A stretch of 64,000 nt of DNA, taken from Rubricoccus marinus (GTDB lineage Bacteria > Bacteroidota > Rhodothermia > Rhodothermales > Rubricoccaceae). How positions within the stretch are numbered: position 1 is the stretch's first letter; each line of letters begins with the position of its first letter. Shown in pieces: positions 1-64,000 of the stretch. Below the pieces are notes generated by a model. It did no database searches. It had not been told where the DNA came from and saw only the letters and a list, made by a program, of their open reading frames with translations. The stretch spans positions 2,952,619 to 3,016,618 of the forward strand of contig NZ_MQWB01000001.1 in the NCBI RefSeq assembly GCF_002257665.1. The letters are read 5' to 3'. Position numbers and translations under genes: made by a program.

Positions 1-1746
1 GGGGCCGCTGGCGGCGCGCTGGGGCTCCTCAACGTGGACTTTATCCGCGAGGCGACGTTCTACACCGGCGGCTTTCCGGTCCGGTACGGCGACGCGGGCT
101 CGTCGGTCCTGGTCGTCGAGAACCGTCCGGGCAGCCCCGGCCTGCTCTCGGGCGACATCACGGTCGGCGCGACCGAGACCGCGCTGTCTCTGGACGGCTC
201 CTCTGGCGAGGACTTCAACTGGATCTTTAGCGCCCGGCGCTCCTACCTCCAGCTCCTGTTCGAGCTGATCGACCTGCCCATCCGGCCGGCCTACTGGGAC
301 TTCCAAAACCGGACCGAGTGGGACGTCACCGACAAGGACCGGCTCGTCTTTTTCGGCCTCTGGGCCGTGGACGACTTCGACATCGCGCAGCCCGAAGACC
401 CGGACGACTTCGAAGGTCAGGAGATCGCCTCTCGCGTGCTGGACAACGACCAGCGGAGCTACACCGCGGGCCTCTCGTGGCGCCGGCTCGTCCCCGGCGG
501 CTTTTTTACGACGGCCTTCAGCCGCTCCTACCAGGAGTTCTTCTTCAACGACCGCGACGAGGCCGGCGACCCGCTCCTCTCCAACATCTCCGAGGAAGCC
601 GCGTGGCGCCTGCGGACCGACGGCGACCTGCGCCTCGCGCCCGGCCTCACGCTCGGTGTCGGCGGCGGGGCCTCTCGCGAGACCATCGCGAGCGATTTCT
701 TCCAGCGCGCGACGCCCGCGAACCGCCTCCCGGCCGATCTCGCCTTTGACGCCGATCTCGGTCTCTGGAAAGGCTTCGGCTACACCCAGATCACCGCGAA
801 GGCCGCTGGCGGCAAGCTCGCCCTCACCGGCGGCGTCCGTGCGGATGGCACCGACTTCTTGGACCAGGGCTTCTCCGTCTCGCCGCGCGTGAGCGCGAGC
901 GTCGACCTGACGGATCAGATCAGCGCCTCTGGCGCCGTGGGCCGCTTTACTCAATCGCCGGAGTTGGTGTCGCTCGCCGTGCGCGACGGCGTCTCGCCAG
1001 AGGCCCCGTACGCCAACCGCGGGCTCCGGTGGATCGCCGTCGATCAGGTAATCGGCGGGCTCGCACTCACGCCCGTGCCCAGCCTCCGCGTCTCGCTGGA
1101 GGGCTTCTACAAGCAGTACGACGACTACCCCGTCTCCGTGAGCGATCCGCGCGTGTCGCTCGCCAACCTCGGCGGCGACTTCGGCGTGATCGGCGCCGAG
1201 CCTCTGGCGCCCCAGGGCGAGGGCCGCGCCTACGGCGTGGAGCTCTCGGCGCAGAAGCGGCTGACCTCGAAGGTCTACGGACTCGGCGCGTACACGCTCG
1301 CGTGGAGCGAGTTCACCGGCGCCGATGGCGTCTACAAGCCGAGCGCGTGGGACGTGCGGCACAACCTCCAACTGACCGGCGGGATTCGGCTGGGTGGCTG
1401 GGAGATCGGCTCCAAGCTCGCGTTCCAGTCGGGCCGCCCGTTTACGCCGTTCGATTTCGCGGCCTCGGAAGTGGAGTACGCCCTCTCGCGCCGCGGCGTG
1501 CTGGACCTCGACCGGCTGAACCAGGAGCGCACCTCGGTCTACACCCGCTGGGACGTGCGCGTGGACCGCCGCTTCTCCATCGCGGGCCGCGTCAACGGCA
1601 ACGTGTACCTGGACGTGCAAAACATCCTCGACCGCGAAAACGTGTTCGGCGTGCAGTACACCGAGGACCCTGCGGTCCCGAGCCGCTTGCGCGAGCAGTC
1701 GGGCATCGGGCGGCTCCCGTCGGTCGGCTTCAGCGTCGAGTTCTAG
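1..1746 (+). CDS. TonB-dependent outer-membrane receptor, C-terminal part
   Basis: The frame is open from base 1, so the start and the N-terminal regulatory and early plug domains lie outside the window; 581 residues are visible. The opening residues (LNVDFIREATFYTGGFPVRYG) match the end of a TonB plug domain, and the rest is an alternating amphipathic beta-barrel ending in a terminal aromatic (VGFSVEF) as expected for an outer-membrane protein. Family knowledge: such receptors import siderophores, vitamins or glycans using TonB energy; the substrate cannot be read here. A palindrome-rich spacer follows before the sensor kinase gene. Confidence 0.85.
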   Translation, partial: GAAGGALGLLNVDFIREATFYTGGFPVRYGDAGSSVLVVENRPGSPGLLSGDITVGATETALSLDGSSGEDFNWIFSARRSYLQLLFELIDLPIRPAYWDFQNRTEWDVTDKDRLVFFGLWAVDDFDIAQPEDPDDFEGQEIASRVLDNDQRSYTAGLSWRRLVPGGFFTTAFSRSYQEFFFNDRDEAGDPLLSNISEEAAWRLRTDGDLRLAPGLTLGVGGGASRETIASDFFQRATPANRLPADLAFDADLGLWKGFGYTQITAKAAGGKLALTGGVRADGTDFLDQGFSVSPRVSASVDLTDQISASGAVGRFTQSPELVSLAVRDGVSPEAPYANRGLRWIAVDQVIGGLALTPVPSLRVSLEGFYKQYDDYPVSVSDPRVSLANLGGDFGVIGAEPLAPQGEGRAYGVELSAQKRLTSKVYGLGAYTLAWSEFTGADGVYKPSAWDVRHNLQLTGGIRLGGWEIGSKLAFQSGRPFTPFDFAASEVEYALSRRGVLDLDRLNQERTSVYTRWDVRVDRRFSIAGRVNGNVYLDVQNILDRENVFGVQYTEDPAVPSRLREQSGIGRLPSVGFSVEF

Positions 1747-1768
1747 GGCGGGAGACGCAGAGGCCTCG

Positions 1769-1786
1769 CGCCAGAGGCCTCCGGCG
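1769..1786. repeat. Imperfect copy of the 18-bp palindrome
   Basis: CGCCAGAGG is followed by CCTCCGGCG, one base away from the perfect palindrome CGCCAGAGGCCTCTGGCG. It sits 22 bp after the receptor stop codon and may act as a 3' hairpin. Confidence 0.5.
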
Positions 1787-1827
1787 CGTTCCCGCGCGGC
1801 AACCGCGTAGGTACTTTCGCGGGCGGT

Positions 1828-2931
1828 ATGAAACGCGCCGCTGTTCTCCTGTGCCTGCTCTCCCTTGCCGCGTGCGGATCGCCCTCGCGCGAGGACGTAG
1901 ACGAGCGGAAGCGCGAGAGCGGGACCCGCGAGTTGAATGGCAAGGTGGGCGTGTTTCTGGACGAGGGCCCGGTCTACTATCGCTACCGTTACCTGCCGGA
2001 CAGCCTTGTCGTGCTTGGCGAGGGCTTGGAGGAGGGACCCGAGGTCGAGATGCCGTTCGATGCCTTTAGCGCGATCGTGGTACAACTCGAAGCGCTGGGC
2101 GTGGTGATCGCGGAGGACCCCGCCGCGATGAAGTACGACCGCATGCCGGGAGAGGACGACGTGATCGTGAGCGTGAGCGTCCCGCCAGCGGCGGCGGCGG
2201 CTCTGGGTGGTGCCGCGGGGCTCGCGCTCGCGCTGGGGGTGCTGCTCTGGGCCATCCGGCGCCAGAGGCGGGAGAGGAGGTTGCAGCGTGGGTTGGCGCG
2301 CGCTCGTGAGGCCGAACGCGCACACCTCGCGCGCGAAATACACGACGGGCCGCTGCAAGAGCTGTGCGCCCTTCAGATGGGGCTCGTCGGGCTGGGCGAT
2401 CAGCCGGTCGACACCGACAGCGCGCGGGTGCTGGCAGCCGAGATCATCGGCGAGCTTCGGCTGGTGTGCGGGGCCCTCCGGCCGCCGGGCCTGGACCAGA
2501 TGGGGCTCGTCCGCTCGGTCGAGGCGCTCATGGAGCGCGCCCGCGCGCGCCACCCGGAGATCGCGTTTGGATTCGAGGCCTCGCCAGAGGCCGAGGCGCT
2601 CGGCCGAGACCTCGGGGACGAGGAGGCTCTGGCCCTGTTCCGCATCGCGCAAGAGGCGTTGACCAACGCCATCCAGCACGCCTCCGCTTCACGCATTGAG
2701 GTCGCGGCCGAGGCCTCTGGCGGCGCGATCCGCCTCGTCGTGACGGACAACGGCGTGGGGTTGGAACGGCGGAAGGACCAGTCTCTAGCCGAGGCGGGGC
2801 ACTTTGGGATCGTGGGAATGAAGGAGCGCGCAAACACGCTGGACCTGCGGCTCGCGTTCAGGACGCCAGAGGCCGGGGGGACGCAGGTGGCGGTCTCGCG
2901 GCGGCGCACGTCTTCGCTTCAGCTCTCATGA
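1828..2931 (+). CDS. Membrane-anchored sensor histidine kinase (HisKA_3 type) with lipoprotein-like signal
   Basis: 367 residues. The N-terminus has a lipobox-like LAAC with Cys16. A sensor region of about 100 residues follows, then one hydrophobic segment at about 119-143 and a dimerisation/phosphoacceptor helix with REIHDGPLQ (His172). The ATPase domain shows AQEALTNAIQHA, DNGVGL and GIVGMKERA. This layout is typical of NarX/LiaS-type kinases. The stop overlaps the start of the response regulator gene (ATGA at 2928-2931), so the two form a two-component operon. The signal is unknown. A Cys16 lipobox combined with a downstream membrane helix is unusual; Cys16 may simply lie in an uncleaved first membrane segment. 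Confidence 0.9.
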   Translation: MKRAAVLLCLLSLAACGSPSREDVDERKRESGTRELNGKVGVFLDEGPVYYRYRYLPDSLVVLGEGLEEGPEVEMPFDAFSAIVVQLEALGVVIAEDPAAMKYDRMPGEDDVIVSVSVPPAAAAALGGAAGLALALGVLLWAIRRQRRERRLQRGLARAREAERAHLAREIHDGPLQELCALQMGLVGLGDQPVDTDSARVLAAEIIGELRLVCGALRPPGLDQMGLVRSVEALMERARARHPEIAFGFEASPEAEALGRDLGDEEALALFRIAQEALTNAIQHASASRIEVAAEASGGAIRLVVTDNGVGLERRKDQSLAEAGHFGIVGMKERANTLDLRLAFRTPEAGGTQVAVSRRRTSSLQLS

Positions 2932-3554
2932 TGCCTCCCTACCGCGTCCTGCTCGTAGACGACCACCCGCTTTTCCGCGAGGGGCTCCGCCGTCAACTCG
3001 ACGCCGACGACCGGCTTCAGGTTGTCGGCGAGGCGTCGGACGGGAAGGAGGGGCTCCGGCTGTGCCAGAGCCTGACCCCTGACGTCCTCGTGCTGGACAT
3101 GCATCTGCCTCAGCTTTCCGGCCCCGACGTGGCGCAGGCAGCATCGGCCTTGGCGGCTCCTCCTCGGATGCTCGCGCTGAGCGCGTACGACGACGCGTCT
3201 TACGTCCACGCGCTGATGGACGCGGGGGCTGCGGGCTACGTCACGAAAGACCAGCACCCCGCCGTGATCCGCGAGGCCGTCGTCGCGGTGGCCGAGGGGC
3301 ACGGGCGGTGGTTTGTGGCCCTCCCGCAGCGGCCTGATCAGCTGTCGCCGCTGACGGCCCGCGAGCACGAGGTCCTGCTCTTTCTCTCGCGTGGGCTCGA
3401 CAACCGCACCATCGGCGACCGGCTGTTCGTGACCGAGAACACGGTCCGGAACCACCTCACCGCGATCTATTCCAAGCTGGGACTGAACTCCGCTCGGGAG
3501 GCCATCGCGTGGGCCTGGAAGCACGGCATCGCAGACGCTCAGGAAGGGGCGTAG
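2928..3554 (+). CDS. NarL/FixJ-family response regulator
   Basis: 208 residues. Receiver domain at about 6-120 with acidic pocket DD at 11-12, phosphoacceptor Asp57 (VLDMHLP) and conserved Lys in YVTKDQ. The C-terminal LuxR-type helix-turn-helix reads LTAREHEVLLFLSRG then VTENTVRNHLTAIYSKLG. Its ATG overlaps the stop of the kinase gene by four bases, implying translational coupling and a cognate pair. A second ATG directly follows (2931) and could be the start used. Output genes are not evident; the next gene is separated by 150 bp. Confidence 0.93.
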   Translation: MMPPYRVLLVDDHPLFREGLRRQLDADDRLQVVGEASDGKEGLRLCQSLTPDVLVLDMHLPQLSGPDVAQAASALAAPPRMLALSAYDDASYVHALMDAGAAGYVTKDQHPAVIREAVVAVAEGHGRWFVALPQRPDQLSPLTAREHEVLLFLSRGLDNRTIGDRLFVTENTVRNHLTAIYSKLGLNSAREAIAWAWKHGIADAQEGA

Positions 3555-3705
3555 GCCGCGCCTGTGAGGTATGGACTAGAAGGCCTGTGAGGTGCCTCTG
3601 GCGAGATCGTGAGGTGTGCACGTAGGGGCGCCGCAGGGGCGCACCGTAGGCTGCGGGACTGGGCACGACCACTGTCTCAGTCCTCCTTGCCTCCCCTTTC
3701 CTGCT

Positions 3706-4263
3706 ATGCGCTATTCCCTCGTTCTCGTCGCGCTTCTCGCCGTGCCTGCAGCCTCGGCGCAGTCCTCGTTTTTCGCCGCGGAGTTCGGCGCCGGCTCCAA
3801 CGGCATCGCCGCCAGAGGCCAGGCCGGGCTGGGGCGGCTGGGCCCCGTTGCGCCCACGGTCCGCCTCGCGATGACAACGGACACGGCACCGGCGTCGGCG
3901 GAGCCCTCGTACCGGCAGTCCAACGTCGAGGTGGGGCTGGGAGCATCGCGGGTGGTGCGGCTGGCGGATGGGGTCGGACTCGCGGGCGGCGCGGGGGTAG
4001 CCGTCGCCGTTGCCGCCCGTGACGAGGGGGCCTCTCAGGACGGCGCGTTTTTCCGCTTTCCCAAGATGCAGTTTGGCCTGACGCTTCCCCTCGACCTCAG
4101 CGCCGTCGTGCGCCTGACGCGGACCGTGAGCGTTTCGGCGGGAGGGTACTGGAGCGTGCCTCTGGCGTCGGGCAGCAGCGAGAGCGACCCGGACCTCCTC
4201 GCGCAGATGCCGAGCTTGGGGCAGCACGGTGCCGTCCTGGGCGTGCGCGTGGGCGGGTGGTAG
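3706..4263 (+). CDS. Secreted protein of unknown function, possibly a small beta-barrel
   Basis: 185 residues. The start at 3706 is preferred because it opens directly into a signal peptide (MRYSLVLVALLAVPAASAQ) with cleavage likely after SAQ; the frame is open further upstream but without plausible coding character. The mature part is rich in Gly, Val and Ala in alternating hydrophobic patterns, compatible with an outer-membrane barrel or periplasmic beta protein. No family was recognised. The 3555-3705 spacer contains two direct copies of CCTGTGAGGT (about 3563-3593) and one copy of the iterated 10-mer. Confidence 0.6.
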   Translation: MRYSLVLVALLAVPAASAQSSFFAAEFGAGSNGIAARGQAGLGRLGPVAPTVRLAMTTDTAPASAEPSYRQSNVEVGLGASRVVRLADGVGLAGGAGVAVAVAARDEGASQDGAFFRFPKMQFGLTLPLDLSAVVRLTRTVSVSAGGYWSVPLASGSSESDPDLLAQMPSLGQHGAVLGVRVGGW

Positions 4264-4309
4264 GCCCCCGCCGCCAGAGGCGTTCGATGTGGCATGCCGC
4301 GCCCGCGCT

Positions 4310-4346
4310 AAAAAAACGCCCCGCCGGTCTCGGGGACGGGCGGGGC
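4310..4346 (-). terminator. Rho-independent terminator for a minus-strand transcript
   Basis: Read on the minus strand: stem GCCCCGCC pairs with GGCGGGGC (8 bp, 13-nt loop), followed at once by G and seven T residues. This is the only classical hairpin plus T-tract seen in the window and implies that a short minus-strand RNA ends here. Confidence 0.75.
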
Positions 4347-4372
4347 TTGAGATCCGGTGCCGGAGGCGCGGC

Positions 4373-4456
4373 TTAGCTGTTGGCCTTCTCCCGGTGGGAG
4401 GCGAGGGCGAGAAGCAAGAGGAGCGCCGCCGGGACCGCGAGTTGCAAAGCAATCAT
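4373..4456 (-). CDS. Possible 27-residue single-membrane-helix peptide
   Basis: ATG at 4456 opens a 27-codon frame, MIALQLAVPAALLLLLALAS followed by HREKANS and TAA. It is one hydrophobic helix with a short charged tail, reminiscent in shape (not sequence) of small membrane peptides such as KdpF-like subunits. Its stop codon lies 26 bp before the stem of the intrinsic terminator, which supports a short dedicated transcript. No clear promoter or ribosome binding site was found, so a non-coding RNA is an alternative. Confidence 0.35.
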   Translation of the reverse strand: MIALQLAVPAALLLLLALASHREKANS

Positions 4457-4621
4457 GTCGCGTGGGGCGGCTGGTGGACGGGAAGTTCTGTACGGACAAC
4501 TACGGCATTGGAGTTGCACGATGCAGGCGGAGACCACGCGAACCGTCGCGATTCAGGGCTGACCTGACGCCGGTCCCTGCTCAACGCCGGCCGTGGCCTC
4601 GCGGGCCACCTCTCATGCCGC

Positions 4622-4651
4622 GCCTCTGGCGTTCGGAGTCACGCCAGAGGC
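4622..4651. repeat. Inverted pair of the iterated 10-mer after the ankyrin gene
   Basis: GCCTCTGGCG and CGCCAGAGGC are separated by a 10-base loop and lie about 10 bp downstream of the minus-strand ankyrin stop codon. Probable 3' hairpin without a T-tract. Confidence 0.6.
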
Positions 4652-4660
4652 CGCCTTTCC

Positions 4661-5623
4661 CTATTCGCCAAGAGCGGCTTGGAGCGCGGCCACGGCGGCG
4701 CTGAAGTCCGTGTACTCGCTGTCGTCGTTGAGCCGCGCGAGGTCCAGCGGGGTGAGGCCGTCCGCGTTGTGGATTGTGGGGTCCGCGCCGTACTGCAGGA
4801 GAATCGGGACCACCGAGCCTTTTACGGAGCCGAGAAAGGCCGCGTGCATCGGGGTGTGGCGGGACTCGTCGGCCGAGCGCGCGTCGGGGTCTGCGCCGGC
4901 GTCGAGGAGTGCGCGCGCAGGCCCGGCCGCGTCGAAGCGGGCCGCGGCGTGGAGCGCGGTGTCGCCGTTGTCGTCTGCCGTGGCGGGGTCCGCGCCTGCC
5001 TCCACCAAGAGGCGGATCGTGGCGGCGTCGGCGTCGGCGTAGATCACGGCGTGGTGCAGGATGGGCCGCCCGTATGGGCCAGCGACGCTCAGGTCGGCGC
5101 CGGCGTCCACCAGCAACCGGATGGCCTCGGCGTCGCTCCGGTTGATCGCGGCATGGAGGGGCGCCCATCCCTCAGCGTCCGTCTCGTTGGGGTCGGCGCC
5201 GGCGTCCAGCGCGCAGCGGACGTGCGCGGCGGTCTCGGCGCGAGGGAGCGGAGGGCAATCGCCAGAGGCGCCGGCCGCCGCGCCAGAGGCCTCTGGCGCG
5301 AGCGCGAAGTTGAGCCGCGTCCGCGACGCCGAGAGGCACATAAACCTCCCCTCGGCGGGCTCGAACCCGCGGCGCGAGACGACGGCGACGTAGTCCGTGA
5401 CGGTGAGGCTCGTGAAGACGGCCTCGCCTCTGGCGTCGGTCTGGGCGGAGTAGCGGGCGGGCTTGCCCTCGTTCCAGTCGGCAGCGGTGAACAGCTCCAC
5501 GAGCGTTCCGTCGTAGGACGGGGCCGAGCCCGCGTACGCGAGGATGCGGACCTCGGCGCACGGGCCTTGCGCAGACGCGGGGCCGGCGGCGAGGAGCAGG
5601 ACGGAGAGAGCGAGCAGGCGCAT
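4661..5623 (-). CDS. Secreted ankyrin-repeat protein
   Basis: 320 residues with signal peptide MRLLALSVLLLAAGPASAQ. Residues about 20-110 look like a small beta-sandwich regulatory domain (TDARGEAVF...TVTDYVAVV), then a linker rich in APEASGAAAGASG. About five ankyrin repeats follow from about residue 130 (GWAPLHAAINRSDAEAIRLL, NGDTALHAAARFDAAGPARA, HTPMHAAFLG, GLTPLDLARL). Ankyrin arrays bind other proteins; the partner is unknown. The linker is encoded by a perfect copy of the 18-bp palindrome (5281-5298) and another 10-mer just next to it. Confidence 0.85.
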   Translation of the reverse strand: MRLLALSVLLLAAGPASAQGPCAEVRILAYAGSAPSYDGTLVELFTAADWNEGKPARYSAQTDARGEAVFTSLTVTDYVAVVSRRGFEPAEGRFMCLSASRTRLNFALAPEASGAAAGASGDCPPLPRAETAAHVRCALDAGADPNETDAEGWAPLHAAINRSDAEAIRLLVDAGADLSVAGPYGRPILHHAVIYADADAATIRLLVEAGADPATADDNGDTALHAAARFDAAGPARALLDAGADPDARSADESRHTPMHAAFLGSVKGSVVPILLQYGADPTIHNADGLTPLDLARLNDDSEYTDFSAAVAALQAALGE

Positions 5624-5639
5624 GGAGGCGGGGGTGTGG

Positions 5640-5657
5640 CGCCAGAGGCCTCTGGCG
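5640..5657. repeat. 18-bp palindrome CGCCAGAGGCCTCTGGCG
   Basis: Perfect palindrome 16 bp upstream of the ankyrin start and downstream of the gene ending at 5750. Confidence 0.8.
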
Positions 5658-5681
5658 TTGGTGGGTCGGTGTCGGCGGCGG

Positions 5682-5747
5682 CGCCAGAGGTAGCGGGCGG
5701 CTCCAGAGGCACCGGGCGGCGCCTGAGGCGCTGGGCGGCGCCAGAGG
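5682..5747. repeat. Three 19-bp tandem units built on the iterated 10-mer
   Basis: Units at 5682-5700, 5701-5719 and 5720-5738 share the form C(G/T)CC(A/T)GAGGNNNNGGGCGG, with a fourth partial unit at 5739-5747. Two of the units carry degenerate cores (CTCCAGAGG, CGCCTGAGG). It lies directly after the stop of the minus-strand gene at 5750. Confidence 0.7.
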
Positions 5748-5749
5748 CG

Positions 5750-7042
5750 TCAGCGCACGAGGTCGTAGGCCGTGACGGTAGCGGACGGCGTGGGGCCGCC
5801 GTCATAGGAGCGGTACGAGCCGGACACGACGACGCGCAGCGCGTCGCCGACCTCGCCGCACGCGAGGACGCGGTGCGTGAACGTGCCGGCGTCGGAGATG
5901 GAGACCGACGCCACTTCCTCGCGTCTGCCGATCGTTCCGTCGGCTGCAATCACCTGGATGTCCACTTTGCGCTGGTAGTTCTCGGCCCAGCGCGTGCTGA
6001 GGAGCGCGATGTCGCCGTCCCAATCGCACGCCACGTCCGGGTCTGGCCCGCCGACGCTGAACGCGCTCGCGCGCTCCATCCCGTCGGCCTCCACAAACCA
6101 CTCGGTGTTGGTCGTCGTCGTCCCCCGGCGGTCCGTGAACGAGTTCTGCTCCCCGGTGTACCCGACGCGGACGCGGCGTCCCGAAGGCGTCGCGCCGAAA
6201 AACGTCGTGCCCGGCCGCGTGCCGTCGTACCCGGTGCCGAACGTCTCGAAGCCTGTTGCGAGGGACGGGGTGCCGGCCGTGAGGTCGAGGTCGAGAACTG
6301 CGGACTGCGAGGCGGTCCCGATGTAGGCCGTCATGTCGATGGGCAGCGTCGCGCGCGGGCCTCTGGCGACGGCCCGGCCTGCCGTTTCCCCCGGGTCGAA
6401 GTCGACGAGCGTCGGGGCGACGTGGAGGCCGCCGCTCCACGTCACCTCGCCAGAGGCTGTGATCCGGCTGGCGACGAGGACCTCGACGCCGGTCGAGTCC
6501 CCCTCGTCGTTGATGACGCGCGTCTCGCCGGCGTGGATCGCGAGCCAGTCGCCCCCCTCGATCGGGAGAAAGCCGTACGTCTCCTCGCTCCACGTCCCGA
6601 TCACGCTCGGGTTGGACCGGATGTCCGCTGGAAGGGCGGGCGAGACCTCCGTGCGCGCCCGCTCCGTGCCGTCCGGGCCGAGCCGTAGGCCGAGCGCGAT
6701 GCGGGAGTCGGAGATCGCGGTCCGCGCGATGCCGAGCGCCACGCCGTCGCCATCGGGGGCGAGGTGGAGGGCCGGGCGGGTGTAGGCGCCCAAGTCGTCG
6801 TCGGTAGACCGCGACCACGTCTGCACCCCGTCGAGCGAGCGCGCGACGCTCAGGAACACGCCGAACGGGACGGCGAGGACGACGCCGCCCTCGGCGTCTA
6901 CGAAGGCCGCAGCTCGCTCGTAGTCACCGCTCGTCGGCGCCGGCACCTCGGCGGTGCGGCTCACGCGCGGCTGCGCGAGTGCTTCTGGCGCGAGGAGGAA
7001 GGCAGCAAGCGCGAGGATCAGGGTGGGGCGCAGAGCGGTCAC
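5750..7042 (-). CDS. Secreted protein of unknown function
   Basis: 430 residues from a GTG start at 7042, chosen because it opens into a signal peptide (MTALRPTLILALAAFLLAPEALAQ). The mature protein alternates short hydrophobic beta strands with turns and has repeated phrases such as SLDGVQTWSRSTDDD and RWAENYQRKVDIQVI, in the style of a sialidase-like or other beta-propeller fold. No catalytic motif or sorting tail was recognised. Function unknown; envelope or extracellular location is the only firm inference. Confidence 0.65.
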   Translation of the reverse strand: MTALRPTLILALAAFLLAPEALAQPRVSRTAEVPAPTSGDYERAAAFVDAEGGVVLAVPFGVFLSVARSLDGVQTWSRSTDDDLGAYTRPALHLAPDGDGVALGIARTAISDSRIALGLRLGPDGTERARTEVSPALPADIRSNPSVIGTWSEETYGFLPIEGGDWLAIHAGETRVINDEGDSTGVEVLVASRITASGEVTWSGGLHVAPTLVDFDPGETAGRAVARGPRATLPIDMTAYIGTASQSAVLDLDLTAGTPSLATGFETFGTGYDGTRPGTTFFGATPSGRRVRVGYTGEQNSFTDRRGTTTTNTEWFVEADGMERASAFSVGGPDPDVACDWDGDIALLSTRWAENYQRKVDIQVIAADGTIGRREEVASVSISDAGTFTHRVLACGEVGDALRVVVSGSYRSYDGGPTPSATVTAYDLVR

Positions 7043-7112
7043 GGCGGAGGTCGGGGGAGGAAGGGCTATGCTAACGGTGCCTGCGGGCGTGCCGCCTCCC
7101 GAGATCGCGGGA

Positions 7113-7130
7113 GCCTCTGGCGCCAGAGGC
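7113..7130. repeat. 18-bp palindrome GCCTCTGGCGCCAGAGGC
   Basis: Perfect palindrome in the divergent spacer between the secreted protein gene (start 7042) and the cupin gene (start 7226). Confidence 0.85.
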
Positions 7131-7225
7131 GCACGAGCAGCGTGATATCAGGTGCTGCGACGCGGCTCCACCCGGACCTGTCCGGCCCGATCTTTCCGTC
7201 TTCCATTCCCACGCCTCTCGCGTCC

Positions 7226-7585
7226 ATGCCCCGTCACATTACCGCCCCTACCCGCATCCCCGTCCCTGGTGGCAAGACCATCGAAGAGCACGTTGGCCGC
7301 GTGAACACCCACACCGAGAGCGTCTCGGTCGCGCACATGGTGGCGCCGCCCGGTTGGGATGAGCCGGCACAGACCCCGAGCTTCGACGAGGTCACCATCG
7401 TGATCCGCGGCCGGATGCGCGTGGAGTACGACGGCGGCGAGATGGAGATCGGGCCGGGCGAGACCGTGCTCTGCGAGGCGGGCGAGCGCGTCCGCTACGT
7501 CAACCCGTCCATCGCGGAGGAGTGCGAGTACTGGGCGGTCTGCACGCCCGCGTTCTCGCCAGAGGAAGCGGGCCGCGAGGGCTGA
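7226..7585 (+). CDS. Small cupin-domain protein
   Basis: 119 residues. The ATG at 7226 is preferred as it begins the recognisable sequence; the open frame continues upstream through an unlikely region. A single cupin barrel is suggested by FDEVTIVIRGRMRVEYDGGE, then MEIGPGETVLCEAGERVRYVNP, matching the two conserved cupin strands and the Pro-Gly turn, though only some of the usual His ligands are evident (HTESVSVAHM upstream). Such proteins bind metal ions or small ligands or act as isomerases/dioxygenases; no substrate can be assigned. Confidence 0.75.
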   Translation: MPRHITAPTRIPVPGGKTIEEHVGRVNTHTESVSVAHMVAPPGWDEPAQTPSFDEVTIVIRGRMRVEYDGGEMEIGPGETVLCEAGERVRYVNPSIAEECEYWAVCTPAFSPEEAGREG

Positions 7586-7676
7586 GCAACGCCGGGCCTC
7601 TGGCGCGGTCTCCATCTCGGCGGGTCGCCAGCGGCCCGCCAGTTAGCTTTCATGCCCTCATCGCCTCCGCACCCGT

Positions 7677-8303
7677 ATGCGCGCCGCCCTCGCCCTCGCA
7701 ATCGTCCTAACGCTCGCGGCCTGCACGTCCTCGAAACAGGCCACCTCGGATGGATACCGAGTCTCGCAGGAAGAGAACGGGGACGTGACGATAGAGGTGC
7801 CGCCGGGGGCCTCAGCCGAAACGCTGATGGCGGCTCTCCAAGACGCCGCAGAGCTTACCAAGTGGGTGCCGCCAGAGGCCGCTGGCGGCCTGCGGCAAAT
7901 CGACGCGTCCGAGTTGCCCCCGGTTGGGGGCATGGGCAAAACATCGGTCTACGAATACGGATTGCAGGACGGTCGATTCAGCCTGTACGTCTACCGGTTC
8001 GGCGCCGATGCCGATTCTCAGATCGAGGGGACGCAGGTGGCGCTCGCTACGCTCGTCGAGCAGGGGCGCATCGACGCGTTCGAGTTGAAGGAACAGAGCG
8101 CCCGCGAGGTCGCTTGGGACGACACGGAGGCCACGTTGCACCGCGTACGGTTTGTCGAGACGATCCGCGGCGCCCCGTTTGACTCGTACATGTACCTCCT
8201 GAAAGACGACATCCACTGGATCAAGGCACGCGTGTCCTTTCCCGAGGGGCTGCACGACAAGGCCAAGGTGGACGCGATGGTGCTGGCGTTGCTCGCGGGC
8301 TAG
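7677..8303 (+). CDS. Lipoprotein of unknown function
   Basis: 208 residues with a lipoprotein signal (MRAALALAIVLTLAACTSSK, lipobox LAAC, Cys16). The mature domain mixes acidic and amphipathic segments (FSLYVYRFGADADSQIEGTQ; DSYMYLLKDDIHWIKARVSF), suggesting a soluble alpha/beta domain tethered to a membrane. No family recognised. The stop codon shares its last base with a perfect 18-bp palindrome. Confidence 0.65.
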   Translation: MRAALALAIVLTLAACTSSKQATSDGYRVSQEENGDVTIEVPPGASAETLMAALQDAAELTKWVPPEAAGGLRQIDASELPPVGGMGKTSVYEYGLQDGRFSLYVYRFGADADSQIEGTQVALATLVEQGRIDAFELKEQSAREVAWDDTEATLHRVRFVETIRGAPFDSYMYLLKDDIHWIKARVSFPEGLHDKAKVDAMVLALLAG

Positions 8304-8320
8304 CCTCTGGCGCCAGAGGC
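8303..8320. repeat. 18-bp palindrome starting at a stop codon
   Basis: GCCTCTGGCGCCAGAGGC starts with the G of the TAG stop of the upstream lipoprotein gene: a gap of zero bases. Candidate transcript-end hairpin. Confidence 0.85.
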
Positions 8321-8385
8321 CCGAGGCAGCACCGCGGACGACTTCCGACGAGGGACCCCGCCAGAGGCGCGCTCGTTGGAGCCTC

Positions 8386-9552
8386 ATGCCCGTTGACTTC
8401 TATGCCGCCCTCCCCGCGCTCACGCGGTTTGCCGACCTCGCGGACCCGGCCGTTTACACGCCGCTTCCGGACTCGTGGACGGTGGTCCTCACCGATGTCA
8501 TCGGCTCTACCGTGGCCGTTCAAGCGGGACGCTACCGCGATGTGAACTACGTCGGCGCGGCGAGCATCGCGGCGGTCCTCAACGCCAGTGATCGCGTGGA
8601 CATCCCGTTCGTGTTCGGCGGCGACGGCGCCACGCTCGTTGTCCCCCCGGACCTGCTGGACGACTCGCTGGCCGCGCTCGCGGCGCTGCAGATCCACGCG
8701 AGCGAGCGGTTGGACCTGCCCCTCCGTGTCGGTTACGTGTCCCTGGGAGACATCCGCGCCGCCGGGCACGAGGTCGCCGTCGCGCGCTTCCAGGCCTCGC
8801 CTAACTACGCGCAGGCGCTGTTTCTGGGCAGCGGCATGGGCTGGGCCGAGGACCAGATCAAGGCCCCCGCGACCGCCTCCCAGTACGCCTCGGTCGTGGA
8901 GCCGGCCTCTGGCGCGGACCCCTACGCCGGCCTGGAGTGCCGGTGGGAGGACATCCCGAGTCCGTACGGCGAGACGGTCTCGCTTCTCGTGGCGGCCTCT
9001 GGCGGCGCCCAGGCCGACACGTACCGCGAGGTGCTGCGCGAGGTGGAGGACATCTACGGCACCGGCGACGCACCCCACCCCATCACGCTCGACGGGCTCC
9101 GGCTCTCCTCGGACCCGCGGCGGCTCTCCCCCGAAGTCGCCCTCCGGCACCCCGCAAAGGCCGTCGCGGCGCGGGCCGAACTGTGGGCGCGGAACCTCCT
9201 CGGCCGCGTGCTCATCCGGCGGAAGGCAAAAACATCGGAGACCGATTGGGACGCGTACCCGAGGCTTCTCCGCGCCGCCACGGACTACCGCAAGTTCGAT
9301 GGCGTCCTGCGCATGATTCTCGCCGGCACCGCAGAGCAACGCCAGAGGATGGAGCGCTTCCTGACGGCGCGCTACGACAAAGGCGAACTGGCCTGGGGCC
9401 TCCACGTCTCGGACCGTGCCGTGATGACCTGCCTCGTCTACGAGCGCATGGGCCAGCAGGTCCACTTTATCGACGGCGCGAACGGCGGCTATACCGCCGC
9501 CGCGGTGCCGTTCAAGAAGCGCCTCAAAGCGCTGGCGGCGGAGCGCGCCTGA
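8386..9552 (+). CDS. DUF3095 family protein
   Basis: 388 residues. The N-terminal third has TDVIGSTVAV and FVFGGDGATLVVP, the two metal/nucleotide-binding style motifs that relate DUF3095 proteins to class III nucleotide cyclases; the remainder (SRYxKFDGVLRMILAG, LHVSDRAVMTCLVY) matches the family's conserved C-terminal half. Biochemical function is unproven. It lies 86 bp upstream of a GAF-histidine kinase gene on the same strand, so a signalling role is plausible but inferred. Confidence 0.8.
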   Translation: MPVDFYAALPALTRFADLADPAVYTPLPDSWTVVLTDVIGSTVAVQAGRYRDVNYVGAASIAAVLNASDRVDIPFVFGGDGATLVVPPDLLDDSLAALAALQIHASERLDLPLRVGYVSLGDIRAAGHEVAVARFQASPNYAQALFLGSGMGWAEDQIKAPATASQYASVVEPASGADPYAGLECRWEDIPSPYGETVSLLVAASGGAQADTYREVLREVEDIYGTGDAPHPITLDGLRLSSDPRRLSPEVALRHPAKAVAARAELWARNLLGRVLIRRKAKTSETDWDAYPRLLRAATDYRKFDGVLRMILAGTAEQRQRMERFLTARYDKGELAWGLHVSDRAVMTCLVYERMGQQVHFIDGANGGYTAAAVPFKKRLKALAAERA

Positions 9553-9638
9553 GGCCTCTGGCGCCAGCGGCGCGCGGCCGGGGCGGTTCAAGTATGGACG
9601 CGAGAGGCCGATATCTCCGCGGAACTTCCGGCCTTGCC

Positions 9639-10910
9639 ATGGCCTCGCCGCCCGGCGCCCCTGTGACCGAAACCCACCTCGCGCCCCGTTCCGACGAGCC
9701 GTTTGAAGTCGCCGTGCGCCGCCTTCGGATGCTGCTCGATGTCAACGTCGCGCTCAGCGCTGTCGCTGACCTCGATCACCTGCTCGGCACCATCATTCGC
9801 ACCACGACAAGCGTGCTCCAGTGCGAGGCCGCCTCGATCTTGCTGCACGAGCCGTACGAGAACGTCCTCCGCTTCGCCGCCGCCACGGGCGACGAGAAGG
9901 GCGCGCTAAAGGAGGTGCGCGTGCCGCTCTACGGGAGCCTGGCCGGCACCATCTACACCGAGAACCGCGCCCTGCTCGCCGTTGACCTCAAGCGCGACGA
10001 GCGCCACTTCAGCAACGCCGCCGAGGCCACAGGCTTTCAGCCGCGCGTGCTTCTCGGCGTCCCCATGCGCATCGACGGCGTGCCCATCGGCGTGCTCGAA
10101 GCGCTCAATCCCCGCGACGCGTTCGACGCCGTTGACGCGGAGATGCTGCTCATCGTCTCGGCCCAGGCCGCCGTCGCCATCCGCAACGCTCGGCAGCGCG
10201 ACGCACTCGACGCCGCGCGCACCCGCCTCGCCGCGCTCGACCGTGTCAAAAGCGACTTCATGGCCGTGGCCTCCCACGAACTCCGGACGCCTCTGGCGGC
10301 GCTCCGTGGGTTCGGCGAGATCCTGCACGAAGAGGTGCGCCCGGACCTCGTGGGCCACGCTGAGGAAGTGGTCCGCTCCTCGAAGCGGATGGAGGCCATC
10401 GTAGAGACGCTGGAGGAGATGAGCCAGTTGGAGCACCCCCAGCGCGCCGAGCCGCACGGCAGGAATGGAAACACCGTCACCCTTTCCGACGTGCTCGCGC
10501 GGGCCGACTCCGGGATGGACCGGCCCATCGATTTCTCGCTACCCCCCGCCCCCCTGCTGATCCGCGGTGAGCGCGACCGGCTGCGGCTGGCGTTCTCGCA
10601 CCTGCTCGCCAACGCCGTGCAGTTCACGCCGCCAGAGGCCGCCATCCGCGTGGAAGCCGAGGTGCACGGCGACGAGGTCCACGTGAGCATCCGCGACGAG
10701 GGCCGCGGCCTCGATCCGCAGGACTTGGAGCGGATCTTCGAGGCCTTCGTGCAGACCGACGACCCGCTCACGCGCCGAACCGAGGGTCTCGGCATGGGCC
10801 TGACCGTCGCGCGGAGCATCGTGCTCCGTCACCGTGGGCGGCTGTGGGCCACGAGCCCCGGGCTCGGCCAGGGCAGCACGTTCCACGTGCGCTTGCCCCT
10901 GGCGGCGTAG
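9639..10910 (+). CDS. GAF-domain sensor histidine kinase, cytoplasmic
   Basis: 423 residues from ATG 9639 (MASPPGAPV); an in-frame ATG at 9594 would add 15 residues and cannot be excluded. A GAF domain occupies about 30-190 (FQPRVLLGVPMRIDGVPIGV). A HisKA domain follows with the phosphoacceptor in FMAVASHELRTPLAAL, then an ATPase domain with LAFSHLLANAVQFT, RDEGRGLDPQDLERIFEAF and GLGMGLTVARSIV. No membrane segment is visible, so it likely senses a cytoplasmic ligand or redox state. No response regulator is adjacent. The DUF3095 gene upstream is co-oriented. Confidence 0.9.
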   Translation: MASPPGAPVTETHLAPRSDEPFEVAVRRLRMLLDVNVALSAVADLDHLLGTIIRTTTSVLQCEAASILLHEPYENVLRFAAATGDEKGALKEVRVPLYGSLAGTIYTENRALLAVDLKRDERHFSNAAEATGFQPRVLLGVPMRIDGVPIGVLEALNPRDAFDAVDAEMLLIVSAQAAVAIRNARQRDALDAARTRLAALDRVKSDFMAVASHELRTPLAALRGFGEILHEEVRPDLVGHAEEVVRSSKRMEAIVETLEEMSQLEHPQRAEPHGRNGNTVTLSDVLARADSGMDRPIDFSLPPAPLLIRGERDRLRLAFSHLLANAVQFTPPEAAIRVEAEVHGDEVHVSIRDEGRGLDPQDLERIFEAFVQTDDPLTRRTEGLGMGLTVARSIVLRHRGRLWATSPGLGQGSTFHVRLPLAA

Positions 10911-11058
10911 GGCCTCTGGCGGTACAGAACGCGGAGAGCTTGGCGCCAGAAGCCTCTGGCGCCAGCGCGCGGAGGGGTGCGGAGCGCCTGCGAGAAGAGC
11001 GGTCGGAGCCTGGGGTGCTTCTGGAGCGTAGGCCTAGCCCCTCTCCCCCTCCCCTCCG

Positions 11059-11328
11059 ATGAAGATCTCAGACGACACCACGTGGAAAGCCCTCACGTTC
11101 GTCGCGGCCACAGGCGCCGCGCTCACGACGCACTGGGCGCTCAAAAACGGCTGGCAAGCCATCACCGGCAAGAAGCCACCAACGAACCCCGCCGCCCGTG
11201 AGACGGCTTGGACGGAAGCCCTGATCTGGACGGCTGCGAGCAGCCTCGCAGGTGGCCTCGCGAAGCTCGTGGCCAAGCGCCACGCCGGCGCGTTTAAGGA
11301 AGGAGACGTTCCTGTGCTTGGCGCCTAA
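11059..11328 (+). CDS. DUF4235 family small membrane protein
   Basis: 89 residues with two hydrophobic segments (about 10-25 and 54-68) and the family's pattern of a GW-A-TGKKPP turn followed by AWTEALIWTAASSLAGGLAK and a basic tail. DUF4235 proteins are small integral membrane proteins of unknown role. The gene sits alone between a kinase and mltF with a CT-rich leader and no visible Shine-Dalgarno. Confidence 0.8.
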   Translation: MKISDDTTWKALTFVAATGAALTTHWALKNGWQAITGKKPPTNPAARETAWTEALIWTAASSLAGGLAKLVAKRHAGAFKEGDVPVLGA

Positions 11329-11403
11329 CGCTGTGAATGCGGGATTCACGGACCCCGCCAGAAGCCCGTCCCGTATCTCTGTCCCTTCTATTCTGCCTTT
11401 TCC

Positions 11404-12984
11404 ATGCTTCGAGGTCCCTTCCGAATTGTCGCCATCCTTCTCGGCCTCGGCCTCGCAGGCGCCGCCGTCGTTACGGCGTTTTCGCCGGACTCAGCCTCCG
11501 TTGTCCGCCTTCCCGATCCGATCGAACGGGACCTCGACCAGATCATCGAGCGGGACACAATCATCGCGCTGACGAGCTACAACCCGACGAGTTACTTCGT
11601 CTACCGAGGCGAGGCCTTCGGCTACGAGTACGAGTTGCTAAAGGACTTCGCCGAGGAGGCCGACGTGGTGGTCACGATGCGCGTCGTGCCGCGGGACAGC
11701 CTGCTGTATTTCCTCAATGCGGGATTGGGTGATGTCGTGGCGGCGCGGCTTTTCCCGAGCGAGAGCGACACCTCGCAGTTCGCGTACACGAGGCCGCTGT
11801 ATGAGACGCCCCCGACGGTTGTGCAGTCCACGGGGCCGCTCAACGAGGACACCTCCGCCTCCGATACCCTCCGTGCGCCAGAGGCCTCTAGCCTCCAAGC
11901 GAGCAACGCCGCGCGTGAGTTGGGAGACGACGCGGCGCGCGGCCCTATCCGCATCCGAGGCGCTCGCATCCAGAGGCCTGGCGATCTCGCGGGAGAGCAG
12001 GTGTTCCTGCCCGAGGACCACGCGTACATCGAGCGGCTCGTCGAGATCGAGAACCGCGTCACAGGCGACATCGAGGTCGTGGAGGTGGACACCTTGAGTG
12101 AGGCGCTGATCCGGCAGGTCGCCAGAGGCGGAATCGACCTCACCATCGCGCCGCAGAACGTGGCGCAACTGGAGGCGAGCTACTTCGAGAACTTGGAGGT
12201 GAACCCGGTCATCGGGCCCGCGACGGGCGTGGTCTGGGCCGCGCGGCGCAACTCGCCTGACCTCGCGGCGGCGCTCAACCGCTGGATCCTCGAGAACCGG
12301 GACTCCAACCGTTGGGCGAGCCTCTACCGCAAGTACTACGTGGACCGCGACGGCTTCCGCGAGCGCGTCGAAAGCGAGTACCTCACGAGCGAGACATCGG
12401 TCCTCTCCCAGTTCGACGACGTGTTCAAGGCCAACGCGGCCGAGATCGGATGGGACTGGCGGCTTCTGGCGAGCCAAGCGTTTCAAGAGAGCCGCTTTAA
12501 GCCCCGTGCGCGGTCGTGGGCCGGCGCGATGGGCCTCTTGCAGATTATGCCGCTGACGGCCCAAGACCTCGGCATCTCCGACCCGTACGACATCGAGGAA
12601 AACGTCGACGGCGCCGTCCGCTACCTCCAGTGGCTGGACGACACCTACTGGGCTGAGATGGTGCCTGACTCCCTCGAGCGCCAGAAGTTTATCCTCGCGA
12701 GCTACAACGCCGGAGCCGGCCACGTTATGGACGCGCAGCGCCTGACGGAGAAGTACGGCGGCGACAAAACGAAGTGGGCCGATGTCGCCTACTGGATGCT
12801 CAAGAAGTCCGATCCCAAGTACTACAACGATCCCGTCGTGCGCCACGGCTACGCCAGAGGCCTGGAGCCCGTCCACTACGTCGCCATCATCTTGGAGCGG
12901 TTCGACCACTACCGCCAGTTCGTGACCGACGACGTCAGCGTGGCCTCCGCCGATGGCTCGGCAGCCTCTGGCGCCAAAGGCTGA
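11404..12984 (+). CDS. mltF: MltF-like membrane-bound lytic murein transglycosylase
   Basis: 526 residues. An N-terminal hydrophobic anchor (about 9-28) is followed by a periplasmic solute-binding-protein-3-like domain (about 50-320; ITSYNPTSYFVYRGEAFGYE, then DLTIAPQNVA). A C-terminal SLT lysozyme-like domain has catalytic Glu362 in QAFQESRFKP, then GAMGLLQIMPLTA and ILASYNAGAGHV. It cleaves peptidoglycan glycan strands, forming 1,6-anhydro ends, and the binding domain is known in MltF to act as a regulatory module. The extreme C-terminus (ASADGSAASGAKG) is encoded by the iterated 10-mer followed by a one-base-degenerate copy. Confidence 0.9.
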   Translation: MLRGPFRIVAILLGLGLAGAAVVTAFSPDSASVVRLPDPIERDLDQIIERDTIIALTSYNPTSYFVYRGEAFGYEYELLKDFAEEADVVVTMRVVPRDSLLYFLNAGLGDVVAARLFPSESDTSQFAYTRPLYETPPTVVQSTGPLNEDTSASDTLRAPEASSLQASNAARELGDDAARGPIRIRGARIQRPGDLAGEQVFLPEDHAYIERLVEIENRVTGDIEVVEVDTLSEALIRQVARGGIDLTIAPQNVAQLEASYFENLEVNPVIGPATGVVWAARRNSPDLAAALNRWILENRDSNRWASLYRKYYVDRDGFRERVESEYLTSETSVLSQFDDVFKANAAEIGWDWRLLASQAFQESRFKPRARSWAGAMGLLQIMPLTAQDLGISDPYDIEENVDGAVRYLQWLDDTYWAEMVPDSLERQKFILASYNAGAGHVMDAQRLTEKYGGDKTKWADVAYWMLKKSDPKYYNDPVVRHGYARGLEPVHYVAIILERFDHYRQFVTDDVSVASADGSAASGAKG

Positions 12985-13066
12985 GCGGCGCATACGGGGC
13001 ACGCCAAGGTGGCCTGATTACCCCGCCTGGCTGCTCTACCTTCTCCTATCTCCCGACACGTTGCCG

Positions 13067-13279
13067 ATGCCCGTTTCTACCCCTGACGTTGAGATCGACC
13101 CCGACGCCCTGAAGCGGGCCGTGACGGAGGCCCTGCACGAGAACCGGGACTGGCTGCGCGATTTGGTGCAAGAGGCCCTGGAGACGTGCGCGATGGACGA
13201 AGCGCAGCGCGAGGCGGACGTGCGCTCGGCCGCCACACACCGCCCCCTCGTCCTCGGCGGCGTCCGCGGCGACGCCTGA
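13067..13279 (+). CDS. Small acidic antitoxin-like protein
   Basis: 70 residues, ATG at 13067. The central stretch DALKRAVTEALHENRDWLRD then LVQEALE resembles short helical proteins often annotated as antitoxins or toxin-antitoxin partners in cyanobacteria and Bacteroidota. No RelE, PIN or other toxin gene lies next to it. Assigned by pattern only; it could be an orphan gene with another role. Confidence 0.5.
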   Translation: MPVSTPDVEIDPDALKRAVTEALHENRDWLRDLVQEALETCAMDEAQREADVRSAATHRPLVLGGVRGDA

Positions 13280-13293
13280 GCGGGCGGCTTCTA

Positions 13294-13313
13294 CCGCCAG
13301 AGGCCTCTGGCGG
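13294..13313. repeat. 20-bp palindrome around the 18-bp core
   Basis: CCGCCAGAGGCCTCTGGCGG, 15 bp after the stop of the small acidic protein and before the solute-binding lipoprotein gene. Confidence 0.8.
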
Positions 13314-13363
13314 GATCACCACACGAGACGCCGGGTAGGGACGCCGAACCGTCCCGCTGCCTT

Positions 13364-14392
13364 GTGACCGCCTCTCGACTCGCGCCTCTGGCGCTCGCCC
13401 TCCTCCTTCTCTCCGGGTGCGCGAGCGACGACCGTACGCCGCTCGTGGTGTATTCGCCACATGGCAAGGAGATGCTGAGCGCGTACGAGGAGGCGTTCGA
13501 GGCCGCGAACCCCGGCGTGGACGTGCAGCCCATCGACATGGGCGCGCAGGACGCCTACGACCGCATCCGAACGGAGCGGCAGAACCCGCAGGCGAGCGTG
13601 TGGTGGGGCGCACCTCAGGTCACGTTCGCTCGCGCCGCCGAGGAAGGGTTACTCGCGCCCTTTACACCCTCCTGGGCAGGCGCGCTGGACGCCTCCTCGC
13701 GCGATCCAGAAGGCCGCTGGTACGGAACCTTTCTGACGCCCGAGGGCTTTCTGGTCAACACGGAGACGCTGGACGCCGCCGAGATGCCTCGGGACTGGGA
13801 CGACCTGCTCGACCCGCGCTGGAAAGACCGCGTCATCATCCGCACGCCTCTGGCGAGTGGGACCATGCGCGCCATCTGGAGCGCGATCATCGTGCGCCAG
13901 CCGACCGAAGAAGCCGGCTTCGAGTGGCTCGCACGGCTGGACGCGAACACCAAGTCCTACGCCGCCGACCCGACCCAGATGTACCTCGGGCTCGCCAGAG
14001 GCACCGCCGATGTGACGCTCTGGAACATGCCGGACGCGTACCTCCAGGCCGAGACCAATGGCTACCCGTTCGCCTTTATCGTGCCCTCTAGCGGCGCGCC
14101 CGTCCTCGTGGACGGCATCGCGATCCCCGAAGGCGCGCCGCAGCCCGAGCTCGCGAAGCAGTTCATCGAGTTCGTGACCTCGCAAGAGGCGCTGCTGGAT
14201 CAGTCGCGCCGCTTCTACCGCATCCCGGCGCGGACCGACATTCCACAGGACAGCCTCCCGGCATGGATCACGTCCGCAGAGATCCGCCCGATGGAGCTCG
14301 ACTGGTCGGCGCTCGCGGACAAGGAGGACGCCTGGATGCAGCGCTGGGACGAGTCCGTCAAGGGACGCGGCGCCGCCTACCTCGCGGAGTAA
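13364..14392 (+). CDS. ABC-type solute-binding lipoprotein (iron/thiamine class)
   Basis: 342 residues from a GTG start, with lipobox LLSGC (Cys19). The fold is that of periplasmic binding proteins of the ferric-iron/polyamine class: LVVYSPHGKEMLSAYEEAFE, WWGAPQVTFARAAEEGLLAP, TPEGFLVNTETL, DWDDLLDPRWKDRV and GTADVTLWNMPDAY. It would deliver substrate, possibly Fe(III), to an ABC permease, but no permease or ATPase gene is adjacent. Ligand-binding tyrosines typical of FbpA-type proteins cannot be confidently assigned, so the substrate is open. Confidence 0.85.
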   Translation: MTASRLAPLALALLLLSGCASDDRTPLVVYSPHGKEMLSAYEEAFEAANPGVDVQPIDMGAQDAYDRIRTERQNPQASVWWGAPQVTFARAAEEGLLAPFTPSWAGALDASSRDPEGRWYGTFLTPEGFLVNTETLDAAEMPRDWDDLLDPRWKDRVIIRTPLASGTMRAIWSAIIVRQPTEEAGFEWLARLDANTKSYAADPTQMYLGLARGTADVTLWNMPDAYLQAETNGYPFAFIVPSSGAPVLVDGIAIPEGAPQPELAKQFIEFVTSQEALLDQSRRFYRIPARTDIPQDSLPAWITSAEIRPMELDWSALADKEDAWMQRWDESVKGRGAAYLAE

Positions 14393-14412
14393 GTCTCTGG
14401 CGAGGGCACGAG

Positions 14413-14430
14413 GCCTCTGGCGCCAGAGGC
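14413..14430. repeat. 18-bp palindrome between convergent genes
   Basis: GCCTCTGGCGCCAGAGGC in the 68-bp gap between the solute-binding protein and der stop codons, with a degenerate copy (TCTCTGGCG) at the first stop codon. Confidence 0.85.
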
Positions 14431-14460
14431 CCCTGGCGTCGGCCCGCGAGGGCAACCGGA

Positions 14461-15774
14461 CTACTGCGGCTTGGATTTCGCCTTGAACGAAAGCGTCAGC
14501 GGCACGCCCTCGAATCCGAAGGCGTCACGGAGGCGGTTCTCCAGGAAACGCTTGTAGCTCTCCTTGATGCCCTGCGGGTAGTTGCAGAAAAAGGCGAAAA
14601 CCGGCGGGCTCTCGCGGACCTGGGTCGCAAAGTTGATCTTGACGTAGTTGCCGCGCCAGGATGGTGGGTACTGCGCCCGTACGGCGGCCTCGACCACCTC
14701 GTTGAGCTTGGAGGTCGGGATGCGCTTGTTGCGCTCGTCGTAGACCTGCAGCGCGAGGTCGAGAACCTTATCGGCGCGCTGACCTGTGAGGGCGCTGGCG
14801 TAGAGGAACGGCACGAAGTCGATGGTGCCGCGCTCCTTGGCGGCACGCTCGAAGTCTCGGGCGGTGTTGGTCTCCTTCTCAACCAGGTCCCACTTGTTGA
14901 CGACGACGACCAAGCCCTTCTTCATGTCCGCAGCCTCGCGGAGCACCTTCGCGTCCTGCGCCTCGAAGCCGCGCTCGGCGTCGATGAGGAGCACGGCGAC
15001 GTCGCACGTCTGGATGGCGCGCTCGGTCCGCAGCATGGAGTAGAACTCGACGTTCTCCTTCACGCGCGCCTTCTTGCGAAGGCCGGCGGTGTCCACCAGT
15101 ACGATCTCCCGGCCGTTGACCTCCATTCGAGCATCGACCGAATCGCGCGTCGTCCCCGCGATTTCGGTCACGATGCTCCTCTGGCGCCCGAGCAGCAGGT
15201 TCGCGAGCGAGGACTTGCCCACGTTGGGCCGGCCGATAAACGCGATGCGCGGGGCGTCATCGTCTTCGGCCACGTCGGGCTGCTCGGGGAGGGCTTCGAT
15301 GACCGCATCGAGGAAGTCGCCGGTCCCGGAGCCGTTGATGGCGCTGAGCGCGAACACGTCGCCCAGGCCGAGGCTCCACAGCTCGGCGGCTTCCATGCGG
15401 CGGAGGTCGTTGTCTGCTTTGTTGCCAACGACGAGAACAGGCTGCTCGGCGCGGCGCAGCACCTGCGCCACCTCTTGGTCAAGGTCCGTGATGCCTGTCT
15501 CCACGTCCACGACGAACAGGATGACATCGGCCTCTTCCAGCGTGAGCATGACCTGCTCGCGGATGGCGGCCTCAAAGCGCTCGGCGGAGCGCGGGACCAA
15601 GCCGCCGGTATCGACGAGGTCGAACACACGCCCTCCCCACTCCACGTCTCCGTAGATGCGGTCGCGCGTCACGCCGGCTTCGTCGTGGACGATGGCCTGG
15701 CGGGCTTCGGTGAGGCGGTTGAAGAGCGTGGACTTGCCCACATTCGGGCGGCCGACGATGGCGACGAGAGGCAT
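14461..15774 (-). CDS. der: Ribosome-associated GTPase Der (EngA)
   Basis: 437 residues, the usual length. Two tandem GTPase domains: first GRPNVGKSTLFN, DTGG and NKAD (about 8-120); second GRPNVGKSSLANLL, DTAGLR and NKWD (about 182-300). A C-terminal KH-like domain follows. Der is needed for 50S subunit maturation. The whole gene holds only one copy of the iterated 10-mer (near 15179), in the second P-loop region (LLGRQRS). Confidence 0.97.
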   Translation of the reverse strand: MPLVAIVGRPNVGKSTLFNRLTEARQAIVHDEAGVTRDRIYGDVEWGGRVFDLVDTGGLVPRSAERFEAAIREQVMLTLEEADVILFVVDVETGITDLDQEVAQVLRRAEQPVLVVGNKADNDLRRMEAAELWSLGLGDVFALSAINGSGTGDFLDAVIEALPEQPDVAEDDDAPRIAFIGRPNVGKSSLANLLLGRQRSIVTEIAGTTRDSVDARMEVNGREIVLVDTAGLRKKARVKENVEFYSMLRTERAIQTCDVAVLLIDAERGFEAQDAKVLREAADMKKGLVVVVNKWDLVEKETNTARDFERAAKERGTIDFVPFLYASALTGQRADKVLDLALQVYDERNKRIPTSKLNEVVEAAVRAQYPPSWRGNYVKINFATQVRESPPVFAFFCNYPQGIKESYKRFLENRLRDAFGFEGVPLTLSFKAKSKPQ

Positions 15775-16179
15775 AGCGGGAAGTCAGATCAGCGAAAGCA
15801 GAATGCAGAAGGCGCACCCGGGGGTCCGCGCCTCTGGCGACGCAGCGAAGTCCGCCAGAGGCCGCCGGCGAGTGCCACGGCCTACCAACGTTCCCGCCTC
15901 TGGCGCGCACCACTTCCCCACACACAGGCCGTAGACGTGTGTGGGCCGCGGCGACGGCGCAAGAGGCCCAAACTAGGCGTCGCGCGGCCGCTGGCGCCTC
16001 TGCGGACCCTTCGCGTGTGCGCCGACGCCAGAGGCAGATGCAAGCTCAGCAATCGTGCCGGCGTGCGGGGCGTGTAGTCCAGAGTGCGGACGCGGGTGTA
16101 AGACCCGTTCTCGAAGTTGGTGAACCGGCACCACCGCACAGCCTCAGGCGTTACACCACCGATCCGACTCTACCCCGAC
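15775..16179. other. Intergenic region upstream of der and msrAB
   Basis: 405 bp between divergent genes. It contains four copies of the iterated 10-mer, two of them an inverted pair with a 15-base loop at about 15830-15863, and a separate 9-bp-stem hairpin. Promoters for both genes must lie here, but none could be assigned. No tRNA fold was found. Confidence 0.5.
15917..15945. repeat. Hairpin unrelated to the 10-mer
   Basis: CCCACACAC pairs with GTGTGTGGG (9 bp) across an 11-base loop. No T-tract follows. Role unknown. Confidence 0.5.
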
Positions 16180-17337
16180 ATGCGACTTCCCTTTCTCGGC
16201 CTCCTTGCCCTCGCGTTTGCGCTCGCTGCGTGCGGCGGCGCCGAAAGCGCCTCCGAATTGGAGGCCGTTCTCGGCCAGCCCGTCCACAGCCCTGTTGAGC
16301 CCGCATCGCTCGACATCGCTCCTGCGGACGCCGACACGCTCATCCTGGCCGCCGGGTGTTTCTGGTGCGCCGAGACCGCCTTTGAAGGCGTCCCGGGCGT
16401 TGCAAAGGTGACCAGCGGCTTCGCAGGCGGCACGGTCGCCAATCCGACCTACGACCAGGTCACGCGTGGTGGCACCGGCCACTACGAGGTGATCGAGGTC
16501 GTGTACGACCCCGAACAGGTCTCTACGGAGGACCTCCTGGACATTTTCTGGCGCAACGTGGACCCGCTCGACGGCGACGGCCAGTTCTGCGACCGCGGCC
16601 CCTCCTACCGCTCGGCCATCTTCGCCACGAGCGTCCAGCGGCCTCTGGCGGAGCAGACCAAGCGCGAGGTGGCAGCCAGGTTCGACCAGCCCATCGAGAC
16701 CAAGATTCTGCCCTCTGCGACGTTTTACCCCGCCGAGGACTACCACCAGGACTTCTGGCTCAAGGACCCGGAGCGCTACTACTCCTACCGCCTCGGCTGC
16801 CGCCGCGATGCGCGCCTGGAACAGCTCTGGGGCGCAGAGGACACCGCCGAGCTTTCGCCAGAGGCCCGCGAGACGCGTGAGACCTGGGCCTCCCGGTTTG
16901 AGCGGCCCAGCGACGCTGCGCTCAAAGCCAGACTGTCTGGCATGCAGTACCGCGTGACGCAGGAGGACGGGACCGAGCCGCCGTTCGTAAACGAGTACGA
17001 CGACAACAAGGAGCCTGGCATCTACGTGGACATTGTCTCCGGCGAGCCGCTTTTCTCCTCGCTCGACAAGTTCGACAGCGGGACCGGGTGGCCCTCGTTC
17101 ACGCAGCCGCTGGAGCCCGCCCTCGTCGTCACCAAACCCGACCCGGGCGTCTTCGGCGACCGGACGGAGGTTCGCTCCGCTGTCGGGGATTCGCACCTCG
17201 GTCACGTGTTCGATGACGGCCCCGCCCCCACCGGCCTGCGCTACTGCCTCAACTCCGCCGCGCTCCGCTTTATCCCGGCCGACCGGCTCGAAGCCGAGGG
17301 CTACGGGCAGTACGCCAGCCTGTTCGCCTCCAGCTAG
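16180..17337 (+). CDS. msrAB: Lipoprotein MsrA-MsrB fusion, methionine sulfoxide reductase
   Basis: 385 residues from ATG 16180, which opens a lipoprotein signal (lipobox LAAC, Cys18). The MsrA domain starts at about 52 with catalytic Cys60 in AAGCFWCAE and [14 protein letters not shown]. The MsrB domain covers about 245-380 ([39 protein letters not shown], catalytic Cys in [11 protein letters not shown]). It reduces both S- and R-methionine sulfoxide. With its lipoprotein signal it should repair envelope proteins, like Neisseria PilB but without the thioredoxin-like domain. The CxxC zinc-type cysteines of many MsrBs are absent. Confidence 0.93.
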
Positions 17338-17361
17338 CCTCTGGCGCCCGCTCCCGCCCCC

Positions 17362-17379
17362 CGCCAGAGGCCTCTGGCG
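17362..17379. repeat. 18-bp palindrome between msrAB and msrB
   Basis: CGCCAGAGGCCTCTGGCG in a 60-bp gap; a further single 10-mer begins with the G of the msrAB stop codon. Confidence 0.85.
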
Positions 17380-17397
17380 CCCCACCTCCGACTTCTG

Positions 17398-17886
17398 ATG
17401 ACACGCGTCTCCCTTCTCCTCTTCGCCCTCCTTCTTGCCGCGCCTCTGGCGCAAGCGCAGAGCAAGGCCGAACTCCGCCAGAGGCTCACGCCGATGCAGT
17501 ACCGCGTCACGCAAGAGGACGCGACCGAGCCCGCGTTCCGCAACGCGTACTGGGACAACGAGCGCGCCGGCATCTACGTGGACATCGTCTCCGGCGAGCC
17601 TCTCTTCTCGTCCAAGGACAAATACAAAAGCGGGACCGGCTGGCCTTCCTTTACGCGCCCGCTCGTTCCCGGCAACATCCGCACGGTCACGGACCGCTCT
17701 GGCGGCATGACGCGCGTCGAGGTCCGCTCCCGCGGGGCCGACTCCCACCTCGGGCACGTCTTCAACGACGGCCCCGCGCCGACGGGCAAGCGTTACTGCA
17801 TGAACAGCGCAGCCATGCGGTTTATCCCCGCCGCACGCCTCCGCGCCGAGGGGTACGGCCGCTTCGCCGCCTCGTTCGGACGGTAG
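17398..17886 (+). CDS. msrB: Exported methionine-R-sulfoxide reductase B
   Basis: 162 residues with signal peptide ending in APLAQAQ. The MsrB domain nearly repeats that of the preceding gene: [20 protein letters not shown], then [48 protein letters not shown] and catalytic Cys in [11 protein letters not shown]. Adjacent position and strong similarity indicate tandem duplication of the MsrB module of msrAB. It should act in the periplasm. It is 60 bp downstream of msrAB on the same strand. Confidence 0.93.
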
Positions 17887-17904
17887 CGCCAGAGGCCTCT
17901 GGCG
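17887..17904. repeat. 18-bp palindrome filling the whole gap between convergent stop codons
   Basis: CGCCAGAGGCCTCTGGCG occupies exactly the 18 bases between the msrB TAG (17884-17886) and the reverse-gene TGA (17905-17907). It could serve as a bidirectional 3' hairpin. Confidence 0.9.
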
Positions 17905-18381
17905 TCAGCCCACACGTTGATAGCGGTCCTCGCCCACGACCGTCGCGAAGCCTCTGGCGACGAGCCCGGCGTAGAGAGCGCGAGCCAGGCGCACGTCATA
18001 TCCGCGCTCGAACCCCTCGACGTAGATCCGCACGCGGCGGCCGTCTGCAAGGTCGAAGCGCCAACTCTCGGCGCGGCCCCGGTAATGGCGGTAGCTCGCG
18101 ATCTCGTCCCAGGAGAACGCGTGCTCTCCTTTCCGATTCGCGACGAGGACTCCGCCAGAGGCCACCTCGACCCAGCGCAATCCCCGTCGCCAGGAGATTC
18201 CCAGTAGCGCAGCGAGGAGGAGGGCCAGAACGCCGCAGCTAAAGACCATCACGAACAGCGGCGGCCACGAGTCTTCCTCTAGCGCGATAACGGCAAAGAG
18301 GATCAGGCAACTCACACCGAAGACGAGTGCCCACGAGCGCGCAATGCGAGCAAAGGAGGATTCGAATCGGAGAGACGACAT
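17905..18381 (-). CDS. Two-helix membrane protein of unknown function
   Basis: 158 residues, ATG at 18381 (MSSLRFESSFARIARSW). Two hydrophobic segments at about 17-36 and 43-62 form a hairpin; the C-terminal half has a WVEVASGGVLVANRKGEHAF pattern and SWDEIASYRHY, like a membrane-linked PH-type domain (bPH/YcxB-like). Family assignment is tentative. It converges on msrB with only a palindrome between. Confidence 0.55.
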   Translation of the reverse strand: MSSLRFESSFARIARSWALVFGVSCLILFAVIALEEDSWPPLFVMVFSCGVLALLLAALLGISWRRGLRWVEVASGGVLVANRKGEHAFSWDEIASYRHYRGRAESWRFDLADGRRVRIYVEGFERGYDVRLARALYAGLVARGFATVVGEDRYQRVG

Positions 18382-18512
18382 GGGCGTACCGGCGGACGCC
18401 CTGGATATCGGCCGAGGGCCCAGAACCTTCAAATCGGCCGTATACGACGACGCCTCTGGCGCGGCAGGTTCTACCAGCGCCAGAGGCGGTCTCGGTCTGT
18501 CGTCTATCTGCG

Positions 18513-20195
18513 CTACCGTGTGAGCTGGCGGTACTTGATCCGCTTCGGCACGTCGGCGTCCGTTCCGAGGCGCTCGCGGCGGTCAGCGGCGTACTCGGAG
18601 TAGTTGCCGGGGTACCAGCGCGGGTGCACCTCACCGTCGGCGTCAGGCTCGAAGGACAGAATGTGCGTCGCGACGCGGTCGAGGAACCAGCGGTCGTGGG
18701 AGATCACCACGACGCAGCCGGCGAACTCCAAGAGGGCCTCTTCGAGGGCGCGAAGTGTGTTCACGTCCAGGTCGTTGGAGGGCTCGTCGAGCAGGAGCAC
18801 GTTGGCGCCTTCCTTGAGCGTCGTCGCGAGGTGGAGGCGTCCGCGCTCACCGCCGGAGAGCTCGGTCACCTTTTTCTGCTGGTCCTGCCCGCCGAAGTTG
18901 AACCGGCCCACGTAGGCGCGAGCGTTGACCTCCTGCTTGCCGACCTGAATAAAGTCGGAGCCGCCGGAGATGGCTTCGAAGACGGTGTGCTCGGGGTCGA
19001 GCGGGCGGTTTTGGTCCACGTAGCCGATCTGCACCGTGCTGCCCACGTTGAAGGTGCCTGCATCCGGCTCCTCCTGGCCCATGATCATCTTGAACAGCGT
19101 CGTCTTGCCCACGCCGTTCGGGCCGATCACGCCCACGATGCCGCCGGGCGGGAGGCTGAACGTGAGGTCTTCGTAGAGCACGCGGTCGCCGTAGCTCTTC
19201 GTCACGCCAGAGGCCTCGATCACCACGTCGCCGAGGCGTGGGCCGGGCGCGATGGGGATCTCGCGGTCCTCGTCGGCCTTGTTGTACTCCTGGCTGACCA
19301 TGCGCTCGTAGTTCGCGATACGCGCCTTGCTCTTCTTGGAGCGCCCCTTGGGGTTCTGGCGCACCCACTCCAGTTCGTCCTTGAGCGCCTTCTGGCGCTT
19401 GGACTCCTGCTTCTCCTCCAGCGCCAGGCGGGCCGTTTTCTGCTCCAGCCACGACGTGTAGTTGCCCTGGAACGGGATGCCCTTGCCGCGGTCGAGTTCG
19501 AGGATCCAGCCCGCGACGTTGTCTAGGAAGTAGCGGTCGTGGGTGACCGCGATAACGGTGCCCTCGTACTGCTCCAGGTGGTTCTCCAGCCACGCGACGC
19601 TTTCGGCATCGAGGTGGTTGGTGGGCTCATCGAGCAGGAGCACGTCGGGCTTCTGCAGGAGCAGTCGCACGAGCGCCACGCGGCGCTTCTCGCCGCCCGA
19701 GAGCACGCCGATCTTGGCCTCTGGCGGGGGGCAGCGGAGCGCGCTCATCGCCATGTCCAGCTTGGAGTCGATGTCCCAAGCGTCCAGGGCGTCGATGCGC
19801 TCCTGGAGCTTGCCCTGCTCGGCCATGATGGCGTCGTAGTCGGCGTCCGGCTCGGCGTACTTGAGGCCGACGGCCTCGTAGTCCTTGAGAAGCTGCACGG
19901 CCTCGCCTGCACCCTCTTCCACGATCTCGCGGACCGTCTTCTCGGGGTCCAGCTCGGGCTCCTGATGGAGGTAGCCGAACGTGATGCCCTTCTCGGACTG
20001 GATGGTCCCGTCGTACTTCGGGTCCTCCCCTGCGATGATCTTCAGCAGCGACGACTTGCCGGCGCCGTTGAGGCCCAGCACGCCGATCTTGGCGCCGTGG
20101 TAGAAGCTGAGGTAGATGTCCTTGAGGACGAACTGGCCGGGGCGGTAGCTCTTGCTCACGCCGACCATGGAGAAGATGATCTTCTGGTCGCTCAC
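18513..20195 (-). CDS. ettA: Energy-dependent translational throttle protein EttA
   Basis: 560 residues. Two ABC-F ATPase domains with Walker A LGLNGAGKSSLLK (about 40) and IGPNGVGKTTLFK, signature motifs LSGGEKRRVAL and LSGGERGRLHL, and DEPTNHLD / DEPSNDLD Walker B regions. The arm and inter-domain linker (WIEYTxxxYxxWLEQK-type, here NYTSWLEQKTARLALEEKQE) fit EttA. It binds the ribosomal E site and gates translation according to ATP/ADP. Only two 10-mer copies lie in 1.7 kb of this conserved gene. Confidence 0.95.
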   Translation of the reverse strand: MSDQKIIFSMVGVSKSYRPGQFVLKDIYLSFYHGAKIGVLGLNGAGKSSLLKIIAGEDPKYDGTIQSEKGITFGYLHQEPELDPEKTVREIVEEGAGEAVQLLKDYEAVGLKYAEPDADYDAIMAEQGKLQERIDALDAWDIDSKLDMAMSALRCPPPEAKIGVLSGGEKRRVALVRLLLQKPDVLLLDEPTNHLDAESVAWLENHLEQYEGTVIAVTHDRYFLDNVAGWILELDRGKGIPFQGNYTSWLEQKTARLALEEKQESKRQKALKDELEWVRQNPKGRSKKSKARIANYERMVSQEYNKADEDREIPIAPGPRLGDVVIEASGVTKSYGDRVLYEDLTFSLPPGGIVGVIGPNGVGKTTLFKMIMGQEEPDAGTFNVGSTVQIGYVDQNRPLDPEHTVFEAISGGSDFIQVGKQEVNARAYVGRFNFGGQDQQKKVTELSGGERGRLHLATTLKEGANVLLLDEPSNDLDVNTLRALEEALLEFAGCVVVISHDRWFLDRVATHILSFEPDADGEVHPRWYPGNYSEYAADRRERLGTDADVPKRIKYRQLTR

Positions 20196-20231
20196 AGTGT
20201 CGGGGTCGTCGGTGTTCAGGTGTAGGCTCGG

Positions 20232-20249
20232 GCCTCTGGCGCCAGAGGC
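20232..20249. repeat. 18-bp palindrome upstream of ettA
   Basis: GCCTCTGGCGCCAGAGGC 36 bp upstream of the ettA start on the minus strand. Confidence 0.8.
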
Positions 20250-20371
20250 GAAACCAAGCTAGGCCGCGCGCCTCGGCGCGCAGGCCAATCCTCTACGAAA
20301 CCCGACGGGCCTCTGGCGGTGTGCCCCGGCATCAAGTGCGGACGACATCGCTAGAGCGAGATCGCTCTCGG

Positions 20372-20617
20372 CTACGCCAGAGGCTCGGTGCTCTTCGAGA
20401 GGCGTCGGGCGGCGTAGCCCGCGCCAGCCAGCGCGAGCAGGCCGAGGCCGCCATCGAGCGGCACGTTGGGCGGCGGCGGCGGTGGCGGCGGTGGCCCCGG
20501 ACCGAAGTTGTCCTCCGAAGCCGCCGGGGCCTCTGGCGCGGCGGCCCAGTCCGGGACGTTCTGCGCGAAGGCCGCGGAGGAGAAAACGAGAGCCGAGAGA
20601 GCGACGAGGCGAAGCAT
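20372..20617 (-). CDS. Small exported protein with PID-CTERM-like sorting tail
   Basis: 81 residues from ATG 20617, signal peptide MLRLVALSALVFSSAAFAQ. A short polar stretch precedes a run of nine prolines, then VPLDGGLGLLALAGAGYAAR and a basic tail. The P(I/L)DGG plus hydrophobic helix plus basic end matches the PID-CTERM protein-sorting class seen in Bacteroidota. Such tails are thought to be processed or anchored at the envelope; the processing enzyme is not in the window. Confidence 0.75.
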   Translation of the reverse strand: MLRLVALSALVFSSAAFAQNVPDWAAAPEAPAASEDNFGPGPPPPPPPPPNVPLDGGLGLLALAGAGYAARRLSKSTEPLA

Positions 20618-20716
20618 GGAGAAGCCGGTAGCAGTCAAAACAGAGGATCGCTCGCGCGACCGCACAAGGGGGTGTCCCGAAGACCCATTCGCACCCGGCG
20701 CCTAACAGACCCCGCG

Positions 20717-20734
20717 GCCTCTGGCGCCAGAGGC
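20717..20734. repeat. 18-bp palindrome after the subtilisin gene
   Basis: GCCTCTGGCGCCAGAGGC lies about 60 bp downstream of the minus-strand protease stop codon at 20797. Confidence 0.8.
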
Positions 20735-20796
20735 CTCACGCAAACGGGCGGGACCGCCGAAGCAGCCCCGCCCGATGGTGTCAAGCGTTCGGCGTG

Positions 20797-23568
20797 CTAC
20801 CGCACGACCGTCATCCGGCGCATCTCCGTCTCGCCGCCAGAGGTGAGGCGGTAGACGTAGGTGCCGGCAGCAAGGCCGCTGGCGTCGAGCGTCACCTCGT
20901 AGCGGCCGGCCTCCACCGTCTCGTCCACGAGAGAGCGCACCTCGCGGCCTAGCAGGTCATAGACCGCTAGGCGGACGGGGCCGCTGACGCTCGTCGTGTA
21001 GGCGATCCGCGTTGTCGCCCCGAAGGGGTTGGGCGCGTTGGCCTCCAGGGCCATCTCGCCAGAGACCTCTCCACCCTTGAGGGCGGGTAGCGTCGTCCCA
21101 GCCGGCTCACCCGTAAAGGCGTCCGGGTTGGTGGCGTCGTACATGTCCAGGAAGCGAACCGCGGCAACGGCGTAGCCCGCGCGGGTTACGGTCTCCGAGG
21201 GGTTGAAGCGAGCGCGGATCGTCGGCTGCAAATCGAACGGACCCTGGTGCACCGAGAACTGAGCGCTCATCAGCCCCGCGTCGAGCGCGAGTTGCACGTA
21301 GCCGCGAAGAGCCGCGGGGATCGCCCCACTGTCATCCAGCGCGATGCGCTGGCCGTCGAAGGCGGCGTAGACCGTGCCGTCGTAGTCCATCGCGGGCTCG
21401 TGCAGGCCGAGCGCGGCGACAAAGGAGTAGGCGAGGTCCGCACGGGAGACGAGGTTGTTCTCGTGGAAGCCCTCGGCGCGGATTACGCCGGGCGCGAACC
21501 CGTCGCGGTCCTTGAGCGCAGCGCCCCGGAGGGTCGCGGCGTTGGCCTGGATAAACGGAAGAGGCGCCACCTGCGACGGCTGACGGATGCCCGCACCGAG
21601 CGTGAGGTACATCGCCAGTTCGCCCTGCCGCATCACGCCGTTCGGGTTGTACCGCCCGTTGCGGAATCCGTCGACGAGTTGCTCGATCACCGCCGCCTCG
21701 ATAAAGCCTCTGGCGGGGTGGTTCGCGATGTCGTTGAGACCGACGAAGCCGTCGGTCGCGACGAACTCGACGCGGGCGTTGATCGTGCCGGGGAGCGCGA
21801 GACCGTTCGTGACACCGAGCGGGTCCACGCCGACGCCCGAGAGCGAACCGATGCCGCTGGCGCTGATCGTCCACGTGCCTTCCTCGCCCGGCGCGCTCAC
21901 GCCCGCGATCTCACCGAGCACAGGGAGCGTGATGCCGGAGCCGTAGCGCTTGCCGCTCGGGGACGTGAGGACGAGCGCGATGGTGTTCTCCGACACGACG
22001 GCGCGAGCCTTGACGAGGGACACGTCGGCAGCCACTTCGAACGAGACCGACTCCGGCTCGCCGATGGGGCTGAAGAACAGGCTCGCATCAAAGCCTCCGG
22101 CGTCGCGGAAGCGGCCGCTGGCGTTGAACGCGCGGGTCGCCGTCGCGAACGACGAGCGGTCCCCCACGTCCACGCCGCGGATCTCCGCGATGGCGGCATG
22201 CGCGTTGGCGTAGCCCGTGCCGACCTCCCACGGCTCGCGGCCAGGCATGTTGGTCGCCGTCCGCTGCAGGATGGCCTTGACCTCCATCGGGTCCAAGCTC
22301 GGATCGGCTTCCAGCATCAGCGCCACGATGCCAGCCACGTGCGGCGTCGCCATCGACGTGCCGGAGATCATCGTGTAGAACGGCAGGTAGGCCGGCGCGA
22401 TCGCGTCCAGGTCGGCGTCGCCTCCGTTGGCGCCCGCGTTGGTCGCCGAGCGCGTGGAGATGATGTCGACGCCAGGGGCCACGATGGTCACGTCGTTCTT
22501 GTACTCCCAGGTCTGGCCGTCGTAGGTGGTGAAGGAGTAGCCCTCGCCCTTTTTACCGCGCGAGGAGAAGTCCGCGAGCGCACCAAGCTTGTCCCCGGCA
22601 CCGACGGAGATGACCCATGGGGCCTGCGCGTAGATGTTGTGCGTGTCCTCGCCCGGACCGCTGTTGGAGGCCGCGAACAGCGTGACGATCCCACGCTGGT
22701 ACGCCCGGTAGGAGGCCTGCACGATGGGGCTCTCGGGCGCGAACTCGCCATCGGATCCCCACGAGTTGGTGATGACGCGGATCGGGTTGTCGAAGCGGAA
22801 CTGGTTGGTGATCGCGTAATCGAAGCCGCCGAGCCCATCCAGGATGAGGATCACGCCGCCGGAGCCGTACCCGATCAGGTCTGCGCCGGGCGCAACGCCT
22901 TCGTACAGGCCGCCCGAGCGAACGCCGAGACCGCCGACCGTGCCGGCGCAGTGCGTGCCGTGGCCGGAGTTGGTGTCGGTGTTGGGCGTGCCTTCGAGGT
23001 ACGTGATGGGCGCGAGGTCCGTGATCGCATTCAGGTTGGTGAGCGCCTGCACGTTTTCGACGACCTTCGATCCATAGGGAAGGTCCGCGTGCGTGGCGTC
23101 GATACCGGAATCGTTGACGACCACCGTAACGCCTTTACCGGAGTACGGAAGGCCCTGGCTCGTGCGGAGTTGGGAGTCCGTGCGGAGCCGGTCAACGCCG
23201 GTGATCTGCTTGGAGCCGTCGTTGTGGTAGTTCAGCTCTTCGTTGAGCCAGACGGAGGCGACGCCCGGAATCCTCGCGATAGAGGCAACCTGCGCCGGCG
23301 TTGCCAAAACGCCCGCGATGGGCAGGCTCTGGAACGTGGTGCCGGTTGTGACGCCGAGAGCGGTGAGCCCGCGGAGTTGCGACGTGCTGAGGGGGCCTTC
23401 CTGATCGAACGTGACGACGACCTCCAGGCGGTCCAGGCTGGACGTGATCGATAGCACGTCTTGGAGCGAACGCCCGATGACGGCCGTCTGAGCGCTGGCG
23501 GAGGAGTAGAGGAGCACCACCAGCGCAACGAGAAGGGAACGGAGGAGGGGTGTAGCGCGAGGAGTCAT
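20797..23568 (-). CDS. S8 subtilisin-like protease with T9SS type A sorting domain
   Basis: 923 residues from ATG 23568, with signal peptide to about 27 (SSASAQ). An inhibitor-like prodomain covers about 30-115. The peptidase domain has catalytic Asp153 (NDSGID), His203 (SGHGTHCAG) and Ser405 (SGTSMATPHVAG). Later regions include a proprotein-convertase-like segment (SFEVAADVSLVKARAVV), a stretch resembling S-layer-homology repeats (about 610-760) and a C-terminal T9SS domain: NPFGATTRIAYT, VYDLLGREVRSL, GLAAGTYVYRL. It should be secreted through the type IX system and held at the surface. Few 10-mer copies occur here. Confidence 0.93.
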   Translation of the reverse strand: MTPRATPLLRSLLVALVVLLYSSASAQTAVIGRSLQDVLSITSSLDRLEVVVTFDQEGPLSTSQLRGLTALGVTTGTTFQSLPIAGVLATPAQVASIARIPGVASVWLNEELNYHNDGSKQITGVDRLRTDSQLRTSQGLPYSGKGVTVVVNDSGIDATHADLPYGSKVVENVQALTNLNAITDLAPITYLEGTPNTDTNSGHGTHCAGTVGGLGVRSGGLYEGVAPGADLIGYGSGGVILILDGLGGFDYAITNQFRFDNPIRVITNSWGSDGEFAPESPIVQASYRAYQRGIVTLFAASNSGPGEDTHNIYAQAPWVISVGAGDKLGALADFSSRGKKGEGYSFTTYDGQTWEYKNDVTIVAPGVDIISTRSATNAGANGGDADLDAIAPAYLPFYTMISGTSMATPHVAGIVALMLEADPSLDPMEVKAILQRTATNMPGREPWEVGTGYANAHAAIAEIRGVDVGDRSSFATATRAFNASGRFRDAGGFDASLFFSPIGEPESVSFEVAADVSLVKARAVVSENTIALVLTSPSGKRYGSGITLPVLGEIAGVSAPGEEGTWTISASGIGSLSGVGVDPLGVTNGLALPGTINARVEFVATDGFVGLNDIANHPARGFIEAAVIEQLVDGFRNGRYNPNGVMRQGELAMYLTLGAGIRQPSQVAPLPFIQANAATLRGAALKDRDGFAPGVIRAEGFHENNLVSRADLAYSFVAALGLHEPAMDYDGTVYAAFDGQRIALDDSGAIPAALRGYVQLALDAGLMSAQFSVHQGPFDLQPTIRARFNPSETVTRAGYAVAAVRFLDMYDATNPDAFTGEPAGTTLPALKGGEVSGEMALEANAPNPFGATTRIAYTTSVSGPVRLAVYDLLGREVRSLVDETVEAGRYEVTLDASGLAAGTYVYRLTSGGETEMRRMTVVR

Positions 23569-23711
23569 GGGCGGTCGGAGGTGAGGGGTGTGCTCCAAAC
23601 CTCCCTGCCGTTCCGCTTCCCTTCCATCGGCTTGGCCCGAAGGACCTTGTAGGAAGATTCAGTTGAGGCGACTTCCGCGTTTGTCCTACACAACAATGCA
23701 CAACCGCCGCG

Positions 23712-23729
23712 GCCTCTGGCGCCAGAGGC
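23712..23729. repeat. 18-bp palindrome (22 bp with flanks)
   Basis: GCCTCTGGCGCCAGAGGC, extended by CG on both sides to 22 bp. It lies 10 bp beyond the stop codon of the minus-strand AhpD-like gene. Confidence 0.85.
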
Positions 23730-23738
23730 CGTCCCCAG

Positions 23739-24245
23739 CTACACCTCTACCTCCACGCGCGAGCACGCCGTGGCGAAGCCCAGCGCACGCTTAATCGTCG
23801 GGTACGCCTGTGCGGTTGCGACGGCGAGGGCGAGCTCGACCACACCGCGGTCGCCAAAACGCTCCCGGAGCCTCTGGCGCGGTTCGGTGGGGTCCTCGCC
23901 CCCGGCGGTCATCCGCGCGAAAGAGACCGCGTCGGCCTCTGGCACCGAAAGCGGCTCGCCGGCCAGGACCGCTCGGATCGCCTCGGGCGCGACGCCAGAG
24001 GCGCGCGCGGCGTTCACCTCCACTTGCACGCATGTGCCGCAGTCGGCCGCTTGCGTGGCCGCGATGCGAGCGGCGTGGTAGACCTCGGGCGGGAGCACTT
24101 TCCGGTGCGCCGTCGCGGGTTGCAAGAGCCCGAACTTGAGCAGGGCGGCGGGGTCGTGATCCGCCACGTAGCGGAGGTAGTCGACCGGGACGCCGAGGCT
24201 GGCTTCGGTGCGGCTGAGCGCGCGGCGGAGGAACGGGCGGAGCAT
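23739..24245 (-). CDS. Carboxymuconolactone decarboxylase/AhpD-like protein
   Basis: 168 residues, ATG at 24245 chosen as the first Met before family-like sequence. All-helical AhpD core with the redox pair in DCGTCVQVEVNAAR and upstream His-containing helix (EVYHAARIAATQAA). Members act as peroxidase partners or thiol-disulfide enzymes; CxxC retention argues for redox activity. It is divergent from the esterase gene. Confidence 0.8.
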   Translation of the reverse strand: MLRPFLRRALSRTEASLGVPVDYLRYVADHDPAALLKFGLLQPATAHRKVLPPEVYHAARIAATQAADCGTCVQVEVNAARASGVAPEAIRAVLAGEPLSVPEADAVSFARMTAGGEDPTEPRQRLRERFGDRGVVELALAVATAQAYPTIKRALGFATACSRVEVEV

Positions 24246-24348
24246 GGTGCCAGAAGCAGTTCGTGGCAGCGTACGGCCCTGCGCGCATTGTGTGACGCCC
24301 GAACCCGCACCGCCTCTGGCGGGTGGAACGCCAAACCACTCCACACGC

Positions 24349-25302
24349 ATGCGCCTCCTCGCGTTCCTCCTGCTCTTGCCCCTGGCGGGCTGCACCGCCG
24401 TCACGGGCATCGCCCTCGACTTCGTCTACGATCACCAGGACCTCCCGCCCGCAAACGTCCAAAACGACATCTCGTACGTCGAGGACTCGCTCGACCCCAA
24501 ACACCGGCTCAACCTGTTTATGCCGCTCGCGGACTCGGTCCGCCAGAGGCCGTGGCCGACGGTCGTCTTCGTGCATGGCGGCGGTTGGACCACCGGCGAC
24601 AAAGACCTCACGTTCGGCGGGGAAGACATCTACGGCAACATCGGGCGCTTTTTCGCCGCGCGCGGGATGGGCGCCGCAACGGTCAGCTATCGCCTGCAGC
24701 CAGGCGCGACGTGGCAGGAGCAGGTCTCGGACGTGGCGCGCGCCGTCGCCGAGGTCCGCCGCCGCGTGACCGCCTCTGGCGGCGATCCCAACGGCCTGGT
24801 CCTGATGGGCCACTCGGCGGGAGCCCACCTCATCGACCGCGTCGCACTGGACCGCTCGGCGCAAGAGGCCGCGGGCATCCCGCAAGGAGCCATCTGCGGC
24901 GCGATCTCGGTCAGCGGCGCCGCCCTCGACCTGCGCGACCGCGAGTCGTTCGAGATCGCGGACAACTACCCGTACTACCAGACGCGCTTCGCGCCGGCCG
25001 GGACGGCCAAGATGGAGACTGCGCCTCTGGCGCCGGAGCCGTGGCAGACCGAGGCGTCCGTCGTCCCGCTCCTCACGCCCGCTTCGCCGCCGTTCTTGGT
25101 GATCTACGCCGAGGGCGACTACCCGGCGCTGATCCGGCAGAACGAGCTGCTGATCGACGCGCTCGACGCCTCTGGCGTGCCGCACGAGGTCGCGATCGAG
25201 CCCGGCAACTCCCACGAGCGCATCATCGCGACGCTGAGCAAGGAGGGCAAGGCCGCGGGCCCAGCGATGCTCGGCTTCGTGCGCGGCCTGAGCTGCGAGT
25301 AG
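24349..25302 (+). CDS. Alpha/beta-hydrolase, carboxylesterase type, lipoprotein
   Basis: 317 residues from ATG 24349 with lipobox LAGC (Cys15). Oxyanion motif FVHGGGWTTGDKD, nucleophile elbow GHSAGAHL (Ser), late Asp in YAEGDYPAL and His near PGNSHERII give a complete triad. This is the acetyl-esterase/BD-FAE-like (feruloyl/short-chain esterase) branch. The lipoprotein signal places it in the envelope. The natural ester is unknown. Several 10-mer copies fall at variable loops. Confidence 0.85.
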   Translation: MRLLAFLLLLPLAGCTAVTGIALDFVYDHQDLPPANVQNDISYVEDSLDPKHRLNLFMPLADSVRQRPWPTVVFVHGGGWTTGDKDLTFGGEDIYGNIGRFFAARGMGAATVSYRLQPGATWQEQVSDVARAVAEVRRRVTASGGDPNGLVLMGHSAGAHLIDRVALDRSAQEAAGIPQGAICGAISVSGAALDLRDRESFEIADNYPYYQTRFAPAGTAKMETAPLAPEPWQTEASVVPLLTPASPPFLVIYAEGDYPALIRQNELLIDALDASGVPHEVAIEPGNSHERIIATLSKEGKAAGPAMLGFVRGLSCE

Positions 25303-25308
25303 CCCTCT

Positions 25309-25326
25309 GCCTCTGGCGCCAGAGGC
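25309..25326. repeat. 18-bp palindrome after the esterase gene
   Basis: GCCTCTGGCGCCAGAGGC six bases after the TAG stop codon. Confidence 0.85.
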
Positions 25327-25357
25327 GCTATCCTCGCGCCTCCGCTTCTCCCCGCCG

Positions 25358-25861
25358 ATGACCGCCCGACCGCGCCCCGAGGAATACGCCCCGTTCTACG
25401 CCGGCTACATCGACGCCGTCCCGGACGTGGATCTGTTCGAGACGCTGGAGACGCAACCCGTCGAGCTCGACCAGCTCCTCGCCGAGGCCGATCCGGACTA
25501 CGCCTACGAACCGGGCAAGTGGGCCGTCCTCCAGGTCATCCAGCACATGGCGGATACCGAGCGCGTGTTCGCCTTCCGCGCGCTCTGGTGGGCGCGGGGC
25601 GAGACATCGCCTCTGGCGGGATTCGACCAAGACGACTGGATGCCGCACGCGCCCGAGCAATCGCTCGGCGAGGCGTTCACCGAGTTCTTGGCTATCCGCG
25701 CGTCGACGCTCGCGCTATTTCAGCCGTTGGCGCCAGAGGCCTGGGGCCGCGGCGGCGAGGCCAGCGGTCACCACATGACCGTTCGTGCGGCGGCGTGGGT
25801 CCTGGCCGGTCACGTGGAGCACCACACGCGCATCCTGCGCGAGCGGTACGGGTTGGGCTAG
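25358..25861 (+). CDS. DinB-family protein
   Basis: 167 residues, four-helix-bundle DinB_2 fold. Putative metal-binding histidines are in VIQHMADTERVF (about 65) and LAGHVEHHTRIL (about 155), as in the family; W-rich segment RALWWARGET matches too. DinB proteins are often thiol-dependent transferases or hydrolases, but substrate is not predictable. CT-rich leader and no Shine-Dalgarno. Confidence 0.85.
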   Translation: MTARPRPEEYAPFYAGYIDAVPDVDLFETLETQPVELDQLLAEADPDYAYEPGKWAVLQVIQHMADTERVFAFRALWWARGETSPLAGFDQDDWMPHAPEQSLGEAFTEFLAIRASTLALFQPLAPEAWGRGGEASGHHMTVRAAAWVLAGHVEHHTRILRERYGLG

Positions 25862-25879
25862 CGCCAGAGGCCTCTGGCG
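25862..25879. repeat. 18-bp palindrome between convergent genes
   Basis: CGCCAGAGGCCTCTGGCG starts at the base after the DinB TAG; only three more bases separate it from the stop codon of the reverse gene (25883). Confidence 0.9.
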
Positions 25880-25882
25880 GCG

Positions 25883-27691
25883 CTAGAGCTCTTCCTCCTC
25901 TACCGGCTCCTCTTCCGCATCCGGCAGCGCCGAGCCGGCCGCTTTCAGCACCGCGTCCAGGAAATCGTCCGAGGACATGGACTCGTGCCAGCGGACCTGG
26001 CGCGCGGGCGCGGGGAAGCGGCGCATCCATGCCGCGAGGATGCGCATCTCGTCCACATCGGCGCGGAGGTGCGCCTCTGGCGGCGACGCCAGCGGGTCGA
26101 AGTGCTCGTCGAGCGTCTCGCGAAGATCCTCGATCTCCCCGGCGCCGAGGTTCGACGCGATGTCGACGCGGGCGGCGAGGCGGCCGTGGCGCATGAGGAA
26201 GAGTTGGGCGCCGCCGTTCTCGAAGCCGGCGTAGCCGGGCGCCAGAGGCTCCACGAGGACCACGTTGTGGTCGTGGACAGGCGAGGCGATCTGCTTCTGG
26301 CGGCCCAGGGTTGTGGTGAGGCGTTCGCGCTGGTCGCGGTACCACGCGGCGGACTCGAACTCGCGGTTGGCGGCGGCCTCGTGCATGGCCGCTTCGAGCG
26401 CGTCCAGCGCGTCGGTGTCCCGGCCGGTCAGGAAGGCGCGGACGCGCTCCACCTCATCGGCGTAGGCATCGGCGACGCCGCCAAGGCACGGGGCGCCGCA
26501 CCGGCCCATCTCGTGGTAGAGGCACGGACGGCCGAGGTTGAACACGTTCTCGTCGCACTCGCGCAGCTTGAACAGCCGGCCGATCAACTCCACCAACTCG
26601 TCGGCCTGGCCGCGGCGCGCCAGAGGCCCGTAGTACTCGGCGCCGTCGTGCGCGATGCGCGGCACCCAGGAGATGGTGGGGTAGGTGGAGCTCACGTCCA
26701 GCCGCAAAAACGGGTAGTCCCGGTAGCGGCGCAGCGCGCGGTTGTAGACGGGCAACAGGCTTTTGATGCGGCGGCTCTCGTCCAGCAGCGCAGCCAGCTC
26801 GGTCCCGGTCTCGTCCCACGTCACCTCGCGCACGTCGCGCACGAGCTTTTTCGTCTTCGGTGGGTGGTTCTCCACGCCCACGAAGTAGCTCCGGACGCGG
26901 TTCTTGAGGTTTTTCGCCTTGCCGACGTAGATGACTCGGCCGCGCCCATCACGCATGGAGTACACGCCGGGACGCTCCGGCAGGTCCGGCAGCATCTCCT
27001 CGCGGATCTTCTTGAGGTGCGAGGGCTCGCGCCGCGTGTCTTTGTACCGGCGGTGCTGGAAGGTCAGCAGGTCCTCCACCGTCTCGACGCCGAACTCGAT
27101 TTGCATCCGCGAGAGGAGGATCCACAGCAGCTCGGCCGTTGCCCCGGCGTCGCCGAGGGCGCGGTGGCGCCCCTTGACCTCGATGCCGAAGTGCTCCGTC
27201 AGGCGCGAGAGGCCCTTAGAGGGCAGCGCGGAGAGCAGCCGCCGCGCGAGCCGGAGCGTGTCGACGGCCGGGTTCTGGATGGGCGGTAGGCCCGCCTCGT
27301 CGAGGGCGAGGTCCAGAAAGCGGAGGTCGAACGGGAGGTTGTGGGCCACCATGATGGAGTCGCCCAGGAACTCCCGGAAGCGCGGCATCACCTCCCGGAC
27401 CGTGGGCTGGCCGTAGACCATGCCGGTGGAGATGCCGGTCAGACGCGTAATACGCCGCGGTACGTGCCGCTCGGGGTCGATGAGCTGCTGGAACTCCTCG
27501 ACCACCTCGCCGCCCACCATCCGCACGGCGCCCACCTCGATCAGACGGTCGTCTCCCGCCCGAGAGCCCGTGGTCTCGGTATCGACAATGCAGAACGTGG
27601 CTTCGGAGATGAGCAGGCCTCTGGCGGGATGCGGGACTGACGGGACGCTAGCCCGGAAGGTACCGGGTGTGTGTGACGACGTGTGTGTCAC
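25883..27691 (-). CDS. DnaQ-type exonuclease fused to a UvrC-like (Cho) endonuclease
   Basis: About 602 residues from a GTG at 27691; the start is uncertain and CTG or an ATG at 27748 are alternatives, but the first domain begins only about 25 residues later. A DEDD exonuclease domain (FCIVDTETTG, HNLPFDLRFLDL, HRALGDAGATAELL) is followed by GIY-YIG nuclease (GVYSMRDGRGRVIYVGKAKN) and the UvrC zinc-type cysteine cluster region (CLYHEMGRCGAPCLG), then a UvrB-contact-like helix. It ends in a glutamate-rich tail. Such fusions occur in Actinobacteria and Bacteroidota and are thought to act in excision repair. Confidence 0.88.
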   Translation of the reverse strand: MTHTSSHTPGTFRASVPSVPHPARGLLISEATFCIVDTETTGSRAGDDRLIEVGAVRMVGGEVVEEFQQLIDPERHVPRRITRLTGISTGMVYGQPTVREVMPRFREFLGDSIMVAHNLPFDLRFLDLALDEAGLPPIQNPAVDTLRLARRLLSALPSKGLSRLTEHFGIEVKGRHRALGDAGATAELLWILLSRMQIEFGVETVEDLLTFQHRRYKDTRREPSHLKKIREEMLPDLPERPGVYSMRDGRGRVIYVGKAKNLKNRVRSYFVGVENHPPKTKKLVRDVREVTWDETGTELAALLDESRRIKSLLPVYNRALRRYRDYPFLRLDVSSTYPTISWVPRIAHDGAEYYGPLARRGQADELVELIGRLFKLRECDENVFNLGRPCLYHEMGRCGAPCLGGVADAYADEVERVRAFLTGRDTDALDALEAAMHEAAANREFESAAWYRDQRERLTTTLGRQKQIASPVHDHNVVLVEPLAPGYAGFENGGAQLFLMRHGRLAARVDIASNLGAGEIEDLRETLDEHFDPLASPPEAHLRADVDEMRILAAWMRRFPAPARQVRWHESMSSDDFLDAVLKAAGSALPDAEEEPVEEEEL

Positions 27692-27746
27692 GCCACCGGA
27701 ACGGCTGTACCCTAGCCTCTCTTCTCTTCGGCTCGGCTTAGCCTCC

Positions 27747-28664
27747 ATGAACTTCTCGACCCTCGTGCCCGCAGGTTTCGTCGCACTCAGCGCGGTGATG
27801 GCGTGGCTCTTCATCTACGCAACGCGCCGCGTGGGGTACCGCTTGCGCGAGAGGCCGGCTGTCCGCGACCGCTGGGTCCTCATCGCGACGGGCATCGTGG
27901 GCATCCTGCTCTCCACGACGGCGGCGCTCGCGCTCTCGGGCGCGCTGAGCGACCTGAACGCCCGGCCGCCTCTGGCGGCGGTGCTGATCGGCGGGACCAC
28001 GGTCGGGACGGTCGCGCTCGCGTTCTCTCGCTTCGGGGAGCGGCTGGTCCTCGCGTGGTCGATGTGGGCCCTTGTCGGCGTTCAGTGCTTCCGGATCGTA
28101 GTCGAGGTGCTCTTAGCGGGGGCGTACGGGCTGGACATGGTGCCCGCGGAGGTGACGTGGGCCGGCGCCAACTTCGACGTGCTGACAGGCCTCTCAGCGC
28201 TCGGCCTCGGAATCTGGGGCCGGAAGTCCACCCTCCCGCGATCGGTGGTCTGGGTGTGGAACGTCGCGGGCCTCGCGCTCCTGGCGATCGTCGTGGTCAC
28301 GGCAGCCCGCTCGGCGTTCGGGCTGATCGAGACCGAGCCGCGCATGACGTTCCCCGCTACGTGGCCGGGCATCTGGCTGCCAACGTGGTTGGTCCAACTC
28401 GCGCTGTTCGGCCACCTCCTTGTCTTCCGCCGACTGCTCCGCGCTCCGAAGTCCCGCACGCCAGAGGCCGCGTCTGAGGCGGCCGCGCCGCGGGAGCACT
28501 CGCCGCGCAAGACCGCCTGGAACATGCCGCGCGTGGCGCCCCCGCCAGAGGAGTTGCCCACGGCCCGAGCCTCTGGCGCCACGGAGCCGCCGGCGTACCC
28601 GGCAGCGCCCCGGCGCGACCCGAAGCGGGACGCGCCGCAGCCGCGCTCGCTCCGCAAGGAGTAG
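27747..28664 (+). CDS. Polytopic membrane protein of unknown function
   Basis: 305 residues with about seven hydrophobic segments (from about 5-25 to 205-230) and a long, proline- and charge-rich cytoplasmic tail (PRVAPPPEELPTARASGATE). No family was recognised; the architecture is roughly that of small carotenoid/heptahelical-type membrane proteins, but no retinal lysine or other signature is evident. Its ATG overlaps a potential reverse-strand ATG (CATG) of the DnaQ-UvrC gene. Several iterated 10-mers lie in the tail. Confidence 0.65.
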   Translation: MNFSTLVPAGFVALSAVMAWLFIYATRRVGYRLRERPAVRDRWVLIATGIVGILLSTTAALALSGALSDLNARPPLAAVLIGGTTVGTVALAFSRFGERLVLAWSMWALVGVQCFRIVVEVLLAGAYGLDMVPAEVTWAGANFDVLTGLSALGLGIWGRKSTLPRSVVWVWNVAGLALLAIVVVTAARSAFGLIETEPRMTFPATWPGIWLPTWLVQLALFGHLLVFRRLLRAPKSRTPEAASEAAAPREHSPRKTAWNMPRVAPPPEELPTARASGATEPPAYPAAPRRDPKRDAPQPRSLRKE

Positions 28665-28682
28665 CGCCAGAGGCCTCTGGCG
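28665..28682. repeat. 18-bp palindrome starting at a stop codon
   Basis: CGCCAGAGGCCTCTGGCG begins at the first base after the TAG of the membrane protein gene and lies between convergent genes. Confidence 0.9.
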
Positions 28683-28714
28683 CAGGCAGCATCAGGCGCG
28701 CTCGCCCGCTGTCG

Positions 28715-30091
28715 CTACGGCGTGAGGCCGAGCGCAGCAAAGAGGCGGCGGCCCACCTCGTCGTTGGTCAGGCGGCCGCGGAAGCGCTCCATGCCGGGGC
28801 CCCACGCGTACAGGCCGACGTCGACGGCGGTGTGGCCGCCGGTGGTCCAGCCGATGCCAGCGGGCTCGGAGGCGAGGTCACGTACGAGCGTGCTGAGCGC
28901 AGCGCGGTCGCCAGAGGAAGCAGCGCCGCGGATCGCCTCGGCTACGCCGTCCTCCAGGCTGTCGAAGCCAAGTCCGTCCCGGACGGCGGCAACCGGATCG
29001 GCGCCTCCCGCGATCTGCTCAGCGATGCGCTCCATGCTCGCGTTGGCGTCGAGCAGCGGCTGCGGGTCCCAGGCGTAGATGCCATCGCGCCCGAGCGACA
29101 TGCCGCCGGTCTCGTGGTCCGCCGTGGCGACGATGAGCGTGTTGCCGTTTTCCGAGGCCCAGTCCAACGCTGCCGCGAGGGCCTCGTCGTAGGCCAGGAT
29201 GTCGTGCAGGTGCCCGACGGGGTCGTTTCCGTGCCCGGCGTGGTCGATGCGGCTGGCCTCAACCATGAGGAAGAAGCCTCTGGCGCCGGCCGCCTCGCCC
29301 AGGAGGTCCATCGCGCGGGTCGTCATCTCGGCGAGCGAGGGCTGATCGGTCTCGTCGCGGTCCACTTCGTAGGCGAGGTGCGACGGCGCCATGATGGCGA
29401 CAGCAGGCGTGCTGGAGAGGGCGTCGAAGCCCGCGCCGTCGGTGGCGACCGTCGCGCCAGAGGCGCGCAACTCCGCGAGGAGGTCGCGGCCGTCCTCGCG
29501 GCCGGTGAAGAAGCCCAGGCCTCCGCCGAACATCACGTCGACGCCAGAGGTGATCATCTGGCTCGCGATCTCGGCCTCTTGCGAGCGCTGCTCCACGTGC
29601 GCGGCAAAGGAGGCGGGTGTGGCGTGCGTGATCCGGCTGGTGGCGACGAGACCGGTCGAGAGGCCCTTCGCCTCGGCGGCTTCGAGGAGCGTCCGGCACG
29701 GCGCCTTGTCCGGGCCGACGCCGATGGCGCCGTTGTAGGTCTTGATCCCGCACGAGTAAGCCGTCGCGCCCGCGGCGGAATCCGTGACGCGGCCCTCACT
29801 GGGCGAGGTCTCAGACGCGCCGATCAGCCCGGTCCCGAGCGTCCAGTCGCGGCCAAGCGCTTCGGCGGCGGAGGCGCCCATCGTGGCCGAAGTCGGCCCA
29901 AAGCCATCGGCGATGAACAGGACGACGTTCTGCGGTGCGTCCGCGGGCCTCGCAGCCGGGGCGGCGCGGAACGTGTCGCCAGAGGCGGTGGCGGCTGGCG
30001 TGCCGGGCATCGAGGCCTCTGGCGAGGACACAGGGCCGGAGCAAGCGGTACAGGCGAGGACGGCGGCGAGCGCCAGAGGCAGGCGAGGCAT
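28715..30091 (-). CDS. Alkaline phosphatase (PhoA family), exported
   Basis: 458 residues from ATG 30091 with a lipobox-like signal (VLAC, Cys14, or TAC at 17). Metal and catalytic motifs are IADGFGPTSATMG, the nucleophile Ser in VTDSAAGATAYSCGIKTY, IDHAGHGNDPVGH, TADHETGGMSLG and TTGGHTAVDVGL. These match the PF00245 family with two zinc sites and one magnesium site. It frees phosphate from organic esters in the periplasm or at the surface. No pho-box could be identified in the upstream region. Confidence 0.93.
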   Translation of the reverse strand: MPRLPLALAAVLACTACSGPVSSPEASMPGTPAATASGDTFRAAPAARPADAPQNVVLFIADGFGPTSATMGASAAEALGRDWTLGTGLIGASETSPSEGRVTDSAAGATAYSCGIKTYNGAIGVGPDKAPCRTLLEAAEAKGLSTGLVATSRITHATPASFAAHVEQRSQEAEIASQMITSGVDVMFGGGLGFFTGREDGRDLLAELRASGATVATDGAGFDALSSTPAVAIMAPSHLAYEVDRDETDQPSLAEMTTRAMDLLGEAAGARGFFLMVEASRIDHAGHGNDPVGHLHDILAYDEALAAALDWASENGNTLIVATADHETGGMSLGRDGIYAWDPQPLLDANASMERIAEQIAGGADPVAAVRDGLGFDSLEDGVAEAIRGAASSGDRAALSTLVRDLASEPAGIGWTTGGHTAVDVGLYAWGPGMERFRGRLTNDEVGRRLFAALGLTP

Positions 30092-30144
30092 AGGTGTGGT
30101 GGGGTGTCGGCCCCGAACGTACCGACGCGCTCGGCCGTGTGGCG

Positions 30145-30642
30145 TCACGAGCGTGTGAGGTCTGGCGCCACTGATTCGCGCTGGCTCGATTCCGCCTCCA
30201 AGCGGAAGCGCCACACCCGATACCCGTCTTCTCCGGCCTCCTGCCAATAGTCCGTGACGCGCCAGAGGCCATCGTAGCGGTAGCCCGCCTCTGGCGGATC
30301 GCGCACGTCCGGGCTGGTGCCGCGGACCACCCGGACGGGGAGCGCAAGCCGCGCACTGGTGGCGAGCGCGAGGTTGGTCCGGGTGAGGATCTGGTCCCGC
30401 ACCTGCCGGCCCGTCCGAGGGTCCCGCCCTCCGGCTCCGGTGTAGAGGATCACGTCGCCGCGGTCCTCGTCGTCCACGTAGCCTCCACTGAGCACGATGG
30501 ACTCTGCGCCTTCCGCTGCCCGGCCGACGATGCCCGCACGGCGCGCGCGGTGCACGCCAGAGGCCGCGAGGTCGTCGCGGTCTGCGAACAGGCTCCCAGG
30601 TGGAAAACCGGGGACGTGTCCGAAGATGGGGTCGCGCGGCAT
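30145..30642 (-). CDS. Stand-alone SRA (SAD/YDG) domain protein
   Basis: 165 residues covering just one SRA domain: FGHVPGFPPGSLFADRDDLA, GVHRARRAGIVGRAAEGAES, IVLSGGYVDDEDRGDVILYT, DQILTRTNLALA and GYRYDGLWRVTDYW. SRA domains flip out and bind 5-methylcytosine or related bases. In bacteria they are usually fused or linked to an HNH or PD-(D/E)XK nuclease, but none is fused or adjacent here (alkaline phosphatase and EcsC are the neighbours). It may read methylated or damaged DNA. Domain call is strong; role is inferred. Confidence 0.93.
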   Translation of the reverse strand: MPRDPIFGHVPGFPPGSLFADRDDLAASGVHRARRAGIVGRAAEGAESIVLSGGYVDDEDRGDVILYTGAGGRDPRTGRQVRDQILTRTNLALATSARLALPVRVVRGTSPDVRDPPEAGYRYDGLWRVTDYWQEAGEDGYRVWRFRLEAESSQRESVAPDLTRS

Positions 30643-30664
30643 CCCGGAGGCTACGGGCGGGCCG

Positions 30665-30682
30665 GCCTCTGGCGCCAGAGGC
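30665..30682. repeat. 18-bp palindrome abutting the EcsC stop codon
   Basis: GCCTCTGGCGCCAGAGGC shares its last base with the stop codon of the minus-strand EcsC gene. Confidence 0.9.
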
Positions 30683-31497
30683 TACAGGCGCTCCTTCCGC
30701 TCCAGGTAGAGCGCGCGGCTGAGCATCATGGCCGCCTGCGCCGTCTGGTCCGTGAACCAGTAGTTCACGCCCGCGCCGACGGCCGCGCCCGCGATCGGGA
30801 TCATCTGGCCAAGCTTGGCCGCGCCGAGGTTTTTGGCGATCTCGCGCGGCACGTGGCCCATCTGCTCACGGAGCGTGCCCTGCGCCTTGCGGCCCTTGTA
30901 GCCGCTGCCGTGCGCGAAGGCCGCCGCCGCCACCGAGAGCTCGCGGAGCGCGTCGCTCTTGGCCTCTCGCGAGCCGCTGGCGGCAACGTTGAAGATGGAG
31001 ACCACGAGCGGGCTGTACTCCGGCCCGTGAAGCGGGAAGCCGTACGAGGCCGCCACCTGCTGGATGAGGCGGAAGTTGACCGTGAACAGAACGGGGATGT
31101 CGGCCGCCAGGAGCAGCGCGCCGCCCAACCCCGCGCCACCGCCGGAGAGCATCGAGAGGATCGTGTTCTGCGACGTAAACCGCTTGGCGACGGCGTCGAG
31201 CTCGTCCAGCGGTACGTCACGGAGGTCCTCGACGGAGTCCACGTCGATCTCCAGGTCGCGCGCGGCGCTCAGCACGTCGTCCGGCGCCATCGTCCACGCC
31301 GAGGCGTCGTTGAGGGAGGAGAGCGCCTGCGTGAGCGCGTCCGTCAGGCTGTCCACGACGGAGTCCGGGACGAACTTGTCGAAGGCCCAGTCCACGGGCT
31401 TCATGGCGAAGCCGAGGGCTTGGCCGAAAAGGCTTTCGCCGCGCTCCCAGCGCTCGATTTCGCGCTGGGCTTTCCGTTCGTAGTCCGAGAGTCGCAT
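30682..31497 (-). CDS. EcsC family protein
   Basis: 271 residues. Matches EcsC in the hydrophobic central Gly/Ala block (SGGGAGLGGALLLAADIPVL), FTVNFRLIQQVAASYGFPL, and the conserved C-terminal IPIAGAAVGAGVNYWFT then MMLSRALYLERK. EcsC accompanies the ABC exporter EcsAB in Firmicutes, yet the family is widespread and its role here is undefined; no ecsAB is adjacent. Peripheral or membrane-inserted helices likely. Confidence 0.87.
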   Translation of the reverse strand: MRLSDYERKAQREIERWERGESLFGQALGFAMKPVDWAFDKFVPDSVVDSLTDALTQALSSLNDASAWTMAPDDVLSAARDLEIDVDSVEDLRDVPLDELDAVAKRFTSQNTILSMLSGGGAGLGGALLLAADIPVLFTVNFRLIQQVAASYGFPLHGPEYSPLVVSIFNVAASGSREAKSDALRELSVAAAAFAHGSGYKGRKAQGTLREQMGHVPREIAKNLGAAKLGQMIPIAGAAVGAGVNYWFTDQTAQAAMMLSRALYLERKERL

Positions 31498-31581
31498 GCT
31501 GGCCTGGGCCGGGTGAGGGGTGCAGACTACCGCCTCTGGCGCACCGGTGTTGCGCGAGGCATCGGAGAGTTCCGATTCCCG

Positions 31582-31599
31582 GCCTCTGGCGCCAGAGGC
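31582..31599. repeat. 18-bp palindrome after the sigma-54 regulator gene
   Basis: GCCTCTGGCGCCAGAGGC in the spacer between the regulator stop (31633) and the EcsC start (31497). Confidence 0.85.
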
Positions 31600-31632
31600 G
31601 CACGACGCACGCGGCGGAGCGCACGCCCGCGC

Positions 31633-33225
31633 TTATCCCTCGATCTCATACTTCTTCAGCAGGCGGTACATCGTCGCGCGGCCGATCCCGAGCTCCTGGG
31701 CGGCGCGCTCGGCGCTCCCGTCGCAGACGGTGTAGGCGTGCTCCACGGCGCGGCGCTTGAGGTCCTCCAGCGGCACGATCGGCTCGTCGGCCTCTGGCGC
31801 CTCGGCGACGGCGGTCGCGGCTGGCGAGGAGGGCATCGGCAGGCCGAGATCGGCCGGCGAGGGCACGGCGACCAGGGTGGGCTCCGGCTCGCCGGTTGCG
31901 AACGCGGCCGGGACCGTCATCGTCGGAACGGAGGAGCCGTCACCAGAGGACGTGGGAGGCGGCGTCTCGCGCGGCGGCGCGGCGCCAGAGGCCGTCTTGT
32001 GCACACGCTCGGCCCACGGCGCGATGGCGTGCGGGCCATCGATGAGCAGGTCCTCGGGCGTGATCTCGTCTTGATCGGAGATCATCATCGCGCGCTCCAC
32101 CACGCTTTTGAGCTCGCGGACGTTGCCGGGCCACGGGTAGCTCATGAGTGCGCGGGCGGCGTCGGCGCCGAGGCGCTTCTTTTTAAAGCGCGGGTACTGC
32201 TTGGCGTAGCCACGCAGGAAGTCGTGCGCGAGGACGAGCACGTCCTGGTCGCGCTCGCGCAGCGGCGGGAGTTGGACCGGGAACTGGAAGAGGCGGTAGT
32301 AGAGGTCCTCGCGGAACTCGCCAGAGGCCACCATCTTGAGCACGTCCTTGTTCGTAGCCGAGATGACGCGGCACTCGAACTTGATGGTCTCGCTCCCGCC
32401 GACGCGCGTGATCTCGCGGTTCTGGAGCGCGCGGAGCAGCTTCGCCTGGAGCTTGAGGTCCAGTTCCCCCACCTCGTCCAGGAACAGCGTGCCACCGTTG
32501 GCCTGCTCGAACTTGCCGATGTGGCGCGCGTGCGCGCCGGTAAAGGACCCCTTCTCGTGGCCGAAGAACTCGCTCTCCATCAGCTCCTTCGGGATGGCCG
32601 CGCTGTTGACGACCACGAACGGCCCGGGCCCCTCCTTCGCGCCGCCTTGCGGGGGCGTGTTGAAGTGGATGGCGCGCGCAACGAGCTCTTTGCCCGTCCC
32701 GCTCTCTCCCTGGATGGCGACGGTCAGGTTGCCGCGAAGCGTTTTCTCGATGAGCTGGTAGACGCGTTCCATCGCCGGGCTGTCGCCCACGATCTCGTCC
32801 ATGCCGTACTTCTTCGCGACCTCGCCGCGCAGCCGCTCCACCTCGCGGGAAAGCTTGACGCGCTGCTTGAGGTTCTTGACCACGATGTCCAGCTTGACGA
32901 GGTCGTCCTGCCCTTTCGTGATGTAATCCGTCGCGCCGCCCTTCATGGCCTCCACGGCCACGTCGGCTGTGCCCTGTGCTGAGATCATCACCACGGGCAG
33001 ATCCGGCTTGAAGAGCTGCAACCGCCGCAGCGTCTCCATCCCGCCGATTCCGGGCATCATGATGTCGAGCAGGACGAGATCGGGCGGGTTGGCGTCCAGC
33101 GCGTCCAGCGCCTCCTCGCCAGAGGCGAAGGTGTGGACCTCGTGCTCGGTGTCTTTGTCGAGCCGGTAGGAAAGCAGGCGGGCGTAGTGGCGGTCGTCGT
33201 CGACGACGTAGAGCCGGACAGTCAT
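31633..33225 (-). CDS. Sigma-54-dependent NtrC-family response regulator
   Basis: 530 residues. Receiver domain with acidic pocket DDD at 9-11, Asp54 (LLDIMMPG) and Lys in YITKGQ. An AAA+ domain has Walker A GESGTGKELVARAIH (about 170), the sigma-54 contact loop GSFTGAHA (GAFTGA variant) and GGTLFLDEVGELDL. A Pro/Ser/Ala-rich linker (about 395-465) precedes a C-terminal Fis-type helix-turn-helix (RAAQELGIGRATMYRLLKKY). The linker carries two 10-mer copies. It activates sigma-54 promoters on phosphorylation; no partner kinase is adjacent, so the MHYT hybrid kinase or an unlinked kinase may serve it. Confidence 0.93.
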   Translation of the reverse strand: MTVRLYVVDDDRHYARLLSYRLDKDTEHEVHTFASGEEALDALDANPPDLVLLDIMMPGIGGMETLRRLQLFKPDLPVVMISAQGTADVAVEAMKGGATDYITKGQDDLVKLDIVVKNLKQRVKLSREVERLRGEVAKKYGMDEIVGDSPAMERVYQLIEKTLRGNLTVAIQGESGTGKELVARAIHFNTPPQGGAKEGPGPFVVVNSAAIPKELMESEFFGHEKGSFTGAHARHIGKFEQANGGTLFLDEVGELDLKLQAKLLRALQNREITRVGGSETIKFECRVISATNKDVLKMVASGEFREDLYYRLFQFPVQLPPLRERDQDVLVLAHDFLRGYAKQYPRFKKKRLGADAARALMSYPWPGNVRELKSVVERAMMISDQDEITPEDLLIDGPHAIAPWAERVHKTASGAAPPRETPPPTSSGDGSSVPTMTVPAAFATGEPEPTLVAVPSPADLGLPMPSSPAATAVAEAPEADEPIVPLEDLKRRAVEHAYTVCDGSAERAAQELGIGRATMYRLLKKYEIEG

Positions 33226-33631
33226 CAGAGGTGCGAGAGATGTGGAGCTGCCCCCGGTATCGGCACTCCGCTTCGTGCCTGTAGCCCCGGGCGGCGGGAA
33301 TCGTTCGAGGCCTCTGGCGGGTCCGGTAGCGTCACGCCAGAGGCAGGTGAATCTCAGAGTGAGACAGCGACTGTGGGCACCGGCGATTCCATCTCAGACA
33401 ACGGACGCACACCTTGTTCGACGAGGCGCGTCCAGCCCGCGCGCAGTCTTCAAAGAGCACGCCAGAGGCGTCTATAAGGCCTCTGGCGCACAGAGCAGGT
33501 GCGCAATATGGGTGCCACGATGCCGTCACCGTCTCTTAACAAGTTGCGCGGAAACCAGGTGCTTAGGCTTCCGTAGTGACGGCCTAGTTCCCAAAGTGAC
33601 CCGAGAGTCACCTTCTGACCCGACCCCCATC
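33226..33631. other. Intergenic region upstream of TetR and sigma-54 regulator genes
   Basis: 406 bp between divergent regulators. It holds four copies of the iterated 10-mer (about 33313, 33335, 33465, 33479), a GTGAC-containing operator-like palindrome next to the TetR start, and no recognisable gene. Promoters of both genes must be here. Confidence 0.5.
33576..33611. promoter_or_regulatory. Possible TetR operator: GTGAC half-sites
   Basis: GTGAC at 33596-33600 is inverted as GTCAC at 33607-33611 with a 6-base spacer, and another GTGAC lies exactly 20 bp upstream (33576-33580). The palindrome lies 20 bp before the preferred TetR start, the usual place of autoregulatory TetR operators. Confidence 0.45.
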
Positions 33632-34306
33632 GTGGACGCCACTGCTACCCTCTCCCGCCGAGACCGCGAGCGCCTGGAGCGCCGCCGTGCGATGCTGGAC
33701 GCCGCCCTCGGCGTCTTCGCGGACCACGGCTACGACGGCGCCACGCTCGACGAGGTCGCCGAGCGCGCCGAGTTCGGCAAGGGGACGCTCTACAACTACT
33801 TCCCCGGCGGTAAAGCCGAGCTGTTCCTCGCTCTGTTCGAGGAGCGCGTGTTCGGCAGCCTGCTCGCGGTCATCGAGGGTGCCTTCGACGAGTCAGAACG
33901 CCTCGCGACGCCAGAGGCGGTCCGTGAGGCGTTCCGCGGCTTTGTCGGCGCGCTGTTCGCGCACTTCGCGGATCACCGCCACGTGCTGAACCTGTTCATG
34001 CGCGAGGCGCACCGCGCCGCGTTCGACGCCGAGACCAACGCGCTGTTCGCGCGCCACCAGGCGGCGCTGATCCAGGCGGTCGCCCGCCCGCTCCAGCAGG
34101 CGATGGACCTCGGCTCCCTTGTCCCGCTTCCGGCCACGGCCGTGGCGCACCTGCTTATGGGCAACGTCAAAGGCTACCTCCTGGCCTACCTCGGCGCCGA
34201 GTGCGACCCGACCGGGGCGCTCCAGCCGCCTCCCCACGCCACGCCCGACGCGGCGGCGGCCTTTATCACGACTGTGCTGTTCGACGGGCCCCTCGCCCGC
34301 GCCTGA
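33632..34306 (+). CDS. TetR-family repressor of the adjacent efflux operon
   Basis: 224 residues from GTG 33632; an in-frame GTG at 33596 would add 12 residues but would place the start inside the operator-like palindrome. The TetR_N helix-turn-helix is at about 10-60 (RRAMLDAALGVFADHGYDGA, LDEVAERAEFGKGTLYNYFP). The ligand-binding C-terminal domain is variable. The gene ends one base before the TolC ATG, so it is the first gene of the tolC-adaptor-RND operon and probably represses it until a toxic ligand binds. Confidence 0.93.
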   Translation: MDATATLSRRDRERLERRRAMLDAALGVFADHGYDGATLDEVAERAEFGKGTLYNYFPGGKAELFLALFEERVFGSLLAVIEGAFDESERLATPEAVREAFRGFVGALFAHFADHRHVLNLFMREAHRAAFDAETNALFARHQAALIQAVARPLQQAMDLGSLVPLPATAVAHLLMGNVKGYLLAYLGAECDPTGALQPPPHATPDAAAAFITTVLFDGPLARA

Positions 34307-34307
34307 C

Positions 34308-35984
34308 ATGCGAACCTCTTTCCGCGCGCCTCTGGCGCTCCTCTTCCTCCTCGCCGCCCCGCCCGCGGCCTTCGCGCAGACGCCGGACCCAGACGTGCCC
34401 CGCATGCCGATGCCCGACCGCCCGGCGCCAGAGGCCTCTGGCGAGGTTGTGCCCGCGAACGCGGTGCGGCTGTCGCTGGACGAGGCCATCGAGATCGCGC
34501 TGGAGCGCAACTACCAGCTCCGGAACGTGCAGTACGACGTGACCAACGCCGAGCTCCAGGTGAGCGAGGCGTACGGCCAGCTGTTCCCCCGCGCCGACCT
34601 CACGAGCTCGTACACGCGCAACGTCGTCCAGGCCAACCCGTTCGCGGGCTCCTCGGCGGGCAACATCTTTAGCGGGCTCGGCGCCATCGACTGGATCGCG
34701 TTCAACGAGAACGCCCGGACGGACGACGACCCGGCGACGATGCCGATCTCGTTCCAAGAGTACCAGCGCCGGATCGGCGAGGGGCAGGCCGCCATCGGGT
34801 TCGTACCCGGGCAGGCCGGCAGCAACCCGTTCGGGACGGACAACGCGTTCCAGAACTCGATCTCCATCTCGCAACCGCTCTACAGCGGGACGGCGTTCGC
34901 GGCGGTCCGCGGCGCGAAAAGCCTCGTGGACATCAACCGCGCGGCGGTCGCACAGGCCGAGGACGAGGTGATCCACCAGACCCGGCAGGCCTATTACGGC
35001 GCGCTTCTGGCGCAGGAGCAGGTGCAGGTGGTCCGCGCGAGCCGCCAGCGCGCCGAGGACACCTACGCCGACTTCTCCCAGCTCGTGGCCGCTGGCGTGA
35101 GCCCCAAGCTGGACCGGCTCAACGCCGAGGTCGACCTCGCCAACGCCGAGACGCAGCTCGTAAGCGCCGAAGCCGGCGCCGCAACGGCCCGCGACCAACT
35201 CCTCTTCGTGCTCGGCCTGCCCGTCGGCGCGCCGGTGGTGCTGGAAAGCTCGCTCGCCACGCCAGAGGCCGACCTGTTCCGGACCGTCGCAACCGTGGAA
35301 GCCCTGGAGGCAGCGGTCGATACGCGCCCGGACCTGGAGCAGGCCCGCCTCGCGATCAAGCTCAACGAGGTGCAGCGCGACATCACCGCGGCGGCGAAGT
35401 ACCCCACGCTCAGCGCCTTCGCCAACCTCGCCTACACTGCCAATGTGCCCGACAACCGCACGTCGGTCTTCGCACCGGACCCCAGCGACCCGTTCACGTT
35501 TGAGGAATCCACCGAGGGCTTCTTCTCCGACGCCTACTGGCAGCCCGCCGCAAGCATCGGCCTGACGCTGAACTGGAACCTCTTCGACGGCTTCCAGACC
35601 CGCCGCCGCGTGCAGCAAAACACCATCGCGGTGCAGCAGGCGGAGGTGCAGTTGGAGCAGGCCACCCAGGCCGCGCGCCTGGAAGTCGCCAACGCGATCC
35701 GCGAGCTCCGCAGCGCCCGCCAGAGGCTGGAGGCGCAGAGCCAGACGGTGCAGACCGCCGAAACGGCTTACGCCTTTGCCGAGGAGCGCCTGGACGTGGG
35801 CACAGCCTCGCTCGTGGACGTGCGCCTCGCGAGCCAGAACCTCGACACCGCGCGCCTGAACTACCTCCAGGCCGTCTACGACGCGCTCATCGCCCGCTCG
35901 GACTACGAGCGCGCGACCGCCGTCATCGCCCCCGGCCCGGTCCGGCCCGCCGCCGCCACGCCGACAACGGCCTCGATCCGATGA
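34308..35984 (+). CDS. TolC-family outer-membrane efflux protein
   Basis: 558 residues from ATG 34308 with signal peptide ending in PPAAFAQ. Two TolC repeats are recognisable (SLDEAIEIALERNYQLRNVQ; LEVANAIRELRSARQRLEAQ), each followed by long coiled-coil helices, ending in a Pro/Thr-rich tail. It forms the trimeric exit duct of the tripartite pump encoded with the next two genes. A palindrome copy encodes APEASGE just after the signal peptide. Confidence 0.93.
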   Translation: MRTSFRAPLALLFLLAAPPAAFAQTPDPDVPRMPMPDRPAPEASGEVVPANAVRLSLDEAIEIALERNYQLRNVQYDVTNAELQVSEAYGQLFPRADLTSSYTRNVVQANPFAGSSAGNIFSGLGAIDWIAFNENARTDDDPATMPISFQEYQRRIGEGQAAIGFVPGQAGSNPFGTDNAFQNSISISQPLYSGTAFAAVRGAKSLVDINRAAVAQAEDEVIHQTRQAYYGALLAQEQVQVVRASRQRAEDTYADFSQLVAAGVSPKLDRLNAEVDLANAETQLVSAEAGAATARDQLLFVLGLPVGAPVVLESSLATPEADLFRTVATVEALEAAVDTRPDLEQARLAIKLNEVQRDITAAAKYPTLSAFANLAYTANVPDNRTSVFAPDPSDPFTFEESTEGFFSDAYWQPAASIGLTLNWNLFDGFQTRRRVQQNTIAVQQAEVQLEQATQAARLEVANAIRELRSARQRLEAQSQTVQTAETAYAFAEERLDVGTASLVDVRLASQNLDTARLNYLQAVYDALIARSDYERATAVIAPGPVRPAAATPTTASIR

Positions 35985-36148
35985 CGCGCCCATCCCGCGC
36001 CTCTGGCGCCAATCCACCGGCGTATTCCGCGCCCCTACGCGACGCCTCTCGCGCCAGAGGCCCGCTTCTCCCCTCGTACGGGCGACCCGGCGGGTCGCCT
36101 CTGCCGACTTCTTCCGGGACGCCTTCGCCCCGCTTCACCCGCTCCGCC

Positions 36149-37513
36149 ATGTCTCGCCTCGCCCCCGCGCTCCGCTTCAGCGCGCTCCCCCTCCTCGCGC
36201 TCGCCCTCGCGGCCTGCAACGCCCCCGGCGACGCGCCAGAGGCCTCTGGCGCCGCCGATTCCACCGACACGGGCGTGCCCGTCGAGGTGGTCCTCGCCGA
36301 CCCCGACTTTTTCGAGGACGCCATCGAGCTGACGGGCAACGTGGACGCGCCCAACGACGCGCTCCTCTCGCCCGACGTGCCGGGAAGCCTCACGTTCGTG
36401 GCCCCGCTCGGCTCGTACATCGGCCGCGGCGGAACCGTCGCGCAAGTGAAGGCCAACACGCAGGCCGCTGGCGTGGCGCAGTCGCGCGCCGGCGTGGCGA
36501 CGGCCCAGGCCGGGATCGCGCAGGCGCAGGCAGGCATCGCCGGGGCCGAGGCGGGCGTGCGCGCCGCGCAGGCCCAGCGGCAGGCCGCCCAGGCACAGCT
36601 GGACCTCGCGCAGGACCAGTACACGCGCCAGCTTCCGCTCTACCGCGATTCCATCCTCTCGGCTCTGGAGTTCCGCGGCGTCGAGACCCAGCTCGCCCAG
36701 GCACGTGCCCAGGCCGCCCAGGCCGATGCTGGGATCGCGCAGGCGCAGGGCCAGCTGCGGGCCTCTCGCGAGCAGCTCAACGCTGCGCGCTCCCAGGTCA
36801 ACGCCGCGCAGGCGGGCGTGCAGAGCGCGCAGGCGCAGCTGTCCAACACGCGCATCGTAGCACCCTTTGGCGGCGTCGTCGAAGCGCGGCTGCAGGAGCC
36901 GGGTGAGCTCGCGAGCCCCGGCGCGCCCGTCGTGCGGCTCGTCGCCTCTGGCGGCCTGACCGTCAAGGCCGGCATCCCCGAGCGCTACGCCGGTGACATC
37001 GAGGTCGGCACGCAGGTCCGCGTGATCCCGAGCGCCTATGGCGCCGAGCCGCGCGGCGGCCGCGTAACGTTCGTGGGCACGGCCATCGACCCGCAAAGTC
37101 GCACGTTCCCCGTCGAGATCGCCGTCGAGAACGGCGACCGCACGCTCAAGCCCGACATGGTGGTCCGCCTCCAGGTCGCGCGCGAAGTCCTTCAGGACGC
37201 CATCGTCGTCCCGCAAGAGGCCGTCATCCGCGACGAGCGCGGGACCAGCGTCTTCGTCGCCGTGACCGACGCCAACGGGCGGTCCGTCGCCGAGCGCCGC
37301 CCCGTCGAGCTCGGCCCCAACGCCGGCGACCGCATCGTGCTCCTCTCCGGCGTCTCCTCCGGCGACCGCATCATCGTTTCCGGCCAGACCAGCCTCAACG
37401 ACGGCGACCTCGTCAAGCCGACCGAGCGCCAGGCGCCCGCGGCCTCTGGCGCCGCCAGCGAAACGGCCCAGCGCCAGAGGCCCAACGGCGCCGCGACCGA
37501 ACCCACCATCTGA
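36149..37513 (+). CDS. RND efflux periplasmic adaptor (membrane fusion protein)
   Basis: 454 residues from ATG 36149 with lipobox LAAC (Cys23). Lipoyl/barrel-sandwich halves flank a long Ala/Gln-rich coiled-coil hairpin (about 105-230) built from repeats such as AQAGIAQAQAGIAGAEAGV. The second lipoyl half reads TRIVAPFGGVVEARLQEPGE, then beta-barrel and membrane-proximal domains. It bridges TolC and the permease. An 18-bp palindrome encodes APEASGA after the lipid anchor, and the C-terminus again has copies. Confidence 0.93.
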   Translation: MSRLAPALRFSALPLLALALAACNAPGDAPEASGAADSTDTGVPVEVVLADPDFFEDAIELTGNVDAPNDALLSPDVPGSLTFVAPLGSYIGRGGTVAQVKANTQAAGVAQSRAGVATAQAGIAQAQAGIAGAEAGVRAAQAQRQAAQAQLDLAQDQYTRQLPLYRDSILSALEFRGVETQLAQARAQAAQADAGIAQAQGQLRASREQLNAARSQVNAAQAGVQSAQAQLSNTRIVAPFGGVVEARLQEPGELASPGAPVVRLVASGGLTVKAGIPERYAGDIEVGTQVRVIPSAYGAEPRGGRVTFVGTAIDPQSRTFPVEIAVENGDRTLKPDMVVRLQVAREVLQDAIVVPQEAVIRDERGTSVFVAVTDANGRSVAERRPVELGPNAGDRIVLLSGVSSGDRIIVSGQTSLNDGDLVKPTERQAPAASGAASETAQRQRPNGAATEPTI

Positions 37514-37592
37514 TTCGTGATCCGTGATGCGTGAGGGCGCCCGCCCCTCGCATCGCAACCTCCTCACGTCTCCCGCATCACGCATCACTCCG
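37514..37592 (+). repeat. Repeated leader with GTGATGCGTGAGGG in both orientations
   Basis: GTGATGCGTGAGGG lies at 37524-37537 and an inverted relative, CCCGCATCACGCATCAC, at 37572-37588, four bases before the permease ATG. The same 14-mer occurs before dprE2 (54187-54200), and a relative before dprE1. Confidence 0.6.
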
Positions 37593-40500
37593 ATGAAAAT
37601 CACCGACCTCGCGATCAGCAACCGGACGGCCATCGTCGTCCTCACGGTCGCGCTCAGCATCGGCGGGCTCATCTCGTACATCTCCCTTCCCAAGGAGAGC
37701 CAGCCGCAGATCGAGTTCGCGCAGATCATCATCACGACGATCTACCCCGGCGCCTCCCCGGACGACGTGGAGTCCATCATCACGCAAGAGGTGGAGCGCG
37801 AGGTCGCCACGATCTCCGGCCTGGACCAGGTGCGCAGCACGAGCACCGAGGGCGTCTCGACCGTGATCGCGGAGTTCTACCCGGACAAAGACATCTCCGA
37901 GGCCTCGCAAGAGGTCCGCGAGGCGGTGGACCTCGCCAAAACGGAGTTTCCGAGCGACGTGGAGGAGCCCATCGTGAGCGAGATCGACTTCGCGGACTTC
38001 CCGGTCCTCACGGTCAACCTCCTCACGGAAGGCAGCCTCACCGCCCTCCGCACCACCGCGGAGGAGTTGCAGGACGAGATCGAATCCGTCCCCGGCGTGA
38101 GCGGCGTGGACCTTCTCGGCGGCCTGGAGCGCGAGGTGCAGGTCGACGTAGACATCGCGGCGCTGCAGGGCTACAACCTCAGCATCAACGACGTCGTCGC
38201 GGCGGTCCAGAGCGAGAACACCAACATCCCCGGCGGCTCCGTGGACGTGGGCCCGTCCAACTACCTCGTCCGCGTCAACGGCGAGTTCGACAGCCCCAAC
38301 GAGATCCTCGACCTCGTCGTCAAGGCCCCTGGCGGGACACCCGTCTACGTCCGCGACGTGGCTGACGTCCGCTTCGGCTACAAAGACCGCAGTTCCTACG
38401 CCCGCCTCGAACTGCTCCAGCGCGAGAACGAGGACGGCGAGACCGTCCCAGTCGCGAACGCCGAGAACCTCCCGGTCATCCGGCTCAACGTCAAAAAGGC
38501 CTCTGGCGAGAACATCATCGAGGTCGTGGGCGGCGTCGAAGAGGTCATCAACGGGTTCGTCTTCCCCAGCGGGACGACGCACGTGCTCACGGGCGACCAG
38601 TCCGAGCAGGTGGAAACGCTCGTGGAGGACCTGGAGAACAACATCATCGCGGGCATCCTCTTCGTGATCGTGGTCCTGCTGTTCTTCCTCGGCGTGCGCA
38701 ACGCGGCGCTCGTGGGCCTCGCGATCCCGCTGAGCATGTTCCTCACGTTCCTCGTCTTCAGCGTGATGGGCCAGACGCTGAACTTCATCATCCTGTTCAG
38801 CCTCATCATCGCGCTGGGCATGTTGGTGGACAACGCGGTGGTGATCATCGAGAACATCTACCGCTTCAAGGAGGAGGGCTACTCCAACTGGGAAGCCGCG
38901 CAGAAGGGCACGTCCGAGGTCGGCCTCGCCGTCGCGGCGTCCACCGCCACAACCGTCGCCGCGTTTGCGCCGATGCTCCTGTGGCCGGGCACGATCGGCA
39001 AGTTCATGGGCTACATGCCGCTGACGCTGATCGTGACGCTGACGGCCTCGCTGTTCGTCGCGCTCATCATCAACCCCGTCATCGCCGGCTACTTCGTCAA
39101 GACCGAGGGCGAGATGGCCGAGGAGAAGGCGCAGAAGGCGGCCTCTGGCGCGAAGGAGAACCCGACGCAGCGCAAGATCGCGCTGGGACTCGTGGCGTTT
39201 ACGGCGCTCATCGTCGGCATCGCGCGGTGGCAGACGCTGATCTTCCTCGCGATCGCGATTCCCGCCCTCGTCCTGCTCTACCGCAAGGCGCTGGAGCCGG
39301 CGCACCAGCGGTTCGCGAACGTGACCGTTCCGCGTATGACCAACGCCTACCGGGCCTTCCTGAAGTGGATGCTCCAGCGCGACTACACGGTCAACCGCGC
39401 CCTCTGGCGCAACACGTTCGCGCTCGGCGCCTTTACGGCGGGCTTCCTCCTGCTGATCGCGGGCGCGGCGCTCAACGCCGCCGCCGCGCCGGCGGGCTTC
39501 CTCCTGATGGCACCCGGCGGTCTCCTGCTCATTGTGGGCATCATCGCCATCCTCGTCCACAGCTTTGAGACGGCGTTCTTGGGCGGGCGCACCAGCATGA
39601 AGGTGGGCATGTGGTTCGGCGGCATCGTGCTCGTCCTGATCGCGCTGCTCACGTTCTCGGGCAAGATCGATTTCTCCACCATCAAGGGCGTCGAGGTCAT
39701 CATCGGAATGCTCGCCATCCCGATCATCCTGCTCGTGGCCGGCGCGCTCGGCGCCGCCAGAGGCTCCGGCGACAAGCGGACGAACTTCGACTCGCCGTAC
39801 ATCTTCCTCACGGATAACCGCGCGCGGCTGCTCACGGCCACGCTCGGCACGCTGATCGGCGTGATCGGGCTGTTCGCCGTTGCTCCGACGGGCGTGGAGT
39901 TCTTCCCGACGACGGACCCGAACCAGATCATGATCACGGCCGAGGCGCCGATCGGAACGACGATCGAGCGCTCGAACGAGGTCTCGGAGGAGGTCTTCAG
40001 CCGCGTCAACGGCCTGATCCAGTCCGACCCGGCAACGGCGGCAAACACGGAGAACATCTCCACGAGCGTCGGCGTGGGCGGCGACGCGATGTTCGGCGGC
40101 GGCGCGGCCTCCGCCGAGCGCTCGTCGATCACGATGAACATGGTGGACTACGGCGACCGCGCCGAGGAGTCCTCCAACACGCTCCGCCGCATCCGCGAAA
40201 GCCTGAGCGGCCTGCCCGGCATCGACCTCACGATCACGCAGGACCAGGGCGGCCCGCCGACGGGCGCCGCGGTCAACATCGAGGTCTCAGGCGACGAGTT
40301 CGAGGAGATCCAGGACCTCGCCGACGGCATCAAGGAGCAGCTCATTACTGCGCAAGAGGCCGGCCGCCTTCCGGGACTCGTGGACATCCGCGACAACCTC
40401 AACAGCGGCCGCCCCGAGTACCGCATCGAGATCGACCGCGAGCGCGCCGCCGCGTTCGGGCTCAGCACGCAGCAGGTCGCGCTCGGTGTCCGCGGCGCCG

Positions 40501-41597
40501 TCAACGGCGTCGAGGCCAGCAAGTGGCGTGACGGCAAGGACGAGTACGACATCACGGTCCGCCTCCGCGAGGAGGACCGCGAGAGCCTCCGCCAGATCGA
40601 GAGCCTGACCATCTTCGACGAGGGCCAGCAGATCCCGCTCACGGCCGTAGCGCAAATCGTCCCCGCCGCCGGGCTGGGCTCGGTCACGCGTCTGGACCAG
40701 GAGCGCGTGGTCACGGTCCTGGGCGACGCGGCCCCTGGCGCGAACGCCAACGAGGTCCTCGCGGCCGTGCAGGCCGAGTTGCAGGAGACGGTCGCGAACG
40801 TGCCGGAGGGCTACACGGTCTCGTACACCGGCGCGAACGAGGAGCAGAACGAGAGCTTCAGCTTCCTGACCACGGCGCTCCTGATGGGCCTCGCGCTCAT
40901 CACTATCATCCTGATCGCGCAGTTCAACTCGGTCAAGAACCCGCTCATCATCATGGTGGCGGTGGGCCTGAGCCTGATCGGCGTCATGCTGGGGCTAATC
41001 CTCACGCGGACGCCGTTCGGCCTGATGACGTTTATCGGCGTGATCTCGCTGGCGGGCATCGTGGTCAACAACGCGATCGTGCTCGTGGACTACATCGAGC
41101 AGCTTCGCGACCGCGGCGAGGACAAGCAGGAAGCGATTGTGGACGGTGGCGCAACGCGTCTGCGCCCGGTCTTGCTGACCGCGTTCACGACCGTCATCGG
41201 CCTGATCCCGCTCACGTTCGGCATCAACATCGACTTCGTGGGGCTGATGGTGAACCTCGACCCCGGCTTCTCCATCGGCTCGGAGAACACGCAGTTCTGG
41301 GGCCCGATGGGCACGGCCATCATCTCCGGCCTCACCTTCGCGACGTTCCTCACGCTCGTCATCGTGCCGGTCATGTACTCCGCGTTCGACAGCCTCGCGA
41401 TGCGCATCTCTGCCGCGCGCGGCGCGGACGCCTCGCCAGAGGCACGCTCCAACGGGGCCTCTGGCGGTAACGGCGCGGTCGCCGTCGCGGTGAACGCCGA
41501 CGGGAGCACGTCGCACGTGGTCCTGCCGGACGGCGACGGCGCCTCGGGCGAGAAGCCGTGGGCGAGCCCGTTCCGCAAGGAAGAGCGCGGCGAATAG
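37593..41597 (+). CDS. RND efflux permease, unusually long (HAE1-like)
   Basis: 1334 residues from ATG 37593; usual members have about 1030. It has the first helix NRTAIVVLTVALSIGGLISY, PGASPDDVESIITQEVE, GMLVDNAVVIIENIYRF with a proton-relay Asp, and late SLAGIVVNNAIVLVDYIEQL. The extra length comes mostly from a hydrophobic insertion between helices 6 and 7 (about residues 500-770), with five or so additional membrane segments. The C-terminus has a short ASPEARSNGASGG-style tail rich in 10-mer copies. Proton-driven export of drugs, lipids or metals is likely; the substrate is unknown. Confidence 0.93.
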   Translation: MKITDLAISNRTAIVVLTVALSIGGLISYISLPKESQPQIEFAQIIITTIYPGASPDDVESIITQEVEREVATISGLDQVRSTSTEGVSTVIAEFYPDKDISEASQEVREAVDLAKTEFPSDVEEPIVSEIDFADFPVLTVNLLTEGSLTALRTTAEELQDEIESVPGVSGVDLLGGLEREVQVDVDIAALQGYNLSINDVVAAVQSENTNIPGGSVDVGPSNYLVRVNGEFDSPNEILDLVVKAPGGTPVYVRDVADVRFGYKDRSSYARLELLQRENEDGETVPVANAENLPVIRLNVKKASGENIIEVVGGVEEVINGFVFPSGTTHVLTGDQSEQVETLVEDLENNIIAGILFVIVVLLFFLGVRNAALVGLAIPLSMFLTFLVFSVMGQTLNFIILFSLIIALGMLVDNAVVIIENIYRFKEEGYSNWEAAQKGTSEVGLAVAASTATTVAAFAPMLLWPGTIGKFMGYMPLTLIVTLTASLFVALIINPVIAGYFVKTEGEMAEEKAQKAASGAKENPTQRKIALGLVAFTALIVGIARWQTLIFLAIAIPALVLLYRKALEPAHQRFANVTVPRMTNAYRAFLKWMLQRDYTVNRALWRNTFALGAFTAGFLLLIAGAALNAAAAPAGFLLMAPGGLLLIVGIIAILVHSFETAFLGGRTSMKVGMWFGGIVLVLIALLTFSGKIDFSTIKGVEVIIGMLAIPIILLVAGALGAARGSGDKRTNFDSPYIFLTDNRARLLTATLGTLIGVIGLFAVAPTGVEFFPTTDPNQIMITAEAPIGTTIERSNEVSEEVFSRVNGLIQSDPATAANTENISTSVGVGGDAMFGGGAASAERSSITMNMVDYGDRAEESSNTLRRIRESLSGLPGIDLTITQDQGGPPTGAAVNIEVSGDEFEEIQDLADGIKEQLITAQEAGRLPGLVDIRDNLNSGRPEYRIEIDRERAAAFGLSTQQVALGVRGAVNGVEASKWRDGKDEYDITVRLREEDRESLRQIESLTIFDEGQQIPLTAVAQIVPAAGLGSVTRLDQERVVTVLGDAAPGANANEVLAAVQAELQETVANVPEGYTVSYTGANEEQNESFSFLTTALLMGLALITIILIAQFNSVKNPLIIMVAVGLSLIGVMLGLILTRTPFGLMTFIGVISLAGIVVNNAIVLVDYIEQLRDRGEDKQEAIVDGGATRLRPVLLTAFTTVIGLIPLTFGINIDFVGLMVNLDPGFSIGSENTQFWGPMGTAIISGLTFATFLTLVIVPVMYSAFDSLAMRISAARGADASPEARSNGASGGNGAVAVAVNADGSTSHVVLPDGDGASGEKPWASPFRKEERGE

Positions 41598-41656
41598 CCC
41601 TGCCGACGGAGCCGTACTCAGCGGGCCGCCCCTCTCGGAGCGGCCTGCTTTGTTTT

Positions 41657-41674
41657 CGCCAGAGGCCTCTGGCG
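41657..41674. repeat. 18-bp palindrome between convergent genes
   Basis: CGCCAGAGGCCTCTGGCG in the 100-bp gap between the RND permease and the hybrid kinase stop codons. Confidence 0.85.
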
Positions 41675-41697
41675 CTCGGCCTCGTTCCAGCCCTGTG

Positions 41698-44610
<2,913 letters not shown>

Positions 44611-44678
44611 ACGATCGTGGTGAGACACGGCTCGTATCGCCCTTTTGGGGCTCGCATTAACCCCATGTTGCAAGCCCG

Positions 44679-44696
44679 GCCTCTGGCGCCAGAGGC
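44679..44696. repeat. 18-bp palindrome (22 bp with flanks) after tgt
   Basis: GCCTCTGGCGCCAGAGGC, extended by CG at each side, 18 bp beyond the tgt stop on the minus strand. Confidence 0.85.
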
Positions 44697-44716
44697 CGCC
44701 TCGCCGAGCGGGGCGC

Positions 44717-45853
44717 TTACACCTTTTGCGCGACGCGTTCGCTCCACTCAGCGCGGAAGGCGGGGAAGCGGCCCTCCAGGATGGCGGCGCGCATCTCACG
44801 CATCAGCCAGAGGTAAAAGCCCACGTTCTGCATCGAGGCGAGCTCCATCGCCAGAGGCTCGTTGCTCTTGATGAGGTGGCGGAGGTAGGCCTTGGAGAAG
44901 TTCTGAGACGCGTAGAGGTCCAGCCCGGGGTCGATAGCCTCTGGCGAGCGCTCCCAGCGCTTGTTCTTGATGTTGACCAGGCCCTCCGTCGTGAACAGCG
45001 AGCCGTTGCGGCCGTTGCGGGTCGGCATGACACAGTCGAACATGTCGACGCCTCTGGCGACGTTCTCGATGAGGTTCTGCGGCGTGCCGACGCCCATGAG
45101 GTAGCGCGGCCGGTCGTGTGGGAGGACCTCGTTGACCACCTCGACGATCTCGTACATCACGTCGGCCGTTTCGCCCACGCTCAGGCCGCCAATCGCGTAG
45201 CCCTCGGCATCCAGCTGCAACAGCGCGTCGGCGCTCTCGCGGCGGACTTCGGGGTAGACGGCGCCCTGCACGATGGGGAAAAGCGCTTGATGGTGGCCGT
45301 AGTGCGGCGTCGTGTTGTGGTAGTGCTCAAACGCGCGCTTCGCCCAGCGGACGGTCAGCTCGTTGCTTTTCCGCGCCGTCGCGATGTCGACCGTCGCGGG
45401 CGGGCACTCGTCGAGCACCATCATGATGTCGCTGCCGATGTCGCGCTGCGTGTCGATCACGTTCTCGGGCGTGAAGTGCAGGTACGCGCCGTCCAGGTGG
45501 TTGCGGAAGCGGACGCCCTCCTCGCTCATCTTGCGGAGTTCGGCGAGGGAGAACACCTGGAAGCCGCCGCTATCGGTCAGGATGGGTCCGTCCCACGACA
45601 TGAACTTGTGCAGGCCGCCCAACTCGTGCAGCACCTCGCGCCCCGGCCGCAGGTGCAGGTGGTACGTGTTGCCCAAGATGATCTGCGCGCCGATGTCCTC
45701 GGTCAGCGCGCGCGGCGAGAGCGCCTTGACGCTGCCCGCCGTCCCGACGGGCATGAAGATGGGCGTCTCGATCGTGCCGTGGTCGGTCTCGATCGTTCCG
45801 GCGCGGGCGCCGGTCTCGGGGCACTCGGCCTGGAGCGTGTAGCGGAGGGGCAT
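44717..45853 (-). CDS. tgt: Queuine/preQ1 tRNA-guanine transglycosylase
   Basis: 378 residues. It has GTIETPIFMPVGTAGSVKAL, general base Asp in DSGGFQVFSL, GGLSVGE and the nucleophile region in GVDMFDCVMPTRNGRNG. It inserts the queuosine precursor at position 34 of GUN-anticodon tRNAs. The canonical zinc site (CxCxxC plus His) is replaced: the CECYTC-type segment reads LDLYAS and the distal His is Gln (SMQNVGFYL). From memory, Cys-poor TGTs occur in other Bacteroidota, so activity is probably retained. Confidence 0.95.
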   Translation of the reverse strand: MPLRYTLQAECPETGARAGTIETDHGTIETPIFMPVGTAGSVKALSPRALTEDIGAQIILGNTYHLHLRPGREVLHELGGLHKFMSWDGPILTDSGGFQVFSLAELRKMSEEGVRFRNHLDGAYLHFTPENVIDTQRDIGSDIMMVLDECPPATVDIATARKSNELTVRWAKRAFEHYHNTTPHYGHHQALFPIVQGAVYPEVRRESADALLQLDAEGYAIGGLSVGETADVMYEIVEVVNEVLPHDRPRYLMGVGTPQNLIENVARGVDMFDCVMPTRNGRNGSLFTTEGLVNIKNKRWERSPEAIDPGLDLYASQNFSKAYLRHLIKSNEPLAMELASMQNVGFYLWLMREMRAAILEGRFPAFRAEWSERVAQKV

Positions 45854-46009
45854 GGCCTCTGGCGTGTCTGTTGGCGCTCAGGATCGCGCCAGAGGACGCG
45901 GGGGACCGGGGAATTGCGGGGAATGGGCCAGTGGGGAGTGGCCAGTAGCAGACCGCTCGCCTCTGGCGCCAGAGGCCTTGTGGCTTCCGGTCCCCATGAC
46001 CTCCCGTAG

Positions 46010-46028
46010 GGGCGTATCGCATACGCCC
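46010..46028. repeat. GGGCGTAT/ATACGCCC hairpin
   Basis: 8-bp perfect stem with a 3-base loop CGC. The flanking GTAGGGGCGTATCGCATACG pattern resembles short dispersed repeats known from other genomes, from memory. Function unknown. Confidence 0.6.
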
Positions 46029-46091
46029 TCGTGCAGGATGCTCGCCAGAGGCCTAGTGGCCGGAAGCAACCACGAAGTCGGGCGTGGCTAG

Positions 46092-46113
46092 ATCCCTCAC
46101 GTCCGTTCGGGAT
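46092..46113. repeat. ATCCC/GGGAT short inverted repeat
   Basis: ATCCC at 46092-46096 and GGGAT at 46109-46113 within GATCCCTCACGTCCGTTCGG. The style is that of dispersed ATCCC...GGGATGACA repeats found in many genomes. Confidence 0.45.
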
Positions 46114-46203
46114 GACACACTTGGGAGAACATGGCAGTCCTCCCAGGCTAACGCAGCCCCACGCCAGAGGCCGACCGCGCCAGGAACCCTCTGGCGCCAG
46201 AGG

Positions 46204-47709
46204 CTACCGCCGCGTGCGCGGGTCGATGCCGTCCAGGATCTCCGGCGACACGTTGGCCTCTGGCGGCAGCAGCGTGCCTGCCAGGAGTTGCAACTCGGCC
46301 TCTGCCAGGCCGACCTGATAGACCGCTTCTACACGGCGCCGGCGCACGTCCACGAGCGTGAGCTGGATCTGGCGGAGATCGACGGGCGTGATAAACCCGA
46401 GGCGGAGCTGGGCGAGGGCCACGCGGACGTTCTCTCGCGCGATGGTCTCGTTGAGAGTTTCCAGTTCGGCAAGCGCGCGGAAGCCTCTGGCGGTCGCAGC
46501 GAGGCGGGCGGCGCGGGCGCGGTTGGAGACGCGGACGCTAGAGGTCGCGAGTTCGCTCTGCTGGAGCGCGATCTGCGCATTCTGGAGGCGCCTCTGGCGC
46601 TCGCCCGCGTCGAAGATGGGGAGCGAGGCCGTGAGGCCGGCGCGGAGGTCGGGGCCGAGCGTGGGCGAGAGGCCCGGCGGCAGAAAGCCGTCGTTGAACA
46701 GCGTGAGGCCGACGCCCGCCGAGGCGCGCACGGTGGGGCGCCACTCGGAGCGGACCTGCCGGATGGCCTGCTCCGCGACCTGCTCGGCCGCCTCGAAGGC
46801 GAGCACGCGCCGGTTGCCGTCCACGGCCTGAGTGACGAGCGCGTCGAGCGCCAGAGGCCCGCCGAGCGCGAGCGAGTCCGTCACAATCACGGCCTCTGGC
46901 GTCGGCAGCGCGAGGAGTCCGCCGAGCGAGGCGCGGGCGCCAGCGGCGAGAACCTGCTGCTGGAGAAGCGCGGCGCGGTCGGCGTTGTAGTCCGCGAGCG
47001 CGAGCGCGGCGTCGATCTCGGCGGCGGTCCCGATCTGGACCTCGGCCTGCGCGAGCCGCAGGCGGTCTTCCGAAACCTCGATGGCTTCGGCAAAGGCGTC
47101 CGCGAGAGCTTTCTGGCGCGCGGCGTCGAGGTAGGCGGCCGAGACGTCGAGCGCGAGTGCTTCGGCGTCGGCGTCGGCGAGGTAGGCGAAACGGCGGGCC
47201 TCGGCTTGCAAGCGGTCCAGCGTGGCATCGCGCAGGCCGCCATCGAAAAGCGTGTAGGTGGCGGCGAGGCTCGCGTCCAGAACCGTCGAGCCACGGCCTC
47301 CGCCGCCGCCAGAGGAGGCCCCCGTGCTGTCACCGCCACCGCCGCCGAACAGGCTTCCGCTTCGCGAGCCGATCAGCCCCGCGCTCGCGTCGACCGTCGG
47401 CAGGTAGCCCGCGTTGCCCAGCGTCACGTCGTTGACGGCGCGCGCGGCCTCCAACTCGGAGATGGCCTGGTCCGGGTTGGCCGAGAGCGCGATCTGGACG
47501 GCCTCCTGCAACGAAAGCCGGACCGCGGGTGCGGGCGCGTCGAAGCCCGGTAGCGCGGGGCGCGTGGGGAGCGTGCCGCCGTAGAGGCGGAGCGAGTCGG
47601 GCAGTGGCGGGAGCGAGTCCTGCCGGAGCGAGGGGCGGTCCTGCGCGCTCGCGCCAGAGGCGACGAGCAGGAGGACGAGCGGGGCGAGGCGCCTCACGGA
47701 GTCGGTCAC
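46204..47709 (-). CDS. TolC-family outer-membrane efflux protein (second system)
   Basis: 501 residues from a GTG at 47709 that overlaps the stop of the permease gene (GTGA, four bases), so it is translationally coupled. Signal peptide ends in ASGASAQ. Two TolC repeats: SLQEAVQIALSANPDQAISE and AFEAAEQVAEQAIRQVRSEW, the latter followed by LPIFDAGERQRRLQNAQIAL. A Gly/Ser stretch (about 122-140) interrupts the first repeat. Third gene of the reverse adaptor-RND-TolC operon; the stop abuts a 16-bp palindrome. Confidence 0.92.
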   Translation of the reverse strand: MTDSVRRLAPLVLLLVASGASAQDRPSLRQDSLPPLPDSLRLYGGTLPTRPALPGFDAPAPAVRLSLQEAVQIALSANPDQAISELEAARAVNDVTLGNAGYLPTVDASAGLIGSRSGSLFGGGGGDSTGASSGGGGGRGSTVLDASLAATYTLFDGGLRDATLDRLQAEARRFAYLADADAEALALDVSAAYLDAARQKALADAFAEAIEVSEDRLRLAQAEVQIGTAAEIDAALALADYNADRAALLQQQVLAAGARASLGGLLALPTPEAVIVTDSLALGGPLALDALVTQAVDGNRRVLAFEAAEQVAEQAIRQVRSEWRPTVRASAGVGLTLFNDGFLPPGLSPTLGPDLRAGLTASLPIFDAGERQRRLQNAQIALQQSELATSSVRVSNRARAARLAATARGFRALAELETLNETIARENVRVALAQLRLGFITPVDLRQIQLTLVDVRRRRVEAVYQVGLAEAELQLLAGTLLPPEANVSPEILDGIDPRTRR

Positions 47710-50700
47710 GAGGGCTCGGGGCGGTCGTCGGTGGGATCGGGGGCGGCCTCTGGCGCCGGGGCGGCGCGGTCGGGAGCGGCATCGCCGGGGGCGCCGTCGC
47801 CACCCGCTTCGGCGGCGGGGAGCGGGCCCGTCTCGGGCACGCCAGAGGTCGCGCCGTCGCCAGAGCCGGAGTTCGGGCCTCTGGCGCCAGAGGCGACGGT
47901 GTTCTCCGCCGTGTCGTGGTCTGCGTCGCCAGAGGCCAGCGGGTCCTCGGTCTCCTGGCCGAGCGAGGGCGCCACGTCGGGGCTCGCGATGTAGGTGTAG
48001 AGCGCCGGGATGACGTAGAGCGTCAGGAAGGTGCCGACGACCAAGCCGCCGATCACCGCCAGGCCCATCGGGACGCGGCTCTCGGCGCCCGAGCCCAGCG
48101 CGAGCGCGATGGGGAGCGTGCCGAGCGTGGTCGAGAACGCCGTCATCAGGATCGGGCGGAAGCGGGCGGCCGACGCCTCGGCGGCGGCCTCGCGGCGGTT
48201 CAGGCCGTCCTCGCGCTTTTGCTTGGCGAACTCCACGATCAGGATGCCGTTTTTGGTCACCAGCCCGATCAGCATGACCAGCCCGATCTGGCTGAACACG
48301 TTGAGCGTGCTCCCGAACACGTACAGCGCGCCAAGTGCGCCCAAGAGCGCCAGAGGAACGGTGAGCAGGATCGTGACGGGGTCGCGGAAGCTCTCGAACT
48401 GCGCCGCCAGCACGAGGTAGATCAGGACCAGCGCGAGGCCGAATATGATGAAGATGGAGCCGCCGGTCTCGCGGAAGTCGCGGCTCTGGCCGTCGAGCGC
48501 GGTCGAGAAGCCTTCGGGCAGCGTGTCGTCCGCGATGGCCTCCATGGCGTCGATGGCGTCTCCGAGGGAGACGCCTTCGGCGGGCTCGGCGGAGACGGTC
48601 GCGGCGGTGAACCGGTTGAAGCGGTAGAGCTGCGGCGGCGCGGCCGACTCCGTCAGCGTGACGAGGTTGGAGAGCGGGATCGGGACGCCCGCGGCGCTGC
48701 GGACGAAGATGCCCTGGATGGCGTTGGGCGTGTCGCGCGCGCGGCGCTCCACCTGCCCGATGATCTCGTACTGCTCGCCGTCGCGGTTGAAGTACCCGAA
48801 GCGGCCTTCACTGAGGGCGACCGCGAGCGCCTCGGCCACCGCCAGAGGCGGGATTCCGAGCGCCTGGGCGCGGTCACGGTCGACTTCGACCTGAAGCTCG
48901 GGAAGCGTGAACTCCAGGTCGGCGCGGGCGAACTGGAAGGCGGGGTCTTGCATCGCGCGCTCCATGAACGCCGGCAGGGCCTCTTGCAGCGCGGGAAGGT
49001 TGGGCGCCTGGATCACCAACTGGACCGGCGAGCCTCGCCCGCCAGAGGTCTGGATCGTCGCGGGCTGGCTCACGTTGACGCGCGCGCCGGGAAGCGTGCT
49101 GAGTGCTTTCTGCAGGCCGTTCGCGATCTCCTCTTGCGTCCGCTCGCGCTCGCTCGGGTCTACGAGGATGACGTTGCCGAAGCCCGAGTTGACCGAGCCC
49201 GACGAGCCGAAGCCGGGCGACGTGATCGAGATGAGTGCTTCGATCTCGGGCACCTCCCGCTGGATCAGCGCGACGAGTTCGTCCATGTACGCGTCCATGT
49301 ACGCGTAGCCGCGGCCCTGCGGCGCGTTCGCGCTCACGCGCATCTGGGAGCGGTCCTCGGCGGGCGCGAGCTCGCTCTCCAGGTTCGTGAACAGGAGGTA
49401 GACGCCGCCAGCGGCCATGAGCATGACCACGAACGCCATCCAGCGGACCTTGAGAAACGCGTCCAGCGTGCTCCGGTAGGCGTCGTTGAGGCGCTGGAAA
49501 AACGGCTCCGTCTTGCGATAGACCCACGGCTTCTTGTCCCGCTTCTTGAGCAGCTTGGACGAGAGCATCGGCGTGAGCGTGAGCGCCGCGAACGACGAGA
49601 TCACGACGGCCGCGGCGATGGTCAGGCCGAACTCGCGGAAGAGCGCGCCGATAACGCCGCTCTGGAAGATGATGGGCAGGAAGACCGCCACGAGCGCGAG
49701 CGTGGTCGCGATGACGGCGATGTAGATCTCCTTTGTCCCGACCACGGCCGCCGCCATCGGCTCCATGCCCTCCTCGATCTTGGCGTAGATGTTCTCCAGC
49801 ACGACGATCGCGTCGTCCACGACCAGGCCGATCGCGAGGACGAGCGAGAGCAGCGTGAGGACGTTGATAGAGAACCCCGCGAGCGCCATCACGCCGAACG
49901 CGCCGATCAGCGAGACCGGGATGACGAGGACCGGGATGATGGTCGTCCGCCAGTCGCGCAAGAAGCCGAAGATGACGAGGATGACGAGCCCCAGCGCGAT
50001 AAAGACCGTGTTGCGGACCTCCTCGATGGAGGCGCGGATGGGCTCCGTGTTGTCGAACCCGATGCCGAGTTCGATGCCCTCGGGGATGTCGGGCCGGATG
50101 TCCTCCAGACGGTCGTAGAACTCGTCGACGATCTCGATGGAGTTGGCGTCCGCCAGAGGCCTCAGGACGACGCCGACCATCGCGACGCCATCGCGCTTGA
50201 GGACCGTCCGCTGGTTCTGCGCCGCGAGCTCGACGCGGCCCACGTCGGAAAAGCGGACAAGCGTGGTCCCGTCGTTTTTGAGGATCAGGTTCTCGAACTC
50301 CTCGACGGTGGAGAGGCGCGTGAGCGGGCGGATGGTGAGCTCCACCTGATCGCCCTCGATGATGCCGCCCGGGAGTTCGATGTTCTGCTCGTTGACGGCG
50401 CGGCGCACGTCGCCCGGCGTGAGGCCGTAGGCGGCGAGCGCGGCGGGGTCCATCCACATCCGCATCGCGTAGCGCTTGTCGCCCCAGATGTCCACGCTGG
50501 CCACGCCGTCGATGGTCTGGAGGCGCTCGGCGAAAAAGTTGTCCGCGATCTCGGAGAGCTCCAGCAGGTTGTACTGCTCGGACGCGAGGTTGAGAAAGAT
50601 GACCGGGTCGCCGTCCGAGTTGGACTTCGAGATCACCGGCTCCTCCGCCTCCGACGGGATGCGGCCTCTGGCGCGGCTCACGCGGTCGCGCACCTCGGCT

Positions 50701-51017
50701 GCGGCGGCGTCCAGGTCGGCACCCAGGTCGAACTCGACGCGGACCGTGCTGCGGCCCTGGTTGCTCGTGCTCGTGATGGACCGGATCCCGTCGATGGCGT
50801 TGACCGACTCCTCGATGGGCTCGGTGATCTGGCTTTCGACGACCGACGCGTTCGCGCCGCGCAGGTCGGTCCGCACCGAGATCACGGGCGTCTGCACGAT
50901 GGGGTACTCGCGCACGCCGAGCTCCATGAACCCGATGATGCCACCGATCAGGATGGCGATGGAAAGCACCGTCGCGAAGACGGGCCGCCGGACCGAGATG
51001 TCGTAGAGCGAGGCCAT
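47706..51017 (-). CDS. RND multidrug-type efflux permease (HAE1), with repeat-encoded tail
   Basis: 1103 residues. It begins MASLYDISVRRPVFATVLSI and has GFMELGVREYPIVQTPVISV, ANASVVESQITEPIEESVNA, GLVVDDAIVVLENIYAKIEE with paired Asp in helix 4, and near the end VMLIGLVTKNGILIVEFAKQ. This is AcrB/MexB-like but the last 80 residues after ALYTYIASPDV are a low-complexity, acidic, Ala/Gly/Pro tail coded by five copies of the iterated 10-mer (47751-47940). The tail should be cytoplasmic. The permease exports hydrophobic compounds with the adaptor and TolC of this operon. Confidence 0.95.
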   Translation of the reverse strand: MASLYDISVRRPVFATVLSIAILIGGIIGFMELGVREYPIVQTPVISVRTDLRGANASVVESQITEPIEESVNAIDGIRSITSTSNQGRSTVRVEFDLGADLDAAAAEVRDRVSRARGRIPSEAEEPVISKSNSDGDPVIFLNLASEQYNLLELSEIADNFFAERLQTIDGVASVDIWGDKRYAMRMWMDPAALAAYGLTPGDVRRAVNEQNIELPGGIIEGDQVELTIRPLTRLSTVEEFENLILKNDGTTLVRFSDVGRVELAAQNQRTVLKRDGVAMVGVVLRPLADANSIEIVDEFYDRLEDIRPDIPEGIELGIGFDNTEPIRASIEEVRNTVFIALGLVILVIFGFLRDWRTTIIPVLVIPVSLIGAFGVMALAGFSINVLTLLSLVLAIGLVVDDAIVVLENIYAKIEEGMEPMAAAVVGTKEIYIAVIATTLALVAVFLPIIFQSGVIGALFREFGLTIAAAVVISSFAALTLTPMLSSKLLKKRDKKPWVYRKTEPFFQRLNDAYRSTLDAFLKVRWMAFVVMLMAAGGVYLLFTNLESELAPAEDRSQMRVSANAPQGRGYAYMDAYMDELVALIQREVPEIEALISITSPGFGSSGSVNSGFGNVILVDPSERERTQEEIANGLQKALSTLPGARVNVSQPATIQTSGGRGSPVQLVIQAPNLPALQEALPAFMERAMQDPAFQFARADLEFTLPELQVEVDRDRAQALGIPPLAVAEALAVALSEGRFGYFNRDGEQYEIIGQVERRARDTPNAIQGIFVRSAAGVPIPLSNLVTLTESAAPPQLYRFNRFTAATVSAEPAEGVSLGDAIDAMEAIADDTLPEGFSTALDGQSRDFRETGGSIFIIFGLALVLIYLVLAAQFESFRDPVTILLTVPLALLGALGALYVFGSTLNVFSQIGLVMLIGLVTKNGILIVEFAKQKREDGLNRREAAAEASAARFRPILMTAFSTTLGTLPIALALGSGAESRVPMGLAVIGGLVVGTFLTLYVIPALYTYIASPDVAPSLGQETEDPLASGDADHDTAENTVASGARGPNSGSGDGATSGVPETGPLPAAEAGGDGAPGDAAPDRAAPAPEAAPDPTDDRPEPS

Positions 51018-51179
51018 CGGCTAGGCGGCGGGGCCTCTGGCGCTGGGGCAGCGCTCAGGGTGCGGAGTCGCCTCGCGCCTCTGGCGAACGCGCTGCGGGA
51101 CGGGGGACGGGGGACGAGGGATGGGCAGAGGCGCGCCGGTGTCGCGCCCGGCTCGCTCTACGCCTCGCAGCGGCGCGGG

Positions 51180-51197
51180 GCCTCTGGCGCCAGAGGC
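51180..51197. repeat. 18-bp palindrome
   Basis: GCCTCTGGCGCCAGAGGC within the efflux-operon gap. Confidence 0.8.
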
Positions 51198-51281
51198 TCG
51201 GTAGCGGCGAACGCCAGAGGCGAGCAGGGGACGGCACCGTGAGGCAGCCGTCACGCCCCGCTCCGGTCCTCCCGGTCCGTC

Positions 51282-51301
51282 ATTCCCGCGAACGCGGGAA
51301 T
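51282..51301. repeat. 20-bp inverted repeat, dRS3-like
   Basis: ATTCCCGCGAACGCGGGAAT: 9-bp arms, 2-base centre. It fits the ATTCCC-N8-GGGAAT pattern of neisserial dRS3 repeats. Confidence 0.7.
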
Positions 51302-51408
51302 CCAGGGTGGCGACCTGTGGGGTCGACGACGTGCCTGGACGCACCAGGGAAGGAAGGCCCCACCTCTGGCGCACGTCTGCCGCCGCAGTAGTGGACCGGT
51401 GGAGCGTT

Positions 51409-51441
51409 CCCACCACTCTGGATCCCCGCGTTCGCGGGGAT
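51409..51441. repeat. dRS3-like inverted repeat with conserved flank
   Basis: The core at 51422-51441 is ATCCCCGCGTTCGCGGGGAT. The preceding CCCACCACTCTGGAT is identical to the flank of the copy at 52938, so the repeat unit is longer than the hairpin. Confidence 0.7.
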
Positions 51442-51556
51442 GACGCTGTCGGTGAGGCCGGCGCGGCTGGCCTCTGGCGCCAGAGACTAGAAGTCGCCAC
51501 GCCGGGGTCTGGGGACCCGATGTGGACGCCAGAGGCGAGCAGGGGACGGCGGCGGC

Positions 51557-52705
51557 TCACTGGGCTTCCTGGTATTCGCGGCTCCGCTCGGGCGCGTCCT
51601 CGGGACGAACGCGCGTCGGGTCGAAGGCGCCACCGGCGCGGACGGCCTGGCCGGGGCGGACCTGGTTCAGGCCCGACGTGAGCACGGTCTCGCCAGAGGC
51701 AAGCCCGCTCGTGATCTGGATGCGGTCGGACGTGCGGACGCCGGTCGTGACGGCCTGGGGGACGGCTTTGCCGCCGCGGACGACGAAGACGGTCGTGCTG
51801 TCGGCGCCGGTGATGAGCGAGGCGGTCGGGATGAGCAGCGCGTCGGGGACCTCGTCGAGGACGAGTTCGACCTCGGCGAAGGCGCCGGGGACGAGCACGC
51901 CGCCGGGGTTGCGGACGCGGGCGCGGACCATAAAGGCGCGCGTCGAGGCGTCCACCGAGGGCTCCGTCGCGTAGATGGTGCCGACAAAGCTGTCCTCCTG
52001 TCCGGGCACGCGGAAGCGGACGGGCTCGCCCTCGCGTATCTGGCCGAGGTAGCGCTCAGGCACGCTGAACTCCAGCCTGAGTTGGCCCGTGATGCGGAGC
52101 GTGGCGATGCGGTCGCCGGGTGAGACGTAGGCGCCGCTGCTGACCTCGCGCAGACCGATCTCACCCGAGAACGGCGCGACGATCTGGCGGCGGCGGACCT
52201 CGGCGGCGAGTTGGGCCAGTTCGGCGTCCAGCACGCGGGCCTCGCTCTCGGCCTGATCCAGCTCCTGGCGGCTGAGCCCGCCGATCTCGAACAGCTCGCG
52301 GCGGCGGCGCGCCTGCACCTGCGCCAGGTCGCGGCGCGTGCGGGCGCCTTCGATCTGCGCGCGGAGCACGTCGGTGTCGAGCGAAACGAGGGTTTGCCCC
52401 TGGCGGACAAACGAGCCCTCGGAAAAGTTGAGCCCGACGACGCGCCCGGCCACTTCGGCGCGGAGGTCGACCGACTCCCACGGGAGCAGCGTGCCGGTCG
52501 TGGTCACCTTGTCCTCCAGCAGCTCTTCTGAGACCTGGGCGACGGTTACCGCGAGCGTATCGGAGCCGCCTCTGCCGCCAGAGGCCTCTGGCGCGGCGCT
52601 CGCGTCGTCACTGCCACCGAGGAAGCGGGGCACGATGAGCAGTGCCACCGCGATAACGGCGACGCCGATCCACACGGCGGTTTTCTGGGGACGGGAGAGA
52701 GCCAC
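51557..52705 (-). CDS. RND efflux periplasmic adaptor (second system)
   Basis: 382 residues. An uncleaved N-terminal anchor (about 10-28: VWIGVAVIAVALLIVPRFLG) is followed by a linker encoded by a palindrome copy (SAAPEASGGRGG) and an HlyD-like core: DLRAEVAGRVVGLNFSEGSF, short coiled-coil hairpin, IVAPFSGEIGLREVSSGAYV, beta-barrel and membrane-proximal domains. It is the first gene of the reverse-strand operon; the permease follows only after the 539-bp repeat-filled gap. Confidence 0.93.
   Translation of the reverse strand: MALSRPQKTAVWIGVAVIAVALLIVPRFLGGSDDASAAPEASGGRGGSDTLAVTVAQVSEELLEDKVTTTGTLLPWESVDLRAEVAGRVVGLNFSEGSFVRQGQTLVSLDTDVLRAQIEGARTRRDLAQVQARRRRELFEIGGLSRQELDQAESEARVLDAELAQLAAEVRRRQIVAPFSGEIGLREVSSGAYVSPGDRIATLRITGQLRLEFSVPERYLGQIREGEPVRFRVPGQEDSFVGTIYATEPSVDASTRAFMVRARVRNPGGVLVPGAFAEVELVLDEVPDALLIPTASLITGADSTTVFVVRGGKAVPQAVTTGVRTSDRIQITSGLASGETVLTSGLNQVRPGQAVRAGGAFDPTRVRPEDAPERSREYQEAQ
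52576..52593. repeat. 18-bp palindrome inside the adaptor gene
   Basis: CGCCAGAGGCCTCTGGCG coding for part of the APEASGG linker next to the membrane anchor. Confidence 0.85.
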
Positions 52706-52898
52706 GCGGTACTTGGTGCGACAGAGATCGGCGGTCCGAAGGGGGCTCTAACCCATTCTGCTGTGCGCGGTTCGAGTGGATTGAGGACTCAGGCGTCTCC
52801 CGATCCCACCCGGCCCGTCTCCGCCATCAGTGGCTCCCCTGGCGGGATCAGTAGCTCAGATTTGTCGCGAGGTGCCGGGGCTCGCGATGGATTCTGCT

Positions 52899-52916
52899 CG
52901 CCAGAGGCCTCTGGCG
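52899..52916. repeat. 18-bp palindrome
   Basis: CGCCAGAGGCCTCTGGCG, 21 bp left of the third dRS3-like repeat. Confidence 0.8.
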
Positions 52917-52924
52917 GGACCGCG

Positions 52925-52957
52925 CCCACCACTCTGGATTCCCGCCTGCGCGGGAAT
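52925..52957. repeat. Third dRS3-like inverted repeat
   Basis: CCCACCACTCTGGAT flank followed by core ATTCCCGCCTGCGCGGGAAT at 52938-52957. It matches the copy at 51409-51441 in flank and orientation. Confidence 0.7.
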
Positions 52958-52987
52958 GACGGTGTTGGTAGGTGCGAGCGTTGGTTC

Positions 52988-53011
52988 TGAGCCTCTGGCG
53001 CCAGAGGCTCA
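52988..53011. repeat. 24-bp palindrome with a stop codon as its arm
   Basis: The 18-bp core GCCTCTGGCGCCAGAGGC (52991-53008) is flanked by TGA and TCA; the latter is the stop codon of the minus-strand Imm50-like gene. The palindrome is perfect over all 24 bases. Confidence 0.85.
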
Positions 53012-53437
53012 ATACGAAGAGTGCTGCTGACCTTCCACGTACGCTCGGATGTCGGAGCAGACAAACCGGAATGTGAGGTAGTCGCTCGTTCCTGACACGA
53101 TGATGGATTGCCCGTCACGCTCGATCTGGAGATCCACCGGTGCGCCTTCGAAGCCAGCGTGTCCATTGGGTCGGATCTGCGGCACCCCGTCCACTCGCGC
53201 TTCTGTCACACCACTGAGCGAGAAGCCGACGCTTGCTCTTTCGTACCCGCGCTCGCTCCAGCGCGGTGGGAGCGGATCTGGCAAGGCGGCGAAATCTCCC
53301 CTCAGGCGGACATCTTCATGAGCTACAGCAGTTGGCCCTGAAGAGATCCACTCCAGTTTGAACCCCGCCAGCGACGGTGCTGACGAATACACTCCGAGGA
53401 TCGTCCGAGGATCAGGGAGAAGGTCGGTCCACGGCAT
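53009..53437 (-). CDS. Imm50-like immunity protein
   Basis: 142 residues from ATG 53437, which shares its first base with the end of the dprE2 stop (TGATG). The pattern PWTDLLPDPRTILGVYSSAP, GFKLEWISSG, DPLPPRWSERGYERASVGFS and GVTEARVDGVPQ resembles Imm50 proteins of polymorphic-toxin systems. No toxin gene is nearby. It may be an orphan immunity protein, or a member of a related family with another role. Its lower local fit to the surrounding pathway suggests gain by insertion. Confidence 0.65.
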   Translation of the reverse strand: MPWTDLLPDPRTILGVYSSAPSLAGFKLEWISSGPTAVAHEDVRLRGDFAALPDPLPPRWSERGYERASVGFSLSGVTEARVDGVPQIRPNGHAGFEGAPVDLQIERDGQSIIVSGTSDYLTFRFVCSDIRAYVEGQQHSSY

Positions 53438-54174
53438 CACCAGTCCAGGCGCTTGAACAGCTTGTCTGGGATCGCGCGGACGGCGGCCATGACGGGGCGC
53501 CAGTAGCCGGGCGTGTAGACCGTGCCTTCGCCCTTCTCCATCGCGCGGTGGATGCGGGCGCCGACGGCCTGGGGCGAGGCCGCGAGCAGGCCGGGCTCGT
53601 GGACGCCGACGATCATGGGCGTGTCGACCGGGCCGGGCTTGATGGTGACGACCTCGACGCCGGTCCCGTGGAGGCGCGCGCGGAGGCCGCTGGCGAAGGC
53701 CGTCACGGCCGCTTTGGCGGCGCCGTAGACATAGTTGCTGGGCCGCCCACGGTCGCCCGCGACGGACGAAATGACGGCAAGCGTGCCGTGCCCCTGCTGC
53801 ACCATCATGTTCGCGAGGCGCGTCATGACCGAGATCGTGCTCGTCGCGTTGACATCGAAGGACTCGACGGCCGCGTCGGGGTCGGTGTGGACCGTCTCGG
53901 CGTCGGGCAGCACGCCGTAGGCCACGAGCGCGGTGTCGATGCCGCCCATCGCGCCAGCGGCCCCGTCGATGGCACTCTGATGCGTGGCCGTGTCCAGCGC
54001 GTCGAAGTGGATCTCGTGGACCGCTGCAGCGCCTCTGGCGCGGAGGTCATCGGCCGCGGCGCGGAGCTTGTCCGGGTTGCGGGCGCCGAGCGCGAGCGTG
54101 GCGCCCGACGCGGCGTACAGCCGCGCGGTCTCGTGCGCGATGGCGCTGGTGGCGCCGAGGATCAGAACCGTCAT
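53437..54174 (-). CDS. dprE2: DprE2-like short-chain dehydrogenase
   Basis: 245 residues. Rossmann motif GATSAIAHETARLYA, the DprE2-type replacement of the usual TGxxxGIG; NAG-like region LVAYGVLPDAE; catalytic Ser in VISSVAGDRG and YxxxK in YVYGAAKAAV. It should reduce the 2-keto intermediate made by DprE1 to yield polyprenyl-phospho-arabinose. It follows dprE1 on the same strand after 126 bp and is coupled to the Imm50-like gene. Confidence 0.87.
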   Translation of the reverse strand: MTVLILGATSAIAHETARLYAASGATLALGARNPDKLRAAADDLRARGAAAVHEIHFDALDTATHQSAIDGAAGAMGGIDTALVAYGVLPDAETVHTDPDAAVESFDVNATSTISVMTRLANMMVQQGHGTLAVISSVAGDRGRPSNYVYGAAKAAVTAFASGLRARLHGTGVEVVTIKPGPVDTPMIVGVHEPGLLAASPQAVGARIHRAMEKGEGTVYTPGYWRPVMAAVRAIPDKLFKRLDW

Positions 54175-54200
54175 GATGCGGGAGTCGTGATGCGTGAGGG
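54175..54200 (-). repeat. Leader repeat before dprE2
   Basis: GTGATGCGTGAGGG at 54187-54200 and GATGCGGGA at 54175-54183, just upstream of the dprE2 start on the minus strand. The 14-mer is identical to the one before the RND permease at 37524. Confidence 0.6.
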
Positions 54201-54261
54201 AGGCCAGCCGTGACGGCAGAAAGCGTGCGGACCGCCGAGAGCCGCTGGAGAGATACGCGAC

Positions 54262-54279
54262 GCCTCTGGCGCCAGAGGC
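54262..54279. repeat. 18-bp palindrome between dprE1 and dprE2
   Basis: GCCTCTGGCGCCAGAGGC, 21 bp beyond the dprE1 stop codon (minus strand). Confidence 0.85.
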
Positions 54280-54300
54280 GGAGACCTCACGGATCTCGCT

Positions 54301-55647
54301 TCACGAATCATGTGTGACGCGTCGCCAGAAGGAGGAGGAAAAAGCCGGGTCGATGTGTTCCGCGAAGGCCTCCCACTGGGGGAAAAAGGCGCGGAACGAC
54401 TCGGGCGTCATCGTCGCGTCTTTGGCCGGGTAGACGGCGCCCCCGGCCTCGCGCACGATGGCGTCGCAGCCGCGCAAGAGGCGGACGGTCTCGGCGCCGC
54501 GGTTGGGCAGGTCGAGCGCGAGCGTGACGCCCTCGCGCGGGAACGACATGATGCCGGGCGAGGGCACGTCGCCAAACGTTTTGAGCACGGCGAGAAACGA
54601 GCCCTCGCCAGAGGCCGCGAGGCGGCCGAGGATCTCGCGGACGGCGTCGCCCCCGTCGGCGAACGGGACGACGAACTGGTACTGGAAGAAGCCGCGTTTG
54701 CCATAGCCGCGGTTCCAGTCCTTCGCGATGTCGAGCGGGTAGAAAAACGGCTCGTAGTGCTGCCAGATGGGCGCCTCTCGCTGCCTCTGGCGCCCGTAGT
54801 ACGCCGCGTTAAAGGCGCGGACGGTGAGTTTGTTGAGCGCCCAGTTGGGCGCATTGATCGGGAGGCCGAGTTTCGCCTCTGGCGGCGTGTCGCCGATCTC
54901 GGGGAGGTCGCCAGAGGCGGCGTGGTCCCCCTGCATGAGGATGCCGCGCCCTTCGGGCCGCAGCGTGTCGATCCACGAGACCACGTACGGGCTCTCGCCA
55001 GAGGCCACCTCGGAGAGCGCGAAAAACGCCTCCAGGCTCTCGAACTTGGTGCTGCGGCCGGTGATCTGGTCGCTCGCGATCGGGACGAGACGGAACTCGA
55101 CCCACGTGATGAAGCCGGTGAGCCCCAGCCCGCCGACCGTCGCGCGGAAGAGGTCGGCCTCTGGCGCCCCGGCCTCTGGCGTGAGGTCGAGCGTCTCGCC
55201 AGAGGAGCGTTTGAGTTCCAGCCGCGTCACGAAGCGCCCGAAGGTGCCCGCGGCGTGGTGGTTTTTGCCGTGCACGTCGTTGGCGACGGCGCCGGCCACG
55301 GTCACGTACTTGGTCCCGGGCGTGACGGGCAGAAACCAGCCGTGCGGGACCACGAGCGCGAGCACGTCGGCCAGCGTCACGCCCGCCTCACAGCGGACGA
55401 GGCCAGAGGCTGGGTCGAACGCGATAAACCGGTCCAGCCCGATCGTGTCGAGGATCACGCCGTCCTCGTTCAGGCACGCGTCGCCATAGGAGCGGCCCTG
55501 CCCGTAGGCGAGAAGCGGCCGGTCGAAGCCGCCGAGATCGGTCACCTCACTCTGCCATCCGGGCGCGACGACCCGCGCGGGCGCCAGCTTCGGCGTGCGA
55601 CCCCACGAGAGGTGGTGACGCTGGGAGTCGGCGGTGATTCGGGACAT
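54301..55647 (-). CDS. dprE1: DprE1-like FAD-dependent oxidase
   Basis: 448 residues. FAD-binding p-cresol-methylhydroxylase fold: LLAYGQGRSYGDACLNEDG, LVRCEAGVTLADVLALVVPH, VTPGTKYVTVAGAVANDVHG and KNHHAAGTFGRFV; C-terminal oxidase domain with GYGKRGFFQYQFVVPFADG. It should oxidise decaprenyl-phospho-ribose at C2, the first half of the epimerisation to arabinose. It lies between the UbiA-family and DprE2 genes. About six 10-mer copies are tolerated in surface regions. Confidence 0.9.
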   Translation of the reverse strand: MSRITADSQRHHLSWGRTPKLAPARVVAPGWQSEVTDLGGFDRPLLAYGQGRSYGDACLNEDGVILDTIGLDRFIAFDPASGLVRCEAGVTLADVLALVVPHGWFLPVTPGTKYVTVAGAVANDVHGKNHHAAGTFGRFVTRLELKRSSGETLDLTPEAGAPEADLFRATVGGLGLTGFITWVEFRLVPIASDQITGRSTKFESLEAFFALSEVASGESPYVVSWIDTLRPEGRGILMQGDHAASGDLPEIGDTPPEAKLGLPINAPNWALNKLTVRAFNAAYYGRQRQREAPIWQHYEPFFYPLDIAKDWNRGYGKRGFFQYQFVVPFADGGDAVREILGRLAASGEGSFLAVLKTFGDVPSPGIMSFPREGVTLALDLPNRGAETVRLLRGCDAIVREAGGAVYPAKDATMTPESFRAFFPQWEAFAEHIDPAFSSSFWRRVTHDS

Positions 55648-55680
55648 GGGGTGATGCGTACTGCGTAATGCGTGAGGGCG
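55648..55680 (-). repeat. Leader repeat before dprE1
   Basis: GTGATGCGTACTGCGTAATG followed by CGTGAGGGCG directly upstream of the dprE1 start (minus strand), related to the repeats at 37524 and 54187. Confidence 0.55.
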
Positions 55681-55701
55681 GCCTCTGGCGGGATCGGGGG
55701 C

Positions 55702-55719
55702 GCCTCTGGCGCCAGAGGC
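55702..55719. repeat. 18-bp palindrome with flanking single copies
   Basis: GCCTCTGGCGCCAGAGGC; single 10-mer copies at 55681, 55728 and 55760 make this 149-bp spacer very dense in the motif. Confidence 0.85.
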
Positions 55720-55796
55720 CGGTCCTGCCGCCAGAGGTCATGGGGTGGTCGTCCCCGGCGGCCTCTGGCGTACCCGGTACCTCGCACCCGGTACCC

Positions 55797-56726
55797 TTAC
55801 ACAGGAATCGACGCCAGCAGCAGCACGCCTGCCGTCAGCGCGGCGACGGCGTAGCTCGCGCGGTCGCGGAGCGCGTAGGCCACAGGCTCGTCTGGAAGAT
55901 CGCCCCGGTGGGCGAGCATCCACATCCGCATCGTCCAGTAGGCGAGAAGCGGCGCGGCGAGCCAGAGGAGGCCCGGACGCGCGTAGAGCACGGCCACGTC
56001 GGGCGAGGTGACGTAGAGCGCGAAGACGAGCACGGCCATAAAGCCCGCCGCCGGACCGATCGCGCGGAGCATCGCGGCGTCCTCGATGGTGTAGCCGCGG
56101 CCGTTGTCGCGCGCGTCGACCTCGATTTCCAGAATGCGGAGTTCGGCGTAGCGCTTGAGCAACGCGAGGCCGAGGAAGAAGAAGAGCGAGAACGCCAGAA
56201 GCCACTCACTCACGGGGATGCCCGTGGCCGCGCCGCCCGCGAGCACGCGGAGCGCGTAGAGCGCGGCGAGCACGCACACGTCGACGATCACGACGCTTTT
56301 GAGCTTGAACGAGTACGCGAGCGTCGTCGCGAGGTACACACCCAGCGCGCCCACGAACGCCAGAGGCAGCAGCGCCCACGCGAGCGCGAAGCCCAGCCCC
56401 ACGAGTGCCGGGCCGAACGCCCAGCCGAAGCCGGGCGTCAGCGCGCCAGAGGCGAACGGCCGGTGCCTCTTGGTGGGGTGCCGCGCGTCCTGCTCCTGAT
56501 CGAGCAGGTCGTTGACCACATACGTGCCGCTGGCGACGAGCCCGAGGGCGAGAAACGCAATGGCGACCTCTCCGGCGACCTCCGGCGACAGGTTGTGCGC
56601 CAGCAAAGCGGGCAGCGCCACGAGCACGTTTTTCGACCACTGGTGCAGGCGCATCGCCTTTCTCGCCGCGCGAACGCGCCCCGCCCGAGCCTCTGGCGGG
56701 TGCCGGGAGGCGAGCGGTTCTGTCAA
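55797..56726 (-). CDS. UbiA-family prenyltransferase, DPPR synthase-like
   Basis: 309 residues with about nine membrane helices. First Asp-rich motif is NDLLDQEQDARHPTKRHRP with preceding RLHQWSKNVLVALPALLAH, as in decaprenyl-phosphate phosphoribosyltransferase (Rv3806c-like). The second motif lies around RYAELRILEIEVDARDNGRG. It transfers phosphoribose to polyprenyl phosphate. Followed by dprE1 and dprE2, it completes a three-gene route to polyprenyl-phospho-arabinose. A phosphatase for the 5-phosphate is not seen here. Confidence 0.88.
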   Translation of the reverse strand: MTEPLASRHPPEARAGRVRAARKAMRLHQWSKNVLVALPALLAHNLSPEVAGEVAIAFLALGLVASGTYVVNDLLDQEQDARHPTKRHRPFASGALTPGFGWAFGPALVGLGFALAWALLPLAFVGALGVYLATTLAYSFKLKSVVIVDVCVLAALYALRVLAGGAATGIPVSEWLLAFSLFFFLGLALLKRYAELRILEIEVDARDNGRGYTIEDAAMLRAIGPAAGFMAVLVFALYVTSPDVAVLYARPGLLWLAAPLLAYWTMRMWMLAHRGDLPDEPVAYALRDRASYAVAALTAGVLLLASIPV

Positions 56727-56907
56727 CGCGTCGGACGGAGGGGCGGGATTCTGCAGGGCGTTGGGCGGTGAAGCGGCGTCAATCTAGCGTGGCGCCGCGC
56801 ATACCTCTGGCGCCGAGAGGGAGGCGCGGACCTTCTTTCCCCAGGCCTTTCGCGGTCTCGCCAGAGGCCCGGCGCGATCTTGGGGCTCCTGATTCCCGAC
56901 CGACCCT

Positions 56908-58362
56908 ATGGCCGCCACGCTCGACACCATCGTTTCCCTCGCCAAGCGGCGGGGCTTCATCTTCCCGTCTTCCGAGATCTATGGCGGCCTAGGTGCCGTC
57001 TACGACTACGGCCCGCTGGGCGTGGAACTGAAGCGGAACGTGCGCGAGCGCTGGTGGCGCGCGATGGTCCACGAGCACGAGGACGTGGTGGGGCTGGACT
57101 CCGCCATTCTCATGCACCCCACGGTCTGGAAAGCGAGCGGCCACGTCGACGCCTTCAACGACCCGATGATCGACGACAAGCAGTCGAACAAGCGCTACCG
57201 CGCCGATCAACTCATCGAGGGCCACATCGCGAAGCTGGAGAAGAAAAAGAAGACGCAAGAGGCCGAGCGCGTCCACGCGGCTCTCGTCGAGGCGCTCAAC
57301 GCCGACGATCCCTCCAGCGCGCTCCACGCGCTCATCCTGGCCGAGGAGATCCGCGCGCCCGAGTCCGGCGCGTTCGACTGGACCGAGGTGCGCCAGTTCA
57401 ACCTCATGTTCGAGACCAAGGTCGGCGCCGTCGGCGGCGATACGATCTACCTCCGTCCGGAGACGGCGCAGGGCATCTTCGTCCACTTCGGCAACGTGCA
57501 GCAGACCTCGCGCCAGCAGGTCCCGTTCGGCATCGCGCAGATCGGCAAGGCGTTCCGCAACGAGGTCGTCGCGCGGCAGTTCATCTTCCGCATGCGCGAG
57601 TTCGAGCAGATGGAGATGCAGTACTTCGTCGCGCCCGGCAGCCAGATGGAGCACTACGCTGAGTGGGCCGAGAAGCGCATGAACTGGCACATGAGCAACG
57701 GCATCCGCCCGAGCCGCTTGCGCTGGCACGACCACGAAAAGCTGGCCCACTACGCCGACGCGGCGAAGGACGTGCAGTACGAGTACCCCTTCGGCTGGCA
57801 GGAGATCGAGGGCATCCACTCCCGGACCGACTTCGACCTCTCGCGCCACCAGGAGTTCAGCGGCAAGAAGCTGGAGTACTTCGATCCGCAGACGAAGGAG
57901 CGCTACATCCCGTACGTCGTCGAGACGTCGGTCGGGCTCGACCGCACCATCCTGATGCTGCTCTGCGACGCCTTCCACGAGGAGGAAGTCCCGACCGCGA
58001 AGGAGGGCAAAACTGAGAGCCGTTCGGTTCTGCGCTTCCACCCGAGCATCGCGCCGTACCAGGTCGCCGTCTTCCCTCTCGTCAAGAAGGACGGCATGGA
58101 CGACAAGGCCAAGGCCATCGCTGCCGACCTCCGCGGCGGGCTCAACGTGTTCTACGACGAGAAGGGCGCCGTTGGCCGCCGCTACCGCCGCCAGGACGAG
58201 ATCGGGACGCCGTTCGCCGTCACCGTCGATGGCGACACGATGGAGGACGGAACGGTCACCATCCGCTCCCGTGACACGATGGAGCAGGACCGCATCCCCG
58301 CCGAGAACATCGCTGCTTATGTCAAGGACGCCACTGCCGCCTGGACCGCGCCGACCGACTGA
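56908..58362 (+). CDS. glyQS: Glycyl-tRNA synthetase, single-chain class II
   Basis: 484 residues, alpha2 type: FIFPSSEIYGGLGAVYDYGP, LRPETAQGIFVHFGNV, IAQIGKAFRNEV and FIFRMREFEQMEMQYF give class II motifs 1 and 2, FSRH-like DLSRHQEFSG, and ETSVGLDRTILMLLCDAF motif 3; a C-terminal anticodon-binding domain follows (QVAVFPLVKKDG). No copy of the iterated 10-mer lies inside this 1.45-kb gene. Leader is CT-rich without a Shine-Dalgarno. Confidence 0.96.
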   Translation: MAATLDTIVSLAKRRGFIFPSSEIYGGLGAVYDYGPLGVELKRNVRERWWRAMVHEHEDVVGLDSAILMHPTVWKASGHVDAFNDPMIDDKQSNKRYRADQLIEGHIAKLEKKKKTQEAERVHAALVEALNADDPSSALHALILAEEIRAPESGAFDWTEVRQFNLMFETKVGAVGGDTIYLRPETAQGIFVHFGNVQQTSRQQVPFGIAQIGKAFRNEVVARQFIFRMREFEQMEMQYFVAPGSQMEHYAEWAEKRMNWHMSNGIRPSRLRWHDHEKLAHYADAAKDVQYEYPFGWQEIEGIHSRTDFDLSRHQEFSGKKLEYFDPQTKERYIPYVVETSVGLDRTILMLLCDAFHEEEVPTAKEGKTESRSVLRFHPSIAPYQVAVFPLVKKDGMDDKAKAIAADLRGGLNVFYDEKGAVGRRYRRQDEIGTPFAVTVDGDTMEDGTVTIRSRDTMEQDRIPAENIAAYVKDATAAWTAPTD

Positions 58363-58807
58363 GCCTCTGGCGACTTCCGGGCCGCCAGAGGCGCGGCCTG
58401 GAACGGCCTCTGGCGCGGTCAAGCTGCTGCTTTTCGTTGCGGCGTTTCTCGCGCCGCTGGCGGGCATCTGGATCTACGCCCACTACCTCGACCCTGGCGC
58501 TGCGGCTCCGTACGACACGGGCAGCGCCGGGCCGTTCGATCCCGACGCGTGGCGACGGGGCGAGCGCGTGGCGCGGTATCACATGGCTTCGGACCTGCTC
58601 GACCGGTACGACTTCAGCGGCTGGACGCGGGAGCAGGTGGAAGACCTTCTCGGTCCCGCGGCGCCTCTGGCGGGCGGCTTCCGCATCGACGCCGGTGAAG
58701 ACTGGGGCGTGGACTACCAGGCGGACCGCTCGTTCGGCCTCGCCTTCGAGACCGACGCCAGAGGCCTCGTGGAAACCGTACGGTTCGAGTGCGAGGGGGA
58801 CTGCTGA
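58319..58807 (+). CDS. Membrane-anchored small protein, BamE-like fold possible
   Basis: 162 residues from ATG 58319, overlapping the end of glyQS by 44 bases in another frame; no later ATG/GTG/TTG precedes the membrane segment (about 36-54: KLLLFVAAFLAPLAGIWIY). The C-terminal part RYDFSGWTREQVEDLLGPAA then VDYQADRSFGLAFETDARGL is patterned like SmpA/BamE-type domains (helix with TxxxVxxLLG, then beta strands). Function not assignable. Confidence 0.6.
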   Translation: MSRTPLPPGPRRPTEPLATSGPPEARPGTASGAVKLLLFVAAFLAPLAGIWIYAHYLDPGAAAPYDTGSAGPFDPDAWRRGERVARYHMASDLLDRYDFSGWTREQVEDLLGPAAPLAGGFRIDAGEDWGVDYQADRSFGLAFETDARGLVETVRFECEGDC

Positions 58808-58811
58808 GCTT

Positions 58812-58825
58812 CTGGCGCCAGAGGC
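58812..58825. repeat. Near-perfect palindrome between convergent genes
   Basis: TCTGGCGCCAGA core with GAGC/GCTC outer arms and one mismatch fills most of the 36-bp gap between the stops at 58807 and 58844. Confidence 0.6.
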
Positions 58826-58843
58826 GCTCTCGGGCCGAGAGCC

Positions 58844-59290
58844 TTAGCGCCCCTTGGCGGCCGCCCAGCGGAACCGTTTGCCGTACGACCCCGGACGCTT
58901 CACGGCGCTCTCGGGCCCCGGCTCATCGAAGCCGTGGAGAACGGCGCGAATGCGCGCGATGACCATCGCTTCGCGAAGTTCCAGGTGCCCGTCCGCCTGC
59001 GCGATCCGTCCCAGGTTTGAAAGCAGCCGCAACGTCCCCTCGGGCCCGATTACCCGTGCCACATCGCGGGCGACGGCTTCAAGGTGAATGCCGCGCCGTG
59101 CCGCCACGTACGCCGTGTCGACGATAGCTTCGATGGAGCCTGTGTCGAGGTCTGGGGACCACCCGCGCGCGAGTTCGATCGCGCGCTGGCGTTCGTGGGC
59201 CTCTGGCGGGTGATCCGACGCTCCAGCGACGGCCAGAAGGAGGTGAACGACCTTCGTGAGGTCGTACGGGGAGAGGGAAGCGGAATGCAC
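58844..59290 (-). CDS. TerB-like domain protein
   Basis: 148 residues from a GTG at 59290; ATG starts upstream (59395, 59449) are possible but would add a non-conserved segment. An all-helical TerB/DUF533-like domain is suggested by LTKVVHLLLAVAGASDHPPE, AIVDTAYVAARRGIHLEAVA and LLSNLGRIAQADGHLELREA (acidic metal-binding-like end). TerB-like proteins bind metals and act in stress or phage-related pathways; role here unknown. Confidence 0.6.
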   Translation of the reverse strand: MHSASLSPYDLTKVVHLLLAVAGASDHPPEAHERQRAIELARGWSPDLDTGSIEAIVDTAYVAARRGIHLEAVARDVARVIGPEGTLRLLSNLGRIAQADGHLELREAMVIARIRAVLHGFDEPGPESAVKRPGSYGKRFRWAAAKGR

Positions 59291-59551
59291 GGCGTTCAGG
59301 GACTGAGGAAACGCCCAGGGAAGGGGGGGCTTTACACAGATACAAACCTTCGGTTTCTCGCAGATCGTATGCGCAGGCACGATCAGGGTCTCCTCCATGC
59401 CGAAAGGCGTGCGCAGGCGCCAAAGGGCAAATATGCGCATGTTTGCCACTACACATGCCGCCCAGAGGCTAAGCTACTCAGCGCCTCCCCCGCCAATCCC
59501 CGGCACAGCAGGCGCCCTGGAGAGGGTCAGAAGGCCTCTGGCGGCCAAAGC

Positions 59552-60634
59552 CTATTCCTCCGGGCGGTATTCCTCCGGGACGCGGTCGGCCAGCCTCTCG
59601 TAGGCCATGTAGCCGCTCGTGCTGATCGCAAAGGGGTCCTCTGGCGTCCCCTGAGGGTCCAGCCGCACGGATGACTCGTTGAGGTGGAGCGTGGAACGCT
59701 GGACGGGATCGGGCACGCGGCGCCTCTCGCGGAACCATTCAGACGTGAGGTACGCCTCGTCTTCTGGCTCCCCACCGTAGGCGACATCGACGCGCCCGCG
59801 GAAGCGGAGCGTGCCCCACCCGTAGCTGGCTTCTTGGAGAAGGTCATCGCTCGACGTTCGGAACGTGGCGCCCTCGGCGCGCCGGTCCAACCCATCGCCG
59901 TCGAAAACGTGGAGGAGCGTAAATCCCTCATCCTCGGCGGTGCCCTCCAGTAGCGCGCGGAACAGGTGAGCCTGAGAGCCGAGGTACGCCCGCTTGCGCG
60001 CCGCCGCCCACCGCCGCGCTTCGGCGGAGTCCCCTGGCGCCAGAGGCTCGAAGACCTCGTCGCCATGGTAACGCACCCGGCCGGAGCTGGCCTCAAACTC
60101 GTGGAGGTCGTACCGAAGGCGGTAGCCCAGCGCGCGGTTCTCGATGAGGAGCGGCGCAGCGGCGGTCGCGGTAAGCGTGCCCCAGGAGGAGCGGAAGCTC
60201 AGCACCTCCGGGTTGAGGATGCGCGTGGAGTCCGCGTTGGCGGACTCGCCGAGAAGGACGCGTGCGAACTGCGCCAGGCGCCGCTCCCACCGCCGGTCCC
60301 GCTCAGCCTCGACCCGCGCGGTGCCCATCTCCACCGCTGACGGCTCTAGCTCCAGCGTCACGTAGATGCGCGCCCCTCCGGCGAGGCGAATCTCACGGAC
60401 GGCCGCTTGGTATCCCAGCATGGACGCTACAATCCGGTACGCCCCCGGCGGCACATCCTCGATCGAGTACTTCCCGTCTGCGTCCGAAGCCGCGCCTCTC
60501 GCGGTGCCGGACAGGTACACGTTGGCACCGGGAAGCGGGAAGCCGCTGGCGTCGCGCACGATCCCGTTGACGGTCGCGGGCTGGGCCAGGGCGCCAGAGG
60601 CGAGGAGGAGCAGGACGATGACGAGAGCGCGCAT
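59552..60634 (-). CDS. Exported carboxypeptidase-like regulatory-domain protein
   Basis: 360 residues with signal peptide MRALVIVLLLLASGALAQ. A CarboxypepD_reg domain spans about 20-100 (VNGIVRDASGFPLPGANVYL, SGTARGAASDADGKYSIEDV), as in the N-termini of Bacteroidota TonB receptors. The rest lacks a full barrel; it has charged alpha/beta segments (RRWAAARKRAYLGSQAHLFR) seen in DUF5686-like or similar Bacteroidota envelope proteins. Not long enough for a TonB receptor. Confidence 0.75.
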   Translation of the reverse strand: MRALVIVLLLLASGALAQPATVNGIVRDASGFPLPGANVYLSGTARGAASDADGKYSIEDVPPGAYRIVASMLGYQAAVREIRLAGGARIYVTLELEPSAVEMGTARVEAERDRRWERRLAQFARVLLGESANADSTRILNPEVLSFRSSWGTLTATAAAPLLIENRALGYRLRYDLHEFEASSGRVRYHGDEVFEPLAPGDSAEARRWAAARKRAYLGSQAHLFRALLEGTAEDEGFTLLHVFDGDGLDRRAEGATFRTSSDDLLQEASYGWGTLRFRGRVDVAYGGEPEDEAYLTSEWFRERRRVPDPVQRSTLHLNESSVRLDPQGTPEDPFAISTSGYMAYERLADRVPEEYRPEE

Positions 60635-60792
60635 AGCTCTAGTCTCGGGCGCCGAGCCTCTGGCGTCAAGGGCGTTCTACAAGGACGCTTGCCGAGGTGA
60701 AACGCCGAGCCCGCCCTTGATGCAAACCGCCTCTGGCGCGGCAGGGCGCCAGAGGCGGAAAAAGCCGGCGAGGCTCGTGCTGTGCCGGAGGG

Positions 60793-61662
60793 CTAGGCGG
60801 TCTCGCGCGTGGCCTGGTCGAGCGCCTCGAACACGTCGTCGGGCATCTCGATCTCGGCAGCGGCGGTGTTCTCCTCCAGGTGCTTCACGCTGGACGTGCC
60901 GGGAATGGGCAACATCACCGGCGAACGCTTGAGCAGCCACGCGAGCGCGACCTGGCTGTGCGTGGCGCCGAGCGAGTCGGCAGCGTCTTGGAGCACATCG
61001 GACTCGGAGAGTTTGCCGGCGTTGAGCGGGTACCACGGGATAAAGCCGATGCCCTCCTTGTCGCAGAAGTCGACCACGTCCTCATGCTTGCGCTGGCCGA
61101 GGTTGTACTCGTTCTGGACCGTGACCACGTTCAGACCGGCCTCTTGCGCGGCTTGGATCTCCTCTACGCCGACCTCGCTGAGGCCGATGCGTGCCACGAG
61201 GCCGTCGTCTACGAACTCCTTGAGCACGTCGAACTGCTCACCGCGGTCCACATCCGGGTCGATGCGGTGAAGCTGGTAGAGCGGGATCGTGTCCATTTTG
61301 AGGCGGCGGAGCGACATGTGGACCGCCTGACGCAGGTAGTCCGGCTTGCCGAGCGGGTGCCACTTGCCAGGGCCGGTGCGCAAGAGGCCGCCTTTGGTGG
61401 CGATGGTGACGCCGTCGTAGGGCGCGAGGGCCTCGGCGATGAGGTCCTCCGACACGAACGGGCCGTAGGAGTCGGCGGTATCGATAAAGTCGATGCCGAG
61501 TTCGACCGCGCGGCGGAGGACGGCGAGCGCGGTGTCGTGGTCGTCGGGTGCGCCCCAGATGCCCTCGCCGGTGATGCGCATCGCGCCGTAGCCGAGGCGG
61601 TGGACCGTGAGGCCATCGCCGAGATCGAAGGTGCCGGAGGCGTGTGCGGGGAGAGAAGCCAT
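60793..61662 (-). CDS. Aldo/keto reductase
   Basis: 289 residues, TIM-barrel AKR with catalytic tetrad Asp and Tyr in [11 protein letters not shown], Lys in IATKGGL and His in [15 protein letters not shown] site in [20 protein letters not shown]. Soluble oxidoreductase for small carbonyls; substrate unknown. Solo gene. Confidence 0.9.
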
Positions 61663-61831
61663 GTCGAGAAGGGAGTGTGTTCAGCCCATTGAATGCCCGC
61701 GGCCTGCGGCGGGTTCGGGACGCACCGTCTCCTCACGGATGCGCCAGAGGCGTCCCACCCATGCGAGGCAGACGTGTCTTCGAGAGGGGTCCGATCCAGC
61801 GGTCTGGCTCCCACGGCCCGTCCCGATACGA

Positions 61832-61865
61832 CTCCGCCCCGCCAGAGGCCTCTGGCGGGGCGGAG
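61832..61865. terminator. 34-bp perfect palindrome downstream of dps
   Basis: The 18-bp core CGCCAGAGGCCTCTGGCG (61840-61857) is extended on both sides by CTCCGCCC/GGGCGGAG to 34 bases without mismatch. It lies about 17 bp past the dps stop on the minus strand. Probable strong hairpin terminator without T-tract. Confidence 0.65.
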
Positions 61866-61882
61866 AGATCAGGCGAACCGGT

Positions 61883-62455
61883 TTACTGGCCGTCCGCCTG
61901 GCGCTGGAAGCTGCGAAGCATCCAGAGGTGCTTCTCCAGTTCGTGCGCAGTGCCGATCAAAAGGTCCTGCGTCACGGAGTCCCCCGCGTCGCCGGTCTCC
62001 GTGACCCGCATCTCGATGCGCTCGATAACGGTCATGTAGCGCTCGGAGAGGATCTTGGGCACGTTGTAGTCCGCGAGCAAGCCCTCTGGGAAGGCGTCGA
62101 GGCCGTCGCCAGAGGCTGCGCGGCCGGGGTCGCCATCGGCGGCCATCCCGAGGGCGCGCTGGCGCTCGGCGATCTGGTCGATGTAGGGATCGAGCGCACC
62201 ATAGAGGTCGCCGAGGAGATCGTGGAGGGAGTAGAACTGTGGCCCGACGACGTTCCAGTGGGCCTGGTGGTCGGCGTGCTTGAGGGAGATCAGTTCGTAG
62301 AGCGTGGACTGGAGGGCCTCGTTGGAGACGGTGCGCGTGGCCGCGTCGTAAGGGACCATCTGGCCGGCATCGGCGGAGCCGTAGACGGAGAGGTCCTGAG
62401 CCGACAGCGGCGCTGCGACGAGCAAGGCGGCCGCGAAGAGAGTGAGACGGGACAT
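61883..62455 (-). CDS. Exported Dps-family ferritin-like protein
   Basis: 190 residues. It has a signal peptide (MSRLTLFAAALLVAAPLSAQ) ahead of a Dps four-helix domain. Ferroxidase residues are in LKHADHQAHWNVVGPQFYSL (His, His, Trp) and HDLLGDLYGALDPYIDQIAE (Asp, Glu). Dps proteins oxidise Fe(II) with peroxide and store iron; the signal implies periplasmic or outer location rather than the usual nucleoid. Palindrome and terminator-like repeat follow the gene. Confidence 0.85.
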   Translation of the reverse strand: MSRLTLFAAALLVAAPLSAQDLSVYGSADAGQMVPYDAATRTVSNEALQSTLYELISLKHADHQAHWNVVGPQFYSLHDLLGDLYGALDPYIDQIAERQRALGMAADGDPGRAASGDGLDAFPEGLLADYNVPKILSERYMTVIERIEMRVTETGDAGDSVTQDLLIGTAHELEKHLWMLRSFQRQADGQ

Positions 62456-62594
62456 GACGAGAGAGGCGTGGTGAGAAAGGGAGCCCGGAGGCGGCCGTAC
62501 CCACTCGCGCGCGCCGTCGTCGGTCCGCGCTTCATGCCTCCCTCATGGAGTTCGGGGTTTTGCCCATGCCTTCCCCCGTGCATCCGGTACGCCG

Positions 62595-62642
62595 CCCTCG
62601 CGCCTCTGGCGGCAAAGTCCTCTTGCGCCAGAGGCGCGAGGG
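62595..62642. repeat. 17-bp-stem hairpin built on the 10-mer upstream of lysS
   Basis: Arm 62595-62611 (CCCTCGCGCCTCTGGCG) pairs perfectly with 62626-62642, 14-base loop. Complementarity extends seven bases outside the 10-mer core. It is 80 bp before the lysS start and could be a leader hairpin. Confidence 0.7.
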
Positions 62643-62722
62643 AAAGCGGAGCGAAAACGGGCCTCTGGCGCGCGCGGCCTTCGCCAGAGGCGGATCTTGC
62701 ACGCTCCATTCCGCCGAGCCGC

Positions 62723-64000
62723 ATGTCCGCCCGCGATCTCACCGAGCAAGAAGAAGTCCGCCGTCAGCACCTCGCCGCGCTCCGCGAGGCCGGCATCGAG
62801 CCGTACCCCGCCGAGGCGTGGACCACGACGCACCACGCGCAAGAGGCGCTGGACCTGTTCGAGGACGCCAAACACGACCCCGAGGCCGAGGGGACGGAGC
62901 CCGTCCGCGTGGTCATCGCGGGCCGGATGCAGACCAAGCGCGTGATGGGCAAGGTGGCCTTTTTCCACCTCTCCGACGCCTCTGGCGCGATCCAGATCTA
63001 CGCCCGCCGCGACGACCTGGAGGACGGCTGGTACAACGCCATCTTTAAAAAGCTGCTCGACCCCGGCGACTGGCTGGGCATCGAAGGCACGCTGTTCCGG
63101 ACGCAGAAGGGCGAGGTGAGCGTGCACGCCGACAGGATCGTGCTGCTCTCGAAGAGCCTCAAGCCGCTGCCCGTCGAGAAGACGGTCGTGGACGAGGAGA
63201 CCGGCGAGAGCAAGACCTTCAACGAGGTCACCGATCCCGACTTCCGCTACCGCCAGCGCTACGCCGATCTCGCGCTGCACCCCGAGGTGCGCGACGTGTT
63301 CGTCAAGCGCGCCCGCCTCTTGCGCACCATGCGCGACTTCTTGGACGCCAGAGGCTACGTGGAAGTGGAAACGCCCGCGCTCCAGCCGCTCTATGGCGGC
63401 GCCGCCGCGCGTCCGTTCAAGACGCACGCGAACGCGCTGGACATGCCGCTCTTTCTCCGCATCGCGGACGAGCTGTACCTCAAGCGGCTCCTCGTGGGCG
63501 GCTTCGAGGGCGTGTACGAGATCGCGAAGGACTTCCGCAACGAGGGCCTCTCGCGCTTCCACAACCCCGAGTTCACCATGATGGAGTTGTACGTCGCCTT
63601 CCGCGACTACGACTGGATGATGAAGCTCGTGGAGACGATGCTGGAGGAGATCGCCCAAGCGCTCCACGGCACAAGCGAGGTCACCTGGGGCGAGCACACG
63701 CTGAGCTTCAAGGCGCCCTTTGCGCGCATCCCCATCTTCCAGGCCATCGAGGACAAGACGGGTCACAACCTGCGCGGCAAGACGCGCGACGAGGTCGCGG
63801 ACATCGCCAAGAGCTTGCACATCGCCGTGGACGATAGCATGGGGCTGGGCAAGCTTATCGACGAGGTCTTTGGCGAGACCGTCGAGCCGCACCTTATCCA
63901 GCCGACGTTTATCACGGACTACCCCGTCGAGCTCTCGCCTCTGGCGAAGCGGCACCGGACCGAGGAAGGTCTGGTCGAGCGCTTCGAGCTTATCGCGGGC
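62723..64000 (+). CDS. lysS: Lysyl-tRNA synthetase, class II (5' part)
   Basis: 426 residues visible; the gene runs off the window. N-terminal OB-fold anticodon-binding domain (VVIAGRMQTKRVMGKVAFFH, DASGAIQIYARRDDLED), then class II core: motif 1 region FLDARGYVEVETPALQPLYG, ARPFKTHANALDMPLFLRIA, motif 2 VYEIAKDFRNEGLSRFHNPE and FTMMELYVAFRDY. Three 10-mer copies are present, in loops. Divergent from dps with a 267-bp spacer. Confidence 0.96.
   Translation, partial: MSARDLTEQEEVRRQHLAALREAGIEPYPAEAWTTTHHAQEALDLFEDAKHDPEAEGTEPVRVVIAGRMQTKRVMGKVAFFHLSDASGAIQIYARRDDLEDGWYNAIFKKLLDPGDWLGIEGTLFRTQKGEVSVHADRIVLLSKSLKPLPVEKTVVDEETGESKTFNEVTDPDFRYRQRYADLALHPEVRDVFVKRARLLRTMRDFLDARGYVEVETPALQPLYGGAAARPFKTHANALDMPLFLRIADELYLKRLLVGGFEGVYEIAKDFRNEGLSRFHNPEFTMMELYVAFRDYDWMMKLVETMLEEIAQALHGTSEVTWGEHTLSFKAPFARIPIFQAIEDKTGHNLRGKTRDEVADIAKSLHIAVDDSMGLGKLIDEVFGETVEPHLIQPTFITDYPVELSPLAKRHRTEEGLVERFELIAG

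Follow-up and report, generated by a model that had tools for sequence, protein, structure and literature searches.

According to a 2025 paper, uptake directed by a dedicated DNA word is known from two families only, Neisseriaceae and Pasteurellaceae (PMC12616744). In Neisseriaceae, the uptake sequence (DUS) is an asymmetric word of about 10 nt, present in thousands of copies on both strands, found as inverted pairs at terminators and gene ends, and represented by related words, the DUS dialects, in related species (PMC3630211). The densest uptake sequence of this family in a 2013 survey, kingDUS, counts 5,918 copies in 2.4 Mb (PMC3630211), and primary DUS make up 1-2.5% of a genome (PMC7371117). 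The USS of Pasteurellaceae is also an abundant asymmetric word; it arises by point substitution and avoids constrained coding sequence (PMC1939737). Another extremely frequent oligonucleotide, cyanobacterial HIP1 (GCGATCGC), reaches up to 2,700 copies per Mb and, like the alternative HIPs, is replaced by different words in some relatives; these repeats are palindromes whose occurrence follows that of methyltransferases (PMC4390886).

The DNA analysed here, a 64-kb stretch referred to as the window, comes from a lineage unrelated to the Neisseriaceae (Rhodothermales) and carries a word different from DUS and USS, CGCCAGAGG. Its 245 occurrences in the window compare with about 4 expected from trinucleotide composition. 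Genome-wide, 15,555 copies are present in 4.43 Mb (7,808 and 7,747 on the two strands), covering about 3.2% of the genome, against 188 copies of a control made of the same letters written backwards. This density exceeds that of kingDUS, the genome share of primary DUS and the HIP1 maximum. All of the twenty 20-kb chromosome stretches sampled contain the word, at 2.5-4.5 copies per kb and with near-equal strand counts. CGCCAGAGG is asymmetric and mostly followed by a C (the 10-mer CGCCAGAGGC is present 14,176 times in the genome); its flanks show no conservation past the tenth base and, unlike those of the Pasteurellaceae USS, no AT-rich segments. Forms with one mismatch are clearly in excess only at position 4 (all three alternatives), position 7 (C and G) and position 8 (A), and lie near or under chance at most other positions. 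The pattern fits a putative recogniser reading CGC-AG--GC; such position-specific tolerance would be as for a protein contact pattern. One 4-kb stretch of the main contig (L013:4001-8000, about 1.804-1.808 Mb) has 50% GC, compared to 69% for the chromosome, holds only 2 copies of the word and is likely a recent import.

Copies of CGCCAGAGG recur in two palindromic pairings, CGCCAGAGGCCTCTGGCG (type A, an 18-mer with 517 sites in the genome) and CCTCTGGCGCCAGAGG (type B). It was these palindromes that the first-pass annotation of the window had described, and its description is accurate in detail. The number given for the window, about 30, is exactly 30, comprising 13 palindromes of type A and 17 of type B (Table 1). 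The perfect palindrome noted in the 18 bases that separate msrB from a reverse gene is exactly CGCCAGAGGCCTCTGGCG, that is, two head-to-head copies of CGCCAGAGG(C); it occupies the whole gap between two convergent stops, with the TAG of msrB (17398-17886, + strand, SelR domain) on the left and the stop of the reverse ORF 17905-18432, which reads TCA on the + strand, on the right. This ORF has a mildly gene-like codon score; it matched no Pfam family and, in tblastn searches, nothing in the relatives' fetched loci. Zero-base gaps occur exactly as claimed at 8303/8304, 25861/25862, 28664/28665 and 30681/30682, with one more, beyond that list, at 46203/46204, and the stop overlap reported at 53009 corresponds to a 24-nt palindrome, TGAGCCTCTGGCGCCAGAGGCTCA, that takes in the stop codon. 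No Rfam match was obtained anywhere in the 64-kb window. As an overall reading, the annotation stands in part: its analogy with DUS and USS pairs and its remark on missing T-tracts are upheld (see below), but it missed the primary feature, a single word lying mostly in genes. Indeed, tight palindromes comprise only about one fifth of the CGCCAGAGG copies, most copies being unpaired.

Table 1. Palindromes built from CGCCAGAGG in the 64-kb window, with their position relative to predicted genes.
Feature	Position
Type A, gap-filling between msrB stop and convergent ORF stop	17887..17904
Type B (CCTCTGGCGCCAGAGG), 0 nt past stop of 7677-8303 (+)	8304..8319
Type A, 0 nt past stop of 25358-25861 (+)	25862..25879
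Type A, 0 nt past stop of 27747-28664 (+)	28665..28682
Type B, 0 nt past stop of 30682-31497 (-)	30666..30681
Type B, 0 nt past stop of 46204-47709 (-)	46188..46203
24-nt TGAGCCTCTGGCGCCAGAGGCTCA, core type B 52992-53007, includes stop of ORF 53009-53440 (-)	52988..53011
Type B, 7 nt past stop of 24349-25302 (+)	25310..25325
Type B, 10 nt past stop of 23739-24245 (-)	23713..23728
Type A, 15 nt past stop of predicted ORF 13067-13279 (+)	13295..13312
Type B, 21 nt past stop of 13364-14392 (+)	14414..14429
Type B, 21 nt past stop of 44717-45853 (-)	44680..44695
Type B, 22 nt past stop of 54301-55545 (-)	54263..54278
Type A, 23 nt past stop of 41698-44610 (-)	41657..41674
Type A, 24 nt past stop of 16180-17337 (+)	17362..17379
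Type A, 25 nt past stop of 61883-62455 (-)	61840..61857
Type B, 34 nt past stop of 31633-33225 (-)	31583..31598
Type B, 63 nt past stop of 20797-23520 (-)	20718..20733
Type B, 78 nt past stop of 55797-56654 (-)	55703..55718
Type A, 92 nt past stop of 5750-7042 (-)	5640..5657
Type B, intergenic, nearest upstream stop 228 nt off	45960..45975
Type B, intergenic	7114..7129
Type B, intergenic	20233..20248
Type B, intergenic	51181..51196
Type A, intergenic per codon-usage gene calls	52899..52916
Type A, within predicted gene 4661-5623 (-)	5281..5298
Type A, within predicted gene 34308-35984 (+)	34426..34443
Type A, within predicted gene 36149-37513 (+)	36234..36251
Type B, within predicted gene 47706-51017 (-)	47878..47893
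Type A, within predicted gene 51557-52675 (-)	52576..52593
Dispersed CGCCAGAGG copies, 124 forward + 121 reverse, palindrome-paired ones included	1..64000

Two coding features of the region may be mentioned in passing. The sister species G177 has two msrB copies in tandem (locus L265:2277-3204), as opposed to one in the window; and positions 25883-27814 of the window encode a DNA polymerase III epsilon-type exonuclease fused to a UvrC-type GIY-YIG protein, an arrangement conserved in the family.

Placement relative to genes was assessed over 464 kb of chromosome, genes being positioned with a simple codon-usage ORF caller, not a curated annotation. In this sample the density of CGCCAGAGG is 7.8 per kb in intergenic regions versus 2.7 per kb in coding sequence, and 1,017 of the 1,741 copies fall within genes. 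There, the six possible readings of the word are used unevenly, and AGA and TCT codons stem from the word in 72% and 53% of cases, respectively. The crowding of palindromes behind stop codons, already suspected in the first-pass annotation, is pronounced: 60 are centred 0-20 nt past a stop where 2.7 are expected per bin. Exact abutment to the stop was found 20 times, compared to a mean of 4.4 and a maximum of 12 when positions were randomised 2,000 times within the same gaps; for distances of up to 3 nt the figures are 31 observed and 10.3 randomised. Since the abutment excess holds within the same gaps, the stop-codon effect is real beyond a general preference for gaps. Palindromes reach 9.6 per kb in the first 10 nt past stops and are absent from the 10 nt before starts; the share of gaps that hold one falls from 61% (convergent) through 39% (tandem) to 17% (divergent). 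Stops with a palindrome 0-3 nt downstream are TAG in 30 of 39 cases, versus 176 of 349 genes overall.

As RNA, both palindrome types fold into hairpins that have a stem of 6-7 bp and a loop of 4 nt (-10.6 and -7.9 kcal/mol). They resemble intrinsic (Rho-independent) terminators in offering a GC-rich hairpin right after the stop codon, common to both genes in convergent gaps, and differ from them in lacking a T-tract: of 103 palindromes at 3' ends, a single one has 4 or more T in the 8 nt behind it, and T-runs at gene ends with a palindrome are hardly above those of shuffled sequence. These figures show that the palindromes are not canonical intrinsic terminators, and bear out the earlier remarks that T-tracts are missing and that intrinsic termination would be unusual without them. 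A Rho-assisted or RNA-protecting role would agree with the placement of the palindromes.

The origin of the copies could be traced by aligning about 28 kb of the window with orthologous sequence of G177. Of 59 alignable CGCCAGAGG sites, 41 are gap-free; the G177 sequence is mostly 2-5 substitutions away from the word and is identical to it in only one of the 41. The density of CGCCAGAGG is 2.15 per kb in the alignable sequence versus 5.12 per kb elsewhere. Gap-free orthologues lying a few substitutions off, together with this contrast in density, indicate that the word was made largely by substitution in its own lineage, preferring unconstrained sequence, and not by insertion of a unit.

None of the 245 genomes of the class screened for CGCCAGAGG shows an excess comparable to that of the source genome. 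Two relatives carry another abundant word, CCGCCAGC: G177, of the same genus, at 2.15 per kb (control, 0.35) and G181 at 2.10 per kb (control, 0.61), with strand counts of 87/87 and 119/91, respectively. In both, CCGCCAGC is concentrated past stops and in gaps between convergent genes; its inverted pairs number 19 in G177 and 17 in G181, versus one each for the controls. It has CGCCAG in common with CGCCAGAGG and differs from it at position 7, a tolerated position, and the two words may be dialects of one system; words that differ among relatives are, by analogy, the pattern of the DUS dialects (PMC3630211). A hyperabundant 9-10-mer, asymmetric in itself and symmetric between strands, its enrichment past stops and in convergent gaps and the like word in two relatives thus lend good support to the annotation's comparison with inverted DUS or USS pairs at gene 3' ends. 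A weaker word, CCGAGGCGG, is found in G178 and G179 (0.90 and 0.54 per kb; controls about 0.05); its kinship to CGCCAGAGG is uncertain. No hyperabundant word was found in the stretches sampled from G174-G176, nor a comparable strand-symmetric one in samples of about 5-20 kb from other genera of the order, a sample size at which weak words would escape notice. The whole 18.4-kb contig L039 of G161 has CAACCTGC and AGGTTGGCA strongly over-represented but with a strand bias, which recalls a repetitive gene rather than a word of the uptake type. Viral contigs contain no match to the 18-mer and two to the 16-mer.

Besides the main contig, which has 3.84 CGCCAGAGG copies per kb, the assembly includes four contigs of 65-168 kb and similar GC; the portions read from these contain 0.15-0.92 copies per kb. 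Three of the four match T2SSE-type ATPases, a family including conjugation ATPases, and the contigs are presumably plasmids. Contig C11, plasmid-like and otherwise word-poor, carries 5-kb patches within its 100-120 kb interval (L159) in which the word rises to as much as 3.8 copies per kb, as though chromosomal DNA had been taken up. The chromosome encodes ComEC, DprA and a ComEA-like protein, as well as two ATPases, one PilB/GspE-like and one PilT-like, and a PilQ-like secretin; the search for typical pilins gave hits on C11 alone. Since relatives that lack a strong word have competence genes too, the presence of this machinery permits, but does not prove, a reading in terms of uptake. T2SSE ATPases were not found in the G177 assembly (fragmented, 91% complete) despite its abundant word.

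We propose that CGCCAGAGG(C) is probably a DNA-uptake-sequence-like watermark of the genome and that its inverted pairs probably serve additionally as hairpins at RNA 3' ends. A putative surface receptor of the type IV pilus/ComEA/ComEC route would prefer DNA with the word, and word-bearing alleles would enter the chromosome by uptake and recombination more frequently than wordless ones. Through this bias the word would accumulate, building up by point substitution where sequence is least constrained. When two copies meet head-to-head or tail-to-tail just past a stop, the transcript would fold into a GC hairpin of 6-7 bp, which might serve both genes where genes converge; inverted pairs would be favoured at the ends of genes, where they would probably act without a T-tract, either with the assistance of Rho or by protecting the RNA 3' end. 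The likeness to DUS and USS does not amount to a claim of proven membership: function, uptake and receptor are putative here, and the inverted copies, unlike those of Neisseriaceae, abut or overlap, and many begin directly behind the stop codon.

HIPs, too, are known for such abundance, for spacing that looks random and for giving way to different words in relatives (PMC4390886), and the word might be created and maintained inside the cell, by mismatch repair that depends on methylation or by some other conversion process unrelated to uptake. However, HIPs are palindromic and track DNA methyltransferases, whereas CGCCAGAGGC is asymmetric and the source genome yielded neither C5 (PF00145) nor PF01555 methyltransferases, the two families searched. 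Furthermore, repair operating throughout the cell should act on other replicons too, yet these are word-poor, unless they are recent arrivals. This origin thus appears unlikely. A site for an abundant intracellular protein (a factor of the nucleoid, of replication or of transcription), under selection at each of its chromosomal positions, would suit both the position-specific tolerance of CGCCAGAGG and its even coverage; but the sites have no strand polarity, they are unconserved even within the genus (1 of 41 identical), and about 3.5 of them per kb is too high a density, known site-specific chromosome organisers using, to our knowledge, far fewer. We regard such a site as quite improbable.

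It could also be that the element acts primarily in transcription termination or at RNA 3' ends, the copies in genes representing spill-over. The strong 3'-end and convergent-gap placement, the exact abutment to stops and the foldable hairpins speak for this interpretation, which conflicts with the absence of T-tracts, the small share of tight palindromes (about 20% of copies) and the location of 1,017 of 1,741 copies within genes. Such a function can be a secondary role of CGCCAGAGG, leaving single copies unexplained; as the primary one it is very hard to credit. Least plausible of all is that the word is a recombination site akin to Chi, or a repeat of the mobile or REP-like kind. Copy number is high, the inverted pairs recall REP/BIME elements, and the relatives' word read on the opposite strand, GCTGGCGG, resembles E. 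coli Chi; on the other hand, the flanks are unconserved, copies arose by substitution and not insertion, and no sampled stretch has strand polarity. Both variants were dropped as largely refuted by the substitution origin evident in gap-free orthologous alignments and by strand symmetry.

Returning to the uptake-like interpretation, we lean towards the view that CGCCAGAGG belongs to a third uptake-sequence system, of independent evolutionary origin and the first known from beyond Proteobacteria. It would have dialects at the family level and a density above any published figure we found, and its inverted pairs would have become part of gene ends, forming 3'-end hairpins that lack a T-tract and in many cases begin directly after the stop codon. 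The open-access literature searched for uptake sequences in connection with Bacteroidetes or Rhodothermales reports no such motif, and a search with the motif letters returned only unrelated papers among the matches listed; novelty is provisional, as the search covered mainly open-access papers. If the proposal is right, the word would be the species 'watermark' by which the cell recognises its own DNA during uptake, and these little-studied Rhodothermales bacteria are predicted to be transformable with motif-tagged DNA. A dense, dialect-forming counterpart in this order would provide an independent origin for testing how drives of this kind begin, how a receptor and its motif evolve in step, and what brings inverted pairs to gene ends.

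The minor pilin ComP exemplifies a specific uptake receptor. A candidate place to seek one here is a type IV pilus-like locus of the main contig (L167:5215-15006, about 690-700 kb), which contains the PilT-like ATPase and PilQ-like secretin genes. Proteins of 741 and 349 amino acids encoded in this locus look, by position, like PilM/N and PilO; upstream lie genes for small membrane-anchored proteins that resemble pilins, although the search did not detect them as such.
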